Source of the DNA: Pseudomonadota bacterium
Lineage (GTDB): Bacteria; Pseudomonadota; Gammaproteobacteria; Burkholderiales; Thiobacillaceae
Assembly: GCA_021847835.1 (NCBI GenBank)
Contig: JAJZPR010000004.1
Span: 62,001-126,000, forward strand
Direction: 5' to 3'
DNA: 64,000 nucleotides
Shown here: positions 1 through 64,000 of the stretch, one piece after another
Numbering within the stretch: position 1 is the stretch's first letter
Layout: the number at the start of each line of letters is the position of its first letter
The notes under the pieces: model-generated
The model's database searches: none
Seen by the model: the letters and a program-made list of their open reading frames with translations, nothing else
Told to the model about the DNA's origin: nothing
Position numbers and translations under genes: made by a program

Positions 1-3
1 CGC

Positions 4-294
4 TCATAGGCTCACCACCCGCTTCGCTTCGCCCATCAGGGCACTGTTCACGGTCTGGCTGCCGGCTTCCACGGGGCAGGGCCGTCCGGGGTGGAAGCGG
101 TGCCAGGATTCCTCGCACATCACTGCGCGTCCTTCCCCGATCGCTTGCTTGAAGCCGGGGTCGGACGCCACGCCCACGCCGTCAAAGGTGAAAAAGCAGG
201 CGATGCTCGCCCCGCGGCGCCTCGCGGCGGCAATCAGCGGAAACAGGTAGCGCGCCGAATCGCGGTGGGTGACATGAAACAGGACATCGATCAT
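4..294 (-). CDS. Small DsrE-like/hypothetical protein of sulfur cluster
   Basis: ORF MIDVLFHVTHRDSARYLFPLIAAARRRG...; co-directional with the following sulfur-trafficking genes. Confidence 0.45.
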   Translation of the reverse strand: MIDVLFHVTHRDSARYLFPLIAAARRRGASIACFFTFDGVGVASDPGFKQAIGEGRAVMCEESWHRFHPGRPCPVEAGSQTVNSALMGEAKRVVSL

Positions 295-1019
295 GAATGT
301 TTCCTTGAAATTAAGTAAGCCGATATCCCGGCGGCGGCGGCCGCCAACAGGAAAAGCGCGGCCAGCGGCGAGCCGGCGCCGGTCGTGTACATGAGCAGGG
401 CGGCCTGGCCCTGGCGGCGCAGCTGGGTGTCAGTCCAGCGCGCCACCGCCTGGACGGGCGAGTCGTCGGTCACCACTGTCAGTCGCCCGGCCGGTGCGGC
501 AGCCAGGCTCCCGACTGCAAGCCAGTGGCGGCGGGGATCGTACTCATGCGGAAACAGCAGGAGTTCATCGCGCATGGGCGCGGTGTATGCCATCTGCCGG
601 GCGAAATCGCGGGGCGTGCCCGGCGCCCCCGGCCAGCCGGCACTGAGCAGCGCATCCGGCGGCTGCGCGACGATGCGCACGTTTCTTTGCCCTGCCACCT
701 GCAGAAGCCCGGCCACGAACTGCCTGCGCTCGGACGTGTCGCCGAGCACCAGCACCGTTTCATCCCCGGAAAGCCGGGCGGTGGAAAAAAGCCAGAGGAT
801 CTCGCGCCATGGTGCGAGCTTGCCCTGGGCATCGGTGAATTCGCCGGCAGGCAAACAGCGCGCCCCGGCAGCGGTTCGGGCAGTGCAAAGCGCTTCCGTC
901 CGCGTGTCCACGAGAGCCGCCGATGCCGGCGGCGGCACCGTTGCCGGCCAGGCGCCGAGCTCCGCCCAGGCGGGCAGGGCGCAAAGGGCAAGCAGCAGGG
1001 CCTTGAACACGTTCAGCAT
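291..1019 (-). CDS. Exported, membrane-anchored rhodanese-like/hypothetical protein
   Basis: Signal peptide-like N-terminus, C-terminal TM segment; overlaps neighbouring ORF by 4 nt. Confidence 0.45.
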   Translation of the reverse strand: MLNVFKALLLALCALPAWAELGAWPATVPPPASAALVDTRTEALCTARTAAGARCLPAGEFTDAQGKLAPWREILWLFSTARLSGDETVLVLGDTSERRQFVAGLLQVAGQRNVRIVAQPPDALLSAGWPGAPGTPRDFARQMAYTAPMRDELLLFPHEYDPRRHWLAVGSLAAAPAGRLTVVTDDSPVQAVARWTDTQLRRQGQAALLMYTTGAGSPLAALFLLAAAAAGISAYLISRKHS

Positions 1020-1292
1020 CCCCCGAAGCGTTGCACGGAGGCCGGCGTCCCCTCCTCGCCTTTGGGCGCGGGCGGGTGGTCCATCCAGTACGCCATGAGG
1101 TCGATGCCGGAGACGCGTCCGAAGCTGCCCAGATCGAACTCCGGCAACTGCTCCGGTGTGACGGGGGCGGCCGCCTTGGCGACAGCTTCGGGTGGGCGCG
1201 CGGCATAGTGGAAGCCGACGGCGGAGAGGCCAATCGAGGCGGCGAGCGCCACGACGCAGAAAATCAGGCTTTCACGGTTCATGATGATTTCC

Positions 1293-1385
1293 TCATAGCG
1301 TGTCATGGAGCAGTGCGAGATACATCACCCCGAAAGCCACGACGAACATGACGATTTGCAGCAGCGATTCGAAATCCAGGTTCAT
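1293..1385 (-). CDS. Small membrane protein (30 aa), not in the ORF track
   Basis: Translated by hand: MNLDFESLLQIVMFVVAFGVMYLALLHDTL*; sits between co-directional genes. Confidence 0.45.
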   Translation of the reverse strand: MNLDFESLLQIVMFVVAFGVMYLALLHDTL

Positions 1386-1597
1386 TTGGTTTCCCCTTTG
1401 TAATGGCGAACCAGCGTCTCGACGGAAACCGTCTGGCCAGTCGCGGGATCGATCACCGGCGGGGTGAAATAGGGCACGCCGTCTCGTGTCACTTTCATGC
1501 TCTGCAACGGGTGCTCATAGAGACGGAAGAGCCCCCATAGGCACGCCGTCACGGCAAGCGCAAGATAAACACGCATCAGAAGCCGGGCCATGATCAC
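1382..1597 (-). CDS. Small membrane protein of sulfur cluster
   Basis: ORF MARLLMRVYLALAVTACLWGLFRLYEHPLQ...; overlaps the tusA-like stop. Confidence 0.45.
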   Translation of the reverse strand: MIMARLLMRVYLALAVTACLWGLFRLYEHPLQSMKVTRDGVPYFTPPVIDPATGQTVSVETLVRHYKGETK

Positions 1598-1896
1598 AGC
1601 TTCCTAAGATAAACATGCCAGGCGCGGCCGGTGTTGACCGTCGCTAGATGCTCGCAATGCAGCTCGGCGCACATGGGTGGCAGGGCCTCGACCGAAGTCG
1701 GGTTGTCCACGAGGATTTCCACCACATCGCCCGGGCCCACTTCGCCCACCGCTTTCTTGGTCATGAGCTGGGGGCGAGGGCAGGAATCGCCGATGGCGTC
1801 GACCTGCCGGGCAACCGCGACGGCTCGGCCGTCCGGCAGGGTGGCCTGGCCCGCTGCGGCGGCGGGGGTGGTTTTTTTGCTGCCGAATAGTCCCAT
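1594..1896 (-). CDS. TusA-family sulfurtransferase
   Basis: GDSCPRPQLMTKKAVGEVGPGDVVEILVDNPTSVEALP: CPxP motif of TusA/SirA family; internal start at MGLFGSKK. Confidence 0.8.
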   Translation of the reverse strand: MGLFGSKKTTPAAAAGQATLPDGRAVAVARQVDAIGDSCPRPQLMTKKAVGEVGPGDVVEILVDNPTSVEALPPMCAELHCEHLATVNTGRAWHVYLRKL

Positions 1897-1906
1897 GATT
1901 TTCTCC

Positions 1907-2545
1907 TCAGTTGGATTGGGGTTCTGCGGTGACTGCGGGCTCGGCACTGGCGGAAAGGGCATCTCGCGCCCGCTCCTTGCGGCGAATCGCCCGGTAGATG
2001 GCGAGCAGGACGGAAAATTGCACAAGCCCGAAGACAATGGCGGGAAGGCCGGTCTTTTCCTGCAAGGTGGCGGCGTTGGAAAAGCCCGCCTGCAGCGCTT
2101 CCGGGTTCGGATTGCCGGTCATGGAAGCAGGCGCGGGCGGCCACTGGTTGTAGGACCACAAGAGTGAAAAGAGGAACATGCCGATAAAGGTGAACAGCAG
2201 GGCCCAGGCCGCACCAACGTTGCCTTCCGCCGCCTTGACCCAGGTGGAAACGGTGCATGCGCCCGCGAGCACCATGCCGATGCCGAACAGGAACAGGCCG
2301 AGGAAAGTGTTGAGGCCTACGTCGAACTCCAGCGGATGTCCCGCGCCAACCGTCATGAAGGCGGTGAAACCCAGGGTCAGGATCATCATGGCGACCAGCA
2401 GCGCCTTGGTGTTGCGATAGGTCTGGAACATCATGGCGTCCCGCAGGGCGGCCGTGTTGCAAAAGCGCGAGCGTTGCACCAGGAGCCCCACGGCGCTGCC
2501 GAAAATGAAAGCGATCATGCATTCAGCAATGGTAGACACGTTCAA
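1907..2545 (-). CDS. YeeE/YedE family sulfur-compound transporter half
   Basis: Multi-TM protein with GLLVQRSRFCNTAALRD and GACTVSTWVKAAEGN motifs. Confidence 0.75.
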   Translation of the reverse strand: MNVSTIAECMIAFIFGSAVGLLVQRSRFCNTAALRDAMMFQTYRNTKALLVAMMILTLGFTAFMTVGAGHPLEFDVGLNTFLGLFLFGIGMVLAGACTVSTWVKAAEGNVGAAWALLFTFIGMFLFSLLWSYNQWPPAPASMTGNPNPEALQAGFSNAATLQEKTGLPAIVFGLVQFSVLLAIYRAIRRKERARDALSASAEPAVTAEPQSN

Positions 2546-3033
2546 CCCTCCAGGATTTTCTTGTAGATCAGCGATCCGGCCCAGGCGCCGGCGACGATGC
2601 CGGAGACGGCCAGGTAGCCGCCCAGGTTCATCTCGGGCGTGAGGCCGAAAAAGGTAGAGACGTTACAGACGAAGGCGAGCCTGATGCCGACGCCCATAAG
2701 AAGCCCGCCCAGCGTGATGAGCGCCCACTCGGATACCCGGCGGGGAAAGCGCAGGTAGAACTCCTTGCTCACGACGGCGCCGATGAAAGCGCCGAAGAAC
2801 ATGCCGAAGCTGATGTACATCTTCCAGTAGTCCCATTGGGGCTCGAACACCAGGTTCCAGAACGGCAGGCGCTTGAGATCATCGCCCAGGATGCCCTGGG
2901 CGATCAGCCCCGTCATCATGGTCTCGCCGCCGCCCACGGTCCAGGCGCCGATGGTAAGAAACAGGAAAATGTCCAGCACCGCGATGACCGCCAGCGCGAA
3001 TACCGGGTCCAGCGTTTTCTTGAAAAGCTCCAT
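2542..3033 (-). CDS. YeeE/YedE family protein, second half
   Basis: MELFKKTLDPVFALAVIAV...LMGVGIRLAFVCNVSTFFG; start at 3033; overlaps preceding gene. Confidence 0.7.
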   Translation of the reverse strand: MELFKKTLDPVFALAVIAVLDIFLFLTIGAWTVGGGETMMTGLIAQGILGDDLKRLPFWNLVFEPQWDYWKMYISFGMFFGAFIGAVVSKEFYLRFPRRVSEWALITLGGLLMGVGIRLAFVCNVSTFFGLTPEMNLGGYLAVSGIVAGAWAGSLIYKKILEG

Positions 3034-3160
3034 CCTGTCCTCCTTCGATGTCGTGGCCGCAGGATAGAAGCACGGGCGGCGGGGTTGGTAGTAATCTTTG
3101 CAAACAGATTGCAAACATTCTTGTGCTGGGATGTAATCGAGAAAAGATTTGGAGGAAAAG

Positions 3161-3493
3161 ATGCGGATTTTCGTCGAGGAACAAGATGCGTTGGACCACA
3201 TGTTCAATGCCTGCACCACGTCCCAGATTACCGAATTCATCCCGGAAAAGCGCGGATTCCGAATTCATGGACATAGCACGACCATCGCCCTGGAGCGGGC
3301 GTTCTGGAATGTACTGGAGGACATGGCCAGGTCGCTTCAGCTCACTTTGCCTAAGCTCGTCGAACGGGTTCATGACGGCTGCCTGGTTGCCAACGACAAG
3401 AACATCGCCTCCTGCCTGCGCGTGATTTGCGTAAAGTGGCTGCTCATCTATGCGCAGGGGGGCGCTGTGGATTCCTCATTGCTGCTGGCCTGA
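3161..3493 (+). CDS. Ribbon-helix-helix domain protein
   Basis: RGFRIHGHSTTIALERAFWNVLEDMARSLQLTLPKLVERV pattern; divergent from YeeE gene. Confidence 0.55.
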   Translation: MRIFVEEQDALDHMFNACTTSQITEFIPEKRGFRIHGHSTTIALERAFWNVLEDMARSLQLTLPKLVERVHDGCLVANDKNIASCLRVICVKWLLIYAQGGAVDSSLLLA

Positions 3494-3559
3494 GTCCGCC
3501 GCCGATTCAATTCCTGCCGGAAGGCCGCACCGTCAGCGGATTCTGTTTAAAATCCTCCG

Positions 3560-4438
3560 ATGCTCGCCCTGCGCATCCTGTCCATCGTCTTCCCGGTCTT
3601 CGCCATCATCGGCATCGGCTATCTCTACGGCCGCGTCAAGCGGCCGGACATCGGCGTCACCAACCAGATCAGCATGGACGTGCTGGTGCCGGCGCTGGTG
3701 TTCGCGGCGCTGGCCTCGAAGGACTTCGATTTCACGCACTACTGGCAGTTGGCGCTGGGCGGGGCAGTGGTAATCCTGGGCTCGGGGCTGCTTGCCTGGC
3801 CGGTTGCGCGCATATTGAAGGTGGACGCGAAGACTTTCGTGCCGCCGATGATGTTCAACAACTCCGGCAACATGGGCATCCCGCTCATCGTGCTGGCCTT
3901 CGGCGACGCGGCGCTGGGGGCGGCGATCATCCTGTTCCTGGTGGAGATGGTGCTGCACTTTTCCATGGGGCCCTACATGCTGGCGCATCGCATGAACCTC
4001 TTGCAGCTCCTGAAGACGCCGGTGATGGCGGCGACGGTGCTGGGCGTGGCGGTGAGCCTGTCCAACACCGTGCTGCCGGCCCCGCTCTACACCGCGATCA
4101 AGATGGTGGGCGACGCCTCCATTCCCATGCTGCTGTTCGCGCTCGGCGTGCGGCTCAACCAGGTGTCGTTCAAGGACTGGCACATCGGCGCCTGGAGCGG
4201 TGTGGCGGCGCCTGCCACCGGCGTCATCATGGTGCTGGTCGTGTCGCCTTTCCTCGGCCTCGATCCGCTGCAGCAGTCCATCCTGCTGGTGTTCGGCGCG
4301 CTGCCGCCGGCGGTGCTGAACTATCTGATGGCGGAGCAGTACCGCCAGGAGCCGGAAAAAGTGGCGTCCATCGTGCTGCTCGGCAATCTCTCGGCACTTC
4401 TGGTCATGCCGGTGGTGCTGGCGTTTGCGCTGGACTGA
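3560..4438 (+). CDS. AEC-family (auxin efflux carrier-like) permease
   Basis: MFNNSGNMGIPLIVLAFG motif, multi-TM. Confidence 0.85.
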   Translation: MLALRILSIVFPVFAIIGIGYLYGRVKRPDIGVTNQISMDVLVPALVFAALASKDFDFTHYWQLALGGAVVILGSGLLAWPVARILKVDAKTFVPPMMFNNSGNMGIPLIVLAFGDAALGAAIILFLVEMVLHFSMGPYMLAHRMNLLQLLKTPVMAATVLGVAVSLSNTVLPAPLYTAIKMVGDASIPMLLFALGVRLNQVSFKDWHIGAWSGVAAPATGVIMVLVVSPFLGLDPLQQSILLVFGALPPAVLNYLMAEQYRQEPEKVASIVLLGNLSALLVMPVVLAFALD

Positions 4439-5576
4439 CGGGCTGTCCCACTTTCGCCGCGTACTGGGTGCGCTGCCCGGCCTGCTTGCCGGCTAGGGCG
4501 AAGCCTTGCAGCAGTTGGTCCTTATCGAGGTGCAGCGCGCAGATGCCGTCGTCATTGCAGTCCACCTGCCAGCCTCCTTCGGCGCCGATCGCTGGCGGTA
4601 ATACCGCCAGCGGCAGGGCGGGGGTCTTCACCACCACCGGCATGACCGGATAGCGCACCTCGGTCCTCTCGCCTGCGAGGGTGGCGGCCAGCGCGCGCGC
4701 CTGCTGCATCAGCGGCAGGACAAAGGGCAGCACCTGGCCGTCGACCTCGGCGCAATCGCCCATTGCGTAGACATCCGGTACCGAGGTCTGCAGGGTCTTG
4801 TCCAGGACGATACCGCGCTTGACCTGGATACCGGCGCTTGCCGCCAGTTGCGTGCGCGAACGCAGGCCGATGGCGGAAAGCACGATGTCGGCTTCAATCC
4901 GGCTGCCGTCGTCGAGGGTGAGGGCGACGCCGTCACCGGCAGGCTCGATGGCCTTGGCGGTGCGGCCGAAGTGCCAGGCGACGCCTTTCTCCGCCAGCGC
5001 ATCGGCGAGCGCGCGTCCGACCTGTTCGGGAATAAGACGCTCCAGCGGCCAGGGGCCGAGGTGCACCACTTCGACCTTGTGGCCGGTAGCGGCGAGATCG
5101 TTGGCGAATTCAGAACCGATGAGCCCGCCGCCGAGGATGGCCACCCTGCCGCCGGGCCTGAGCGCGGCGCGGAACGCGGCGTAGTCCTGCAAATCGTTCA
5201 CGGCGAAGACCTTTTCCGAACCGGGGCCGGTGAGGCCGTGCGGGATCGGATCGGCGCCCAGGGCGAGAACCAGCTTCGAATAAGTGGTTTCACCATCGTT
5301 CCAGCGCACCTTTTTGCCGGCGATGTCGATGGCGGTGACGCGGGTGTTGGCCAGGACCTCGGCCTTGAGGTCGGCCGCCATTTTTTCGCGCGGCGTGTTC
5401 ACCAGCTGCCCGGCCGTCCTGCCCGCGGCAAGCGCATTGGAAAGATTGGGCTTGGAATAGAAGTGGCCGTCGTCCGAAGAGATCAGCGTGACCGGGGTTT
5501 CATGGTCGCGTTTCCTGAGCTCGCGCAGCACGGTGTAGCCCGCTAGGCCCGAGCCGATGATGACGATGGGTTGCAT
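4404..5576 (-). CDS. FAD-dependent rubredoxin-NAD(+) reductase
   Basis: GSGLAGYTVLRELRKRD, GGGLIGSEFANDLA, VYAMGDCAEVDG; adjacent rubredoxin gene. Confidence 0.8.
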   Translation of the reverse strand: MQPIVIIGSGLAGYTVLRELRKRDHETPVTLISSDDGHFYSKPNLSNALAAGRTAGQLVNTPREKMAADLKAEVLANTRVTAIDIAGKKVRWNDGETTYSKLVLALGADPIPHGLTGPGSEKVFAVNDLQDYAAFRAALRPGGRVAILGGGLIGSEFANDLAATGHKVEVVHLGPWPLERLIPEQVGRALADALAEKGVAWHFGRTAKAIEPAGDGVALTLDDGSRIEADIVLSAIGLRSRTQLAASAGIQVKRGIVLDKTLQTSVPDVYAMGDCAEVDGQVLPFVLPLMQQARALAATLAGERTEVRYPVMPVVVKTPALPLAVLPPAIGAEGGWQVDCNDDGICALHLDKDQLLQGFALAGKQAGQRTQYAAKVGQPVSPAQTPAPPA

Positions 5577-5667
5577 GTGTTTTCCTGACCGCTAAGCAAG
5601 GGGTTGCAGAATCAGAGGGCATCAGGGAAAAGCAGGTGCCCTCTGTGTTCTCTGTGGCTGACTTTGA

Positions 5668-5841
5668 TTAAGCCGCCTCGACTTCGACCATTTCGAAATC
5701 GGCCTTGGCGACGCCGCAGTCCGGGCATTCCCAGCCTTCGGGCACGTCTTCCCAGCGGGTGCCGGGCGCGATGCCGTGCTCGGGGTCGCCCTGGGCTTCG
5801 TCGTAAATGTAGCCGCACACGATGCATTGCCAAACTTTCAT
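5668..5841 (-). CDS. Rubredoxin
   Basis: 57-aa ORF below the track cutoff: [57 protein letters not shown]; CxxCGY and CPDCG motifs. Confidence 0.92.
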
Positions 5842-5885
5842 GATGTTTCCTTTCAGTTAATCAAGTGTTCGTTGCTGATCCTGCC

Positions 5886-6380
5886 TTAGGCAGCGATCCT
5901 GTCCTCAGCCGAGATCTTGTCCTTCTGGGCCTGGTAGTGGTGGGCGTGCTTCTCTTCCACCCTGGCCAGCGCGGCGAAGCGCTTGGCCGCCTTGTCCAGC
6001 ACGCTCCGGAACATTTCCGCGTGCTCCTTCGATTCGGCGATCTGTTCGTCCATTTCAGCCACGGCATCCATGCGGCCTTCGCTCATGGCCTCGTGGCGGA
6101 ACCTGGGGTACATCTCGGCGTACTCGTAGGTCTCGCCCTCGATGGCGTACTGCAGGCACTTGGCCGGGGTCATGGTTTCCTGCGCGAACAGCAGTTCGGC
6201 ATGGCCGAAGGCGTGCAGGATTTCCTGGTCGGCGGTGGCCTCGAACACTTTCGCGGTTTCCTCGTCGCCGGCGGCGCGGCAGATTTTCGCGAAGTAGCGG
6301 TACTTGGCGTGGGCCATGCACTCGCCGGCGAACGCCGCTTCCAGGTTCCGGATGGTGGGGGATTTGATGTCAACAGCCAT
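5886..6380 (-). CDS. Rubrerythrin (diiron domain only)
   Basis: NLEAAFAGECMAHAKYRYFAK...ADQEILHAFGHAELL...YEYAEMYPRFRHEA; no C-terminal rubredoxin domain. Confidence 0.9.
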   Translation of the reverse strand: MAVDIKSPTIRNLEAAFAGECMAHAKYRYFAKICRAAGDEETAKVFEATADQEILHAFGHAELLFAQETMTPAKCLQYAIEGETYEYAEMYPRFRHEAMSEGRMDAVAEMDEQIAESKEHAEMFRSVLDKAAKRFAALARVEEKHAHHYQAQKDKISAEDRIAA

Positions 6381-6641
6381 GTCGTTTCTCCTTGGGTAAA
6401 GTCGGGTTTCAACCTCCTGGCCCCGTTTGTGAAGTTCACTGCGCTGGCCACGGATGCAACTTTACGGGCAGGGAAACGATAGGTCTAATTGATTGTTACA
6501 ATTTATTCGATAGTTTTATACAAACTGTTGGCGAAACCGGTGCCGCGGCGGGTTCCGGCACGAAGTGCGGGGCGGCTGAATGATTGCGCTTGAGCACGCT
6601 GATCGTCCCGCTTTGGCGAAGGCCTGCTTTTATGAACTGGA

Positions 6642-9131
6642 CTATTGAGGAAGTCCTTGGTCTGCCGCCGCCGAATAATGTGGCGTGGAAGCCAGCCACG
6701 CCATGAACTCCTCTGCCGGCATGGGCCTGCCGAAGTGGTAGCCTTGCGCCAGGCTGCAACCATGGCCGCGCAGCAGCCTGGCCTGCTCGGCGCTTTCCAC
6801 CCCCTCGGCAACCACTTCGAGTCCGAGCTTCCTGGCCAGGAAAATACCGGCCTCGACGATGGCCGCGTCCTTGGGGTCCGTGGTGAGTCCCCTGACAAAC
6901 CCCTGATCGATTTTCAACGTATCCAGCGGGAAGTTTTTCAGATATGCCAGAGACGAGTAGCCTGTGCCGAAGTCATCGAGGGCGATGCGCACCCCCAGGC
7001 TTTGGAAAGCCCGCAGGGTTTCGGCCGCCTGGATCGGATCCCGCATGATGATGTTTTCCGTGATCTCCAGTTCCAGCATCTGCGGCGGTACTTCCTCGTT
7101 TCTGATCGTGGCCAGGACCTTGTTGACCAGTTCGGCATCGTTGAACTGCACCGCGGAGACATTGACGCAGATCCGGAGCCGCCCCAGGCCGGCGTCACGG
7201 AGCTTTCGGTGCATGCGGCACGCTTCGCGCAGCACCCACTCGCCCGCCGGAATGATCAGGCCGGTATTCTCCAGAATCGGGATGAAATCCGCTGGCCCAA
7301 TAAGCCCGCGCGAGGGATGATGCCAGCGGATCAGGGCCTCCGCACCGCTGATGCGCCCGCTTTCCATATCGAGCTGCGGCTGATAGTACAGGCAAAGCGC
7401 CTCATGCTCGACCGCGTGGCGCAACTCCGCCTCCAGGGCAAGCAATTCATGGCTGCGGGCATTCATGTCGGGCGCATAAAAGCGATATTGATTGGAGCCT
7501 GCCGCCTTGGCGGCGTACATGGCCGTATCGGCGTGCCGCAGCAGTTCTCCCACCCCGCTACCGTCATGCGGATAGCATGCGATGCCCATGCTGAATGTGG
7601 CATAGATCTCCTGTCCTTCGACCAGCACGGGTCCGTCGAATGCCGCACGGATCTTTTTCAGGACGATCAGGACATCCTCTACTTTGGCGAGGTCGGCAAC
7701 CATAATGGCGAACTCGTCACCCCCATGCCGGGCCACGATGTCGGTAGACCGCAGACAACCGGACAGCCGCTGTGCAACATGCTGCAGCAACTGGTCGCCG
7801 GCGGCATGCCCCAGGCTGTCGTTGACGCGCTTGAAGTTGTCCATGTCCAGGAACAGGACCGCCACATAACGGCCATGGCGCTGCGCATGATCCAGGGCGC
7901 TGCCGAAGCGGTCGAGCAGGAATAGCCGGTTCGGCAGATTGGTCAGCTGGTCGTGCGTGGCACGATGGTGCAGTTCCGCCTCGAAGCGTTTTCTCTCCGA
8001 GAGATCACGGCCAATGGTCGACAGGTATTCGATTCTGCCCTCGGCGTCGTGGTGCGCCAGCACCACCTGGGACAGCGGCATCTCCGTGCCATTGGCCATG
8101 GGCAGGAGGATTTCTCCCGACCAGGCCCCATCGCGCTCCACCGCGGGAAAAATATGGTCCTCGAACTGCCGGACGATGGATTCCGGAAAGATGTCGCGCA
8201 GCGTATGGCGCTCGACATTTTCCTCGTCCCGCAGACCGAGCAGCTTCCGCCCGGCACCATTCACATAGCGCAGGCGTCCGTCGGGCTCCAGAATGGCGAC
8301 CAGATCGGGGGTGGCCTCCAGTATGGCCGCCAGGCGGGCACGCGCCTCCTCGGCCTTGATGCGCGGCGTGACATCCCTGCCAGTCGAGACGAAATGGGTG
8401 ATGCGCCCCTGTTCGTTCTTCAACGGCGCAATCACCTTCTCTTCGTAGAAGAGCCCGCCGTCCTTGCGCCGGTTAACTATGGTGCCCCGGAAAATTTCCC
8501 CGCGCTTTACGGTTTCCCATAAGCGCTTGTAATAATCGGCGCCGTGGTTGCCCGAGCGCAGCAGGGCAGGAGTGCGACCCAGGACCTCGTCGCTGCGGTA
8601 GCCGGTGAGTCCTTCGAAGGCCGGGTTGACGTATTCGATACGTCCCTCCGGATCGGTAATGAATACGCTGTCTATCGCCTGTTCCACCACCAGCGAGAGC
8701 TTGCGCAGGGTCTCCTGGGTCTCGCGGCGTTCCCGGCGCAGCACGACTTCGCGCAATTCGCGTTCGATGACGTGCGGCAGGCGCGTCAGCTGCCCCTTGA
8801 TGACATAGTCCTGGGCGCCGGCCTTCATCGCCTCGACTGCGACTTCCTCGCCGATGGTGCCGGAAACAAAAATGAAGGGGGTGTCGGGTTTGTGTTCACG
8901 CAGCACCTGCAGGGCACGCTCGCCGCTGAAAGCCGGCATGGAATAATCCGAGCACACGATATCCCAATGCTGCCGCATGGCCTCGCGCATGTCACGCTCG
9001 TTGTCAACCAGCCGGCTGTCGATCTCCATGCCGGCGGAGCGAATGAAGTCCACCAGCAACAGGGCATCGTCCTCGACGTCTTCTACGATCAGAAGACGGA
9101 GCGGCTTGCGCTTGTTGTCTTCCTGAGCCAC
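6642..9131 (-). CDS. Response regulator receiver-PAS-PAS-GGDEF-EAL protein
   Basis: N-terminal REC; HGGDEF; EAEALIR/ EAL region with DDFGTGYSSL. Confidence 0.92.
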   Translation of the reverse strand: MAQEDNKRKPLRLLIVEDVEDDALLLVDFIRSAGMEIDSRLVDNERDMREAMRQHWDIVCSDYSMPAFSGERALQVLREHKPDTPFIFVSGTIGEEVAVEAMKAGAQDYVIKGQLTRLPHVIERELREVVLRRERRETQETLRKLSLVVEQAIDSVFITDPEGRIEYVNPAFEGLTGYRSDEVLGRTPALLRSGNHGADYYKRLWETVKRGEIFRGTIVNRRKDGGLFYEEKVIAPLKNEQGRITHFVSTGRDVTPRIKAEEARARLAAILEATPDLVAILEPDGRLRYVNGAGRKLLGLRDEENVERHTLRDIFPESIVRQFEDHIFPAVERDGAWSGEILLPMANGTEMPLSQVVLAHHDAEGRIEYLSTIGRDLSERKRFEAELHHRATHDQLTNLPNRLFLLDRFGSALDHAQRHGRYVAVLFLDMDNFKRVNDSLGHAAGDQLLQHVAQRLSGCLRSTDIVARHGGDEFAIMVADLAKVEDVLIVLKKIRAAFDGPVLVEGQEIYATFSMGIACYPHDGSGVGELLRHADTAMYAAKAAGSNQYRFYAPDMNARSHELLALEAELRHAVEHEALCLYYQPQLDMESGRISGAEALIRWHHPSRGLIGPADFIPILENTGLIIPAGEWVLREACRMHRKLRDAGLGRLRICVNVSAVQFNDAELVNKVLATIRNEEVPPQMLELEITENIIMRDPIQAAETLRAFQSLGVRIALDDFGTGYSSLAYLKNFPLDTLKIDQGFVRGLTTDPKDAAIVEAGIFLARKLGLEVVAEGVESAEQARLLRGHGCSLAQGYHFGRPMPAEEFMAWLASTPHYSAAADQGLPQ

Positions 9132-9153
9132 CCGGCCACCTCGCTGTGTCTTG

Positions 9154-9603
9154 TCAACAAGGCGGCGCCTCGTTCAACAATAGCCAGTATAGACCCAGCT
9201 GTCCCGCCGCCTTGACGAATTCATCGAAATCGACCGGCTTGCGCACATAACTGTTGGCGCCCAGGGTATAGCCCTTGAGGCGATCCTCATCCTCGTTGGA
9301 AGAGGTCAGAATGACCACCGGCGTCATCCGCGTACGGGGGTCTTCACGGATGCGGCGCAGCACATCCAGGCCGTCGATCTTGGGCAGCTTCAGGTCCAAG
9401 AGGACGACGGCGGGCAGCTCCGTCACCTTCCGCCCCGCCCAGGCCCCTTCGCCGAACATGTAGTCGAGGGCCTCCACGCCGTTGCGCGCCACGACGACCT
9501 TGTTGCCGACCCGGTTGGCCTCCAGGGCATCCAGGGTCAGCGCCTCGTCATCCGGGTTGTCCTCGACCAGCAGAATCACTTTGTCGTTCATGAACCCTCC
9601 CAT
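9154..9603 (-). CDS. Response regulator (Rcp1-like single REC domain)
   Basis: VILLVEDNPDDEALTLDAL...VVLLDLKLPKIDGLDVLRRIR. Confidence 0.9.
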   Translation of the reverse strand: MGGFMNDKVILLVEDNPDDEALTLDALEANRVGNKVVVARNGVEALDYMFGEGAWAGRKVTELPAVVLLDLKLPKIDGLDVLRRIREDPRTRMTPVVILTSSNEDEDRLKGYTLGANSYVRKPVDFDEFVKAAGQLGLYWLLLNEAPPC

Positions 9604-12134
9604 CGCCCCAAGGTGAAATAAAAGGTCGCGCCCTTTCCGACCTCACTCTCGGCCCAGATACGGCCGCCATGTTTGTGAATCACCCGCTGTACCGTGGCCA
9701 GGCCGATGCCGGTACCAGGAAATTCCTGGGTGTCGTGCAGGCGCTGAAAAGCGCCGAACAGCTTGTCGGTGTAGGCCATGTTGAAGCCAGCGCCGTTATC
9801 GCGGACGAAATAGACGGGCTCGTCACCATCGGTCTTGCTCCCCACCTCGATGACGGCATCGGGGCGCCGGCTGGTGAATTTCCAGGCGTTGCCGAGCAGA
9901 TTGTCCATGGCAACCCGCAGCAGCCGGGCATCGCCATGGACGATCAGTTCATCGGGAACGGAGAACGCCACCGTCCGCGCAGGCTCCTGCTGCCGTAAGG
10001 GCGCCATGATTTCACTGGCGATCCGGGACAGGTCGACCGGCTCGCCATGGACTTCGGTGCGGCTGATGCGCGCCAGCTTGAGCAGGTCGTCGATCAATGC
10101 CGCCATGCGTTGTGCGGCGGCGCGTATCCGATCGAGACGGTCCTTGCCCCTGTCGTCCAGCTGCGCCGAATAATCCGTCAGCAGGGTCCGGCTGAAGCCG
10201 TCCATGGCGCGCAGCGGCGCGCGCAAATCGTGCGAGACTGAATAACTGAATGCCTCGAGTTCACGATTGATGGATTCCAGCTCTATCGCGCGCGCCTGCA
10301 ATTGCGCATTCAGTTTCCGTATGCGCCGCTCGCTCTCCTTGCGCTCGCCGATGTCCTCCACGATGCCATCGAAATAGACCTGCCCGTTTTCGTCACGCTT
10401 CATGACCGCGGTAATTGCAGCGTCGAATTCACGGCCTTTCAGGGTCTTCAGCCGCATCTCTTTGGCGTCGACTCGATCCTGCCCCGGGCCGAGGGCGCGG
10501 AACATCCTGTCATCCTCAGGATTGCAATACAGCTGGCGCACCGGCTCGCTGAAAAACTGTTCCGCGGAGTCGGCCTCGAACATGCTCACCATGGCCGGAT
10601 TGACTTCGAGAAAACGGCCCTCTCCCTCCGGGGTATAGCGGTATACGCCCACCGGCAGGTTGGCGATCAACTCCTGATAGCGCTTTTGCGCCTGCAGCCG
10701 CATCGTCTCGGCGCGTTTGCGCTCGGTGATGTCGCGGATGATGCTGGTGACCAGAACACCCTGGTCGGTCTCCAGCGGGCTGAGGCTGATCTCGACCGGG
10801 AACTCGCTGCCATCCTTCCGCAGGCCCTGCAATTCCGCCCTTTCTCCCATGGGACGGGTCACGGGTCTGGCAAGGTAGCGGTCGCGATCCGCGACATGGG
10901 GCTTGCGCAGCCTTTCCGGCATCAGCACCTCGATGGGCTGCCCGATCAGTTCGGTGCGGCCGTAGCCGAAGCGCTTTTCGACCTGGGCATTGGTCAGGGC
11001 GATGCGCCCCGTCTGATCGACGATGACGATCGGGTCGGGCGCCGAATCAAGCAGGCCCCGGAAACGGGCCTCGCTGGCACGTGTCCTGGCCGCCTCTTGC
11101 CGGCGGCGCTCGCTGTAGTGGGCGAGCGCCGCGCTCAGCATGGCCAGCAGGATGGCCAGCACCAGGAAGGTGATGATCAGGTTGCGGGCATGGCCGCCAA
11201 CCCTGTCGGCGAGCAGGGCGGCGGGCTGGTGGCTGATTATCGTCCAATGCCTGTCACCGGCCTGCGGCATGACGCGGGCATGGGTGAAGAGCCCCTGCGC
11301 CGAGGTGAACTGGCCGGATTGCGGCGCCCCGCGCAGGGCCGCCCAGGCATCGGGAAAGTACTGTTCGAAGCGCATCTGTGCGCGCTCCGGGTACATGAAG
11401 CCCCATTCCGCCCCCGGATTCGGGCCCAGCAGCCAGTAGCCTTCGGCATTGAGCAGCCAGAGCTGGCCGTCCTCGGCGGAGGAGAGGCCCCGCAACTGCC
11501 CGAGCAGGCGTTGCCCAAGATAGTTCAGGACGATGATGCCGCGCTTGCGCCCCTGGGCATCGAATACCGCGGCGCCCAATCGAATCATCGGCTTGGGCGG
11601 CTGTTCGATCTTGCCGTGTTCGACATTGAGATCGAATGGCGAGATATAGAGCTGATTGCGGTCGAGCGCGAAGGTTTCGCGCACATAGTAGCGTTCATCC
11701 TTGTCCTGGAGTTCGTCCTTGGGCACGGCGCGGAACCCGTCATCCTGGCGATTGATGCGTATCAGCTCGCGCCCGTGCGGGCCGATAAACCGGACCTGAT
11801 CATAAAGGTTCCTGTGGCGGGCGAAGGCGAGCAGGCCCTGGGTCAGCCGCGCTTCTGACTCGTGCGTAGCCTGATCGAGCCACTGCTGCAAGGCCGCGTG
11901 TTCCGCCAAGAACAAGGCGTCCCCCTGCAACAGTCCCAATTCGGAACGGATGGTGCGTTCGGCCAGCTGGATGGAGTGGCGGCCGCCGCTCTTGGCGATA
12001 GCCGTGATCGATTCGACCTGGCTGCGGTGCAGCAACCAGAGGACCAGTGCAAGCAGCGCCAGGAGCGGAAGCCAGAACAGCAGCATGCGCCCTGCAAAGC
12101 CCAGGTCTCCCTTCTTGTCCGAGCTAGACGACAT
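9588..12134 (-). CDS. Sensor histidine kinase with extracytoplasmic sensor and PAS domains
   Basis: PAS domains, HisKA motif YSVSHDLRAPLRAMDGF, HATPase FVRDNGAGFNM. Confidence 0.9.
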   Translation of the reverse strand: MSSSSDKKGDLGFAGRMLLFWLPLLALLALVLWLLHRSQVESITAIAKSGGRHSIQLAERTIRSELGLLQGDALFLAEHAALQQWLDQATHESEARLTQGLLAFARHRNLYDQVRFIGPHGRELIRINRQDDGFRAVPKDELQDKDERYYVRETFALDRNQLYISPFDLNVEHGKIEQPPKPMIRLGAAVFDAQGRKRGIIVLNYLGQRLLGQLRGLSSAEDGQLWLLNAEGYWLLGPNPGAEWGFMYPERAQMRFEQYFPDAWAALRGAPQSGQFTSAQGLFTHARVMPQAGDRHWTIISHQPAALLADRVGGHARNLIITFLVLAILLAMLSAALAHYSERRRQEAARTRASEARFRGLLDSAPDPIVIVDQTGRIALTNAQVEKRFGYGRTELIGQPIEVLMPERLRKPHVADRDRYLARPVTRPMGERAELQGLRKDGSEFPVEISLSPLETDQGVLVTSIIRDITERKRAETMRLQAQKRYQELIANLPVGVYRYTPEGEGRFLEVNPAMVSMFEADSAEQFFSEPVRQLYCNPEDDRMFRALGPGQDRVDAKEMRLKTLKGREFDAAITAVMKRDENGQVYFDGIVEDIGERKESERRIRKLNAQLQARAIELESINRELEAFSYSVSHDLRAPLRAMDGFSRTLLTDYSAQLDDRGKDRLDRIRAAAQRMAALIDDLLKLARISRTEVHGEPVDLSRIASEIMAPLRQQEPARTVAFSVPDELIVHGDARLLRVAMDNLLGNAWKFTSRRPDAVIEVGSKTDGDEPVYFVRDNGAGFNMAYTDKLFGAFQRLHDTQEFPGTGIGLATVQRVIHKHGGRIWAESEVGKGATFYFTLGRWEGS

Positions 12135-12454
12135 CAAGCCCCCGCCTTTCTGGGACATTCCGGCTGCCAAGCCCGGGCCCGAGTGAGGAATTTATATTTG
12201 TCTTTCAAATGCGAATGAAGCACATTTCGGTGATGCGCGCAAGCACGGGTTTTCAGGCAGGCAGCGATGGCCTCGCAAAATGCCGCTGCCCGAACCCGGC
12301 CGCTGATGAGCCCGCCGTTGTTTCCGTGATGGGGTTTGTGCCTTTAATGGCACTCCGCGGCCGAATGCCGTGGCCCGGGCCTGGTTTCTCGTTTGGCGTT
12401 TTTGGGCTCGGCGACGGGCACCTTGCCGGCAGCAAGGCTTGTGGGATAGGCCGC

Positions 12455-13090
12455 CTAAGCCGTCAGTCCCGGAAACAGCCCGGCCAGCCCGCGCGCGATC
12501 ATCTCGATCGAGATGGCGGCGATGATGAGGCCCATCAGGCGGGTGACGACGTGGATGCCGGTCTTGCCCATGCGCCTGGCGATGGCGGGGGCGGCGCGAA
12601 AGGTAATCCATACCGACAGCGCCACCAGCGATACCGGGATCAGCAGCGCGGCCTGGTGCAGCACGTCGCCGGGCGCCTGCCCGGCGGCAACGATGACGTG
12701 GGTGATGGCGCCGGGCCCGGCCAGCAAGGGCACGCCCAGCGGCACCGCGCCGACCGCTTCCTTTTCCTCGGCTTCCATGGCCTCGTCCGGCGTCTGCTTC
12801 AGGGGACTCACGTGCGCCTGCAGCATGGACAGCGCCAGCATCAGCAGCAGCAGGCCGCCCGCCACCGAAAAGGCCTCGATGCGGATGCCGAAGAATCTCA
12901 GCATGGGGTCGCCCATGAAGGTGAAGGCCACCAGCACCAGCCACACGGTCAGCGCCGATATCCAGGCGGCATGACGGGATTGCGCGCGCGAGAAACCGCG
13001 CGTGGCGAGCAGGAAGATCGGAATCACGCCGACCGGATCGACGATGGCGAAAAGCGTGAGCGCGGCCTGGAAGAGGGCGGCGATGTCCAT
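12455..13090 (-). CDS. MarC-family integral membrane protein
   Basis: ALFAIVDPVGVIPIFL and VPLGVPLLAGPGAI motifs. Confidence 0.88.
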   Translation of the reverse strand: MDIAALFQAALTLFAIVDPVGVIPIFLLATRGFSRAQSRHAAWISALTVWLVLVAFTFMGDPMLRFFGIRIEAFSVAGGLLLLMLALSMLQAHVSPLKQTPDEAMEAEEKEAVGAVPLGVPLLAGPGAITHVIVAAGQAPGDVLHQAALLIPVSLVALSVWITFRAAPAIARRMGKTGIHVVTRLMGLIIAAISIEMIARGLAGLFPGLTA

Positions 13091-13169
13091 GCGCGAATCA
13101 TAACCCGGCGGGAGCCGCAGTTGCGGTTCCCGCCGGATCGATGCCGGGCGTGCCCGGGCCGGCGGGCGG

Positions 13170-15479
13170 TCAGGACGCGCTGGCGGACGTCGCGCGCAGT
13201 TGTCTGGCGGCTTCGACCATGTTGCCGAGCGCGGCCAGGGTTTCCGTCCAGCCCCGGGTTTTCAGCCCGCAGTCGGGGTTGACCCAGAGGTTTTCCGGCG
13301 GGATGACGGCCGCGGCCTTCTGCAGCAGCCGCGCCATTTCCTCCGTGCCCGGCACGCGCGGGGAATGGATGTCCCACACGCCCGGGCCGATCTCGTTGGG
13401 GTACTTGAATTCGCCGAAGCCGCGCAGCAGCTCCATGTCCGAGCGGCTGGTCTCGATGGTGATGACGTCGGCGTCCATCGCGGCGATGTCGGGCAGGATG
13501 TCGTTGAACTCCGAGTAGCACATGTGGGTGTGGATCTGGGTCTCGTCGGCCACACCCGAGGCGCTGACGCGGAAGGCGCGCACCGCCCAGGCGAGATAGT
13601 CCTTCCATTGCGCGCGGCGCAGCGGCAGGCCTTCGCGGATCGCGGGCTCGTCGATCTGGATGGCGGGAATGCCCGCGGCCTCCAGCCCGGTCACTTCGTC
13701 GCGGATCGCCAGCGCGATCTGCAGGCAGGTTTCCGATCTGGGCTGGTCGTCGCGCACGAAGGACCATTGCAGGATGGTCACCGGCCCGGTGAGCATGCCC
13801 TTCATGGGCTTGTCCGTCAGCGATTGCGCATAACGCGCCCATTCCACGGTCATCGGGCGCGGACGCGACACGTCGCCGAAAATGATGGGCGGCTTGACGC
13901 AGCGCGAGCCGTAGCTCTGCACCCAGCCATGCTGCGTGAAGGTGAAACCTTCGAGCTGCTCGCCGAAATATTCCACCATGTCGTTGCGCTCGGCCTCGCC
14001 GTGCACCAGCATGTCCAGGCCCAGTTCTTCCTGGATTTTCACGGCGTGGGCGATCTCCTGCTTCATCGCGGCCTCGTAGGCTTGCGCGCTCAGTTCGCCG
14101 CGCTTGAAGGCCGCGCGGGCGGCGCGTATCTCCGGCGTTTGCGGAAACGAGCCGATGGTCGTCGTGGGATAGGCAGGCAGCTTGAAGCGCGCGCGCTGCT
14201 TGGCCTGACGGATGGGGAAGGGAGAATCGCGGCGGTCCGCCCCGGGATCGAGCGAGGCCGCGCGCTGCTTGACCGGCGCACAATGCACCCGCGGGCTGGC
14301 GCGGCGTGCGGCGAGCGCGCGGCGGGCCTCTTCGAGCTTGCCTGCAACCGCGCCTTCGTCTTGTTGCAGCGCGGCCTTGAGCACGACGAGCTCATCCAGC
14401 TTCTGCCGCGCGAACGCCAGCCAGGATTTGAGTTCGGGGTCGAGCGCGGCCTCCAGGTTCAAGTCCAGCGGCACGTGCAAGAGCGAACAGGACGGCGCCA
14501 ATGCCAACTGGCTTCTCTCGGCCAGCGGCTTCAGCACGGCCAGCGCCGCGTCCAGGTCGGCGCGCCAGACGTTGCGGCCGTCGACGATGCCCACGCTGAG
14601 CAGCTTGTGCGCGGGTAGCCAGTCGGCGACTTGCGCGAGCTCCTGCGGCGCGCGCACGGCGTCCACGTGCAGCCCCGCCACCGGCAGCTTGCAGGCCAAA
14701 GACAGGTTTTCCTGCAAGGGGCTGAAGTAGGTGGCGAGCAGGAGCTTCGCGCCGGCGGCATTGAGCCGGTTGTAGGCCGGTTCGAAGGCATTGCGCCAGG
14801 CGTCCGGCAGGTCCAGCCCCAGGATGGGCTCGTCGATCTGCACCCATTCGACGCCCTGTTGCCTGAGGCGGGCGAGGATGTCTCCATACACCGGCAGCAG
14901 TTTCTCCAGCAGCGACAGCCTGTCGAAGTCGGCCACTTTGGATTTGCCCAGATAGAGGAAGGTCAGCGGCCCGACCAGCACGGCCTTGACCGCGTGGCCC
15001 AGCGCCTGCGCTTCCGCCACTTCGCCGAACAGGCGCTCCGAGCCCAGCCTGAATGCGGTGTCCGCATGGAATTCCGGCACCAGGTAGTGGTAATTGGTGT
15101 CGAACCACTTGGTCATTTCCAGCGCCCAGGTGCTGTGCGACCCGCAGCCGCAGCCCGCCTCGTGCGCGCTGATCTGACCGCGCGCCATGGTGAAATGACG
15201 CGTCAGCTCGTCCTCGTTGCCGAAGCCGAAGCGCGCCGGCTCGCAGCCCAAGAGCTGGATGTGGTTGAGCATGTGGTCGTAGAAGGCGAAGTCGCCGACG
15301 GTGACGAGGTCCATCCCGGCATCCTTTTGCGCCTGCCAGTTGCGTGCGCGCAACGCCTTGCCGGTCCGTTCGAGTTCGTCCGCGCCGATTTCGCCGCGCC
15401 AGAATCTTTCCAGCGCGAATTTCAGCTCGCGCGCCTCGCCCATGCGCGGGTAGCCCAGGGTATGTGTCGTGATCATCAT
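13170..15479 (-). CDS. metE: Cobalamin-independent methionine synthase
   Basis: [18 protein letters not shown]...; C-terminal [24 protein letters not shown]. Confidence 0.96.
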
Positions 15480-15578
15480 GCTTCTCCTATTGAGTTGACG
15501 GCATGATGCGACTAAGCTTTGCATGAAACAAACGAATTGTTTTCAATTAAACATGAAAAATATAGATGGTATGAAGAA

Positions 15579-16496
15579 ATGATTGAGCTTCGCCACCTGA
15601 AATTCCTCGCGGCGGTGCGCGAAACCGGCTCGCTCACCGCCGCCGCGGCGCGGGTCAACCTGACCCAGTCCGCCGCCTCGCACATGCTGGCGGCGCTGGA
15701 GCATTATCTGGACGTGCGCCTGGTCGAACGCGGCCGGGGCGGGGCGCGTTTCACCCCGGCGGGCGAGCGCCTGCTGCTGCTGGCCGAGCGCGTGCTGCCG
15801 GAAATGGAAGCCGCGCGCGCGGATTTGAGGCAGCTGTCCAACGAGCCGCCCGCCGAGCTGTTGCGCATCGCGGTGGAATGCCATACCTGCTTCGAGTGGC
15901 TGATGCCGGCGATGGACGCCTACCGCGAGCTGCGCCCCGAGGCGGAGCTGGACCTGGTCGGCGGCTTTCACGCCGAGCCTTTGACCCTGCTGCCGGAGAA
16001 CAGGGCCGACTGCGTGATCGTTTCGGAAAACCGCAAGCAGTCCGGCATCGCCTATTTTCCGCTGTTCCGCTACGAGATGGTGGCGCTGTTGCCGGGCGAC
16101 CATGCGCTGGCGAAACGCAGCTATCTCAATGCCGAGGATTTCGCGCAGCAAACCCTGATCACCTATCCGGTGCCCGACCGCATGCTGGACCTGGTGCGCC
16201 GCGTGCTCAAGCCCGCCGGCATCGATCCGCCGCGCCGCACCGCGGAACTCACCATCGCCATCCTGCAACTGGTGGCTTCGCGCCGGGGGCTGGCCTGCCT
16301 GCCCCACTGGGCGGTGGAAAGCTACATCGAGCGCGGCTACGTGCTGGCCAAGCCCATCGGCAGAAAAGGCCTGTGGGGCGAGCTTTACATGGCCATACGC
16401 AGCCGCGAGAAAAACACGCGCGCAATCTTCGCGCAAACGCTCAGGCAGACCGTGCGCACGGCCCTGCCGGGGATCAAATTGATCGATGCGGATTGA
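15579..16496 (+). CDS. metR: LysR-family regulator, MetR type
   Basis: MIELRHLKFLAAVRETGSLTAAAARVNLTQSAASH; divergent from metE. Confidence 0.88.
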   Translation: MIELRHLKFLAAVRETGSLTAAAARVNLTQSAASHMLAALEHYLDVRLVERGRGGARFTPAGERLLLLAERVLPEMEAARADLRQLSNEPPAELLRIAVECHTCFEWLMPAMDAYRELRPEAELDLVGGFHAEPLTLLPENRADCVIVSENRKQSGIAYFPLFRYEMVALLPGDHALAKRSYLNAEDFAQQTLITYPVPDRMLDLVRRVLKPAGIDPPRRTAELTIAILQLVASRRGLACLPHWAVESYIERGYVLAKPIGRKGLWGELYMAIRSREKNTRAIFAQTLRQTVRTALPGIKLIDAD

Positions 16497-16497
16497 G

Positions 16498-17436
16498 TCA
16501 GGATTTGCCGCGTCCCGGCTGGATTTTCTCGACGCAGGGCAGCTTGGCGGCGAGCACCGCCTGGCGCACCATCTCGATGGCGCGCGGCCGCGGAAAGCTC
16601 TTGCGCCAGGCCAGGCTCACCACGCGCGTCGGAGCAGGCTTGGTGAAGGGCCGGTAGGCGAGCAGGCTGTCGGATGAAGAATGCAGGCGCGTGGCGGTGC
16701 AGGGCAGCACCGTCGTGCCCATGCCGGAGGCCACCATGTGGCGGATGGTTTCGAGCGACGAGCTTTCCAGGGTTTTCTGCAGGCCGTCGGAAGCCGAGCG
16801 GTTGAGCGCGGGGCATGCCTTCAGCACCTGGTCGCGGAAGCAGTGGCCGCTGCCCAGGAGCAGCAGGCTTTCCTGTTCCAGCTCGTCGCTGGCGATGGCC
16901 TTCTTTTTCTTCCAGGCATGGCCGGCAGGCACGGCCACGACGAAGGGCTCCTCATACAGGGGCAGTGCAAGGAGGGAAGGGTCTTCGACCGGCGTGGCCA
17001 CGATCATGGCGTCGAGTTCGCCCTTCTTGAGTTTTTCCGTCAGCACGCGGGTGTAATTTTCTTCGAGCAGGAGCGGCATGTGCGGGGCGCGCTCGTGCAG
17101 CTGCGGGATCAGCTCCGGCAAGAGATAGGGCGCGATGGTGTAGATGGCGCCCAGTTTCAGCGGGCCTTGCAGATCGTCCTTGGCCTCGGCCGCAAGGTCC
17201 TTGATGCCATCCACCAGTTCGAAGATGAGCGCGGCCTGTTCCGCCACGCGCTCGCCCGCCGGGGTGATGGAAAGCTCGCCGCTGCCGCGCTCGAACAGGG
17301 TGACGCCGAGTTCTTCCTCCAGCTTCTTGATCGCGACCGAGAGTGTCGGCTGCGACACGAAACAGGCTTCGGCCGCGCGGCCGAAGTGCCTTTCGCGCGC
17401 CACGGCAAGAACATATTTGAGTTCGGTGAGCGTCAT
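16498..17436 (-). CDS. oxyR: LysR-family peroxide regulator
   Basis: MTLTELKYVLAVARERHFGRAAEACFVSQPTLSVAIKKLEEELG; regulatory Cys region LLLGSGHCFRDQVLKACP; divergent from katG. Confidence 0.93.
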   Translation of the reverse strand: MTLTELKYVLAVARERHFGRAAEACFVSQPTLSVAIKKLEEELGVTLFERGSGELSITPAGERVAEQAALIFELVDGIKDLAAEAKDDLQGPLKLGAIYTIAPYLLPELIPQLHERAPHMPLLLEENYTRVLTEKLKKGELDAMIVATPVEDPSLLALPLYEEPFVVAVPAGHAWKKKKAIASDELEQESLLLLGSGHCFRDQVLKACPALNRSASDGLQKTLESSSLETIRHMVASGMGTTVLPCTATRLHSSSDSLLAYRPFTKPAPTRVVSLAWRKSFPRPRAIEMVRQAVLAAKLPCVEKIQPGRGKS

Positions 17437-17489
17437 GATTAGTTAAAAGCTATCGGTGACTTTGAAAAGAAGTATTAGAACAAGTCTAA

Positions 17490-19742
<2,253 letters not shown>

Positions 19743-19790
19743 GCAACGCCCGCCCCGCGAGGGGCGGCCATATTTCAACGGAGGGCGAAC

Positions 19791-19877
19791 ATGAACGGAA
19801 ATTTTGCAGGCAGCGTGATGGTGGTTCTGGCGATGTTCGGCGCCGGGTTCGAAGGCATGGCGCTGGAGCTGGCATGA
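19791..19877 (+). CDS. Putative 28-aa hydrophobic peptide, coupled to downstream acetyltransferase
   Basis: MNGNFAGSVMVVLAMFGAGFEGMALELA*; preceding GGAGG; stop overlaps next ATG (ATGA). Confidence 0.4.
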   Translation: MNGNFAGSVMVVLAMFGAGFEGMALELA

Positions 19878-20383
19878 ACCGGCCCGCCGTCTTCATGCGC
19901 GCGCCTGCCGAAATGGTTTCGATCCGGCCGGCGCAGGCCGCGGACATCGCTGCGCTCAATGGCGTGATCGAGCGCGCGATCCTGGCATGGAACCTGCCGG
20001 AAAGAGTGAAGCGCCTGAGCCTGCCGAGCTACCGCTACCAGGAACATGACCTCGCGCATCTGCACATCGTGGTGGCCGAGGATGGGGCGCATGCCATCGT
20101 CGGCGTTGCCGCCTGGGAAGAAGCCGGTGCGCGCGACGTGCCGTCAGGCAAGCGCGGGCTGCTGCTGCACGGGATCTTCGTCGATCCGGCAAAGCAGAAG
20201 CAGGGCGTGGGCAGCCGCCTGCTTGATGCTGCGATGAACGCGGCGCTTGAGAGCGGCTTCGACGGCCTGCTGGTCAAGGCGCAGGCGGATGCGAGCGGAT
20301 TTTTCGCCGTGCGCGGCATGACGCGCTTGCCGGTGGAAAACCGGGAACGGGACTACCCGCACCGCTTTTGGCAGCCTGTTTGA
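19874..20383 (+). CDS. GNAT-family N-acetyltransferase
   Basis: HGIFVDPAKQKQGVGSRLLDAAMNAA acetyl-CoA binding pattern. Confidence 0.75.
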   Translation: MNRPAVFMRAPAEMVSIRPAQAADIAALNGVIERAILAWNLPERVKRLSLPSYRYQEHDLAHLHIVVAEDGAHAIVGVAAWEEAGARDVPSGKRGLLLHGIFVDPAKQKQGVGSRLLDAAMNAALESGFDGLLVKAQADASGFFAVRGMTRLPVENRERDYPHRFWQPV

Positions 20384-20513
20384 ATCATTGTTAATTGCTA
20401 TCGAATGTTTTTAATAATTCAATTTAATAAATGAATGAAAATGCCGTGTAATGAACCCAGGACACGCTGTGTCGAGGCCGAAAATCCAGGCCGCGTTTAA
20501 TAGGAGAATCATC

Positions 20514-20615
20514 ATGGCATTGAGCTTGTATAGCGTTTATAAAGCTTGGCGGCGTGACGTGGCAGCCGAGCGTGCCGCCGCGCAAAATGAGGACGTGCCG
20601 ATCGGCTACTGTTAA
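20514..20615 (+). CDS. Putative 33-aa small protein
   Basis: AGGAG-type RBS then MALSLYSVYKAWRRDVAAERAAAQNEDVPIGYC*. Confidence 0.4.
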   Translation: MALSLYSVYKAWRRDVAAERAAAQNEDVPIGYC

Positions 20616-20641
20616 ATTGACTGAAAAGGGGCAGGGCGAAC

Positions 20642-21574
20642 ATGGAGCTCGCACATCAGGAACAGCCGCTGAGCTGGCGCGCGACCTGGGCGATCCAGGC
20701 ACACGAGCATCCCTACGCTGCGCTGGGACTGGCGGTGGCGCTGGCTGCGGTCGTGCTGCTGCTGGTTTCCAGCATCTGGCGCGTGGCCGCAGGTGAAGCC
20801 GACGCTGCGCTGCGCCTTGGGTTCCTCGGCGGTGTGGCAGGATTCGCCGCCACTGCCCTAGGCGCGCTGCCGGCATTGTTCCTGCGCGGGATTTCCAGCC
20901 GTACCGAGGACACCATGCTGGGACTCGCCGCCGGCATGATGCTGGCGGCGAGTTCCTTCTCGCTCATCCTGCCCGGCCTCGCGGCCGGCGAGCAAATTAC
21001 CGGCAGCACGCCTATTGGCGCCCTCACCGTGGTCGCGGGCCTCGGACTCGGCGTGCTGCTGATGCTGGGGCTCGACCTGTTCACCCCGCACGAGCATGAG
21101 CACGGCGGCCCCTGCGGCGCGGGCTGCGGGCGCGTCTCCCGGGTGTGGCTGTTCGTGTTCGCCATCGCGCTGCACAACCTGCCAGAAGGCATGGCCATCG
21201 GCGTGTCGTTTGCGCAGGGCGATCTCAATGTGGGCCTGCCGCTCACCACCGCCATCGCCATCCAGGACATTCCAGAAGGGCTGGCCGTCGCCATGGCCCT
21301 GAAAGCCGCCGGCCTCACGCCTGCGCGCGCTGTGATGGCGGCGGCGCTCAGCGGATTGATGGAGCCCATCGGCGCGCTGCTCGGCATCGGCCTTGCCAGC
21401 GGGCTCGCGCTGGCTTATCCGATTGGTTTGGGGCTGGCTGCCGGCGCGATGATCTTCGTGGTCTCGCACGAAGTCATTCCCGAAACCCACCGCAACGGCC
21501 ACCAGACCCCTGCCACCATCGGCCTCATGTCCGGCTTCGCGGTGATGATGGTGCTGGACACGACGCTGGGATGA
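20642..21574 (+). CDS. ZIP-family metal transporter
   Basis: HNLPEGMAIGVSFAQGD and AIQDIPEGLAVAMAL motifs. Confidence 0.9.
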   Translation: MELAHQEQPLSWRATWAIQAHEHPYAALGLAVALAAVVLLLVSSIWRVAAGEADAALRLGFLGGVAGFAATALGALPALFLRGISSRTEDTMLGLAAGMMLAASSFSLILPGLAAGEQITGSTPIGALTVVAGLGLGVLLMLGLDLFTPHEHEHGGPCGAGCGRVSRVWLFVFAIALHNLPEGMAIGVSFAQGDLNVGLPLTTAIAIQDIPEGLAVAMALKAAGLTPARAVMAAALSGLMEPIGALLGIGLASGLALAYPIGLGLAAGAMIFVVSHEVIPETHRNGHQTPATIGLMSGFAVMMVLDTTLG

Positions 21575-21671
21575 TTGACTGTCCAGGCCGGAGGCCGCCC
21601 GGCGCCTGTTCGGCTCCGGCCCGTATGCCTTGCCGCCGACGGCTGCGCGAGCCGGGAGCTTTTGCCGTTTT

Positions 21672-22447
21672 TTACTTTGCGCCAGACTTGGCTGCCGAGT
21701 CCACGAAGTCGAAGCGGATCCTGGCGAGGGTTTCCGGTTCGGTCCGGATATTCCTGGACAGCGTACTGTTCAGGTTCAGCTCGACCGCATAAACGGATGT
21801 GAGCACCTCGCCGGAATTGGGCAGCGCTCTTGTCAGGAATTCGATTTCGTTCTCTTCCTGATCGATCAGCCCGAGCGTTTCAAGGAGAGTGAGCTTCGGC
21901 ATCGGGTCCGCATGCGTGCGGCGATGCGCAATGGCGCGCTTGAACTGACTGAAATCCTTGTAGAAGGCGTCCGACTCCTCGATCAGCTCACCGGTCGAAT
22001 AAATGCCGTCCATCAGGAAGGTCAGGGTGCGGTCGCGCACCTGCTGGCGCGCCCACGAATTGATCACTCCCTCTACGGTTCGGGAGAGGCAGTGTTCGAG
22101 ATGGCCGCCCACGACATAGACGTGGGAAGCCTTGACCTCGAAAGGCAGTTCGCCATTCTGGGAAAAAACCCGGTAATCAGGGGAGCAGTCGGCCGTGAAG
22201 TATTTTTCCGCCGGGGTCTTGTCCTGGAGGTAGATGACGGGAATGCCCTTTCTCTTGGCAAAGCTGATCGCTTCATCAATCCCTCGTTTGCTGGAGAGCC
22301 GGGTGTCATAGGTTGCGCTGGCATGGGTCACGATCAACACCGAGTCGCCATTCAGCCTGATCCGGGCCGGGTCGGTGAACTGGGGCTGGCAGATTGCCAG
22401 CGCAACTTCGGAAAACAGGGCCAGGGCGAGGACGACAAAAGGCTTCA
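21672..22447 (-). CDS. Exported isochorismatase-like/hypothetical protein
   Basis: Signal peptide MKPFVVLALALFSEVALA; DSVLIVTHASATYDTRLSSKRGIDEAISFAKRKGIPVIYLQDKT. Confidence 0.5.
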
Positions 22448-22517
22448 TGCTTTGCAATTTCCAGACGGGCGCTTGCTGCCTGAAGATCGATGGTATGCAT
22501 GTCAACTTACATCAGGC

Positions 22518-22676
22518 TTACATTTTGCGTTGAAGCAGAAACTGGCGGCGCCATCCGGCTTTTTTTGTCGTTTTTTTGGCTGAGGTCCACGCGCGCGGAC
22601 GTTTCATGCCGGCGATCTTGCAGGCCTGCTTGACGTAGCCATAGGAGAAGAGCCGGACAGTGGCCTTGAATTGCAT
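22518..22676 (-). CDS. 52-aa ORF with a DsrC/TusE C-terminal arm (partial paralog)
   Basis: MQFKATVRLFSYGYVKQACKIAGMKRPRAWTSAKKTTKKAGWRRQFLLQRKM*; ~67 bp near-identical to 3' part of 23603-23941. Confidence 0.5.
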   Translation of the reverse strand: MQFKATVRLFSYGYVKQACKIAGMKRPRAWTSAKKTTKKAGWRRQFLLQRKM

Positions 22677-22724
22677 CAAGTGCCGGAGGGCGATGTCCCC
22701 GCAGCCGGCTGCGGGCCGGGGCGC

Positions 22725-23429
22725 TCAGGCGCGGCCCGATTTGGCGGCCAATGCTCCTGCTGTCGCCTGCGCTGTGGGGCAATCGTCGCACATGGCAAGC
22801 CCGTAAATGCGTTGCAAATCCTCTTCGCTGATGTCCACGAAAGTGTCGATCTGCGACAGCGCATAGACCAGACGGCTGTGCGGAATCATGGCCTTTTCCG
22901 GCTTCGCCGTGCGCGATGCGAACCAGCCTTGCGGATAGCGCCGCCAGGCGAAGGGGTAATTGAAGGCCACCGACACGATGAGCAGGACGGCGACGTTGGC
23001 CAGCACCGGATTGAGCAGATAGCCGTAGCCCATGGCGTGCACGGCTTCGCCGCCCATCACGGCATAGAGCGCGGTGGCCCCGCCCGGGGGATGCAGGCAG
23101 CGCAGGCTGTACATGGCCGCGATCGACAGCGCCACGGCAAGCGAGGCCGCGAGCATGGGGTCGCCCTCCAGCCAGCGCGCGCAACTGACGCCGACCAGCG
23201 CCGACACCAGATGCCCGCCCAATACCGGCCACGGCTGGGACAGGGCGCCGTGCGGGGCTGCGAACAGCAGCACCGCGGAGGCGCCCATCGAGGCGATGAT
23301 CAGGGAGTTGCCGTGATTGCCGGGCAGGAGCTGGCTGGCCAGCAATACCGCCAGAGTGCCGAGCAGGCCGCCCGTGGCCGAAATCCAGTGCTCGCGCTCG
23401 GAGACCGAATACGCCAGTCTTCGTACCAT
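22725..23429 (-). CDS. HPP-family membrane protein
   Basis: LHPPGGATALYAVMGG and multi-TM architecture. Confidence 0.85.
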   Translation of the reverse strand: MVRRLAYSVSEREHWISATGGLLGTLAVLLASQLLPGNHGNSLIIASMGASAVLLFAAPHGALSQPWPVLGGHLVSALVGVSCARWLEGDPMLAASLAVALSIAAMYSLRCLHPPGGATALYAVMGGEAVHAMGYGYLLNPVLANVAVLLIVSVAFNYPFAWRRYPQGWFASRTAKPEKAMIPHSRLVYALSQIDTFVDISEEDLQRIYGLAMCDDCPTAQATAGALAAKSGRA

Positions 23430-23602
23430 GTGTTTCCCTCACTTTCATGACGACTGATGTTTTTTTGTTTTTTTGTTTATCCATGTTCCCGGACGCAAAC
23501 CGCGGCGGGCAGACGATCTCTGTCTCTGCCTGGCGCGGTTTCGGGGAAATGGAAGGGACAGCTTCTTGTTTTTTTACGGCTGTCTTTTGCTATTCGGTTT
23601 TT

Positions 23603-23941
23603 TCAGCCCGTGCTCCATGCGCGCGGACGCTTCATGCCGGCGATCTTGCACGCCTGCTTGACGTAGCCGTAGGGGAAGAGCTCGAACAGTTTCTTTTGCG
23701 CTTCCCTGCCAAGACGTTCGGCCAGATGCTTGATGACGAAGCGCGCGTCGGCCGCGACCTGGTGCTCGTCGTAGTAGTCGCGCATGAAGCGGATCACGTC
23801 CCAGTAATCATCGTTCATCTGGATGTTTTCTTCCGCGGCCAGAATCTGGGCGATTTCTTCGTTCCACTCGGTGGGCTCGACCAGGTAGCCTTCGGCATCG
23901 CGCTCGGGCATCAGGGTGTCGGGGGAGGTGGGAGCGTTCAT
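23603..23941 (-). CDS. TusE/DsrC/DsvC-family sulfur relay protein
   Basis: RDAEGYLVEPTEWNEEIAQILAAEENIQMNDDYWDVIRFMRDYYDE...KLFELFPYGYVKQACKIAGMKRPRAW. Confidence 0.88.
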   Translation of the reverse strand: MNAPTSPDTLMPERDAEGYLVEPTEWNEEIAQILAAEENIQMNDDYWDVIRFMRDYYDEHQVAADARFVIKHLAERLGREAQKKLFELFPYGYVKQACKIAGMKRPRAWSTG

Positions 23942-24042
23942 TGGAATCTCCTTATATGCAGGTTGACTGAAGTCTACGCCCGCGCTTTTTATTTGAAAAA
24001 CGATATTTTTTGCTATTTAATATCGAAGAAATAGATATAAAT

Positions 24043-24897
24043 ATGGATATCGAACTTGCCCGAACCTTCCTCGCCGTGGCCGCCACCGGCAATTTCGTCG
24101 CAGCGGCCGGCCGGCTGCATGTGACGCAGTCCACCGTGAGCGCGCGCGTGCAGACCCTTGAAAATCATCTGGGCGCCAAGCTTTTCGTGCGCGGGCGCAA
24201 CGGCGCGGAACTCACCGCCGCCGGCAAGCGTTTCCTGATCCATGCCAAGAACCTGGTGCGCACGCTGGAGCAGGCGCGCCACGACGTGGGCCTGCCGCAG
24301 GGCTACCACGACGTGCTGACGCTGTCCGCGCGCATCGCGCTGTGGGAGGGCTTCCTGCCGCGCTGGGTGAACTGGATGCGCAAGGCCGCGCCGGACGTGT
24401 CGCTGCGCCTGGAAATCGGCTTCGAGGCGGACATCATGCAGGGCCTGATCGAGGGCACCGTGGACATCGGTGCCATGTACACGCCGGTGACGCGTCCCGG
24501 GCTGGTGATCGAGCACCTGTTCGACGAAACCCTGCTGCTGGTGAGATCGCCGCGCGAAGACGCGTGGAGCGGCGAGGACTACATCCACGTGGACTGGGGG
24601 CCGGAGTTCCACGCGCAGTTTTCCGAGCACTACCCCGACGTGGCCTCGCCGGCCATGACCGTCAACATCGGCTGGCTCGCCATGCAGCAGGCGCTCGCCT
24701 TCGGCGGCTCGGGCTATTTCCCCGAACGGCTGGTGCGCGAGCACATCGATAGCGGCAGCTTGCAGCGCGTGCCGGACAGTCCCGTGTTCAGGCTGCCGGC
24801 CTACGCGGTGTTCCCGCGGGAAAGCCACCATGACACGCTCAACCACGCGCTCGAAGGTTTGCGCATGCTGGCGCAGAAGGAGATGCGCGGCAAGTGA
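24043..24897 (+). CDS. LysR-family transcriptional regulator
   Basis: MDIELARTFLAVAATGNFVAAAGRLHVTQSTVSARVQTLE. Confidence 0.9.
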   Translation: MDIELARTFLAVAATGNFVAAAGRLHVTQSTVSARVQTLENHLGAKLFVRGRNGAELTAAGKRFLIHAKNLVRTLEQARHDVGLPQGYHDVLTLSARIALWEGFLPRWVNWMRKAAPDVSLRLEIGFEADIMQGLIEGTVDIGAMYTPVTRPGLVIEHLFDETLLLVRSPREDAWSGEDYIHVDWGPEFHAQFSEHYPDVASPAMTVNIGWLAMQQALAFGGSGYFPERLVREHIDSGSLQRVPDSPVFRLPAYAVFPRESHHDTLNHALEGLRMLAQKEMRGK

Positions 24898-24910
24898 GAG
24901 GGCGGCTTGC

Positions 24911-25219
24911 TCAGCCCTCGTCGTAACCTTCGTCGGTCGGGTTGTCGACCAGACGGAAGGGGTGGTCGAGGGGCATGTCCAGGTATTGCTGGCGGGTTTC
25001 TTCCGATTCGAAATACATGGTGACATTGCCGTCGATGTGGCAAGGGCGCCTTTCCAGGTGCTCGATGTCGCGGCCGGTGATGGGGTCGATGCTGGTCAGC
25101 ATCTGTTCGGGTTCGTGCAGCCGCCTGCTCTGTTCCTGGTCGCGCGGCAGCGGGTCGGTGCCCACGTAGTTGGCAACGTTGAAATCGTGCACGATGCGTC
25201 CTTGGGTGGCTTTGCCCAT
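24911..25219 (-). CDS. Hypothetical protein
   Basis: MGKATQGRIVHDFNVANYVGTDPLPRDQEQSRRLHEPEQM...; RBS before 25219. Confidence 0.55.
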   Translation of the reverse strand: MGKATQGRIVHDFNVANYVGTDPLPRDQEQSRRLHEPEQMLTSIDPITGRDIEHLERRPCHIDGNVTMYFESEETRQQYLDMPLDHPFRLVDNPTDEGYDEG

Positions 25220-25341
25220 GTTTGACTCCTTGATGACAGATTCGTAAAACCCGAAATGCATTCGGAGTCTCTGTATAGACCATCGCACGGAGAACATAGA
25301 CATGACGTGCACAGGGGATTGCGGATGCCGGGGGCGCCCAA

Positions 25342-28026
25342 TCAGTTTGCGGCGATCGGCTGCTTTCGGACTTCACTGTTCGCGGCCGTTTCGGTCAGCA
25401 GTTTCCTGAGCTCGGGGACGCACGATCCGCAGTTGCCGCCGGCCTTGAGCTTTATGCCGAGCGCCTCCACCGAATCCGCGCCTTTGGCGATGGCTTTGCG
25501 CAAGGCGTTCTCGCCCACGCCGAAGCAGGCGCAGACGATGCGGCCGCAGTCCGAATCGGCGCCCGGCGGGCGGCCGGAGAGCAGGGCGATGCGTTCGAGC
25601 TCGCTTAATGCCTCTTTCTCGAACAGCGAAGCCAGCCACTGGCGCTTTGGCAGCAGTGCGGCGTCGCGTTCGATGAAGCACACGGCCATGAGGCGGCCGT
25701 CGTGCAGCAGCGCAGCGCGGTAGCGCCGGGCCGCGCCGTCCTTGAGCTCGATCCAATCGCCCTGCCGTCCGAATGCCTTGCGCATGATTGCCTGCCAATC
25801 CGCGACGGCCTCGGCGCCGGCAAGCTCGTATCGCCAGCAGCCGCTGCCGCGGACGCGCGCCCAGTAGGCGTAATCGCCGCAGGCGAATTCTTCGCGTGAA
25901 ATCACGAAGCCCTGCCAGGCCGCAGCGAAGGCTTCGATCGCGACCGGCGCATGCTTGAATTCGGGCTGGCCCGAGATCGGGTCGGTGACGGCATTGACCA
26001 GCGCGCCGCAGCGCCCCTTGCCGGTGAACTGCGCGTTCCAGTGGATGGGCGCGAACAGCGAGCCCGGCCGCTGGCCATCGCTTATCGCCACGCGCGCCAG
26101 CATTTCGCCGTTGCGATTGCGGATGCGGGCGAGCGCACCGTTCCGGATGCCGAGCCGCAGCGCATCCTGCGAATGCATTTCGACATACGGTTCGTCGATA
26201 TGCGCCAGCAGCCTGGCGGCCTTGCCGGTGCGCGTCATGGTGTGCCACTGGTCACGGATGCGGCCGGTGTTGAACACGAAGGGTAGCGCATCGTCTGTCG
26301 CCCGCGCCGGCGCCCGCGGTGTGATCGCGAGCATGCGCGCCTTGCCGGTAGGAGTGAAGAATTTTCCATCTGCGAACAAGCGCCGCGCGCTGGCTTTGTG
26401 CTTCGAGGCGAGCGGCCATTGCACCGGCATCAGGGTGGCATATTCATTCGCAGTCAAATCAGCGAGGCCGGCCAGGCTGAAGTCGCGCCCGCCTCCATTC
26501 TCGAAAGCCGAGAGCGCGGCGTGTTCGCGAAAGATCGCGTCCGGCCCGCTGTAATCGAAGCCGGCGGCGAAACCCATGCGGCGCGCGACTTCGCTCACGA
26601 TCCACCAGTCCGGCCGGGCTTCGCCGGGCGGCGGCAGGAAAGCGCGCTGGCGAGAAATGCGGCGTTCCGAGTTGGTGACCGTGCCGTCCTTTTCGCCCCA
26701 GGCGGCCGCAGGCAGCAGCACATGGGCAAGCTGCGCGGTGTCGGTGTGGCGCGTGGTATCGGACACCACCACGAATTCGCAGGCCTTGAGCGCTTCGGCC
26801 ACGCGGTCCGCTTCTGGCATGCTGACCACCGGGTTGGTGGCCATGATCCAGATGGCCTTGATGCGCCCGTCGCGCACGGCCTTGAACATGTCGACCGCCT
26901 TGAGGCCTGGCTGTTGCGCCATGTTGGCGGCGTTCCAGAACCGGGCCACGCGTTCGATGTGTCGCGGCACGAAATCCATGTGCGCGGCAAGCTGGTTGGC
27001 GAGCCCGCCCACTTCGCGCCCGCCCATGGCATTGGGCTGGCCGGTAATGGAGAAGGGGGTGGCGCCGGGCAGGCCCACACGGCCGGTGGCGAGATGCACG
27101 TTGATGATACTGTTGACCTTGTCGACGCCGCTTGATGACTGGTTGATGCCCTGGGAAAACAACGTCACGGTTTTCGGAGTCTGCGCGAACAGCCGATAGA
27201 ATTCGGCGACGTCGGTCTCCGCGAGGCCGCAGTGCCGCGCCACGGCCGGAATGGACAAGCCGTTGACGGCTTTGAGCGCCTCGCCGAAGCCTTCCACGTG
27301 CGCTTCGAGGTAAGCCCAGGCTATGGCGTCTTCGCGCTTGAGGTGATTGAGAAGTCCGTTGAACAGCCAGGCGTCGGAACCGGGTTGAATCGCGAGATGC
27401 AGGTCGGCGATGTCGCAGGTGGCGGTGCGGCGCGGGTCGATCACCACCACCTTCATTTCCGGGCGCGCCTGTTTCGCGGCGGCGATGCGCTGGAACAGCA
27501 CCGGGTGCGCCCACGCGGCATTGGAACCGGCGAGCACGACGAGGTCGGCGAGTTCCAGGTCTTCGTAGCAGGCCGGCACGGTGTCGGCACCGAAAGCGCG
27601 CTTGTGCCCGGCCACGGCCGAGGACATGCACAGGCGCGAGTTGGTGTCGATGTTGCCGCTGCCGATGAAGCCCTTCATCAGCTTGTTGGCGACGTAGTAG
27701 TCCTCGGTCAGCAACTGGCCGGAGACATAGAAGGCCACGGCATCGGGGCCATGCTCGCGGATGACGCCGGAGAACTTTGCGGCAACCAGACCCAGCGCTT
27801 CGCCCCAGCTTGCCTGCCTGCCGCCGATCTCTGGATGCAGCAGACGGTCTTCCAGGCTCAGGGTTTCGCCAAGCGAGGCGCCTTTTGAGCACAGCCGCCC
27901 GTAATTGGCGGGATGCTCCGGGTCGCCGCCGATCTTGTAACGATCGCCCTCGCACTCGACCAGCACCCCGCAGCCGACGCCGCAGTAGGGGCAGGTGGTA
28001 CGCACAGCTTGTCGTTCTGCACTCAT
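25342..28026 (-). CDS. nasA: Assimilatory nitrate reductase, molybdopterin subunit with C-terminal BFD-like [2Fe-2S] domain
   Basis: TTCPYCGVGCGVLVE; C-terminal IVCACFGVGENALRKAI...AGGNCGSCVPEL. Confidence 0.92.
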   Translation of the reverse strand: MSAERQAVRTTCPYCGVGCGVLVECEGDRYKIGGDPEHPANYGRLCSKGASLGETLSLEDRLLHPEIGGRQASWGEALGLVAAKFSGVIREHGPDAVAFYVSGQLLTEDYYVANKLMKGFIGSGNIDTNSRLCMSSAVAGHKRAFGADTVPACYEDLELADLVVLAGSNAAWAHPVLFQRIAAAKQARPEMKVVVIDPRRTATCDIADLHLAIQPGSDAWLFNGLLNHLKREDAIAWAYLEAHVEGFGEALKAVNGLSIPAVARHCGLAETDVAEFYRLFAQTPKTVTLFSQGINQSSSGVDKVNSIINVHLATGRVGLPGATPFSITGQPNAMGGREVGGLANQLAAHMDFVPRHIERVARFWNAANMAQQPGLKAVDMFKAVRDGRIKAIWIMATNPVVSMPEADRVAEALKACEFVVVSDTTRHTDTAQLAHVLLPAAAWGEKDGTVTNSERRISRQRAFLPPPGEARPDWWIVSEVARRMGFAAGFDYSGPDAIFREHAALSAFENGGGRDFSLAGLADLTANEYATLMPVQWPLASKHKASARRLFADGKFFTPTGKARMLAITPRAPARATDDALPFVFNTGRIRDQWHTMTRTGKAARLLAHIDEPYVEMHSQDALRLGIRNGALARIRNRNGEMLARVAISDGQRPGSLFAPIHWNAQFTGKGRCGALVNAVTDPISGQPEFKHAPVAIEAFAAAWQGFVISREEFACGDYAYWARVRGSGCWRYELAGAEAVADWQAIMRKAFGRQGDWIELKDGAARRYRAALLHDGRLMAVCFIERDAALLPKRQWLASLFEKEALSELERIALLSGRPPGADSDCGRIVCACFGVGENALRKAIAKGADSVEALGIKLKAGGNCGSCVPELRKLLTETAANSEVRKQPIAAN

Positions 28027-28037
28027 GCCGGCGAGCT

Positions 28038-28397
28038 TCAGCGATTCGGGCATTCGCTGCCCGGGTTGAGCGACAACTCGATCATGCCGTTGATGACGCG
28101 CACCGGGAAGCTGGCGGCGCAGCCCTCGTCGGGCGCCACGGCGATGCCGGAATCGAGGTCGATCTTCCAGTCGTGCAGCGGGCAGGCGACTTTTTTGCCG
28201 TGGACGATGCCTTGCGACAGCGGTCCGCCCTTGTGCGGGCAGCGATCGCGCAGCGCGAACACCTCGTCGTCCACGGTGCGGAACACGGCGATGTCGCCGC
28301 CGGGCGCGCTGACCACGCGCGCGCCCTGGCGCGGGATGTCTTCGAGCCGGCCCACGCTGAGCCAGGCTTCTTCTTTCATCATGGTTGCGGTTTGCAT
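28038..28397 (-). CDS. nirD: Nitrite reductase small subunit (Rieske type)
   Basis: RDRCPHKGGPLSQGIVHGKKVACPLHDWKIDL. Confidence 0.93.
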   Translation of the reverse strand: MQTATMMKEEAWLSVGRLEDIPRQGARVVSAPGGDIAVFRTVDDEVFALRDRCPHKGGPLSQGIVHGKKVACPLHDWKIDLDSGIAVAPDEGCAASFPVRVINGMIELSLNPGSECPNR

Positions 28398-28406
28398 GTG
28401 TCCTCC

Positions 28407-30959
28407 TTACGCCACTTCGGCGAGCGGCTTGAATTCGTGGGCTTGTTCCCCTTCGGCGCGCGACTTCCAGGGATCGACCTGGGCGGGCTTTTGCGAAATC
28501 AGGAAGCGTTCGGCCAGTGCCTTGCGGTTTGCTTCATCTTCCACCACCTTTGCCTTGATATGCGCCAGGCCCACGCGCTCGACCCAGGGGGCGGTGCGCT
28601 CGAGGTAATGCGCTTCCTCGCGATAGAGCTGGATGAAGGCGGCGCAGTATTCCAGCACCTGTTCCTCGGTCTCGACCTTGCACAAGAGGTCGGTGACGCG
28701 CACCTTGATACCGCCGTTGCCGCCCACGTGCAGTTCGTAGCCGGAATCCACGCACACCACGCCGAAGTCCTTGATGGTGGCCTCGGCGCAGTTCCTCGGG
28801 CAGCCCGACACCGCGAGCTTGAACTTGTGCGGCATCCACGAGCCCCAAGTCATTTTTTCCAGTTTCACGCCCAGCCCGGTGGAATCCTGGGTGCCGAAGC
28901 GGCACCACTGCGAGCCCACGCAGGTCTTCACCGTGCGCAGGGCCTTGCCGTAGGCATGGCCGGAGACGAAGCCGGCAGCGGACAAATCCTTCCATACGGC
29001 AGGCAGGTCTTCCTTCCTGATGCCGAAGAGGTCGATGCGCTGGCCGCCGGTGACTTTCACCTCGGGCACCTTGAACTTCTCGGCGACGTCGGCGATGGCG
29101 CGCAGTTCCTTGGGGTTGGTGAGACCGCCCCACATGCGCGGCACCACGGAAAAAGTGCCGTCCTTCTGGATGTTGCCGTGGGCGCGTTCGTTGATGTAGC
29201 GCGACTGCGCGTCGTCCCGGTATTCGCCGGGCCAGGCGCAGAGCAGGTAGTAGTTGAGCGCGGGCCGGCACTTGTTGCAGCCGTCCGGGGTTTTCCAGTC
29301 CAGGAAGCGCATGGTTTCCGGCATGCTCTTGAGGCTGTTTTGCGTGATGGCCACGCGCACCTCGTCGTGGGTGTGCTCGGTGCAGCCGCACAGCGGCTTC
29401 TTCGACGGCGCGGTGGAATAATCGCCGCCTGCGGTCGCGGCGAGCAGGGTTTCGACCAGCCCGGTGCAGGAACCGCAGGAGGAAGACGCCTTGGTGTGGG
29501 CGCGCACTTCGTCCAGGGTGAAAAGCTTCTTGTCGCGGATGGCCTTGACGATGTCGCCCTTGCACACGCCGTTGCAGCCGCAGATTTCGGCCGTGTCGGG
29601 CAGCGACATGAGGCGGGTCTTTTCGTCGCCGTGGCCTGAGTCGCCCAGGTGGCTGCGCCCGAACAGCAGCTTGTCGCGGATGCCGGAGACGTCGGTACCA
29701 TCGCGCATCAACTCGAAATACCAGGCGCCGTCCAGGGTGTCGCCATAGAGCACCGCGCCGGCAAGCTTGTTGTCCTTGAGCATCAGTTTCTTGTAGGCGC
29801 CGCGCCCTGCATCTTGGAAGACAATCTCTTCACAGCCGTCACCGCCCACGAAATTGCCGGCGGAGAACAGGTCGATGCCGGTGACCTTGAGCTTGGTCGA
29901 GGTCATCGAGCCTTCGTAGCGGGCGATGCCGTATTGCGCGAGATGGTTGGCGCACACCTTGGCCTGCTCGAACAGCGGCGCGACCAGGCCGTAGGCGGTG
30001 CCGCGATGATTGACGCATTCCCCTATTGCATAAATGCGCGGGTCGGTGATGGTCTGCAAAGTGTCGTTGACGCGGATGCCGCGCTCGCAATGCAGGCTGG
30101 CGGATTCGGCCAGCGCGGTGTTGGGGCGGATGCCCACCGCCATCACCACGAGGTCGGCGGGGGCTTCCGTGCCATCCTTGAATTTCACCGCGCCGACGCG
30201 AACAGTCCCCCTCCCAGCCTCCCCCACAAGTGTGGGAGGAGCAGATGCCCTCTCCCCGCTTGTGGGCAGGGATGGGGCGGGGAGAATTTCAGACGTCTGC
30301 TTTTGCAGCAGGAACTTGAGGCCCTTGGCTTCCAGGTTCCCTTGCAACAGACGCGCGGCGGGCTCGTCCAGCTGGCGTTCCATCAGCCAGGGGCCGATGT
30401 GCACGACCGTGACGTCCATGCCGCGGGTCTTGAGGCCGTTGGCGGCTTCCAGGCCCAGCAGGCCGCCGCCGATGACCACGGCATTTTTATATTGCCCGGA
30501 GGCGGCGATCATCGCATCCACGTCGGCGATGTCGCGGAAACCGATCACACCAGGCAGGTTTGCGCCCGGCACCGGCAGGATGAAAGGAACGGAACCGGTG
30601 GCGATGAGCAGACGGTCGTAGTCCGCCTCGGTGTCATCTTCGGCGTAAACGGTGCGGCGGGTGCGGTCGATCTTCACGACCTTCCTGCCGGTGTGCAGGG
30701 TGATGCCGTTTTCCGCATACCACTCGCGCGGATGCGTGATGATCTGCGCTATCGTCTGCTCGCCGGCCAATACCGGCGAGAGCATGATGCGGTTGTAGCT
30801 GGGGTGCGGCTCGTTGCCGAACACCGTGATGTCATACAGATCGGGGGCCAGTTTCAACAACTCTTCCAGGGCGCGCACGCCGGCCATGCCGTTGCCCACC
30901 ATGACCAGTTTGAGCTTTTCTCTTTTTGGCATATCGCTCATGTCCATTGCAGTCTCCAA
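28407..30959 (-). CDS. nirB: NAD(P)H nitrite reductase large subunit
   Basis: LVMVGNGMAGVRALEELL; CGCNGVCKGDIVKAI; siroheme motif SGCPRNCAEATIKDFGVV. Confidence 0.95.
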   Translation of the reverse strand: METAMDMSDMPKREKLKLVMVGNGMAGVRALEELLKLAPDLYDITVFGNEPHPSYNRIMLSPVLAGEQTIAQIITHPREWYAENGITLHTGRKVVKIDRTRRTVYAEDDTEADYDRLLIATGSVPFILPVPGANLPGVIGFRDIADVDAMIAASGQYKNAVVIGGGLLGLEAANGLKTRGMDVTVVHIGPWLMERQLDEPAARLLQGNLEAKGLKFLLQKQTSEILPAPSLPTSGERASAPPTLVGEAGRGTVRVGAVKFKDGTEAPADLVVMAVGIRPNTALAESASLHCERGIRVNDTLQTITDPRIYAIGECVNHRGTAYGLVAPLFEQAKVCANHLAQYGIARYEGSMTSTKLKVTGIDLFSAGNFVGGDGCEEIVFQDAGRGAYKKLMLKDNKLAGAVLYGDTLDGAWYFELMRDGTDVSGIRDKLLFGRSHLGDSGHGDEKTRLMSLPDTAEICGCNGVCKGDIVKAIRDKKLFTLDEVRAHTKASSSCGSCTGLVETLLAATAGGDYSTAPSKKPLCGCTEHTHDEVRVAITQNSLKSMPETMRFLDWKTPDGCNKCRPALNYYLLCAWPGEYRDDAQSRYINERAHGNIQKDGTFSVVPRMWGGLTNPKELRAIADVAEKFKVPEVKVTGGQRIDLFGIRKEDLPAVWKDLSAAGFVSGHAYGKALRTVKTCVGSQWCRFGTQDSTGLGVKLEKMTWGSWMPHKFKLAVSGCPRNCAEATIKDFGVVCVDSGYELHVGGNGGIKVRVTDLLCKVETEEQVLEYCAAFIQLYREEAHYLERTAPWVERVGLAHIKAKVVEDEANRKALAERFLISQKPAQVDPWKSRAEGEQAHEFKPLAEVA
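30207..30285. repeat. REP/REPIN-like palindromic repeat inside nirB
   Basis: CCCCCTCCCAGCCTCCCCCACAAGTGTGGGAGG ... CCTCTCCCCGCTTGTGGGCAGGGATGGGGCGGGGAGA. Confidence 0.75.
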
Positions 30960-30964
30960 AATTC

Positions 30965-31756
30965 TTACGCGGCGGGGCGCATTTGCCGCTGATACAGGAA
31001 CTCCAGCACCTTGCCGCGCAGGTGGTGGTAGTGCGGGTTTTCTGCCAATTGCAGGCGGGATCTGGGCCGCGGCAGGTCGACGCTTAGGATGTCGCCGATG
31101 GTGGCGGCCGGGCCGTTGGTCATCATCACGATGCGGTCGGACAGCAGCACGGCCTCGTCCACGTCGTGCGTCACCATGACCACCGTGCTTTTGGTTTCCG
31201 CCACGATCTTCATCAGTTCGTCCTGCAGGTGGGCGCGGGTCAGCGCGTCCAGCGCGCCGAAGGGCTCGTCCATCAAGAGAACTTTTGGGTTCATCGCCAG
31301 AGCGCGGGCGATGCCGACGCGCTGCTTCATGCCGCCGGAAATCTCATGCGGGCGCTTGTGCGTGGCATGCGCCAGGCCAACCAGATCAAGCGCTTCTTCG
31401 ACACGCTTTTTCAGCTTGGACTTGCCTTCCTTGCGCCCGTATACCGTCTCCACCGCGAGAAAAACGTTCTCGAAGCAGGTGAGCCAAGGCAGCAGGGAGT
31501 GGTTCTGGAACACCACGCCGCGGTCGGGGCCGGGCCCGGGAATCTCGCGTCCCGCGCACAGCGCCGCGCCGCTGGAGGGCAGGTTGAGTCCGGCGACGAT
31601 GTTGAGCAGGGTGGACTTTCCGCAGCCGGAGTGGCCGATCAGGCTGATGAACTCGCCCTGCGCGATGTCGAGCGAGATGTCGGAAAGCGCCTGGAATGGG
31701 CCTTTCCTGGTCGGGAAGATCACGTTGATGCGATCGAGTTCGACATATTTTTCCAT
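30965..31756 (-). CDS. nrtD: Nitrate ABC transporter ATP-binding protein
   Basis: GHSGCGKSTLLNIVAGL, EISGGMKQRVGIARALAMNPKVLLMDEPFGALD. Confidence 0.88.
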   Translation of the reverse strand: MEKYVELDRINVIFPTRKGPFQALSDISLDIAQGEFISLIGHSGCGKSTLLNIVAGLNLPSSGAALCAGREIPGPGPDRGVVFQNHSLLPWLTCFENVFLAVETVYGRKEGKSKLKKRVEEALDLVGLAHATHKRPHEISGGMKQRVGIARALAMNPKVLLMDEPFGALDALTRAHLQDELMKIVAETKSTVVMVTHDVDEAVLLSDRIVMMTNGPAATIGDILSVDLPRPRSRLQLAENPHYHHLRGKVLEFLYQRQMRPAA

Positions 31757-31794
31757 GATGTGCTCCGTTAAGTCGTTTGGGGCTTGGTGTTCAA

Positions 31795-31890
31795 CTCCCT
31801 CCCCGCTCGCCGGGGAGGGTTGGGGTGGGGTAAAAAAGTTTGCACTGTGCTTACCCCCTCCCAGCCTCCCCCGGCAAGCGGGGGAGGGGT
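31795..31890. repeat. REP/REPIN-like palindromic repeat, intergenic nrtB-nrtD
   Basis: CTCCCTCCCCGCTCGCCGGGGAGGGTTGGGGTGGGG ... CCCCCTCCCAGCCTCCCCCGGCAAGCGGGGGAGGGG. Confidence 0.8.
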
Positions 31891-31896
31891 GCCGAT

Positions 31897-32874
31897 TTAT
31901 TCATTTCCATAACTAAACCGCCTGGCCACGAAGACCAGCATCTGTTCCAGAACCAGTCCGACGATGCCGACCACGAAGATGGCGATGATGATGTGCTCGA
32001 CGTTGAGGTTGTTCCATTCGTCCCACACCCAGAAGCCGATGCCGACGCCGCCGGTGAGCATTTCCGCGGCCACGATCACCAGCCAGGCGGTGCCGATGGC
32101 AAGGCGCACGCCGGTGAGGATGTGCGGCAGCACGGCGGGGAACAGAATCCTGGTGGCGATCTTGAATTCCGGCAGCGCCAGCACGCGCGCCACGTTGAGG
32201 TAATCCTGCGGCACCTGGCGCACGCCGGCGGCAGTGTTGAGGATCATGGGCCAGATGCTGGAGATGAAGATGACCCAGATCGAGGCCGGGTCGGCCGCCT
32301 TGAACACCAGGAGGCCGATGGGCAGCCAGGCCAAGGGAGACACTGGGCGCAGCAGGCTGATGATGGGCGAGGTCATGTCGGCGAAGAACTTGAAGCGGCC
32401 GACGATGAAGCCCAAGGGGATGCCAAGCAGCGCGGCCATGCTGAAGCCCAGGCCCACGCGCTCGAGCGAATTGAGGATGTTCCAGCCGATGCCCTGGTCG
32501 TTGGGGCCGTTGTTGTAGAAGGGGTCCGAGAATAGTTCGACGGCCGAGGCCCAGGTCGCGGCCGGTCCGGGGATGCGGCCGTCCTGCGCGATCAATGCCC
32601 ACAGGCCGACGAACAGGAACAGGCCCAGGGCCGGCGACACGATGTTGCGGAGGGCGACGCCCGCCAGCTCACGCAAGCGGTTTTGTGCGGACCCGGTTGG
32701 CGTGATGGCCGATGCGGGTTCAGCAATGGCTGCCGGTTTTGCGGCGGGGTGGGCTTCCATTGCCGCAGGCGGCATGATTTCGCTCATTTCGTTCCTGCTG
32801 ATGGAGGTGGCGGTTGCGCTCATGGTGATGTCCTTTTGCTGCTTTAGTTCGGGTGTTGCTTTGACTGCGCTCAT
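31897..32874 (-). CDS. nrtB: Nitrate ABC transporter permease
   Basis: Multi-TM permease, VLPHILTGVRLAIGTAWLVIVAAEML EAA loop. Confidence 0.88.
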   Translation of the reverse strand: MSAVKATPELKQQKDITMSATATSISRNEMSEIMPPAAMEAHPAAKPAAIAEPASAITPTGSAQNRLRELAGVALRNIVSPALGLFLFVGLWALIAQDGRIPGPAATWASAVELFSDPFYNNGPNDQGIGWNILNSLERVGLGFSMAALLGIPLGFIVGRFKFFADMTSPIISLLRPVSPLAWLPIGLLVFKAADPASIWVIFISSIWPMILNTAAGVRQVPQDYLNVARVLALPEFKIATRILFPAVLPHILTGVRLAIGTAWLVIVAAEMLTGGVGIGFWVWDEWNNLNVEHIIIAIFVVGIVGLVLEQMLVFVARRFSYGNE

Positions 32875-32945
32875 GTCTCATTCCTGGAGATTGGCGACGC
32901 CTTCCGGCTGCCTGCCCGCATCGCCCGGCCAGGCAACCGGGGTTT

Positions 32946-33359
32946 TCACGCAGTGGCGTAGGACGCTTTTTTCATGGCGGACGCCAGCGTGGCATAGGTT
33001 TCCACCCAGGCATCCTTCACTGCCGGGGTGAACTGCTCGCCCAGGCCCTTGCCCAGTGTCCAGATCAGCGCGCTGCCAACGGTGTCGTAATGCGCTTCCG
33101 TCACGCCGTAAGCGACATGGCGGCGTCCCATCTCCTCGACCGCCCCCAGAATGGGGGCGAGATTGTCCAGGCTATTGACGGCCGTGTTGATGATCGCCAT
33201 CAATTTGCGGCCCTGTTCAACCATGTCGCCCTTGAACATGCCGCGGAGGGAGGGGTCGAGCTCGAACAGTTGGCCATAGAACAACTGCGCCGCAGTGTCC
33301 TTGATCGGGAGAACCTGTTGCCAGCTGCTGCGTACCAGTGCAATCTTTTCGGGGGTCAT
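32946..33359 (-). CDS. Single-domain bacterial hemoglobin (globin)
   Basis: MTPEKIALVRSSWQQVLPIKDTAAQLFYGQLFELDPSLRGMFKGDMVEQGRKLM...RRHVAYGVTEAHYDTVGSALIWTL. Confidence 0.88.
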   Translation of the reverse strand: MTPEKIALVRSSWQQVLPIKDTAAQLFYGQLFELDPSLRGMFKGDMVEQGRKLMAIINTAVNSLDNLAPILGAVEEMGRRHVAYGVTEAHYDTVGSALIWTLGKGLGEQFTPAVKDAWVETYATLASAMKKASYATA

Positions 33360-33398
33360 GACAATTCCCTTTCTTGAATTAATCGGGTTTGATCCTGG

Positions 33399-34673
33399 CT
33401 AGGCCTTGATCTTGAAGCCGTCGGCATACTTGGCCGGATTCTTGCCGTCCCACACCACACCGTCGATCAGCTTGGACGTGCGCATGTCGGACTTGGGCAG
33501 CGGGGTCTTGGTCTGCGTGGCAGCCTCCTTGTAGAGCTTGATCTGGTTGACCTGTTTGGCCACGGCCAGATAGTCCGGGTGCTCCTTCAACAGGCCCCAG
33601 CGCTTGTGCTGGGTGAGGAACCACATGCCATCGGACAGGTAGGGGTAGCCCACCTTGCCGTCGTTGTAGAACTTCATGTAATTCGCGTCTTTCCACTTCT
33701 TGCCGTTGCCGTTGTCATACTGGCCCAGCATGCGATCCTCGATGGAGTCGAAGTCGGTATTGACGTAGGACTTGGCGGAGATGATCTTGGCCACTTCCGA
33801 ACGGTTCTTCATGTCGTCGATGTATTTCGACGCGTCGAGGATGGCCATGATCATGGCGCGCGCGGTGTTGGGGTATTTCTGCACGAATTCCAGGCTGGTA
33901 CCGAGCACCTTTTCCGGATGGTCCTGCCAGATTTCCTGGCTGGTGACGGCGGTGAAGCCGATGTTGTCGCGGATGGCGCGCGCGTTCCAGGGCTCGCCCA
34001 CGCAGTAGCCGTCCATGTTGTCCACGCGCATGTTGGCGATCATTTGCGGGGGCGGCACGGTGATGACCTTGGTCTGGGTGAAGGGATTCACGCCGTAGGC
34101 CGCCAGCCAGTAGTACAGCCACATGGCATGGGTGCCGGTGGGGAAAGTCTGGGCGAAGGTGTATTCGCGCGGCTCGGCCTGGATGAGTTTGGCGAGGCTG
34201 GCGCCGTCCACCGCGCCTTTGGCCTTGAGCTGGTTCGAAAGCGAAATGGCCTGGCCGTTGTTGTTGATCGAGGCCAGTACCGCCATGTCCTTCTTCGGTC
34301 CGCCGATGCCGAGCTGCACGCCGTAGATGAGGCCGTACAGCACGTGCGCGGCGTGCAGTTCGCCGTTCACCAATTTATCCCTGACAGCGGCCCACGAGGC
34401 TTCCTTGCTGGGCGTGATCCTGATGCCGTACTTCCGGTCGAAGCCCTTGACCGCGGCGATCACCACCGAGGCGCAGTCGGTCAGCGGAATGAAGCCGATC
34501 TTTACTTCCTTCAGTTCCGGCGCGTCCGAACCGGCCGCCCAGGCGGCGCTGCGTACGCCCGCCGGCACCATGTTCATGAGCGCGGCCGCAGCGGAAACGC
34601 CGGCGGCCTTCTTGATGAAAAGCCGGCGGGGATTGTTCGGTTCAAGAATGTCGTTCCCATCGTGGTCTGCCAT
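33399..34673 (-). CDS. nrtA: Nitrate ABC transporter substrate-binding protein (Tat-type leader)
   Basis: RRLFIKKAAGVSAAAALMNMVPAG leader; LKEVKIGFIPLTDCASVVIAAVKGFDRKYGI. Confidence 0.88.
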   Translation of the reverse strand: MADHDGNDILEPNNPRRLFIKKAAGVSAAAALMNMVPAGVRSAAWAAGSDAPELKEVKIGFIPLTDCASVVIAAVKGFDRKYGIRITPSKEASWAAVRDKLVNGELHAAHVLYGLIYGVQLGIGGPKKDMAVLASINNNGQAISLSNQLKAKGAVDGASLAKLIQAEPREYTFAQTFPTGTHAMWLYYWLAAYGVNPFTQTKVITVPPPQMIANMRVDNMDGYCVGEPWNARAIRDNIGFTAVTSQEIWQDHPEKVLGTSLEFVQKYPNTARAMIMAILDASKYIDDMKNRSEVAKIISAKSYVNTDFDSIEDRMLGQYDNGNGKKWKDANYMKFYNDGKVGYPYLSDGMWFLTQHKRWGLLKEHPDYLAVAKQVNQIKLYKEAATQTKTPLPKSDMRTSKLIDGVVWDGKNPAKYADGFKIKA

Positions 34674-34690
34674 TTCGTCGAGCTCCAAAA

Positions 34691-34724
34691 TAAAAAAGCG
34701 TCCGACCCTGCAGAGTCGAGACGC
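34691..34724 (-). terminator. Intrinsic terminator hairpin in the nrtA leader (candidate antitermination target)
   Basis: Minus strand GCGTC(T)CGAC-TCTGCAGG-GTCGGACGC followed by TTTTTT, upstream of nrtA start. Confidence 0.7.
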
Positions 34725-34763
34725 CGTTGTCAAAAAAACAGAAAGGAGAAATTAATGTTTGAG

Positions 34764-34781
34764 GGCCGCGCCAGTGCAGCC
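34764..34781 (-). promoter_or_regulatory. Candidate ANTAR-recognised hairpin
   Basis: Minus strand GGCUGC-ACUGGC-GCGGCC: 6-bp stem, hexaloop with A1 and G4. Confidence 0.45.
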
Positions 34782-34786
34782 TTCAA

Positions 34787-35523
34787 TCAAACATCAGCAA
34801 TGCCTGTGCCAGCTCCTTGAAGCCTTGAAAAACAAGGGGCTGCGAGCGGCTCTCGGCTATCCGGATGGAGAAACTTGTGCGCTGGCGGTGCATGCCAGTC
34901 AGGCCATGCACCGTGGCGGTGCCTTGACTTGCATCCAGTCAGAGGGGGGGGGCAGGCCTTGCCCGAGGATCGGGGTTGCAGGAGGTCGATCCTGAACTCG
35001 CTTTCATAGGGCGGCACATTGCATTCGATGATGTCGGTCGGCGCCACGTCCAGACGCACGCCCACGATGTCGGTGCGCACCGGTAGCTTGGCCGCGCCGC
35101 GGTCCACCAGCACCACGGTGCGCATTTCCGCCGGCTGCTTCCTGGCCAGGTATTCCACCGCGCGCAGCATGGAATGGCCGCGATACATGACGTCGTCCAC
35201 CACCAGCACCGTGTGGCCTTCCAGGTCGAGGGCGGCATGCGTGGCATTCTCGGTCAGTCTGGTTTCGGGGTAGAGCAGGGTGAGGTCGTCGGCATAGCGC
35301 TGGATCTTCAAGTCCAGTCGCAGGCAGTCGCGCAGGCCGTACATGCCGGAGAGACATTCATGCAGGCGGTCCGCCAGCGGCGCCCCGCGCCTCAGCACGC
35401 CGACGATGGCCACCCGGGCGCGGCCGACCAGAAAGCCGGCTGCCTGGTGCGCCATCCCGGTGACGATGGCGTCGAGCTGCTCGGTCGAGTAAAGGCAAGT
35501 CCGGTTGCCTGGAGGTTTATCCA
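34787..35523 (-). CDS. PyrR-like phosphoribosyltransferase; 3' end uncertain
   Basis: HTVLVVDDVMYRGHSMLRAVEYLARKQPAEMRTVVLVDRG; C-terminal tail after a 9-G tract looks non-native. Confidence 0.7.
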
Positions 35524-35729
35524 TGCGTGCGTGTTTTTTGCAGGTAAGCGAACAGAACCATAACCCCAATACTACAAGTGTTTCCCGATCAATTCTCCTA
35601 TCAACACGATACCTGGTGTGCTACACAAAATACTTGTGGCCGTCAGGCTGTGGTCCGCGCCAACCGGCTGCATCGGGGACGCTTCGAGGCGTCGCACCTG
35701 CATCGCGTAACAACATGAAGAGGAGCAGA

Positions 35730-36095
35730 ATGATGAACATATCGTTATATGAGCGCCTGGGCGGGGCGCAGGGGATTTCCAAAATAGTGGACGACGTCAT
35801 CGACGCCCATTTGAACAACCCGGTGGTCAGCACCCGGTTTCGAAACGTCAAGGATCTCGAGCATGCCAAGGCAATGGCGCGCGATTTTTTCGCAGCCGGT
35901 TCGGGCGGTCCCGAGAAGTATTCCGGAAAGGACATGCGCACGGCGCACACGGGCATGAACATCAGCGAGCAGGAATACCTGGCCGTCATGGATGACATCA
36001 TGGGCGCACTCAACAAGCACAATATAGACGAGACGACCCAAAAGGACGTGCTCGCCATTCTCTATTCGCTCAAGGGTGAGATTATCCGGGTTTGA
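35730..36095 (+). CDS. Truncated hemoglobin, group 1
   Basis: MNISLYERLGGAQGISKIVDDVIDAHLNNPVVSTRF...HTGMNISEQEYLAVMDDI. Confidence 0.88.
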   Translation: MMNISLYERLGGAQGISKIVDDVIDAHLNNPVVSTRFRNVKDLEHAKAMARDFFAAGSGGPEKYSGKDMRTAHTGMNISEQEYLAVMDDIMGALNKHNIDETTQKDVLAILYSLKGEIIRV

Positions 36096-36114
36096 TGCCT
36101 TTAGTGCGTGCTGT

Positions 36115-36594
36115 TTACAGCCAGAAACGCGTATCGCGTGACAGGAACTCCTCGGCGTGCAGGTAGTGCGAGCCGTCGCAGGAAAAATTCAGCCCGACCA
36201 GGCCATTCACAACATTGAGCGAGCCGGCGCGCAGATAGATGTTTTCATCCATCTGGCGCAGTTCCTTGAGCCTTTCCAGCACCGGGCGGATGCGCTCGGG
36301 CGGGACGCAGGCTTCGCCAGGGTAGGCTGATTCGGGATAGGCCGGGAAGGTTTCCGGCGCAAGGATTTCGTCCAGCACGTGCACGCGATAGCGCATGGGA
36401 TCGGCGGCCGTCCACAGCGTGGCGCGGCTGCTGGAGAAATGCAGCTTGGCATGGAAGATGCCGCGTTCGCGCATCAGCATATCGACGATATCGAGCACGC
36501 TGTCGATGCTCCTGTCCATGTCGGACTCCGCCCGGCACTGGTTGAACAGGCCCTGGCGGATGGCGGGGTCGCCCCTGAGCTGCAGCCAGGTCAT
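36115..36594 (-). CDS. Hypothetical protein associated with NasT
   Basis: ORF overlaps nasT stop by 4 nt, implying co-expression. Confidence 0.6.
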   Translation of the reverse strand: MTWLQLRGDPAIRQGLFNQCRAESDMDRSIDSVLDIVDMLMRERGIFHAKLHFSSSRATLWTAADPMRYRVHVLDEILAPETFPAYPESAYPGEACVPPERIRPVLERLKELRQMDENIYLRAGSLNVVNGLVGLNFSCDGSHYLHAEEFLSRDTRFWL

Positions 36595-37199
36595 GCGATT
36601 CCCTTCGTGCCCAAATTTTTCAGCAGCCTGCGCGCGGCGCCGGCCATGCTGATGCCGGAATCCATGGCCTGCTTGCGCAGCAGCCGGTACGCTTCCTCTT
36701 CGCTCAGGCCCTGCTTGATGAGTTGCCGCTTGGCCAGATCGACGGCTTCCTTGTCCTCCAGGGCGGTCTTGGTCTGCGAGAGTTCCTGCGCTATCTCGTT
36801 CTGCACTTCGTAGCGGGTGATGGCAGCTTCCAGGATGGGGCGCACGCGCTCGGCGGAGAGTCCGGAAACGACATAGGCGGCGACGCCGGCGCGCACGGCC
36901 TGGCGCAGCTTTTCAGTATCCTTGTCCTCGGTGAACATCACCACCGGGCGCGGACAGACCTGCGAATAGAGACAGACGTGCTCGAGAGTGTCACGACTGG
37001 GAGATTCGGTGTCGATCATGATGACGTCGGGCGCCTCGCGCACGATGGCCTCCTCCATTTCCATCAGCGAACCCGAGAAATGCACCACCTCGCAATCCGC
37101 ATCGCGCAGGGATTGCGTCACCCATTCCAGGCGATGGGTGGCGTCCTTGAGCAGCATGACCTTGAGAGGGGGCTGGGAGGTGGTTGTCTTGTTGCTCAT
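36591..37199 (-). CDS. nasT: ANTAR-domain response regulator, NasT type
   Basis: Degenerate REC followed by ALEDKEAVDLAKRQLIKQGLSEEEAYRLLRKQAMDSGISMAGAARRLL. Confidence 0.85.
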   Translation of the reverse strand: MSNKTTTSQPPLKVMLLKDATHRLEWVTQSLRDADCEVVHFSGSLMEMEEAIVREAPDVIMIDTESPSRDTLEHVCLYSQVCPRPVVMFTEDKDTEKLRQAVRAGVAAYVVSGLSAERVRPILEAAITRYEVQNEIAQELSQTKTALEDKEAVDLAKRQLIKQGLSEEEAYRLLRKQAMDSGISMAGAARRLLKNLGTKGIA

Positions 37200-37538
37200 T
37201 CGATTGCGTCTCTGCGATTTTCTGCCCCGCAAAAAGACGGCCCCGAAGGGCCGCTGGAGTTTCGGAGGAGACTGCCGAGCATGCCTGCATGAAAAACATG
37301 CCCGGTTTCGAATGAGCAACGGGCGTGCCAGTTTGTTTTCCCAGCAATATCAGCAGGTTGCTGGTTTTGGGTGAAGCGCGGCATGCACGCGCAAGGTGCG
37401 CGATGCGCGATCTTGAGGCGCGAACCCAGTGGATCCTCGCCCATCAGTCACGGCGTCGTGGCGGCTTGGGTAGAGGAGGAATTGAGCTGGGTGGCTGATA
37501 TACTTTTTGTAGGCGGCAAACTTAGCCTGGAAACTGGG

Positions 37539-37856
37539 ATGGGAAAACTACCAAGCTCGGGTCGTGCGGTTGTCGATATTGCGAAGCTGCGAGATTATTG
37601 CCTTAATCCGAATCATCCGGAGGGGAGGCACAAGGCAAGAGTGTTCCTTGCGGCTCTGGGCATCAGGCAAAAAGATGCGGAATGGCTGGCAGAGCAGATA
37701 CGGCAGAAACTGCCGACCGTTGATTTTGCAACTTGCGAGATCACTCCTTTTGGCGAGCGTTATGATGTCGATATGGTGATAAGCAATGGGAAAAGGAGGC
37801 GGTTGTCCGTACCGGTTGGGTTGTCCGGAAAAGCGATGGAGTGCCACGCCTTGTAA
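37539..37856 (+). CDS. DUF6883-like protein
   Basis: MGKLPSSGRAVVDIAKLRDYCLNPNHPEGRHKARVFLAALGIRQKDAEWLAEQIRQ. Confidence 0.65.
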   Translation: MGKLPSSGRAVVDIAKLRDYCLNPNHPEGRHKARVFLAALGIRQKDAEWLAEQIRQKLPTVDFATCEITPFGERYDVDMVISNGKRRRLSVPVGLSGKAMECHAL

Positions 37857-37876
37857 CCTGTTTTGTGAGGTGAAAA

Positions 37877-38089
37877 ATGAAACTGCTTGATACGGTCGCG
37901 CTGATTCATGACCTTGAAGAACCGAGGCTGCCGGCTGGGGCGGTTGGTGTATTGGTGGAAGAATGGGAGCCCGGTGTTTACGAGGTTGAGTTTTCGGACC
38001 TCGAAGGCCGGACATACGCGCGGGTAGCACTGCGTAAATCGGACCTTCTTCCGCTGCATCATGCAAAGCCGGAACTGAGGGCCGCATAG
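37877..38089 (+). CDS. DUF4926-like protein
   Basis: MKLLDTVALIHDLEEPRLPAGAVGVLVEEWEPGVYEVEFSDLEGRTYARVALRKSDLLPL. Confidence 0.75.
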   Translation: MKLLDTVALIHDLEEPRLPAGAVGVLVEEWEPGVYEVEFSDLEGRTYARVALRKSDLLPLHHAKPELRAA

Positions 38090-38103
38090 TTGGCGTTGCA
38101 CTA

Positions 38104-38133
38104 AAAAAGCCCCGACGCGACGGGGCTTTTTCT
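38104..38133 (+). terminator. Rho-independent terminator
   Basis: AAAAAAGCCCCGACGCGACGGGGCTTTTT. Confidence 0.85.
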
Positions 38134-38418
38134 TGCTCCGCAGTTTTGCCTCAACCCTTATGTTTGGGATGAATCAAAAATCAGACAATTCTGCCCGCAA
38201 TAATTGCTGGATATTGGGTGTAGGAATTGGAATAGGGTGGCTGATGGGATTGCTCGCAGCGGCGCCTCCCCCGTTGCTCGTCCCTCGCAGCGCTCGGTAC
38301 CAGCCTGCGGCTGTCCGTCGCAAGCATGCTTGCTCCGCGAACCCGGGCGGGTTCTCGCCCATCAGCCACGGCATGCGTGGTTGTTTATGTTTATGCAGGG
38401 AAATGGAGGAATAAGGAG

Positions 38419-38464
38419 TGGGGTGGCTGATGGGACTCGAACCCACGACAACAGGAATCACAAT
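38419..38464. repeat. attL-type direct repeat (46 bp)
   Basis: Identical to 56738-56783: TGGGGTGGCTGATGGGACTCGAACCCACGACAACAGGAATCACAAT. Confidence 0.93.
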
Positions 38465-38561
38465 GCGAAAATTCACAGGCCCACAAACCAAGCATTGGCG
38501 AGGCTTGGCGAGCAATATGGTATGATTTTTTGCACCGACGGGGACAAAACGGGGACACCTC

Positions 38562-39632
38562 ATGGCAACTTTTCACCAACGCGAAAGCGGACGCTGGCAA
38601 GCGAAGGTGCGCCGGGATGGCGGCGTGCAGAGCAGGACATTTGCAAAAAAAGTTGATGCGGAAGCGTGGGCACGGAAAGTCGAGTCTGAGCTTGAGCGCG
38701 GCGTCTGGCGCGACACAATCGAAGCTGAGCGCACTACGCTAGGCGAGGCGCTAGAACGGTACGAGCGGGAAGTCACGCCACGGAAAAAAGGAGCCGTACA
38801 GGAGTCCTACAAAATCGGAGCACTTCGCCGGTTGCCTCTTGCGAAGATGACACTGGCTAGAATCCGGGGGGCGGACATCGCGGCATTTCGCGACTCCGAG
38901 CTTGAGCGCCTGGCTCCGTCGAGCGTCGCGAAATACCTCGCGCTGCTGTCGCATCTGTTTGAGGTCGCACGGAAAGAGTGGGGCGTCGAAGTCGATAACC
39001 CGGTTCGAAAGATCAGCAAACCGAAAGTCAACAATGCCCGCTCACGGCGGCTTGGCCCCGACGAGATGCGCTACCTGCTCGCCGCCTTGGACGAGCCTGG
39101 TTGTTCAGTGAAAACGAAAGCGGGCGACAGGCGTAACGAATGGACGCCGTTGGTGGTTCGTTGGGCCATCGAGACGGCAATGCGCCGGGGCGAGATTTTG
39201 GCGCTCGAATGGCGGCACGTCGATCTTGAAAAACGAACCGCGCATCTGCCGGACACAAAAAACGGTACATCTCGGACCGTGCCGCTGTCGAGTGCGGCGG
39301 TCGCCCTGATCAAACCCGGCGGCAATGTGCAGCGGCTGAGAAAAGGGCGGGTTTTCCCAACCACTGCATCCGCGCTGAAGCAATCGTTTACCCGCGCCGT
39401 CAGCCGAGCGCGGCGGAATTACGAAGCCGATTGCGAAGCGCAAGGCAGAGAGCCGGCCCACGGATTCCTGGAAGATTTGCATTTCCACGACCTTCGCCAC
39501 GAAGCGACAAGCCGCCTCGCCGAGCGCCTGCAGCTCCACGAGCTGATGCGCGTCACCGGGCACAAAGACACGCGCATGCTCGCGCGGTACTACCACCCAC
39601 GAGCCGAAGACTTGGCCCTCAAGCTCGGTTAG
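38562..39632 (+). CDS. Tyrosine-type site-specific integrase
   Basis: AIETAMRRGEILALEWRHVDLEKRTAHLPDTKNGTSRTVPLS...FHDLRHEATSRLAERL...MRVTGHKDTRMLARYYHP (R-HxxR-H-Y). Confidence 0.95.
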   Translation: MATFHQRESGRWQAKVRRDGGVQSRTFAKKVDAEAWARKVESELERGVWRDTIEAERTTLGEALERYEREVTPRKKGAVQESYKIGALRRLPLAKMTLARIRGADIAAFRDSELERLAPSSVAKYLALLSHLFEVARKEWGVEVDNPVRKISKPKVNNARSRRLGPDEMRYLLAALDEPGCSVKTKAGDRRNEWTPLVVRWAIETAMRRGEILALEWRHVDLEKRTAHLPDTKNGTSRTVPLSSAAVALIKPGGNVQRLRKGRVFPTTASALKQSFTRAVSRARRNYEADCEAQGREPAHGFLEDLHFHDLRHEATSRLAERLQLHELMRVTGHKDTRMLARYYHPRAEDLALKLG

Positions 39633-39770
39633 CGGCCACGGCTGCGCCCACCACCATCAACGCTCCAGGCCGCTGTCGCGCGGACGCGCCCTGTGCGGCG
39701 TCATCGGCCTGGTCTCTGTTTTTGTGCTCGGTAGGTTTTTCCCCACCAGCAAACCAGGCGAGTAAGTGGT

Positions 39771-40058
39771 TTAACCCAAACCGGAGGCATTCAGCCTCCC
39801 GACAATCCGCGCGGCGAGCATCACGCCGTCGGCCGCCGCCGCCGGCCCTTCAAGCGCCCGACCAGCCAGCCACGCCAACACGATTTCAGCCCGGCACTCC
39901 GGCCGAGCCGCGAGCGCACGCGACAAGTCGCCGCCGCATCGTGCAAGCTCGTCACCACCCAGGGCGAAAACGTCGTCCGAGTACGAAAACGGCCTTCGAC
40001 CCTCTTCGATCTCGTGTTCAGTAAGCCACGCGGCGGGGTCGATCCCTTCTCTATTCAT
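39771..40058 (-). CDS. Hypothetical element protein
   Basis: MNREGIDPAAWLTEHEIEEGRRPFSYSDDVFALGGDELARCGGDLS. Confidence 0.5.
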   Translation of the reverse strand: MNREGIDPAAWLTEHEIEEGRRPFSYSDDVFALGGDELARCGGDLSRALAARPECRAEIVLAWLAGRALEGPAAAADGVMLAARIVGRLNASGLG

Positions 40059-40092
40059 GATTACGTTCTCCGGTAACGGAATAGCACGCAAA

Positions 40093-40122
40093 AGAAACCC
40101 CGGCACACGGCCGGGGTGCTGT
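40093..40122 (-). terminator. Terminator-like hairpin
   Basis: AAACCCCGGCACACGGCCGGGGTG. Confidence 0.5.
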
Positions 40123-40132
40123 CACTCGCGCG

Positions 40133-40450
40133 TTATTTCAGCCGGCCGATTTTCTTCAAGTGGGCGCCCGCACGCTCCGCTTCAGTGCATTGCTCGACCG
40201 GCAGCACGTTGCTCGTCGCGCATGCCGCAATGACGCTCATCAGCAGTTTTTCGCGGCCGTGCTGAATAAGATAAGTCTTCGAGAACGCATTGCACGGCGC
40301 CGGGTGAGCCGCGTCAAAAACGGATTTTTCGCCGGGGCAGGTCTTGTCGTGCAGGTCGAAGATATTGTCAGGCTCCGCGCTTTTCGACGCATGAGCGCCA
40401 CCAGCAAGCGCCAGCGCGGCGGCGGTGATGATGATGTGAGAGATTTTCAT
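40133..40450 (-). CDS. Exported hypothetical protein
   Basis: Signal peptide MKISHIIITAAALALAGGAHA; ACATSNVLPVEQC motif. Confidence 0.65.
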   Translation of the reverse strand: MKISHIIITAAALALAGGAHASKSAEPDNIFDLHDKTCPGEKSVFDAAHPAPCNAFSKTYLIQHGREKLLMSVIAACATSNVLPVEQCTEAERAGAHLKKIGRLK

Positions 40451-40493
40451 GTCAGTTCCTTTCGTTTGTGATGCCGCCAGCCGGCGGCTAAAC

Positions 40494-40513
40494 ACTTCAT
40501 CGAAAAGCGGAAG
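40494..40513 (-). promoter_or_regulatory. Element intergenic motif copy 1
   Basis: CTTCCGCTTTTCGATGAAGT (minus), next to hairpin GCCGCC-AGCC-GGCGGC. Confidence 0.7.
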
Positions 40514-40522
40514 CGCCGAAGC

Positions 40523-41017
40523 TCATTTACCGCTGCCGAAAAAGTGCATCGGCAGCTTGCCGACCGGCGGCGCTTCTTCTTGCGCCTTCCGGAAGGCCGC
40601 GTCTCGCTTTTCTTGATGCATGACCGCTTCGACCGCGCCGACCGCTTTTGCTGCAGCGTCACACTGAGCAAGCGGAACGTCGGTGCGCGTGCTGCACGCA
40701 TGCACGATGCGACGAGCAAGCTCGATGCGCTCTTCGCTCTCAACGAGATACAGCGTCGAGCAGCCGCCGCCGGCGCACTCGCCGAGGTCGCCGGCCGACA
40801 CCTGCGCGGCTTGCGTGGCCACTCGGGTTTCGTTTCCGGATGACTGAGAAGAGTAAACGTGCTTCACGGCGGCGACGGGCGCGGCGACCGCTGCTGCGAC
40901 GACACCGGCAGCGGCTACGCGTTTAGTGATGCCGAGCCATGAGATGGCTTCATGAGCGAATGTGAACCACTCGCGTGCCGCATTCGCGGCGGCCAAGATT
41001 CTGAAAAAAATGGGCAT
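40523..41017 (-). CDS. Membrane/exported hypothetical protein
   Basis: Hydrophobic segment AAAGVVAAAVAAPVAAV; ACSTRTDVPLAQC motif; C-terminus APPVGKLPMHFFGSGK. Confidence 0.6.
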   Translation of the reverse strand: MPIFFRILAAANAAREWFTFAHEAISWLGITKRVAAAGVVAAAVAAPVAAVKHVYSSQSSGNETRVATQAAQVSAGDLGECAGGGCSTLYLVESEERIELARRIVHACSTRTDVPLAQCDAAAKAVGAVEAVMHQEKRDAAFRKAQEEAPPVGKLPMHFFGSGK

Positions 41018-41050
41018 GTTGTGTGTTCCTTTGATTGATTTGGAGGGGGG

Positions 41051-41692
41051 TTACGCCGCCGCCGACCGCGCAGCCCGTCTCGCTTCCCGTTTTTCCTGGA
41101 ATTCAATCAATTTCGAAACGGCCAGCGACAGAAAGCTTTCATGCTCGGCGTAGTGCACTCGATACTTGCCAAGCCTGTCCGCCGCCCTCGCTACCTCGGC
41201 AATTTGAAAACGCCCAGGATCGGTTTCGAACTGGAGAACGGGATAAAATCCGGCGTCGAGAAATTCGTTGGTGATTTTCACCATCGCGACAAGCCCCTGG
41301 TGGCTTGAAACATCGACCGCCTCCAGGTCCGCTTCCAGCTTGCTTTTGTTGGCCTCGAACGCCTCTTTTGCTGAGTTGTTGACGCCCCACGCCTCCCGCA
41401 GTGCGCTCCCGCCCTTCATGTATTTCATGCGCACCGGGAAAAGTCCGTTGATGCTGCGCTTCACCAAGAAATACTCTGCACTTTTGCGGCCTTCGGTTTC
41501 CAGAAAAACAACATCCCCCGCCGAGACTTTGCCGATCTCAAACGCTCGCACACCGCCGCTGTACTGGCACCGTGACAAAACACGGCCGCAGGCTTCAAGC
41601 GCGGGCTTGTTCCCCGCACCTTCCTGGAATCCAGCCAGCTTTCCTGCCTTTTTGCCGTCTGCGGACTCGACCTTCAAAATGATTTTTCCCAT
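41051..41692 (-). CDS. Hypothetical element protein
   Basis: 213-aa ORF co-directional with neighbours, spaced to upstream motif copy 2. Confidence 0.55.
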   Translation of the reverse strand: MGKIILKVESADGKKAGKLAGFQEGAGNKPALEACGRVLSRCQYSGGVRAFEIGKVSAGDVVFLETEGRKSAEYFLVKRSINGLFPVRMKYMKGGSALREAWGVNNSAKEAFEANKSKLEADLEAVDVSSHQGLVAMVKITNEFLDAGFYPVLQFETDPGRFQIAEVARAADRLGKYRVHYAEHESFLSLAVSKLIEFQEKREARRAARSAAA

Positions 41693-41738
41693 GTTCCCAA
41701 TCCTTTCTTACTCATTAACCCCAACCAATGGGGGATGA

Positions 41739-42164
41739 CTACTTCGGCATAAAACGGAAGTCTTCGCACCGACGCTCGATCTGCAGCGAACGATACTGCG
41801 ACAGCGCAACACACCAACCGACGCCCGCCGGGCCTGCGGTGAGCGTGTCGGCTGTGTCGATGCGCTGGCAGTCGCGGCATGCGACGAGCCGCGTCTGTGC
41901 CTGCTTCTGCTGCTTCGTGATGACCGGCTCGCCGTTGTCACCCGCACCGATACTGCAAACAAGCCGGGTCAGCCGTGGCCGCAGGCTCCGGCCGCCGCGC
42001 GGCACGCGGTAGAGCTGGAACATGAAGCGCTCACGCTGGGTGTAGACGTGAATTGGATCGCCGAAGATTTCAGCCAGCCCGGCCTGCTTTTTGGTGGGCC
42101 TCGCGGGTGCAGGGCCGGCGAGGCCCTGCGGTGTTGTGGTGTCGGTGATTGTTTGTGTGTCCAT
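41739..42164 (-). CDS. Hypothetical element protein with Cys-rich region
   Basis: MDTQTITDTTTPQGL...TRLVACRDCQRIDTADTLTAGPAGVGWCVALSQYRSLQIERRCEDFRFMPK. Confidence 0.5.
   Translation of the reverse strand: MDTQTITDTTTPQGLAGPAPARPTKKQAGLAEIFGDPIHVYTQRERFMFQLYRVPRGGRSLRPRLTRLVCSIGAGDNGEPVITKQQKQAQTRLVACRDCQRIDTADTLTAGPAGVGWCVALSQYRSLQIERRCEDFRFMPK
41741..41760 (-). promoter_or_regulatory. Element intergenic motif copy 2
   Basis: CTTCCGTTTTATGCCGAAGT (minus), next to CCCC-N-GGGG hairpin. Confidence 0.65.
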
Positions 42165-42184
42165 GCTTTCCCTCCTGTGGGGTT

Positions 42185-42440
42185 GGTTGAATCCTGCTTT
42201 TCGGAGCCGCCTCGCTTTGTGAGGCTGGAGGGCGCGCGCCCGAAGGGCTTCACGCGGGGTTTCGGCGGGTTTGCAAGCCGGCATGACAGACGGGGTTTCG
42301 CGGTCGTGGAATACCGCAGGGAGCGCAGCGACTGAGGATATGCCGCGAAAGCCGCGCCGGCTGGCGTGACGGGTTGCTTTCCCGCCGCCGCGTGAAAGCG
42401 CCTGGAAGCCTTGGGCGGCTCCGAAAAGCAGGATTCAACC
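42185..42440. repeat. ~256-bp nested palindrome with 27-bp perfect terminal inverted repeats
   Basis: GGTTGAATCCTGCTTTTCGGAGCCGCC (42185-42211) inverted at 42414-42440, with nested internal inverted repeats. Confidence 0.85.
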
Positions 42441-42542
42441 CAGGGCTGGGAGACACAAACGGTGTTTTCACCGGCACAGCGCGGGAATCCGCGCCAGAAA
42501 TGCTTTCAGGCGCGCGCAGCGCATCAAAACCGCAGTTGCAGT

Positions 42543-42570
42543 GCGAAAAAAACCCCGCCGAAGCGGGGTT
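42543..42570 (-). terminator. Terminator after virB6-like gene
   Basis: Minus strand AACCCCGCTTCGGCGGGGTTTTTTT. Confidence 0.8.
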
Positions 42571-42581
42571 CTGTCTGATTG

Positions 42582-43568
42582 CTACTTGTCGCCGGGTGGC
42601 TTCGGCGTGCCTGACGGCTTCTGCGGCATCTTCGTCGCAGACAGCCTGCTCATGATGACCGCTCCGACGCTGCCTGCACCTGCACCGCCACCGCCGATCA
42701 TTGCTGCCGCCAGGTCGTCGGCTCTAAACAACATGAACGCGACGAAGACGATGACTGCAGCCGACGCCATGAACGCCCCGATCTTCGCTGCGATTTCTTG
42801 CATAAGCGGCACATCGGGGTCGCGGCTCATCGCCGCGATGCTGTCGGTGAACACTTCAATAGAGTTCACGGCGATCATCGCAATCGTGATGCCGACGACG
42901 AGCGCGAAACCCTGACTCAGCATGAATTGAAGCCAGTTTCTCGCCAGGTGCGACATCGGTGAGAACGGCATCCATGCGATCAGCAGCGGGCCGAAGATGA
43001 TCCCGATGTGCAGCGCCAGAAGTGGGCCGTAGAGCGCGAAGATCAGCGCGACGGACAGCAGGATCGCGAGCACGAAGAGCACAAGCTCGATCAGTGCTTG
43101 CGTGAGCGCCGAAACAAGCATGCCGCCGAAGCTCTCTTTGCTTGTCACGAAAGCTATTGCTTTCTCAACCACGGAACGCTCGTCCGGGTTCCTGGCATTC
43201 GGGAACATCGCAGTCGTGAGTTTTGTAATAGTCTCACTGATTGCGTCGGGGCCGCTCGACGCCCCGCCGGTTTTCAAGATCGGCTCAGTCAGCCCGGCGC
43301 TGAAAAACTTGCCCGCCGCATCCATCGTGCTCTTCCAGTTGTCGCCGGCGAGCAGCGACATTGGAATGATGAGGATCAGACCGGCACGCACGAAGCGAGC
43401 AAGCGCGCCGGATACCTCCCCCATCCACCACTGATAAACGGCGAACAGCAGCGCGAGAACGAACGCCAGCGCGAGCATCTGCAGCGCAATCGGAATAAAG
43501 ACAGTGTGCAGCTTCTCGGCTGACTCGATAAGCGGGCTCAAGAGCCCGGCGATGTCTCCAAGCGCCAT
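42582..43568 (-). CDS. TrbL/VirB6-family T4SS membrane protein
   Basis: 328 aa, multi-TM, LIPMSLLAGDNWKSTMDAAGKFF...ALYGPLLALHIGIIFGPLLIAWMPFSPMSHLARNWLQFMLSQGFALVVG. Confidence 0.75.
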   Translation of the reverse strand: MALGDIAGLLSPLIESAEKLHTVFIPIALQMLALAFVLALLFAVYQWWMGEVSGALARFVRAGLILIIPMSLLAGDNWKSTMDAAGKFFSAGLTEPILKTGGASSGPDAISETITKLTTAMFPNARNPDERSVVEKAIAFVTSKESFGGMLVSALTQALIELVLFVLAILLSVALIFALYGPLLALHIGIIFGPLLIAWMPFSPMSHLARNWLQFMLSQGFALVVGITIAMIAVNSIEVFTDSIAAMSRDPDVPLMQEIAAKIGAFMASAAVIVFVAFMLFRADDLAAAMIGGGGAGAGSVGAVIMSRLSATKMPQKPSGTPKPPGDK

Positions 43569-43570
43569 TT

Positions 43571-43840
43571 TCAGCCTCCGAAAATCAGGTCATACAAGAG
43601 CCACACGTAGCACGCGAGCGAGAACGGCGCGAGCATCGTGAGGCGTGGGTTTTGCTGGGCGAAGTCAATCGCCCAAGCGCGCCAGTCGAAGCCGCCGCCG
43701 TTCTCGTCGTTCGCCGGGTCAAGCCCGGCTTCACGGCGGCGTGCTACCTCCGCCATCAGCTCCGCGCGCTCAGCTTCGCCGCGCTCGACAAGCCGGGCGA
43801 CGAGATCGACGACTTTTGCTTCAGCTTTCTCGTTCATCAC
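43571..43840 (-). CDS. Small membrane protein in trbK position
   Basis: 89 aa with one C-terminal TM; between virB5-like and virB6-like genes. Confidence 0.55.
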   Translation of the reverse strand: MMNEKAEAKVVDLVARLVERGEAERAELMAEVARRREAGLDPANDENGGGFDWRAWAIDFAQQNPRLTMLAPFSLACYVWLLYDLIFGG

Positions 43841-44601
43841 TTGCCTCCTTTCGCGAACTCGTGCGGCAGCGGCAAGCGCGTCACCGGCGGCGCTTCAAGC
43901 TCTTTGCGCTTGATTGCGTCCATCAGCTCGGCTTCGCGCTTCTGCACGCGCTCAAGTTCTGCTTGCTTCAGCGCAGCTTCTCGCGCGGCATTCGCGTTGG
44001 CCGTGTGAATCGAGTCGCCGATCAGCCCCAGGACGGCCTGCATCTTGACGTTCTGGCCGGCGAGGAACTGGATGCCCTTCACGTTGGCGTCGATGCTCTT
44101 CACCTCCTCGGCCTGCCGCTGCACGTCGGCAGAAACTTCGGCCAGGCGCTTGAGCTTGGCCTGTTCCTGCTCGTAGGTCTGCTGGTAGATGCCGCCATGC
44201 CTGTAGGCCGCCTCGGCCTTGTATCGAAGCAGCTCGGACGGCGGAATCTTGAGCCTCGCGGCGTCCTGCTGCGCCTTCCTGAGCACAGCTTCGGCATCCT
44301 GGTAAACCTGCGTCGCCTGGCTCATGACGGTGTACGCCTCGGCCATCTTCTCCACCTGGTCGATGGGAAGCCCGGTCATCTGCGAAACCACGTCAGGCGA
44401 AAGCTGCCGAAGCATCTGCATGGTGGCCTGCGCCGTCATCAGCGTGTTCGATGTGGTCTGCACGGCCTCGCCGACCTGAGCCACCAGCTCTATATGGTTG
44501 AGGAGCTGAGTCACTTCGGTAGCGCCGCCGGTGGCGCCGCCGCCGGCGTGGGCGCTGGCGGAAGTGAGCGAGACGAGAAAAATCGTGATGTGCTTCTTCA
44601 T
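43837..44601 (-). CDS. TrbJ/VirB5-family T4SS protein
   Basis: Signal peptide MKKHITIFLVSLTSASAHA; QLLNHIELVAQVGEAVQTTSNTLMTAQATMQMLRQL. Confidence 0.7.
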   Translation of the reverse strand: MKKHITIFLVSLTSASAHAGGGATGGATEVTQLLNHIELVAQVGEAVQTTSNTLMTAQATMQMLRQLSPDVVSQMTGLPIDQVEKMAEAYTVMSQATQVYQDAEAVLRKAQQDAARLKIPPSELLRYKAEAAYRHGGIYQQTYEQEQAKLKRLAEVSADVQRQAEEVKSIDANVKGIQFLAGQNVKMQAVLGLIGDSIHTANANAAREAALKQAELERVQKREAELMDAIKRKELEAPPVTRLPLPHEFAKGGK

Positions 44602-44771
44602 TTCTGTTTCTCCTGTTGAGTGGCGGCGCGGCGGGCTGCTTCGAGTACGTTGCACGCGGGCTTACGATGTTTGTCACGGGCGCGTGCGGCTTCGAGCACG
44701 CTGCGATAGCGCGACGTGCGGAGCGGCAGCGGGTGAGTAACGATCAAGTCTGTTGATTGCGTTGTGCCCAT
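44598..44771 (-). CDS. Small hypothetical protein
   Basis: MGTTQSTDLIVTHPLPLRTSRYRSVLEAARARDKHRKPAC...; overlaps next start by 4 nt. Confidence 0.4.
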   Translation of the reverse strand: MGTTQSTDLIVTHPLPLRTSRYRSVLEAARARDKHRKPACNVLEAARRAATQQEKQK

Positions 44772-44772
44772 T

Positions 44773-45093
44773 TCAAAAATCCTTTCTCCACGCAAACCCG
44801 CGCGGCGTGATGACGATGTTTTTTGAGATCGCTGCACCGACGAGACCGCCGACGACCCAGCTCGCGAGATCGCCTGTATCGAAATGGCGGTCTGTTGATT
44901 CTTTCAGCACGCCGACAGCGGTCGCGGCAGCGATGCCGGCGGGCGGGCGGTCGAAATACTGAGAGACGCCAAATGACAGCGCGCCGCCGAGCGCAACATG
45001 CGCGATCTTGTCGTTCGGGTGCTCTTTCCAGTCCACCGCCGCTGCCGGCGAGGCGGCAGCGGCGGCGACGAGAACGAAAATGATCTTCTTCAT
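44773..45093 (-). CDS. Exported protein with glycine-rich hydrophobic segments
   Basis: MKKIIFVLVAAAAASPAAAVDWKEHPNDKIAHVALGGALSFGVSQYFDRPP. Confidence 0.55.
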   Translation of the reverse strand: MKKIIFVLVAAAAASPAAAVDWKEHPNDKIAHVALGGALSFGVSQYFDRPPAGIAAATAVGVLKESTDRHFDTGDLASWVVGGLVGAAISKNIVITPRGFAWRKDF

Positions 45094-45106
45094 CGCCGCC
45101 CCCGAT

Positions 45107-45544
45107 TTAGCGGTTCGCGGCGTTGAACGAGTTGACGAGCGACAGCGGCACGAAAACATCGCGTCCGCCGCTCGTGCGCAGCGTGTAGCCCGTCAAAGTC
45201 CGCTCGGTGATGTCGCGGCAAGTCTGGGTCGGTGCGCTGTTGCCGTTGCCGCCGATGGCGCCGCCGGCCTGTGCGCCGAGCGTTGCGCCAATCGCGGCGG
45301 CTGCCGCTTGCCCGCTGCCTTTGCCGACCTGGCTGCCGGCTCCGCCGCCGAGGATCGCGCCGAGCGCCGGGCCGAGCCAGCCGCCCGACGGTGCGTTGCT
45401 GGTGCATTCGGTGCGGGTGGTCGATGTGAACGCCGGCGTGATGCTGATTGCTTGCTCGATGACCTGCGCGGCTTGTGCGTGAGCCGCGCCTGCAGCGAAG
45501 AGCGAAGCGAGCAGCACGGCGGTGGTGATGGTGTTTTTGGTCAT
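45107..45544 (-). CDS. Glycine-zipper-like exported protein
   Basis: WLGPALGAILGGGAGSQVGKGSGQAAAAAIGATLGAQAGGAIGG. Confidence 0.65.
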   Translation of the reverse strand: MTKNTITTAVLLASLFAAGAAHAQAAQVIEQAISITPAFTSTTRTECTSNAPSGGWLGPALGAILGGGAGSQVGKGSGQAAAAAIGATLGAQAGGAIGGNGNSAPTQTCRDITERTLTGYTLRTSGGRDVFVPLSLVNSFNAANR

Positions 45545-45545
45545 T

Positions 45546-45728
45546 TCAATTCCTTTCTTGAAGCTGTTGAAGATGTTCAGATTTGTGCTCGATCTCGCCG
45601 TCGAGCGGCGCTGAGGTTGACAACACTGCAACCAGCCAGGCGCCGAACAGCACTGCGTTGATGAGCAGGCTGATCGCGAGGAGCTGGCCGCACGTCAGAT
45701 CGAGCAAGCGGTTAAAAATGTTGTTCAT
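45546..45728 (-). CDS. Small membrane protein
   Basis: MNNIFNRLLDLTCGQLLAISLLINAVLFGAWLVAVLS. Confidence 0.5.
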   Translation of the reverse strand: MNNIFNRLLDLTCGQLLAISLLINAVLFGAWLVAVLSTSAPLDGEIEHKSEHLQQLQERN

Positions 45729-45766
45729 GGTTCCTTTCCTCCCCGGCGTTGATGCCGGGGATACCT

Positions 45767-45786
45767 ACTTCAGCGAAAAACGGAAG
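45767..45786 (-). promoter_or_regulatory. Element intergenic motif copy 3
   Basis: CTTCCGTTTTTCGCTGAAGT (minus), next to hairpin CCCCGGC-GTTGAT-GCCGGGG. Confidence 0.75.
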
Positions 45787-45789
45787 CGC

Positions 45790-45815
45790 AAAAAAACCCG
45801 GCGCGGTGGCCGGGT
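45790..45815 (-). terminator. Terminator after relaxase gene
   Basis: Minus strand AACCCGGCCACCGCGCCGGGTTTTTTT. Confidence 0.8.
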
Positions 45816-45850
45816 TGTGGATGGTTTGGATGGTTTGGATGGTTGCGGAG

Positions 45851-48800
45851 TCAGCGTTCGAGGCCGCGATCTGTCGCTTTCTGAGCGTCTTTCACCTTCG
45901 TTTCGAGCTTGTCGCGTGCTTCGCTGCGCATGCTGCGTGTCTCAATCGCTGCTGAAAGCTTTGCGCGGATTGCTTCTTGAGTCGAAGCGCCGCGCCAGCC
46001 TTCGGCGTTGAGGCCGGACATCACCTTGTCCTGGGCCTTCGCCCACAGCTTGCCGACGCCCGACGTTTCTTTCGAGCGCATGCGGTCGCGCAGCTCGTCG
46101 CGGTCGCGGCCTGCGATCTTCTGTCCGACGGTATCGTGGCCGACGATGACGCGCTCGCCGATTTTGATATTCGTCTTGATGCCAAAGACTTCGAGCTTCT
46201 TGTCAACGACAACCGCTGTTTTGGTCGTCGCGCCGAGCGTCTTCGCCTGGCGGAGCTGGACTTCGCGCACGCGGCCGTGAAGCTCCGGGTGAAAGGTCTT
46301 TCCGTTGTTGTATGACAAATAGCGGTCGCCCTTGCTGTCGAACTCCCAGCGCGCCTTGCCTTTCTCGATATCTTTCGCGATCTTTGCCGGCTCCGGCATC
46401 TGGCCTTTCGTCTTGAGGGCTTTGGCGGCGAGGTCGCCGTCGCGCCGCTTCTCGTCTCCGGTGCGGTTGTCGCGAGAGCGCCGGTCATGCGCGGCAGCGC
46501 GAAGCGCGGCGTTTGCGTAGCGTTCTTCGGCGCGGTCCTTTGCCTGTTGGTCGCCGGTGCGCTCGGCCGCCTGCAGCTCGGCTCGTGCATCGTCAAGATC
46601 CTTTTCAAGCTCCCGTCGCTCGTCGCCAGGCTGGTCACGAGGCTGGTCGCCAGGCTGACGCTCAGGCTGACGCGGCTCGTCGGCTCGTGTGAAGCGCGGG
46701 CCGTCGGCGGCGGCGTCTGCGCGCTTGTAGTCTGCGGCACTGTCTTTGTCGCGCGCCCGGCTCATCTCTTTCTGCAGCTCGTCGCGCTGAGCGCTGGTGT
46801 GGTGATAAGTCATGCTCTCGCGGTGTCGGCTGGCGGCGACGTACGACAAGCTTCGGTCGCTCATTGCGGAGTCGTGTACGACGTGCGCGCGGTCGATTGT
46901 GACGCCCTGGCTCTTGTGAACAGTGGCGCAGTACGCATGATCGACGTGCTTGTATTGCTTGTCCGAGATCGTCAGTTCTTTGCCGTCGCCATCGCGCTTG
47001 AGCGTGAGCTTGCCGTCGCGGGCCTCGGTGACAGTCCACGTTTGGCCGTTCTTTACTTGTAGCGACTTGTCGTTTTGCAGTGTGATGACGCGATCCCCGG
47101 CTGCAAACTGCTTGTCTTTCTCTGCCGCGTCCTTTGTCGGCTGCGTCGTAAAACGGGCGTCTTCGCCCTTCAAGATGCCATGCTCACGGGCCAGGGCGCG
47201 TGCTTCGGAGTTGATCGCGGCAACGTCGGCGCGGCGTGCGGCGAGCGCCATGCTGCTTTTGCCTTCGCGCAGGTCAGAAACGACGTTCTGTGCGATCTCC
47301 CGGCGTGCCGCGTCGGTGTCGGAGTGCTCTTTCAGGTAGCCCCGTTCTTGCATGATTTCGACTGCTCTGCCGGCGTCGCCGGCCTTGAGCGCCAGGACCA
47401 TCTCTTTGTCTCGGTCATCGTGCTGGCGGCGGATCTCGTTCATCTCAGCGTGAACCCCAGCGGCTTCACGCATGCAGCGCATGGCGCCGCCGGCGTCGAT
47501 GGGCTGGAGCTGGCGGGTGTCGCCCACGAGCACGAGCTTTGCCCCGGCGGCGTAGCAGTGGTCTTTGAGCTGCGCCATGAGCCGGCTGCCGGCCATGCCG
47601 GCTTCGTCCACGACGACGACGGTTTGCCGGTCGAGCTGCAGTTCGCCTTTGTCGAGGCGGTTGAGCGTCGAATGAATGGTGTCTGACTTGATGCCTGAGC
47701 CTTCCTCAAGGCCCGAGGCCGCTTTGCCGGCGAGCGCGCAGCCGACGACTTGATTCCCGTCGCGCTCCCAGGCTTCACGGGCCGCGCCGAGCATGTACGA
47801 CTTGCCCGCGCCGGCCGTCCCCTCGACGATGGCGAAGCTGCGGCCGTTGTCTGTGATGTGCGCCAGTGCGTTTTTCTGCTCGTCGGCAAGCGTCCGTTTT
47901 GCTGTGACGGATTCGAGCGTCGCGGCGGAAACGCGGGCGTTCGTCTCGGTGTTCGCTGCGCGGGCGGCGTAGTCTGCAAGCCCTTTCTCGATCTCCAGCA
48001 TCTCCCTAGAAGTCCAGCGTTCTTCGCCGTCCCGGCCGACAAGCTGCACCAGTTCGCCGGACTTACGCAGCTCTTCGAGCTTTGCGAGCGCCCCGTCGAT
48101 GCCGCCGCCGCCGGAGGTCTGCGCCTGCTCGAAAGCATGGCGTTCGATCTGCTGGCGGGTGAGGGTTGAGGCTTCTGAAAACGCGCGTTCCGTGAGCTTT
48201 GCGGGGTCGCGTTCGGGGGTTGGTGCGGACTTCAGGGACTCGGCAGAAAACCCGTGCTCCTGTGCGGCGGCGCGGGCCGATTCGAAAGCCGTGGCGCGTG
48301 GGTTGTCGGCCTTCTTCTCGCGGGTGTTCAACGAGTGAATATCACGCTCGGCCGGCGATGTGCGGCCGGTCGCGGCTGCGGCTGCGGCGATCTCGGCGGA
48401 GCGGCTTGAAAGCTGATTTTCAAGCTCGGGCGGGAAGCCGGCAAGGCGGAAGCTCTTGCCGTCGCGGTCGATCTGGAAGCCGAGGCGCTCAAGCTCGCGG
48501 GCGAACTCGGCACGGTATGCGGTGCCGATGGCGTGCGCGTGCCGGGTGTCGAAGTCGATCCGCTTGCCGTTTTCTGAGATATTCGAGACGACCGCGTGCG
48601 TGTGCAAGTGCGGCTCGCCGGCCCTGTTTGAGCTGTGCTCGAAGGTGGCGGCGGCGATCTCGTGGTGCGGGATTTTCGTCGCGCCTGCGTGGCCTTCTCT
48701 TTGGACAAAAGCGCCGGACTGCTCGGCGTATGAAAGGGCCTTCTCGACCGCGCGTTGCTGGGCTTCGCTGATTGCGCGCTGCAGCTCTGGAGAGCCGGAA

Positions 48801-49114
48801 GCCCAGGCGATTGAGACGGACTTCGGCGCGTTGAAAACGAGGTCGTAGCCCGGCTTGTGGCGGTCTTCGCCGGCGTTGTTCGACAGCTTCTCGCCTGTGC
48901 GCGGGTCGTGGCCGGTCAGCGCTTTCACGAGGTCGCCGCGCTGCACTTGCTGCCCGGCAAAACCGCGTTTCTCAGCGAAGGCGCCGACCCAGCGGCCGGC
49001 GGGTTCGTCGTGCTGGCGGGCGTTCGGGTCTTCCGCGCCGACTTGGTAATTTTCGTAATATCCGGCGACTTTATTCACGTCCGCGCCGGCTCCGATTGAT
49101 TTGACTGCGAGCAT
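45851..49114 (-). CDS. MobF-family (TrwC/TraI-type) relaxase-helicase
   Basis: N-terminal [21 protein letters not shown]; helicase Walker [17 protein letters not shown]. Confidence 0.93.
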
Positions 49115-49116
49115 GC

Positions 49117-49305
49117 TTACCCCCTCCTGCTACGTGAAGAATTGCGCGGTTGCGGTTTCCATGACGGCGGCACGTACCGCTCGCAAGCGCCGCTCGGCTG
49201 AGAGATGCCGGCGAGACAAAAAATCTCGTTCTGTTCGCCGGCCATGCACGCGCTGCGGACATAGAAATTCAGGCAGTCGCGCTGCCGGCAGGTGGTCGGC
49301 TTCAC
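49117..49305 (-). CDS. Small Cys-rich hypothetical protein
   Basis: [44 protein letters not shown]; overlaps stop of upstream gene, ends at relaxase start. Confidence 0.45.
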
Positions 49306-49517
49306 CGCTCTTCTCCGGTTGTTCCAACGACGCCGTGGGCGGCGTCGAGAATCTGAGAAAGACGCGCGGCGGAAATGCCCCGCGCTTGAATCATTTTCAC
49401 GAGTTCGCGCTGCTCGGCTTCGCGGGCGGCGCGCTCGGCTTTTGCGAGCTGTGCGTCGATCTGCTTGATCTGGGCGGCGAGCTTTTCGCGGCGGGTTTTG
49501 AGTTTGGCGATGTCCAT
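49302..49517 (-). CDS. Small coiled-coil/accessory transfer protein
   Basis: MDIAKLKTRREKLAAQIKQIDAQLAKAERAAREAEQRELVKMIQARGISAARLSQIL. Confidence 0.5.
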   Translation of the reverse strand: MDIAKLKTRREKLAAQIKQIDAQLAKAERAAREAEQRELVKMIQARGISAARLSQILDAAHGVVGTTGEER

Positions 49518-49561
49518 AGTTTTGCTCCTTTTGGTTGACTGCCGCCGGGCGGCGGCTACTT

Positions 49562-49581
49562 ACTTCTGCAAAAAGCGGAAG
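49562..49581 (-). promoter_or_regulatory. Element intergenic motif copy 4
   Basis: CTTCCGCTTTTTGCAGAAGT (minus), next to hairpin GCCGCC-GGGC-GGCGGC. Confidence 0.75.
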
Positions 49582-49584
49582 CGA

Positions 49585-50082
49585 TCAGGCCGGCGGCCGG
49601 GGCGGGAATTTGGCAAGATCGACGCCCTGCGGGACGGGGCCGAAGCGGCGGGAATCGGTGGGGTCGGGCCATGCCTGGAACAGCACGAAGTAGCGCGACG
49701 CGGCGCGAACGAGAAACTGCGCGTCGTCCTCGTTTTGCCGTTTCTCGACGCCCTCGACGACGAGGCGGGCGCGGTATTCGCGGAAGCTAGGCACGCGCAG
49801 GAATTCGCCGAGTTGCTGCAAGAGCATGTCGAAGGCGCGGGCGCTGGCGGACAGTGACTCTTCGACTTCGCCGAGGCGTCTTTCGATGTCGGCGAGCCGA
49901 GAATCGTCAAAAGCCGGGGCGGCTGCAGGTGGTTGTTGCGGCTGCGGTTTTGAGACTGCGGCGCCGGTCAGCAGGATGCGCGCGAGGCGCGACTTCGGCA
50001 TGTTGAGAATCTTCGCTTGACGTTCCAGTTCAAGCAGCTCGTCGGCTTCGAGCCGAACGTCGATTTTGTGTGTTTTGCTCAT
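49585..50082 (-). CDS. Relaxosome accessory protein, ribbon-helix-helix (MobC/TrwA-like)
   Basis: MSKTHKIDVRLEADELLELERQAKILNMPKSRLARILLTGA. Confidence 0.6.
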   Translation of the reverse strand: MSKTHKIDVRLEADELLELERQAKILNMPKSRLARILLTGAAVSKPQPQQPPAAAPAFDDSRLADIERRLGEVEESLSASARAFDMLLQQLGEFLRVPSFREYRARLVVEGVEKRQNEDDAQFLVRAASRYFVLFQAWPDPTDSRRFGPVPQGVDLAKFPPRPPA

Positions 50083-50131
50083 GTCGTGCTCCGTCAGAAT
50101 GTCGGACGGCGGAAAAGCCCGCCGCTACAGC

Positions 50132-50151
50132 ACTTCAGGCAAAAGCGGAAG
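50132..50151 (-). promoter_or_regulatory. Element intergenic motif copy 5
   Basis: CTTCCGCTTTTGCCTGAAGT (minus), next to hairpin CGGCGG-AAAAGC-CCGCCG. Confidence 0.75.
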
Positions 50152-50285
50152 TAAAACGTCGGCGCACGTCGGGCAAGCGTCGGACAGCGGAAAGCCGCGT
50201 GGCTGCTGGGTTTGAGCCGCGCAGCGAGCGCACTCTGGTGGGTAGGGTGTATGAACTGAAAATGAATGCTGCTGACTGTGACCGC

Positions 50286-50320
50286 GCACGAAAAAAAGCC
50301 CCGGCTTTGAGACCGGGGCA
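50286..50320 (-). terminator. Terminator after coupling-protein gene
   Basis: Minus strand GCCCCGGTCTCAAAGCCGGGGCTTTTTTT. Confidence 0.85.
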
Positions 50321-50343
50321 AGGGCTGGCGCTGCGGAGAAGTT

Positions 50344-52050
50344 TTAGAGAAGGTCGAGCATGTCGGCTTCGGCCGCTTGTGCGCGATCCGTGCCGCCAGC
50401 CCGCTTCTGCTCTTGCTGTTGCACCTTCGGTTTCACACGCACGCGAGGCGGAGCGGCGACGAACGCTTCTGCTTCTTTCCGCTGCGCCGCGATCTGCAAG
50501 TTGACGACGGCGGACGGCACCGGCCCCGCCAGGTTGAAGATGCCGCGCAGGTCGGGCAGCGCCTGCAGCTCAGACGGCAAAACGACGCGGTCTTTGACGA
50601 CTTGCTCTTGCCAGTTTTCAGACTTGCTCGAACCGACTTGCATGCTTTGATGAGACTTGCCGCCGCTCTTCACGACGCGCGTCTTCTCTTCCTCTCCCAG
50701 ATAGCGCGACATGTATTCCGCTGTCTCGCCGTCGCTCACGCGCAGCACGAGCCAACTGCCGAGACATGCGAGAAAAGTCTGCGCGGTCTCGTTGCCATAA
50801 CTTTCTCGGAGCTGCGCAATCGTCTGAAGTCCGGCAAAGATCATGGCGCCGTGCTTTCTGCCATTCGTCGAGAGGTCGATGATGCTTTGAATCTTGCCGA
50901 GAAGCGGCAGCTCGTCGAGCGCGAAAACCACGCGGCGATCATGAGAAGGTGGCAAGCTCAAAACCGCGCGGCTCGCCACGTCCACACAGCACGCGATCAT
51001 GCTTTTCAGTGCGTCGCGGTGCTGCTGCTGGTAACTCAAAAACAGAAAACCGGCGCGGTCGGAATGCAGATACCGACGGATCGAAAAACCGTTCTGCGCG
51101 TCGGCGTTGGGGTCCAGATATTGCAAAAATTTTGCCGCGCTCGAAGAGATGCCACGGATCGAGCCGAACATGCGTTCGTTGCCGTCGGCCACCAGCGGCT
51201 GAGCCGGCGTTCCGGCGCACACTTCGCGCAGCTCTTCGAGATCGGCGACGACGAGAATCCGGAAAAGCTCTCCGTTTCCAAGACCGGCGGTGAAGCAGTG
51301 TTCGAGCACGGCTTCGACGAACGTCTGAGCGTACCCGTTCCACTCAGCCGCCGACCCTTCGCCGTCAGGGACAAGGCTCTTCGCGAGCGCCGGGATGTCG
51401 GCGACAGATTCAAGCTCGCACAGCGGCGACCAGCGCACGCAGCGTTCGTCGAACGGATTCAGAATCACGTCCTGGCCGCCTTCGCGGAAGTAGCGCGAAG
51501 TGTAAATGCCGCTTGCGTCGGCGATCACCGCGAGCGCGCCGTCTGCGCGCAGCGCGTCGAGAGCGTGCGTCAATGTTTGCGACTTGCCGGTTCCGGGTGA
51601 GCCCGCCAACAGAAAGCCCCTGGTCTCCAACTCGACGGGCACCGGCACGGCGCCGACGCTGAAGCGCGATTGAGAGTGCTTGAGCTGGCGGGCGACGGCG
51701 CGCTCGTTCGCCAGGGCGGCGCCTCGAATGTGCTCGTGTGGGTTCCGGCCGAATCCTGGAATGCCGGCCTTCTCCGCCACCCACGCCCAGCCGTTCCGGA
51801 AAAGATTGAAAATCATGCCGGCGATGAAGATGCCGGCGAAGAAAAGACCGAGCGACGGCGCCGCTTTGCCGTTCAGCAAATCAGGCACGAGGCCGACCGC
51901 AACGCCACCGGCGCCGACAGAAAGACTCAGCGCCCATCCGTGCAACGTCATCCAGCCGCGCTCCGCGAGCCAGGGGCGGACGAGCCACAGCCACACTGCG
52001 AGGCCGGCGGCGGTTGCGATGTACGCAATATGAAAAAAAATGTCACTCAT
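50344..52050 (-). CDS. Type IV coupling protein (TraD/VirD4/TrwB family)
   Basis: LLAGSPGTGKSQTLTHALDALRADGALAVIADASGIYTSRYF; DRRVVFALDELPLLGKIQSIIDLSTNGRKHG; GLQTIAQLRESYG. Confidence 0.88.
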   Translation of the reverse strand: MSDIFFHIAYIATAAGLAVWLWLVRPWLAERGWMTLHGWALSLSVGAGGVAVGLVPDLLNGKAAPSLGLFFAGIFIAGMIFNLFRNGWAWVAEKAGIPGFGRNPHEHIRGAALANERAVARQLKHSQSRFSVGAVPVPVELETRGFLLAGSPGTGKSQTLTHALDALRADGALAVIADASGIYTSRYFREGGQDVILNPFDERCVRWSPLCELESVADIPALAKSLVPDGEGSAAEWNGYAQTFVEAVLEHCFTAGLGNGELFRILVVADLEELREVCAGTPAQPLVADGNERMFGSIRGISSSAAKFLQYLDPNADAQNGFSIRRYLHSDRAGFLFLSYQQQHRDALKSMIACCVDVASRAVLSLPPSHDRRVVFALDELPLLGKIQSIIDLSTNGRKHGAMIFAGLQTIAQLRESYGNETAQTFLACLGSWLVLRVSDGETAEYMSRYLGEEEKTRVVKSGGKSHQSMQVGSSKSENWQEQVVKDRVVLPSELQALPDLRGIFNLAGPVPSAVVNLQIAAQRKEAEAFVAAPPRVRVKPKVQQQEQKRAGGTDRAQAAEADMLDLL

Positions 52051-52075
52051 GACGTTCTCCTTGGGATTTTAAAAA

Positions 52076-52366
52076 TTACGGCCGATAGCCGCCGCGCGGC
52101 TTCAGCAAAAACAGCAAAAGCGGACCGGCGAGCGCGGCAGCACCGGCGGCGCCGGACATCAAAAGCTCGCGGCGAGCGTGGCGAGCGCCGGGCAAGTCGA
52201 GCGTGAAAGCGTTGTAAGCTGCGAGCGCGTACCGCCCGATCTCTTGCGGCTCACTGTCAAAAATCAGGAAGTGCAGGTACAGCAGGACGCCAACCAGCGC
52301 GCCGAGCAGCGCGAGGCCGAAGACCAGCTTCGCCCGCCAAGCAACTTCATGTGTTTCTCGTTTCAT
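52076..52366 (-). CDS. Small membrane protein preceding coupling protein
   Basis: 96 aa with two TM segments. Confidence 0.5.
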   Translation of the reverse strand: MKRETHEVAWRAKLVFGLALLGALVGVLLYLHFLIFDSEPQEIGRYALAAYNAFTLDLPGARHARRELLMSGAAGAAALAGPLLLFLLKPRGGYRP

Positions 52367-52418
52367 GTTGTGGGTTCTCCTTTCGCCTTTCGCAGCGCCG
52401 CCAGGTGGCTGCTGAACT

Positions 52419-52438
52419 ACTTCAGGAAAAAGCGGAAG
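52419..52438 (-). promoter_or_regulatory. Element intergenic motif copy 6
   Basis: CTTCCGCTTTTTCCTGAAGT (minus), next to GCAGC...GCTGC inverted repeat. Confidence 0.75.
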
Positions 52439-52457
52439 CGCGTCGAGCGAAGCGGGA

Positions 52458-52493
52458 GCAAGGCTTGTCGCAAGGCTTGTCGCAAGGCTTGTC
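52458..52493. repeat. Three tandem 12-bp repeats GCAAGGCTTGTC
   Basis: Three exact copies, each containing CAAG-G-CTTG. Confidence 0.9.
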
Positions 52494-52513
52494 TAGATTG
52501 TTCTAGTTAGGCC

Positions 52514-52594
52514 TTTCCGAAACGTATTTCGGAAATAGATTTCGGAAATAGATTTCGGAAATGGATTTCGGATTCGGAAATGGATTTCGGAAAC
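52514..52594. repeat. Tandem quasi-palindromic ATTTCGGAAAT array (about 5 units)
   Basis: Units at 52526, 52539, 52552 and degenerate units to 52594; preceded by TTTCCGAAA. Confidence 0.88.
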
Positions 52595-52670
52595 AGAACG
52601 GCGCGACGGGCTGGGGGTCGGGGTGTCCGCGACGGCGTTGAGGCCGTGGCGGGCGTTTTGGTGGGGTTGC

Positions 52671-53534
52671 TTAGGCAGCTTTCAGGGTGCCGATGCGCCG
52701 GAGTGCTTCTTTGACGGTGCGCTTCGCGTAATCCTTCGGGTTTCGTTTGCCGCGCGCCCCCGCCTTCTCGGTCAGTTCCTTCTCCAGTCGCGCGGCTTCT
52801 TCGTTTACCTGTGACGGATTGTTCTCTGAGAGCCAACGGAGTCGGCCGATGACGTATCCAAAATCGCGCTCGCTTTCAGAAGACCAGCCGCCAAGCGATT
52901 CGTACATGTCGATGCTGCCGGCTGCTGGTTGTGAAGCACACGCCCCCCCATCATCCGCCCCAGCGGCCGGGGGAAGGGGGACGAGATCGCCGGCCGGGTA
53001 CAGCCGGCCCGAGCTGGTCGTCGTGATTTTCACGTAATTGCCGCCGCGCTTGTTGTTCTTGAAGCCCGCCAGCCTCCCCAGGTGTTCGCCGCTGCTGCTG
53101 CCTTTGTCTGCGCTGTGCACGCCGATGAGCCGCTGCTGCAGCGCTTTCCGCTCCGCCTCGTCGAGCGGGCGGGACACGGGGAGCCAGACGTGGCAAAGCC
53201 CCGGAGAGGTCTCGATGACCGCCGCCGAGAACTCCCCGGCGATCTTCGCCGCCCTGGCAGGCGTCACGTCGTCCAAGAAGACCATGGGCCAAGCCGCCGG
53301 GGTGCCGTCAGGTAGCCAACGGGCAGGACGGATATAGACCTCGGCGCCGCGTCGGTTCTCGGCCCAAGCCCACCCAAAGCTTTTCTCTACCTCGGCTCGG
53401 TCGCGGGCGCGCGCCAGGCCTTTTACGAGCGGATCCTGACCTGGGCGAGGCAGGATCGTGACGAGGTTGGCGAAGGTGATGCCGTGCTTCTGAAAAAAGT
53501 CTAGGAACCGCTTCTGTTCTTGCCATCCAGCCAT
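52671..53534 (-). CDS. RepB-type DNA primase (RSF1010 RepB'-like)
   Basis: MAGWQEQKRFLDFFQKHGITFANLVTILPRPGQDPL...WAENRRGAEVYIRPARW...PMVFLDDVTPARAAKI...CHVWLPVSRPLDEAER. Confidence 0.65.
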   Translation of the reverse strand: MAGWQEQKRFLDFFQKHGITFANLVTILPRPGQDPLVKGLARARDRAEVEKSFGWAWAENRRGAEVYIRPARWLPDGTPAAWPMVFLDDVTPARAAKIAGEFSAAVIETSPGLCHVWLPVSRPLDEAERKALQQRLIGVHSADKGSSSGEHLGRLAGFKNNKRGGNYVKITTTSSGRLYPAGDLVPLPPAAGADDGGACASQPAAGSIDMYESLGGWSSESERDFGYVIGRLRWLSENNPSQVNEEAARLEKELTEKAGARGKRNPKDYAKRTVKEALRRIGTLKAA

Positions 53535-53553
53535 TTTTGATTCTCCTTTCCTT

Positions 53554-53584
53554 CCCCCCCATGTAGTAAGAAGACATGGGGGGG
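53554..53584. repeat. Perfect 11-bp-stem hairpin, 9-nt loop
   Basis: CCCCCCCATGT-agtaagaag-ACATGGGGGGG. Confidence 0.9.
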
Positions 53585-53672
53585 CGTGTGCTTCACTATC
53601 TGATATTCCCCGAGGGGGCACCAAGCCCCCCTCGGCTGCCTATAGGCCTAGAAGGCCTATTAGCCTATAGGA

Positions 53673-53756
53673 ACCGGGGCATAGCTTCCGTTCACCGGGG
53701 CATAGCTTCCGCCCACCGGGGCATAGCTTCCGCCCACCGGGGCATAGCTTCCACTT
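53673..53756. repeat. Four 21-bp iterons (candidate oriV)
   Basis: ACCGGGGCATAGCTTCCGYYC x4, exact 21-bp period, abutting initiator-like gene. Confidence 0.92.
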
Positions 53757-53758
53757 AC

Positions 53759-54586
53759 TCATAATGTGGTTATTGCGTCACCGGCGATGATCACTCCTGC
53801 CGCCGCGAGACCTTCGGCGTCCTCGTGCAGCTCGCGCCGATGGTGCCGCAGCACTGATTTATGCACGCCGACGATAGTTAGTGCGTTGTCTATGCTGTAT
53901 TCCGCGCCGGGTTCGTGCGTGAGCATGAACCTCGCCACGGCCTGACTGGCGCCGTGCCGCAGCGCGATAATTTGCCGCAGGCGCCCCCGATAGCTGACCG
54001 GCATATCTTTGCCAATCAACTCTGTCCAAGCCTTTGAAAACGCAACCATCCAAAGCTCTCGTCGCGCATCGGGTCCGGCCAGCGGCCCAGCCTTCACAAC
54101 GGCGCGGTCTTTCATGACAACTCCGTTAAGCCGCGTGCCTGCCCTTGCCGGCACCTGCTCAACACCCTGATACTCGACGGTATCGAGAATGCCGGCAGTG
54201 ACCACGCCGAACCCCGGCATCGATTTGATACGGAGGTTTGACACACTGCATGTCCGCAGGTCGTTAGCCAGACCCTTCATTTGCGTCCATGAAAGTCTTG
54301 CCCGACCGTGGCTGAGCGCCGTCCGGAGCTTGCTCGGGTCAACGATGCAGCAATGCCGCCCAACATTGTCCAGGCCAACCAATTGAGCGACATCCCTGCA
54401 GCACTCCATAAAATCGGTGTGTCGCTGTCCGAGTCGGCCGGTGATCTGCGCAGAGCCCCACTGCGTTTCGACTGCCCATGATTTTTCAACGGGTCGGCGA
54501 GTCGGCTGAAAGATCCCGATACGCGCGACGGACGCCGTGCTCACGTCCTTGTGTTGGTGCTGGAGTTGGATGTGACTTTTAGACAT
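53759..54586 (-). CDS. Putative replication initiator (RepC-position, iteron-adjacent)
   Basis: 275 aa; overlaps RepA-like stop; immediately followed by iterons. Confidence 0.6.
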   Translation of the reverse strand: MSKSHIQLQHQHKDVSTASVARIGIFQPTRRPVEKSWAVETQWGSAQITGRLGQRHTDFMECCRDVAQLVGLDNVGRHCCIVDPSKLRTALSHGRARLSWTQMKGLANDLRTCSVSNLRIKSMPGFGVVTAGILDTVEYQGVEQVPARAGTRLNGVVMKDRAVVKAGPLAGPDARRELWMVAFSKAWTELIGKDMPVSYRGRLRQIIALRHGASQAVARFMLTHEPGAEYSIDNALTIVGVHKSVLRHHRRELHEDAEGLAAAGVIIAGDAITTL

Positions 54587-55544
54587 TCTCAGCTCCCGAA
54601 GTTAGTGGGCGCAGCCCGTACCTGGCGAGATCGTTGGCGAAAGTTTTCGCGGCCCGCGCCGGAGCCGCCAGCTTGTGCCTGGTGTTTGCGTTTGCATCAG
54701 CCACTTCTTCCGGCGTGTAGCTGCTGCGAATCCAAAGCCCGCCGTCCCGTTTTAGCCACCGCGCACCGTCTTCTGTCGCGTGCGACGCCTTGCCTTGCAC
54801 CAGCAGTCGCCAATCGCGCCGCTCGTCGCTATTAATGCGGAAGTCCTCTGCTTCTTTCGTGGTCATTGTCCGCAACGCCCACGCGGCGCGACAGGCTGCG
54901 GGGAAATCGGTGGCGCCTCGCCCGATGTGGTGGTCCGTCCTGCCTTCGAGAATCGCTCCCTGGCTCGCGTGCTGCACAAGCAAAATTGCGCACTGATTCT
55001 GTATTGCTACAGTGACAAGCCACCTAGCAAACCCGTCCATCGCCGGCCCTTTGCTCTCTTCGCAATCGTGCATCATCCTCATCGGGTCCAAAACCACCAG
55101 TCGGTAGCCCGCGATTGCAGCAGCGAAGTGTTCACCGAGTGGAGTCATTTTGAAGCCGTCGCCGAGCGGCGCGAAAAGCGGCATGCGCTGACCAAGCAGC
55201 GGCCAGAGTGTCAGCATTGCGTCGTCGTCGCCGGAGATGCCGTGCTCTGTTTTCAAGTGAGCTGCGAGACGCTTGAGGCGTCGGATGTGGTCGTCGCGGC
55301 GATCTTCGCCAGCGACATAGAGCACACGTCCGGTCGAGCGCGGCGCATCAACAACGCCGCATGCAGGTACGCCGTATGCGACGCTTGCTCCCATCGCGAG
55401 CGCGACAAGCGATTTGCCGCTGCCGTCAGCGCCGGAGATGATGCCGATGTCGCCAGGCTGCAGCGGGCCGAGAATGTGATCAGGGTCGGGCACGCTCGCG
55501 GAAACGGCTTCGGCGAGTGTGATCGGAGTGACGTTTCTCAGCAT
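54579..55544 (-). CDS. RepA-type replicative helicase/AAA ATPase
   Basis: IISGADGSGKSLVALAMGASVA; RVLYVAGEDRRDDHIRRLKRL; YRLVVLDPMRMMHD; AILLVQHASQGA. Confidence 0.78.
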   Translation of the reverse strand: MLRNVTPITLAEAVSASVPDPDHILGPLQPGDIGIISGADGSGKSLVALAMGASVAYGVPACGVVDAPRSTGRVLYVAGEDRRDDHIRRLKRLAAHLKTEHGISGDDDAMLTLWPLLGQRMPLFAPLGDGFKMTPLGEHFAAAIAGYRLVVLDPMRMMHDCEESKGPAMDGFARWLVTVAIQNQCAILLVQHASQGAILEGRTDHHIGRGATDFPAACRAAWALRTMTTKEAEDFRINSDERRDWRLLVQGKASHATEDGARWLKRDGGLWIRSSYTPEEVADANANTRHKLAAPARAAKTFANDLARYGLRPLTSGAENV

Positions 55545-55960
55545 GCCGCCACCCCGCTTTCGTAGCCGGAAAACAAATCCCCCTGCTGCGCGCGCCGCAC
55601 CTGCTTGGCAATGATCTGGCGAGCGCGGCGGGTGGAGACACCGTGATCGGCCGCGATCTCGCGAGCAAGCTCACGGCGCTTTTTGCCGCGCGGCGGATCA
55701 GTGGGATCTGTGTCGTCAGTGGCGACATCAGCAAATCCGTCGATGTCACGCCCGTAATGAGCCGGATTTTGGGTAAATCGGCGCACCGCCGACCGAGCCC
55801 GGTTGAAGACCGTGCGCATGGTGTCGTCGCGCCGGGCTTCGAGAAGCGCCAGTGCGACTTGCTGCACCAGCTCTTCTGTGTCGTCGTATGAGTGCGCGCG
55901 AATGTAGGCCTGAAGTTCGACCGGGAAGGTCGAGAGGGTGCGGGCGGTGAGGGCGTTCAT
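55538..55960 (-). CDS. HTH DNA-binding protein
   Basis: REIAADHGVSTRRARQIIAKQVRRAQQGDLF; overlaps repA-like start. Confidence 0.5.
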   Translation of the reverse strand: MNALTARTLSTFPVELQAYIRAHSYDDTEELVQQVALALLEARRDDTMRTVFNRARSAVRRFTQNPAHYGRDIDGFADVATDDTDPTDPPRGKKRRELAREIAADHGVSTRRARQIIAKQVRRAQQGDLFSGYESGVAAC

Positions 55961-56268
55961 TGCTGGCCCCCTTCCTGCGCGGCGGCGGGTGCGGGGTACT
56001 TGCGCGGCCGACCGCGCTTGCGCGGCGCTTCGGCTGGCGGGGTGGCGTTGGGGGCGGGGGTGTCGGGACGGAACGTCCGGCGGGATTCGATCCAGGCGTT
56101 AATGTCGGCCACCAGCCACAGCAGGCGCGGCTGAGACTGGATAGGCTCCGGCAGCCCTGCCAAAAACGCAGGGCTGCGCTGCCCGGCGCGGTATGCGCGA
56201 ATGGATGCTGGGTTGGTTTGCAGGCGCTCGGCGAGCTGAGCGCCGGTGATGGTGTACAAGTCGGACAC
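55957..56268 (-). CDS. Excisionase/AlpA-like DNA-binding protein with AT-hook-like tail
   Basis: ITGAQLAERLQTNPASIRAYRAGQRSPAFLAGLPEPIQSQPRLLWLVADINAWIESRR; C-terminal KRGRPRKYP. Confidence 0.6.
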   Translation of the reverse strand: MSDLYTITGAQLAERLQTNPASIRAYRAGQRSPAFLAGLPEPIQSQPRLLWLVADINAWIESRRTFRPDTPAPNATPPAEAPRKRGRPRKYPAPAAAQEGGQQ

Positions 56269-56676
56269 GTCGAGTCTCCGCCCGGCGTATTAAGCCGTGC
56301 ATGAGAGCCCTGGTCCCGCCCCTGAAAGGGGTTCTAATTTGCTGCGCCGCGCGGGTCGTGGCTCACTGCTCCCGCTCGTACCGTCCGCCGTTTCCGGCAC
56401 GCCCACAGACGGTTTATCGCGTCACTGTCTCGGCCGGGTCTCGAACCTTATCCATTCCCCCACCGGCCCCGGCGTCACCGGGTGCTGCCGCGCTGTTCAG
56501 CGGCCGATGAGTGCATTATGCACGATGCTGGGCGGGTGTCAAGCGTAAGTTATTGAAGATAAATAGTTATCCGTTTGCCTGTGACGAAAACGCTACGAAA
56601 GCCGGGGACAAAACGGGGACGAATTATGCGCACATCATGCGCATATCACGGGGACAATATGGGGACACTCGGGGAC

Positions 56677-56705
56677 AAAAAAGCCCCGTTTCCGGGGCCT
56701 TTTGT
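56677..56705. terminator. Bidirectional terminator-like hairpin near attR
   Basis: AAAAAAGCCCCGTTTCCGGGGCCTTTT. Confidence 0.75.
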
Positions 56706-56737
56706 TAGTGTCCGCTATCGCGGAAACCCTTGTTATA

Positions 56738-56783
56738 TGGGGTGGCTGATGGGACTCGAACCCACGACAACAGGAATCACAAT
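56738..56783. repeat. attR-type direct repeat (46 bp) within tRNA-His
   Basis: Identical to 38419-38464. Confidence 0.93.
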
Positions 56784-56814
56784 CCTGGACTCTACCAACT
56801 GAGCTACAGCCACC
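56738..56814 (-). tRNA. tRNA-His (GTG)
   Basis: GGTGGCTGTAGCTCAGTTGGTAGAGTCCAGGATTGTGATTCC...TTCGAGTCCCATCAGCCACCCCA. Confidence 0.97.
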
Positions 56815-56837
56815 ACCGTAAAAACTTCCAGCCAAAC

Positions 56838-56914
56838 TGGCCTGCCCGACAGGAGTCGAACCTGTGACCCTCGGCTTAGAAGGCCGATGCTCTATCCAGC
56901 TGAGCTACGGGCAG
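56838..56914 (-). tRNA. tRNA-Arg (TCT)
   Basis: CTGCCCGTAGCTCAGCTGGATAGAGCATCGGCCTTCTAAGCC...GGTTCGACTCCTGTCGGGCAGGCCA. Confidence 0.97.
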
Positions 56915-56963
56915 TTTGATCTGCTGCGGGCAACTATCAACTATTCGGGGCCAGACAGTCCGG

Positions 56964-57040
56964 TGGTCGGGGCGGAGGGATTCGAACCCCCGACATCTTG
57001 CTCCCAAAGCAAGCGCGCTACCGGACTGCGCTACGCCCCG
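56964..57040 (-). tRNA. tRNA-Pro (TGG)
   Basis: CGGGGCGTAGCGCAGTCCGGTAGCGCGCTTGCTTTGGGAGCAAG...GGTTCGAATCCCTCCGCCCCGACCA. Confidence 0.97.
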
Positions 57041-57150
57041 AAAGACCGCGAATTATGCCTGAATGAATATATCCGGGTCAATTTCAGCTTGAGGCAAATG
57101 GGTACTATTTGAGAAAATACCCCTTTTCCTCACAGGCCAAGCGTGGCGCC

Positions 57151-58005
57151 ATGACTGCCAAAATTCTTGACGGCAAAGCCTTATCCGAACGCATCGTGGA
57201 CGAACTCAGGCAGCGCGTGGACGCCCTCGCCGCTTCCGGCAGGCGCGCGCCCACGCTGGCGGTGATCCTGGTGGGCGACGATCCGGCCTCTTCCATCTAC
57301 GTGCGCAACAAGAAACGCGCCTGCGAACGCGCCGCGGTGCGCTCGCTTTCGCATGACCTGCCGGCTTCCACCACCCAGGCCGAACTGCTGGCCCTGATCG
57401 ACAAGCTCAATGACGACGCCGAAGTGGACGGCATTCTGGTGCAGATGCCCCTGCCCAGGCAGATCGACCCGGAAACCGTGATCGAGCGCATCCATCCGGA
57501 CAAGGACGTCGACGGCTTCCATCCCTACAACATCGGCCGCCTGGCGGTGCGCATGCCCACGCTGCGCTCCTGCACGCCCATGGGCGTGATGACGCTGCTG
57601 AAAAGCGTGCACACCGACATGCGCGGCATGAATGCGCTGGTGGTGGGCGCGTCCAACCACGTGGGCCGTCCCATGGGGCTGGAGCTCTTGATGGAAGGCT
57701 GCACCGTGACCACGGCCAACAGCCAGACGAGAAATCTTCCCGTCCTGGCCCTGCAGGCCGACATCGTGGTGGTGGCGGTGGGCCGGCCCAACCTGGTCAA
57801 GGGCGAGTGGATCAAGGAAGGTGCCGCCGTGGCCGACGTCGGCATCAACCGCCTGCCCGACGGCCGCATCTGCGGCGACGTGGAGTTTGCCGTGGCCGCA
57901 GAACGCGCGGCCTGGATCACGCCGGTGCCGGGCGGCGTGGGGCCGATGACCGTGGCCTCGCTGTTGCAGAACACGCTGCAGGCTTACGAGATACACAACA
58001 GATAA
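57151..58005 (+). CDS. folD: Bifunctional methylenetetrahydrofolate dehydrogenase/cyclohydrolase
   Basis: [44 protein letters not shown]. Confidence 0.96.
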
Positions 58006-58020
58006 AAGCACAAATTCAAG

Positions 58021-58096
58021 CCACAGAGGGCACAGAGAACACAGAGGCAAAACCAAGCCCTGTTTTTCTCTGTGCCCTTTGTATTCTCTGTGGCTG
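58021..58096. repeat. CACAGAG-type inverted repeat; half-copy at 5636-5661
   Basis: CCACAGAGGGCACAGAGAACACAGAGG ... CTCTGTGCCCTTTGTATTCTCTGTGGCTG. Confidence 0.75.
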
Positions 58097-58101
58097 TTTT
58101 T

Positions 58102-58860
58102 TCAGGCCTTGCGCAAAAGCCGCAGGCTTTCCAGCGTGACGTAGCCCTGGCCCTGCCAGGCGCCTGACAGCGCGGTGGCGGGCGCGTCGGGTTCGCCCAG
58201 ATCGGTGAGCACCACGGCGGCGCCGGTGAAGTCGTGGTCGCGGGTGTAATCGTTGACCGTGATGATGGTCTTTAGCCCGGCGCCGCGGCTCGCGCGGATG
58301 CCGTTTTCCGAGTCCTCGAAGGCCAGGCAGGCTTCCGGCTTGAGCTTCATCTGCTCCATGGCCCAGAGATAAATGTCGGGCGCGGGCTTCTTGGCCGGCA
58401 CGATGTCGCCCGCGGCGATGACCTCGAACCACTCGCTGCTGCCCTTGCCCAGGCTGTGCTCCAGCAGGGTGGTGACGTTTTCAGGCGTGGTGGTGGTGGC
58501 GACCGCCAGGCGCAGGCCGGCGTCCATGGCTTCCAGCAGCAGGCGCCTGACGCCGGGGCGCATGGGCACGTTGCCCTCGGCCAGCATGGCGGTGTAATGG
58601 CGGGTCTTGGCCTTGTGCAATTCGGTCACGAGATCGCTGAAATCGGCGGGCTTCTGGTAATCCGGCCGGAAGCTGTCCACATAGTGTTTCATGCGTTCCT
58701 TGCCGCCGGTGACGGCCAGCAGCTTGCCGTAAAGGGGGACATCCCAGTCCCAATCCAGGCCGAATTCGCGGAAGGCGGCGTTGAAGGCGGGGCGGTGTCC
58801 GTCGCGCTCGGTGTCGGCGAGGGTGCCGTCCACGTCAAAAAGCAGGGCTTGCAAAGACAT
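58102..58860 (-). CDS. HAD-superfamily hydrolase (CbbY-like)
   Basis: LLFDVDGTLADTERDGHRPAFNAAFREFGLDWDWDVPLYGKLLAVTGGKERM. Confidence 0.85.
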   Translation of the reverse strand: MSLQALLFDVDGTLADTERDGHRPAFNAAFREFGLDWDWDVPLYGKLLAVTGGKERMKHYVDSFRPDYQKPADFSDLVTELHKAKTRHYTAMLAEGNVPMRPGVRRLLLEAMDAGLRLAVATTTTPENVTTLLEHSLGKGSSEWFEVIAAGDIVPAKKPAPDIYLWAMEQMKLKPEACLAFEDSENGIRASRGAGLKTIITVNDYTRDHDFTGAAVVLTDLGEPDAPATALSGAWQGQGYVTLESLRLLRKA

Positions 58861-58949
58861 GATTGGTCAAGATCAATAATGGGTTGCGGTTTGGGGGGGA
58901 AATCTGTTATTAAGTCAGGTTTATTTTGTTCAGTTCAACCGGAAAACAT

Positions 58950-59372
58950 ATGGCCACCGAACATTTGAAGCGTTTTGAACCCTACAAGGCCAAAAAGGGC
59001 GAGGAATACATGAACGAAAAGCAATTCGCGCATTTTCGCAAAATCCTCGAGGCCTGGAAAGCCGAGCTGTCCCAGGACATCGACACCACCATCCACTCCA
59101 TGCAGGACGAGGCCACGGTGTTCGCCGACCCCAACGACCGCGCCACCCAGGAATCCGACATGGCGCTGGAACTGAGGAACCGCGACCGCGAGCGCAAGCT
59201 GATCAAGAAGATCGACGAGACCATCGCCAAGATCGATGCCGGCGACTACGGCTACTGCGACTCCTGCGGCGTGGAAATCGGCATCGAGCGCCTGCAGGCG
59301 CGCCCCACCGCCAGCCTCTGCATCGACTGCAAGACGCTGGAGGAGATCAAGGAAAAGCAGGTCGCCAAGTAA
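58950..59372 (+). CDS. dksA: RNA polymerase-binding transcription factor DksA
   Basis: [68 protein letters not shown]. Confidence 0.94.
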
Positions 59373-59382
59373 GAGCGCAGCT

Positions 59383-59823
59383 ATGAACGCGCCGCAGAAG
59401 GTCAGCACCGACTTCGAAGCCAAGTACTGGGGCATGCTCTACAACGTGCTGTCCTGGGAGCAGCTGACGGCTTTCTGGGGCAAGGTGGATTGCGGTGCCG
59501 GCTGGTATCTCTATGCCGTCGGCCAGGATGTGCCCGAAGCGCCTGCCCGTGCCGAGGATGTCAAGCGCTTTGTCCATCACATCGACGAGCTGCTGCGCAG
59601 GGAACACGACGAGGACTACTGTGGCATCGTCTATGCGGACGACCTGCAAAACCCGAGCTTTATCAAGATCTACGACCCCCACAATCTCGGGGTGTCGTGC
59701 GGCTCCAGCGGGCACCATATTTTTCCCGGCTGGACCATGAGCCTGCAGGCGCCGGTCGATCTCAAGCCGGCCGTGGTGCCGAACAACCGCAAAAGATGGT
59801 GGACGTCCTTGTTCGGCGGTTAG
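59383..59823 (+). CDS. Hypothetical protein
   Basis: 147-aa ORF downstream of dksA, followed by terminator. Confidence 0.65.
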   Translation: MNAPQKVSTDFEAKYWGMLYNVLSWEQLTAFWGKVDCGAGWYLYAVGQDVPEAPARAEDVKRFVHHIDELLRREHDEDYCGIVYADDLQNPSFIKIYDPHNLGVSCGSSGHHIFPGWTMSLQAPVDLKPAVVPNNRKRWWTSLFGG

Positions 59824-59837
59824 TACGCACCACAAAT

Positions 59838-59871
59838 AAAAAACGCCCTGCTTGGCAGGGCGTTTTTTTGC
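59838..59871 (+). terminator. Rho-independent terminator
   Basis: AAAAAACGCCCTGCTTGGCAGGGCGTTTTTTT. Confidence 0.88.
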
Positions 59872-59886
59872 TGACGGCCAGGAAAA

Positions 59887-60156
59887 TTACTTCTTGGCAG
59901 GGGCAGCCGGAGTAGCCGGGGCAGCAGGCGCTGCGGCTTCAGCTTTCTTTTCTTCAGCTTTTTTCTTGGCGGCTTTCTTGGGGGCTTTCTTGGGGGCTTC
60001 AGCGGGCTTTTCGGCAGTTGCAGAAGCGGCCGGAGCAGCGGGCGTGGCGGCTGCGGCGGGAGCCGCCGGGGTGGCAGGGGTCGCCTTGGGGGCGTCGGCA
60101 GCCATCACGGAACCGGCAAAAGCGGTGGCGATCAGGGCAATCAGCAGCTTGTTCAT
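59887..60156 (-). CDS. Exported Ala/Pro/Lys-rich low-complexity protein
   Basis: Signal peptide MNKLLIALIATAFAGSVMA then PATPAAPAAAATPAAPAAS...KKAPKKAAKKKAEEKKAE. Confidence 0.6.
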   Translation of the reverse strand: MNKLLIALIATAFAGSVMAADAPKATPATPAAPAAAATPAAPAASATAEKPAEAPKKAPKKAAKKKAEEKKAEAAAPAAPATPAAPAKK

Positions 60157-60307
60157 CTAAATCTCCTGGGTTGAATGGTGAATTCACAGGCAGACGCGCC
60201 TGCTTGGGGAAAGATGCTATGCCCGCCGACTTACACCAAGCTTACATGCATCCGCTTTTCCCCCAGTCCTGCATGACTGGCCGGATGACTGGGGCTAGAA
60301 TCCCGGC

Positions 60308-60979
60308 ATGCGCATCCTGCTAGTGGAAGACGATCCGGCATTGTCCGCCAGCCTGAAACAGGGCTTGCAGCAGATGGGCTTTGCCGTGGAACTGAGCCAC
60401 GACGGCGCCGAGGCGGACGCCATTCTTTCCCTGCGGACGTTTGACGTGGTGGTGCTGGATCTCGGGCTGCCAGGGATGGCCGGCATGGAGGTTCTGAAAC
60501 GCTTCCGCAAGCGGGGGGCGGCAACGCCAGTGCTCATCCTGACTGCGCGCGACGCCCTGCCGGACCGGGTCGCGGGCCTGAAGGCCGGCGCCGACGACTA
60601 TGTGCTCAAACCCTTCGATTTCGAGGAACTCGAAGCCAGGCTGCACGCGCTGCTCCGGCGCACCCGCTCGGCACGCTCGGGCTATCTGGAGGCCGGCGAC
60701 CTGCGCCTCGACAAGAGCAGCCGCCAGGCATATTTCCTCAATCAGCCGCTCAATTTGTCCTCGCGCGAAGCGGCGGTGCTGGAACTGCTGATGGACCGTT
60801 GCGGCAGGGTGGTCGGCAAGGACCGGATTGCCGAGCATCTGACCGGCCTGGAAGAGGAAATCGGCCAGAACGCGGTGGAAGTGTACGTGCACCGCCTGCG
60901 CAAGAAACTGGAGCCTCTTGGCGTGTCGGTGCGCACCCTGCGCGGCCTGGGCTATCTGCTGGAAAAGATCGGTGGCTGA
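60308..60979 (+). CDS. OmpR-family response regulator
   Basis: MRILLVEDDPALSASLKQGLQQMGF; C-terminal winged helix VEVYVHRLRKKLEPLGVSVRTLRGLGYLLE. Confidence 0.93.
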   Translation: MRILLVEDDPALSASLKQGLQQMGFAVELSHDGAEADAILSLRTFDVVVLDLGLPGMAGMEVLKRFRKRGAATPVLILTARDALPDRVAGLKAGADDYVLKPFDFEELEARLHALLRRTRSARSGYLEAGDLRLDKSSRQAYFLNQPLNLSSREAAVLELLMDRCGRVVGKDRIAEHLTGLEEEIGQNAVEVYVHRLRKKLEPLGVSVRTLRGLGYLLEKIGG

Positions 60980-62369
60980 CGATTCCGGAACAAGCAGCTA
61001 CAGCCTGCGCCGCGTATTCCTGTTCAGGCTGCTGATTTTTCTGGTGCCGCTGGCGCTGCTCACGCTGGGGGGAGCCTATCTCGTGACCCTGCACTACGCC
61101 AATGCGGCTTTCGACCGTTCCCTGGCGAGGCGGGTCTATGCCCTTGCCGACCAGGTCGAGGTGGTGCGCGGCAAGGTGACGGTGGACTTGCCGCAATCGG
61201 CGCACGACATTCTGGAGTTCGATCCCGCGGACGTGCTTTATTTCCGGGTGGCCGGTCCGAAGGGCGAGCATCTGGCCGGCTCCGAGGAATTGCCGCTGCC
61301 GCCTGCCGGTCTGCTCCGGGAGGGCGGCAGGCCGGTCTATTTCGATACGCGGCTCAATGCCGGCAAGGTTCGCGTCGCGGCCTACGGCCTGTCGCTCAAG
61401 GGCACGCGGGCAAAAGGCAGGGTGCTGATCCTGGCGGGGGAGACGATGGCCAAGCGCACGAAACTGGCCGAGGAGATCCTGCTTGCCGTGCTGCTGCCCA
61501 TGATCGCCGTGGTCGGCCTGATGATCTACGCCATCAGTCTCGCGGTCGACATGAGCCTGAGGCCGGTCCAGGCAATCAGGCAGGCGATCGCCCGCAGGAG
61601 CCCGCACGACCTCGATCCCATCGAGTTGCAGGGCCTGCCTGCCGAGATCGAGCCGTTGCTGGCGGAAATGAACCGGCTGATGGCCGGTTTGCGTGCCCTG
61701 CATGACTCGCGCCAGCGTTTCCTGGCGGATTCCGCGCACCAGCTGCGTACGCCGCTGGCCAGCATGCGCGCGCAGACCGAGCTGGCGGCCCGCAGTGTGC
61801 GGGACGAGGGCAGCCGGCAGGCCCTGGCCGGGCTGTTGGCAAGCCTGGATCGCCAAAGCCGTCTGGTGAGCCAGCTACTGGCCTTGTCGCGTGCGGAAAA
61901 TGCCCTGGCCGACCCGGTTCGGGATGAAATCCGGCTCGACGAAATGGCGCGCGGCGTTGCCGCCGAATGGGCGCCGCGGGCGCTGGAGCGCGGCATCGAG
62001 TTGTCCTTTGAATCGGCGCATGGCCCGCTTCGCGTGGCAGGCAACGTGCATGCGCTGACCGAGGCGCTGACCAATCTGATCGACAATGCCCTGCGTTATT
62101 GCCGTGCCGGCGATCAGGTGACGGTGGAGGCATATGTGGAAAAGGGCAGCGCTTGCCTCGCCGTGCGGGATAGCGGGCCAGGCGTGCCGCAGGAAGCGTT
62201 GCCCAAACTGTTCCAGCGCTTCTATCGAGTCCCCGGCTCGCAGGCGGAAGGCTGCGGGCTGGGGCTGGCGATCGTGCGCCAGGTCGCCATGGCCTATGAC
62301 GGCGAAGCCAAAGCCCGAAACAGGCAGGGAGGGGGGCTGGAAGTCAGCATGTGCTTCCCGCAGGCATAA
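60972..62369 (+). CDS. Sensor histidine kinase (QseC/TctE-like)
   Basis: GTG start overlapping regulator; DSAHQLRTPLASMRAQTELA; VRDSGPGVPQEALPKLFQRFYRV. Confidence 0.92.
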   Translation: MADDSGTSSYSLRRVFLFRLLIFLVPLALLTLGGAYLVTLHYANAAFDRSLARRVYALADQVEVVRGKVTVDLPQSAHDILEFDPADVLYFRVAGPKGEHLAGSEELPLPPAGLLREGGRPVYFDTRLNAGKVRVAAYGLSLKGTRAKGRVLILAGETMAKRTKLAEEILLAVLLPMIAVVGLMIYAISLAVDMSLRPVQAIRQAIARRSPHDLDPIELQGLPAEIEPLLAEMNRLMAGLRALHDSRQRFLADSAHQLRTPLASMRAQTELAARSVRDEGSRQALAGLLASLDRQSRLVSQLLALSRAENALADPVRDEIRLDEMARGVAAEWAPRALERGIELSFESAHGPLRVAGNVHALTEALTNLIDNALRYCRAGDQVTVEAYVEKGSACLAVRDSGPGVPQEALPKLFQRFYRVPGSQAEGCGLGLAIVRQVAMAYDGEAKARNRQGGGLEVSMCFPQA

Positions 62370-62397
62370 AAAAAACCCGCGCCAGGCGCGGGTTCCT
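62366..62397. terminator. Terminator-like hairpin
   Basis: AAAAAAAACCCGCGCCAGGCGCGGGTTCC. Confidence 0.75.
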
Positions 62398-62416
62398 GAT
62401 GGCGCCAGGCTGTCTG

Positions 62417-64000
62417 TCAGTCAGACGCGCCTTCCGGTGCAGGGGCGGCGGGCGCCTCTTCCTTCCTGGGCGGATCGATCAGCGCTTTCATCGACAGACG
62501 CAGGCGGCCCTTCTCGTCGGCTTCCAGCACTTTCACGCGCACCGGCTGGCCTTCCTTGAGGTGCTCGGCCACGGTGGCGATGCGCTCGTGCGCGATCTGG
62601 GAGATGTGCAAGAGGCCGTCGCGGCCGGGCAGCACATTCACGATGGCGCCGAAGTCGAGCAGCTTGATCACGGTGCCGTCGTATACGGCGCCGACTTCCA
62701 CCTCGGCGGTGATTTCCTCGATGCGCTTCTTCGCGGCTTCGCCGGATTCGGTGCTGGTGCAGGCGATCTTGATGCTGCCGTCTTCTTCAATGTCGATCTG
62801 CGTGCCGGTTTCCTCGGTCAGCGCGCGAATCACGGCGCCGCCCTTGCCGATCACGTCGCGGATTTTCTCCGGATTGATCTTCATGATGATGATGCGCGGG
62901 GCATAGGCGGACATTTCCTCGCGGGCGCCGCCCATGGCTTCCTTCATCAGGCCGAGGATGTGCATGCGGCCTTCGCGCGCCTGCTTCAGCGCGGCGTCCA
63001 TGATTTCCTTGGTGATGCCCTGGATCTTGATGTCCATCTGCAGGGCGGTGACGCCCTTCTCGGAACCGGCCACCTTGAAGTCCATGTCGCCGAGGTGATC
63101 CTCGTCGCCGAGGATGTCGGTCAGCACGGCGAACTTGCCGCCTTCCTTGATCAGGCCCATGGCGATGCCGGCGATGTGCGCCTTCATCGGCACGCCGGCG
63201 TCCAGCATCGACAGGCAGCCGCCGCAGACCGAGGCCATGGAGGAGGAGCCGTTGGATTCGGTGATCTCGGACACCACGCGCAGGGTGTAGCCGAATTCTT
63301 CCTTGGACGGCAGCGCGGCCAGCAGGGCGCGCTTGGCCAGGCGGCCGTGGCCGATTTCGCGGCGCTTGGGGCTGCCCACGCGGCCGGTTTCGCCGGTGGC
63401 GAAGGGCGGCATGTTGTAGTGCAGCAGGAAGCGCTCGGAGTACTCGCCCATCAGCGATTCGATGGTCTGCTCGTCGCGGCCGGTGCCCAGGGTGGTGACC
63501 ACCAGGGCCTGGGTTTCGCCGCGGGTGAACAGGGCGGAGCCGTGGGTGCGCGGCAGCACGCCGGTGCGGATGGTGATGGGACGCACGGTGCGGGTGTCGC
63601 GGCCGTCGATGCGCGGCTGGCCGGAGAGGATGCGGCCGCGCACGACACGCGCTTCCAGCTTGAAGAATTCGTCCTTGACCACGTTCACCGCCAGGGTGTC
63701 CATGTCGGCGGTGATGAGCTCGCTGAAGACTTTTTCGCGGATGACATCCACGGCGGCGACGCGCGCCTGCTTCTGCTTGATGGAATAGGCTTCCTGCATG
63801 GCCGCGCCAGCCATGGCTTCGATCTTGTTGATGAGCTCGGTGTTGGGCGCAGGCGCTTCCCACTCCCAGGGATCCTTGCCGGCTTCATCGGCCAGTTCGT
63901 TGATGGCATCGATGGCGGCCTGCATTTGCTGGTGGCCGAACACGACCGCACCCAGCATGATGTCTTCCGGCAATTCCATGGCTTCGGATTCCACCATCAG
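62417..64000 (-). CDS. pnp: Polynucleotide phosphorylase (5' part beyond window)
   Basis: [10 protein letters not shown]-type RNase PH domain, KH ([25 protein letters not shown]) and S1 domain ([34 protein letters not shown]). Confidence 0.95.

What the first reader, a model, noticed from the sequence alone, without database searches (positions are those of the whole stretch)
42185..42440. ~256-bp nested palindrome with 27-bp perfect arms in the element
Seen: GGTTGAATCCTGCTTTTCGGAGCCGCC at 42185-42211 and its exact reverse complement at 42414-42440. Inside, further paired segments in nested order: CTTCACGCGG/CCGCGTGAAAG, GGCGGG/CCCGCC, AGCCGGC/GCCGGCT, GGTTTCGCGG/CCGCGAAAGCC, GTCG/CGAC, plus a local GGGCGCGCGCCC. 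No convincing ORF explains it. Inference: a structured noncoding RNA, a MITE-like non-autonomous element, or a cruciform used in replication/transfer.
Basis: partly seen in the sequence, partly recalled or inferred. Interest (0 to 1): 0.82.

Follow-up and report, generated by a model that had tools for sequence, protein, structure and literature searches.

The report
Conserved start hairpin on single-stranded DNA
The palindrome is a DNA hairpin built around a short motif that recurs almost unchanged in conjugative plasmids (including the classic F plasmid), filamentous phages and other mobile elements of several bacterial phyla, and it most likely marks where host enzymes first start copying or transcribing DNA that enters a cell as a single strand.

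Summary
The palindrome is real (27-bp perfect arms; DNA fold z = -11). It lies in an 18.4-kb integrated mobilizable or conjugative element at tRNA-His, 20 nt upstream of a leftward gene. Its centre holds an unannotated motif. On the + strand it reads CGTGGAATA-(apex hairpin)-TATGCCGCGAAAG inside a covarying stem. Rfam has no match. The motif occurs in >119 genome contigs of several phyla, >5000 F/IncI-type plasmids (F and ColIb-P9 included, at sites not homologous to Frpo/ssi1-3), pWW0, about 40 inovirus-like contigs and two microviruses. Downstream genes include leading-region types (methyltransferase, ArdC, DUF932, SSB).

Three results suggest it works as single-stranded DNA on one strand. 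In 21/21 inovirus contigs with marker genes (10 lineages) the virion strand carries that orientation. In F and ColIb-P9 the transferred strand does too. Stem mismatches fall as G.T/G.A on that strand (A.C:G.T 32:3 on the other). In another genus unrelated 27-nt arms enclose the same core.

Best explanation: a second class of single-strand initiation site/ssDNA promoter, working like Frpo but not homologous. The host factor (RNA polymerase is my guess) is unproven; no -35/-10 spacing is conserved. One microvirus breaks the strand rule.

The parts
38419..56783 (.). Integrated mobilizable/conjugative element (attL 38419-38464, attR 56738-56783; 46-bp direct repeat = 3' part of tRNA-His)
   Evidence: 46-bp exact direct repeat, tRNA-His 56738-56813, integrase 38562-39632
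42185..42211 (+). Left outer arm, 27 nt
   Evidence: same outer-arm type in both other copies of the genome, with a paired deletion in L019
42414..42440 (+). Right outer arm, exact reverse complement
42294..42362 (-). Conserved core motif (covariance model R1, 61.8 bits; minus strand is the 'sense' strand TTTCGCGGCATATCC..CGGTATTCCACG)
   Evidence: alignment A1
42305..42316 (+). Conserved block CGTGGAATACCG, as shown on the inferred transfer strand
   Evidence: nearly invariant in A1
42336..42351 (+). Conserved block GGATATGCCGCGAAAG, as shown on the inferred transfer strand
41739..42164 (-). First gene downstream of the hairpin (DUF6573-like, 141 aa; RBS 42171-42175, ATG 42164)
   Evidence: a homologous gene follows the hairpin in both other copies
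41051..41692 (-). Second downstream gene, no family found
42582..43568 (-). TrbL/VirB6-like gene upstream of the hairpin
45851..49114 (-). MOBF (TrwC-type) relaxase-helicase
49585..50082 (-). NikA-like/ribbon-helix-helix protein, weak match (below cut-off); adjoining 50083-50343 is an oriT candidate (inference)
50344..52050 (-). TrwB-type coupling protein
52671..53624 (-). RepB-primase-domain protein (IncQ-like replication module with 54579-55544)

Best explanation
The palindrome is a long imperfect hairpin that forms when the element is single-stranded, during conjugative transfer. The transferred strand is inferred to be the + strand of the window. The hairpin presents a conserved core (CGTGGAATA..TATGCCGCGAAAG, with fixed mismatches, on a covarying stem) that a host factor recognises as a place to start a nucleic-acid strand on single-stranded DNA. 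The product primes second-strand synthesis and, in plasmid leading regions, also transcribes the genes just downstream (here the 41739-42164 gene and those after it) before the DNA becomes double-stranded. In filamentous phages the same core would serve as the complementary-strand origin on the virion strand. Shown here by sequence: the motif, its structure, its breadth, its strand bias and its positions. Inferred: initiation as the function, transcription as one output, and RNA polymerase as the likeliest factor (by analogy with Frpo).
For: (1) Same motif in elements that share a single-stranded DNA phase: conjugative plasmids, inoviruses and Microviridae. (2) Strand rule: 21 of 21 contigs with Zot/pI, pIV or RepG2P markers, in 10 flank clusters, carry the marker on the strand opposite to TTTCGCGG, so the virion strand shows CGTGGAATA. 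In F and ColIb-P9, whose leading genes are transcribed from the T-strand, the T-strand shows the same strand. (3) Stem covariation: 8.1 of 10 pairs own versus 5.2 +/- 0.13 for swapped arms. Mismatches on the TTTCGCGG strand are A.C 32 versus G.T 3 and C.T 44 versus A.G 9, i.e. wobble-type on the other strand, which also folds better as DNA in 92 of 97. (4) Position: upstream of ssb in pWW0 (the place Frpo2 has in F), of methyltransferases in F and ColIb-P9, of ArdC in pTZC1; nearest downstream ORFs include N6_N4_Mtase 6, ArdC 5, ParB 4, DUF932 3, SSB 2 of 76. (5) Repeated copies in a plasmid share one orientation. (6) In another genus of the family unrelated ~27-nt arms enclose the same core upstream of a DUF6573-like gene.
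Against: No -35/-10 pair at a fixed distance is conserved, although a TTGAC is common in the stem (35 of 97). Microvirus PQ006669 carries the motif on the gene (virion) strand, breaking the rule. In two actinobacterial plasmids the motif lies in front of a divergent mobC-relaxase, and their oriT polarity is unknown; if it is like ColIb-P9 they would break the rule too. In Lachnospiraceae the motif lies 28 nt from DDE transposase genes in dispersed copies, which have no known ssDNA phase. Four of about fourteen annotated plasmid sites have the nearest downstream gene antisense. The simple ORF caller gave no overall orientation bias of neighbouring genes. The oriT and transfer direction of the window's own element were not established.
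Confidence: 0.7

Rival explanations
1. A structured RNA: the hairpin is transcribed and acts as a leader/riboregulator of the downstream gene or as a 3' structure.
For: Strong covariation and a very stable RNA fold; it sits directly 5' of a gene here and in F.
Against: The pairing bias points to the strand antisense to the downstream genes in plasmids but sense to the genes in inoviruses, so no single RNA role fits both. No Rfam match. Near-identical core across phyla in elements sharing an ssDNA phase.
Confidence: 0.12
2. A priming site for the element's own RepB-type primase (IncQ-like ssi) rather than for a host factor.
For: The element encodes a RepB-primase-domain protein and a RepA-like ATPase; the motif lies about 200 nt beyond repC in the IncQ plasmid pCCK381.
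Against: F, ColIb-P9, pWW0, inoviruses and microviruses carry the motif and are not known to encode such a primase (general knowledge, not searched here). In pCCK381 it borders a floR segment and may be imported (inference).
Confidence: 0.08
3. A folded-ssDNA recombination or transposition substrate (attC-like site or a preferred target for insertion sequences).
For: In many Lachnospiraceae loci a DDE transposase gene ends 25-30 nt from the core, and some genomes hold 5-7 copies.
Against: Most other loci have no transposase beside it; there is no crossover-type motif or cargo array; the element has its own tRNA attachment sites; the motif is a constant part of inoviruses and F-type plasmids.
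Confidence: 0.06
4. A duplex cruciform or transcription-termination/insulating hairpin.
For: Long perfect arms; between-gene position.
Against: Strand-asymmetric mismatches argue against selection on both strands at once; in F and here it is upstream, not downstream, of the genes in its sense direction; arms without a core would suffice.
Confidence: 0.04

Closest known systems
Frpo1/Frpo2 of F and ssi1-3 of ColIb-P9 (single-stranded DNA promoters; Masai & Arai 1997, cited in PMC9849209, PMC11541004)
   Same: Long imperfect hairpin on the transferred strand, in leading regions, directly upstream of ssb/methyltransferase-type establishment genes; same strand logic; in pWW0 the motif sits upstream of the recX-like/ssb genes, as Frpo2 does upstream of ssb in F.
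   Different: No sequence homology (F 54-kb site vs Frpo2, best E 0.14; model R1 does not hit either Frpo). GC-rich core with invariant mismatches instead of conserved -35/-10 spacing. Occurs in F and ColIb-P9 in addition to the known sites, in several phyla, and in ssDNA phages.
Complementary-strand origins of ssDNA phages (M13 minus origin, phiX174 PAS)
   Same: A noncoding hairpin on the virion strand of a phage, with consistent strand.
   Different: M13, Pf1 and phiX174 have no match to R1; this motif is shared with plasmids.
IncQ (RSF1010) ssiA/ssiB primase sites
   Same: Hairpin start site on ssDNA; the element has an IncQ-like replication module with a RepB-primase domain.
   Different: The motif occurs in elements not known to encode RepB; RSF1010 itself was not in the collection.

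Membership tests
Frpo/ssi single-stranded DNA promoters | Sequence homology to a known Frpo/ssi | tested here: not met
   F 54-kb site vs Frpo2: only a 13-nt word, E 0.14; Frpo1, Frpo2 and ssi1-3 regions give no significant R1 hit
Frpo/ssi single-stranded DNA promoters | Location in the leading region, upstream of establishment genes in the same orientation | tested here: met
   F, ColIb-P9, pWW0, pCCBH28525_KPC, Serratia and Burkholderia plasmids; for the window element itself the oriT is not located
Frpo/ssi single-stranded DNA promoters | Transferred strand folds into a long stem-loop | tested here: met
   DNA fold + strand -101.1 kcal/mol, z -11.4; distal arms pair better than swapped arms
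Frpo/ssi single-stranded DNA promoters | Reconstituted -35 and -10 boxes in the stem | tested here: inconclusive
   TTGAC in the 3' arm of 35/97, but no TAnnnT at 16-18 nt
Frpo/ssi single-stranded DNA promoters | RNA polymerase initiates on the ssDNA form only | not testable with these tools
   needs in vitro transcription
Inovirus complementary-strand origin | Noncoding hairpin on the virion strand, fixed orientation | tested here: met
   21/21 marker-bearing contigs, 10 lineages
Inovirus complementary-strand origin | Required for minus-strand synthesis | not testable with these tools
   needs phage genetics
MITE / non-autonomous transposon | Dispersed copies with target-site duplications | tested here: not met
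   Two other copies, at the same position in related elements and upstream of the same gene; no duplication at the arm ends
Known structured RNA (Rfam) | Match to an Rfam family | tested here: not met

The most novel reading that the evidence does not exclude
One short DNA hairpin motif is a start signal for single-stranded DNA recognised by a conserved host factor across bacterial phyla. It would be shared by conjugative plasmids, integrative elements, filamentous phages and microviruses, and it would act as a second, unrecognised class of ssDNA promoter/second-strand origin, present even in the F plasmid.
Probability: 0.5. Interest if true: 0.92.

Novelty: new variant of a known kind. Interest (0 to 1): 0.82.

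Why it matters
How incoming single-stranded DNA is first primed and expressed decides whether a plasmid survives host defences. Known ssDNA promoters are a handful of enterobacterial Frpo/ssi sequences and their relatives. A near-invariant core shared by plasmids, integrative elements and ssDNA phages of several phyla would give a common, testable start signal, make leading regions recognisable outside enterobacteria, and point to a conserved host factor. It is also present in thousands of F/IncI-type resistance plasmids at a site I found no description of.

Tried and rejected
MITE: no dispersed copies or target duplications. Rfam families: none, even at E<=5 (only a chance snoRNA match). Simple -35/-10 promoter in the stem: no conserved spacing in either direction. 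DnaA-box hairpin (ABC-primosome type): TATTCCACG shares only 6 of 9 letters with TTATCCACA (own comparison, not pursued). Homology to M13, Pf1, phiX174 or R388: no match. Neighbouring-gene orientation by a crude ORF caller over all loci: no overall bias, so only annotated plasmids and marker-bearing phage contigs were used for strand arguments. Motif letters in full-text papers: one unrelated hit. BLAST of an inovirus core against annotated phages: none.

Full report
OBSERVATION. The 27-nt arms are exact at the stated coordinates, and the enclosed 256 nt form one long, bulged hairpin. As DNA the + strand gives -101.1 kcal/mol (z -11.4) and the - strand -88.4 (z -10.0).

SETTING. The palindrome lies in an 18.4-kb element bounded by a 46-bp direct repeat of the 3' part of tRNA-His (38419-38464 and 56738-56783). 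The element has a tyrosine integrase next to attL, a MOBF relaxase, a TrwB-type coupling protein, a weak NikA-like protein, TrbL- and TrbJ-like genes, and an IncQ-like replication module (RepA-like ATPase, RepB-primase-domain protein) with iteron-like arrays. All transfer and replication genes read leftward. The hairpin lies between trbL and a DUF6573-like gene whose RBS and ATG begin right at its left base. The genome holds two more copies. L019 is 89% alike. L020 keeps the outer arms but has another core. L020 lies in a syntenic related element, and both are followed by a homologous gene. Between the window and L019 the hairpin shows two compensatory changes and one paired deletion in the outer arms, against five broken pairs out of 98.

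THE CORE. A BLAST of the palindrome against plasmids returned only its centre, 50-66 nt, in at least 269 plasmids, always between genes in the rows seen. The sense (minus) strand reads cTTTCGCGGCATATCCTc-[apex]-ysCGGTATTCCACGrtc. A covariance model (R1) also finds it in F at 53997-54071 and in ColIb-P9 at 23710-23784. At least 5000 plasmid records carry the F version. It is sporadic in genomes (7 of 398 in the phylum sample), as expected of mobile DNA. Rfam has nothing.

STRUCTURE. The stem next to the core pairs at 8.1 of 10 positions, against 5.2 when arms are swapped between sequences (about 22 s.d.), and the more distal arms also pair better than swapped ones. The inner helix has two invariant mismatches; its register is supported by changed pairs in a microvirus and in F. 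In another genus of the same family (L215, L216, L222) quite different ~27-nt arms, about 165 nt apart, enclose the same core upstream of a DUF6573-like gene. So the architecture is kept while the arm sequence turns over.

WHICH STRAND. On the sense strand the mismatches in the outer stem are A.C 32, C.T 44, G.T 3, A.G 9; for swapped arms the four classes are about equal. Selection therefore tolerates G.T and G.A on the other strand, CGTGGAATA..TATGCCGCGAAAG, which also folds better as DNA in 92 of 97. Inoviruses give an independent answer: all 21 contigs with Zot/pI, pIV or RepG2P markers, in 10 flank clusters, have those genes on the strand opposite to the sense strand, so the virion strand shows CGTGGAATA. 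In F and ColIb-P9 the motif lies in the same direction as the leading genes, which are transcribed from the transferred strand (PMC7736820, PMC11541004), so the transferred strand shows CGTGGAATA as well. Microvirus MG945503 agrees; PQ006669 does not.

WHAT IT SITS NEXT TO. Annotated sites adjoin ssb and recX-like genes (pWW0, L011), methyltransferases (F, ColIb-P9, Serratia, Burkholderia glumae), ArdC (pTZC1) and the mobC-relaxase region (two actinobacterial plasmids). Among 76 nearest sense ORFs downstream the commonest families are N6_N4 methyltransferase, ArdC, ParB and DUF932. These are the gene classes reported in leading regions (PMC11541004).

MECHANISM. Shown by sequence: a hairpin selected on one strand, and that strand is the single-stranded one in two unrelated lifestyles. 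Inferred: it starts strand synthesis on ssDNA, priming the second strand and, where genes follow, making their first mRNA. RNA polymerase is my preferred factor because Frpo works that way, but conserved promoter boxes are absent, so a primosome component or an unknown factor is open.

COMPARISON. It works like Frpo/ssi but is not a member by homology. F contains Frpo1 (L021 13553-14012), Frpo2 (8165-8640) and this third, unrelated site. ColIb-P9 has three Frpo-like repeats (taken as ssi1-3 from their positions) and this fourth site. One caution: Nomura et al. (1991) cloned eleven ssi from F and other plasmids, and I could not check whether one coincides with the F site.

LIMITS. Exact-pattern retrieval inflates apparent invariance. 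The window element's oriT is unknown. There is one clear exception to the strand rule and possibly two actinobacterial ones. The dispersed copies beside DDE transposases in Lachnospiraceae are unexplained.

Noticed in passing
L025, L038, L088, L100, L106 and others (Lachnospiraceae); genomes G003 (5 copies), G004 (7 copies): The core lies 25-30 nt from the end of a ~485-aa DDE transposase gene on the opposite strand, in dispersed copies; either an insertion sequence carries the motif or it targets the hairpin.
   Followed up: partly
L167 4024-4098 (microvirus PQ006669): Motif on the same strand as the genes, the one clear exception to the strand rule.
   Followed up: partly
window 40495-40512, 41742-41759, 45768-45785, 49563-49580, 50133-50150, 52420-52437 (minus strand): Six copies of TTCCGYTTTW-N(3-5)-GAAG, several at gene ends, so that the reading frame ends in -FRFxxK; function unknown.
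   Followed up: partly
window 52458-52493, 52526-52591, 53673-53752: Iteron-like tandem arrays beside the IncQ-like rep genes, a likely oriV.
   Followed up: partly
L008 5328-5396 (pCCK381): The motif lies just beyond repC in a floR-carrying IncQ plasmid; the same 66-nt stretch occurs in several E. coli and Vibrio plasmids.
   Followed up: no
L020 8765-9014 (G000:C77:47764-48013): Same outer arms and synteny but a different core (GCATAAAG..CTATTTATCC), a natural core swap.
   Followed up: partly
L021 8165-8640 (F Frpo2): Contains GTGAATACCGGAGGGA, close to GTGGAATACCGGAGGGA of the motif, and shares TGAACAGCCCACA with the F 54-kb site; possibly chance.
   Followed up: no
window 38235-38249: An extra 15-nt copy of the att/tRNA-His sequence (GGGTGGCTGATGGGA) about 180 bp outside attL, perhaps a remnant of an earlier integration.
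   Followed up: no
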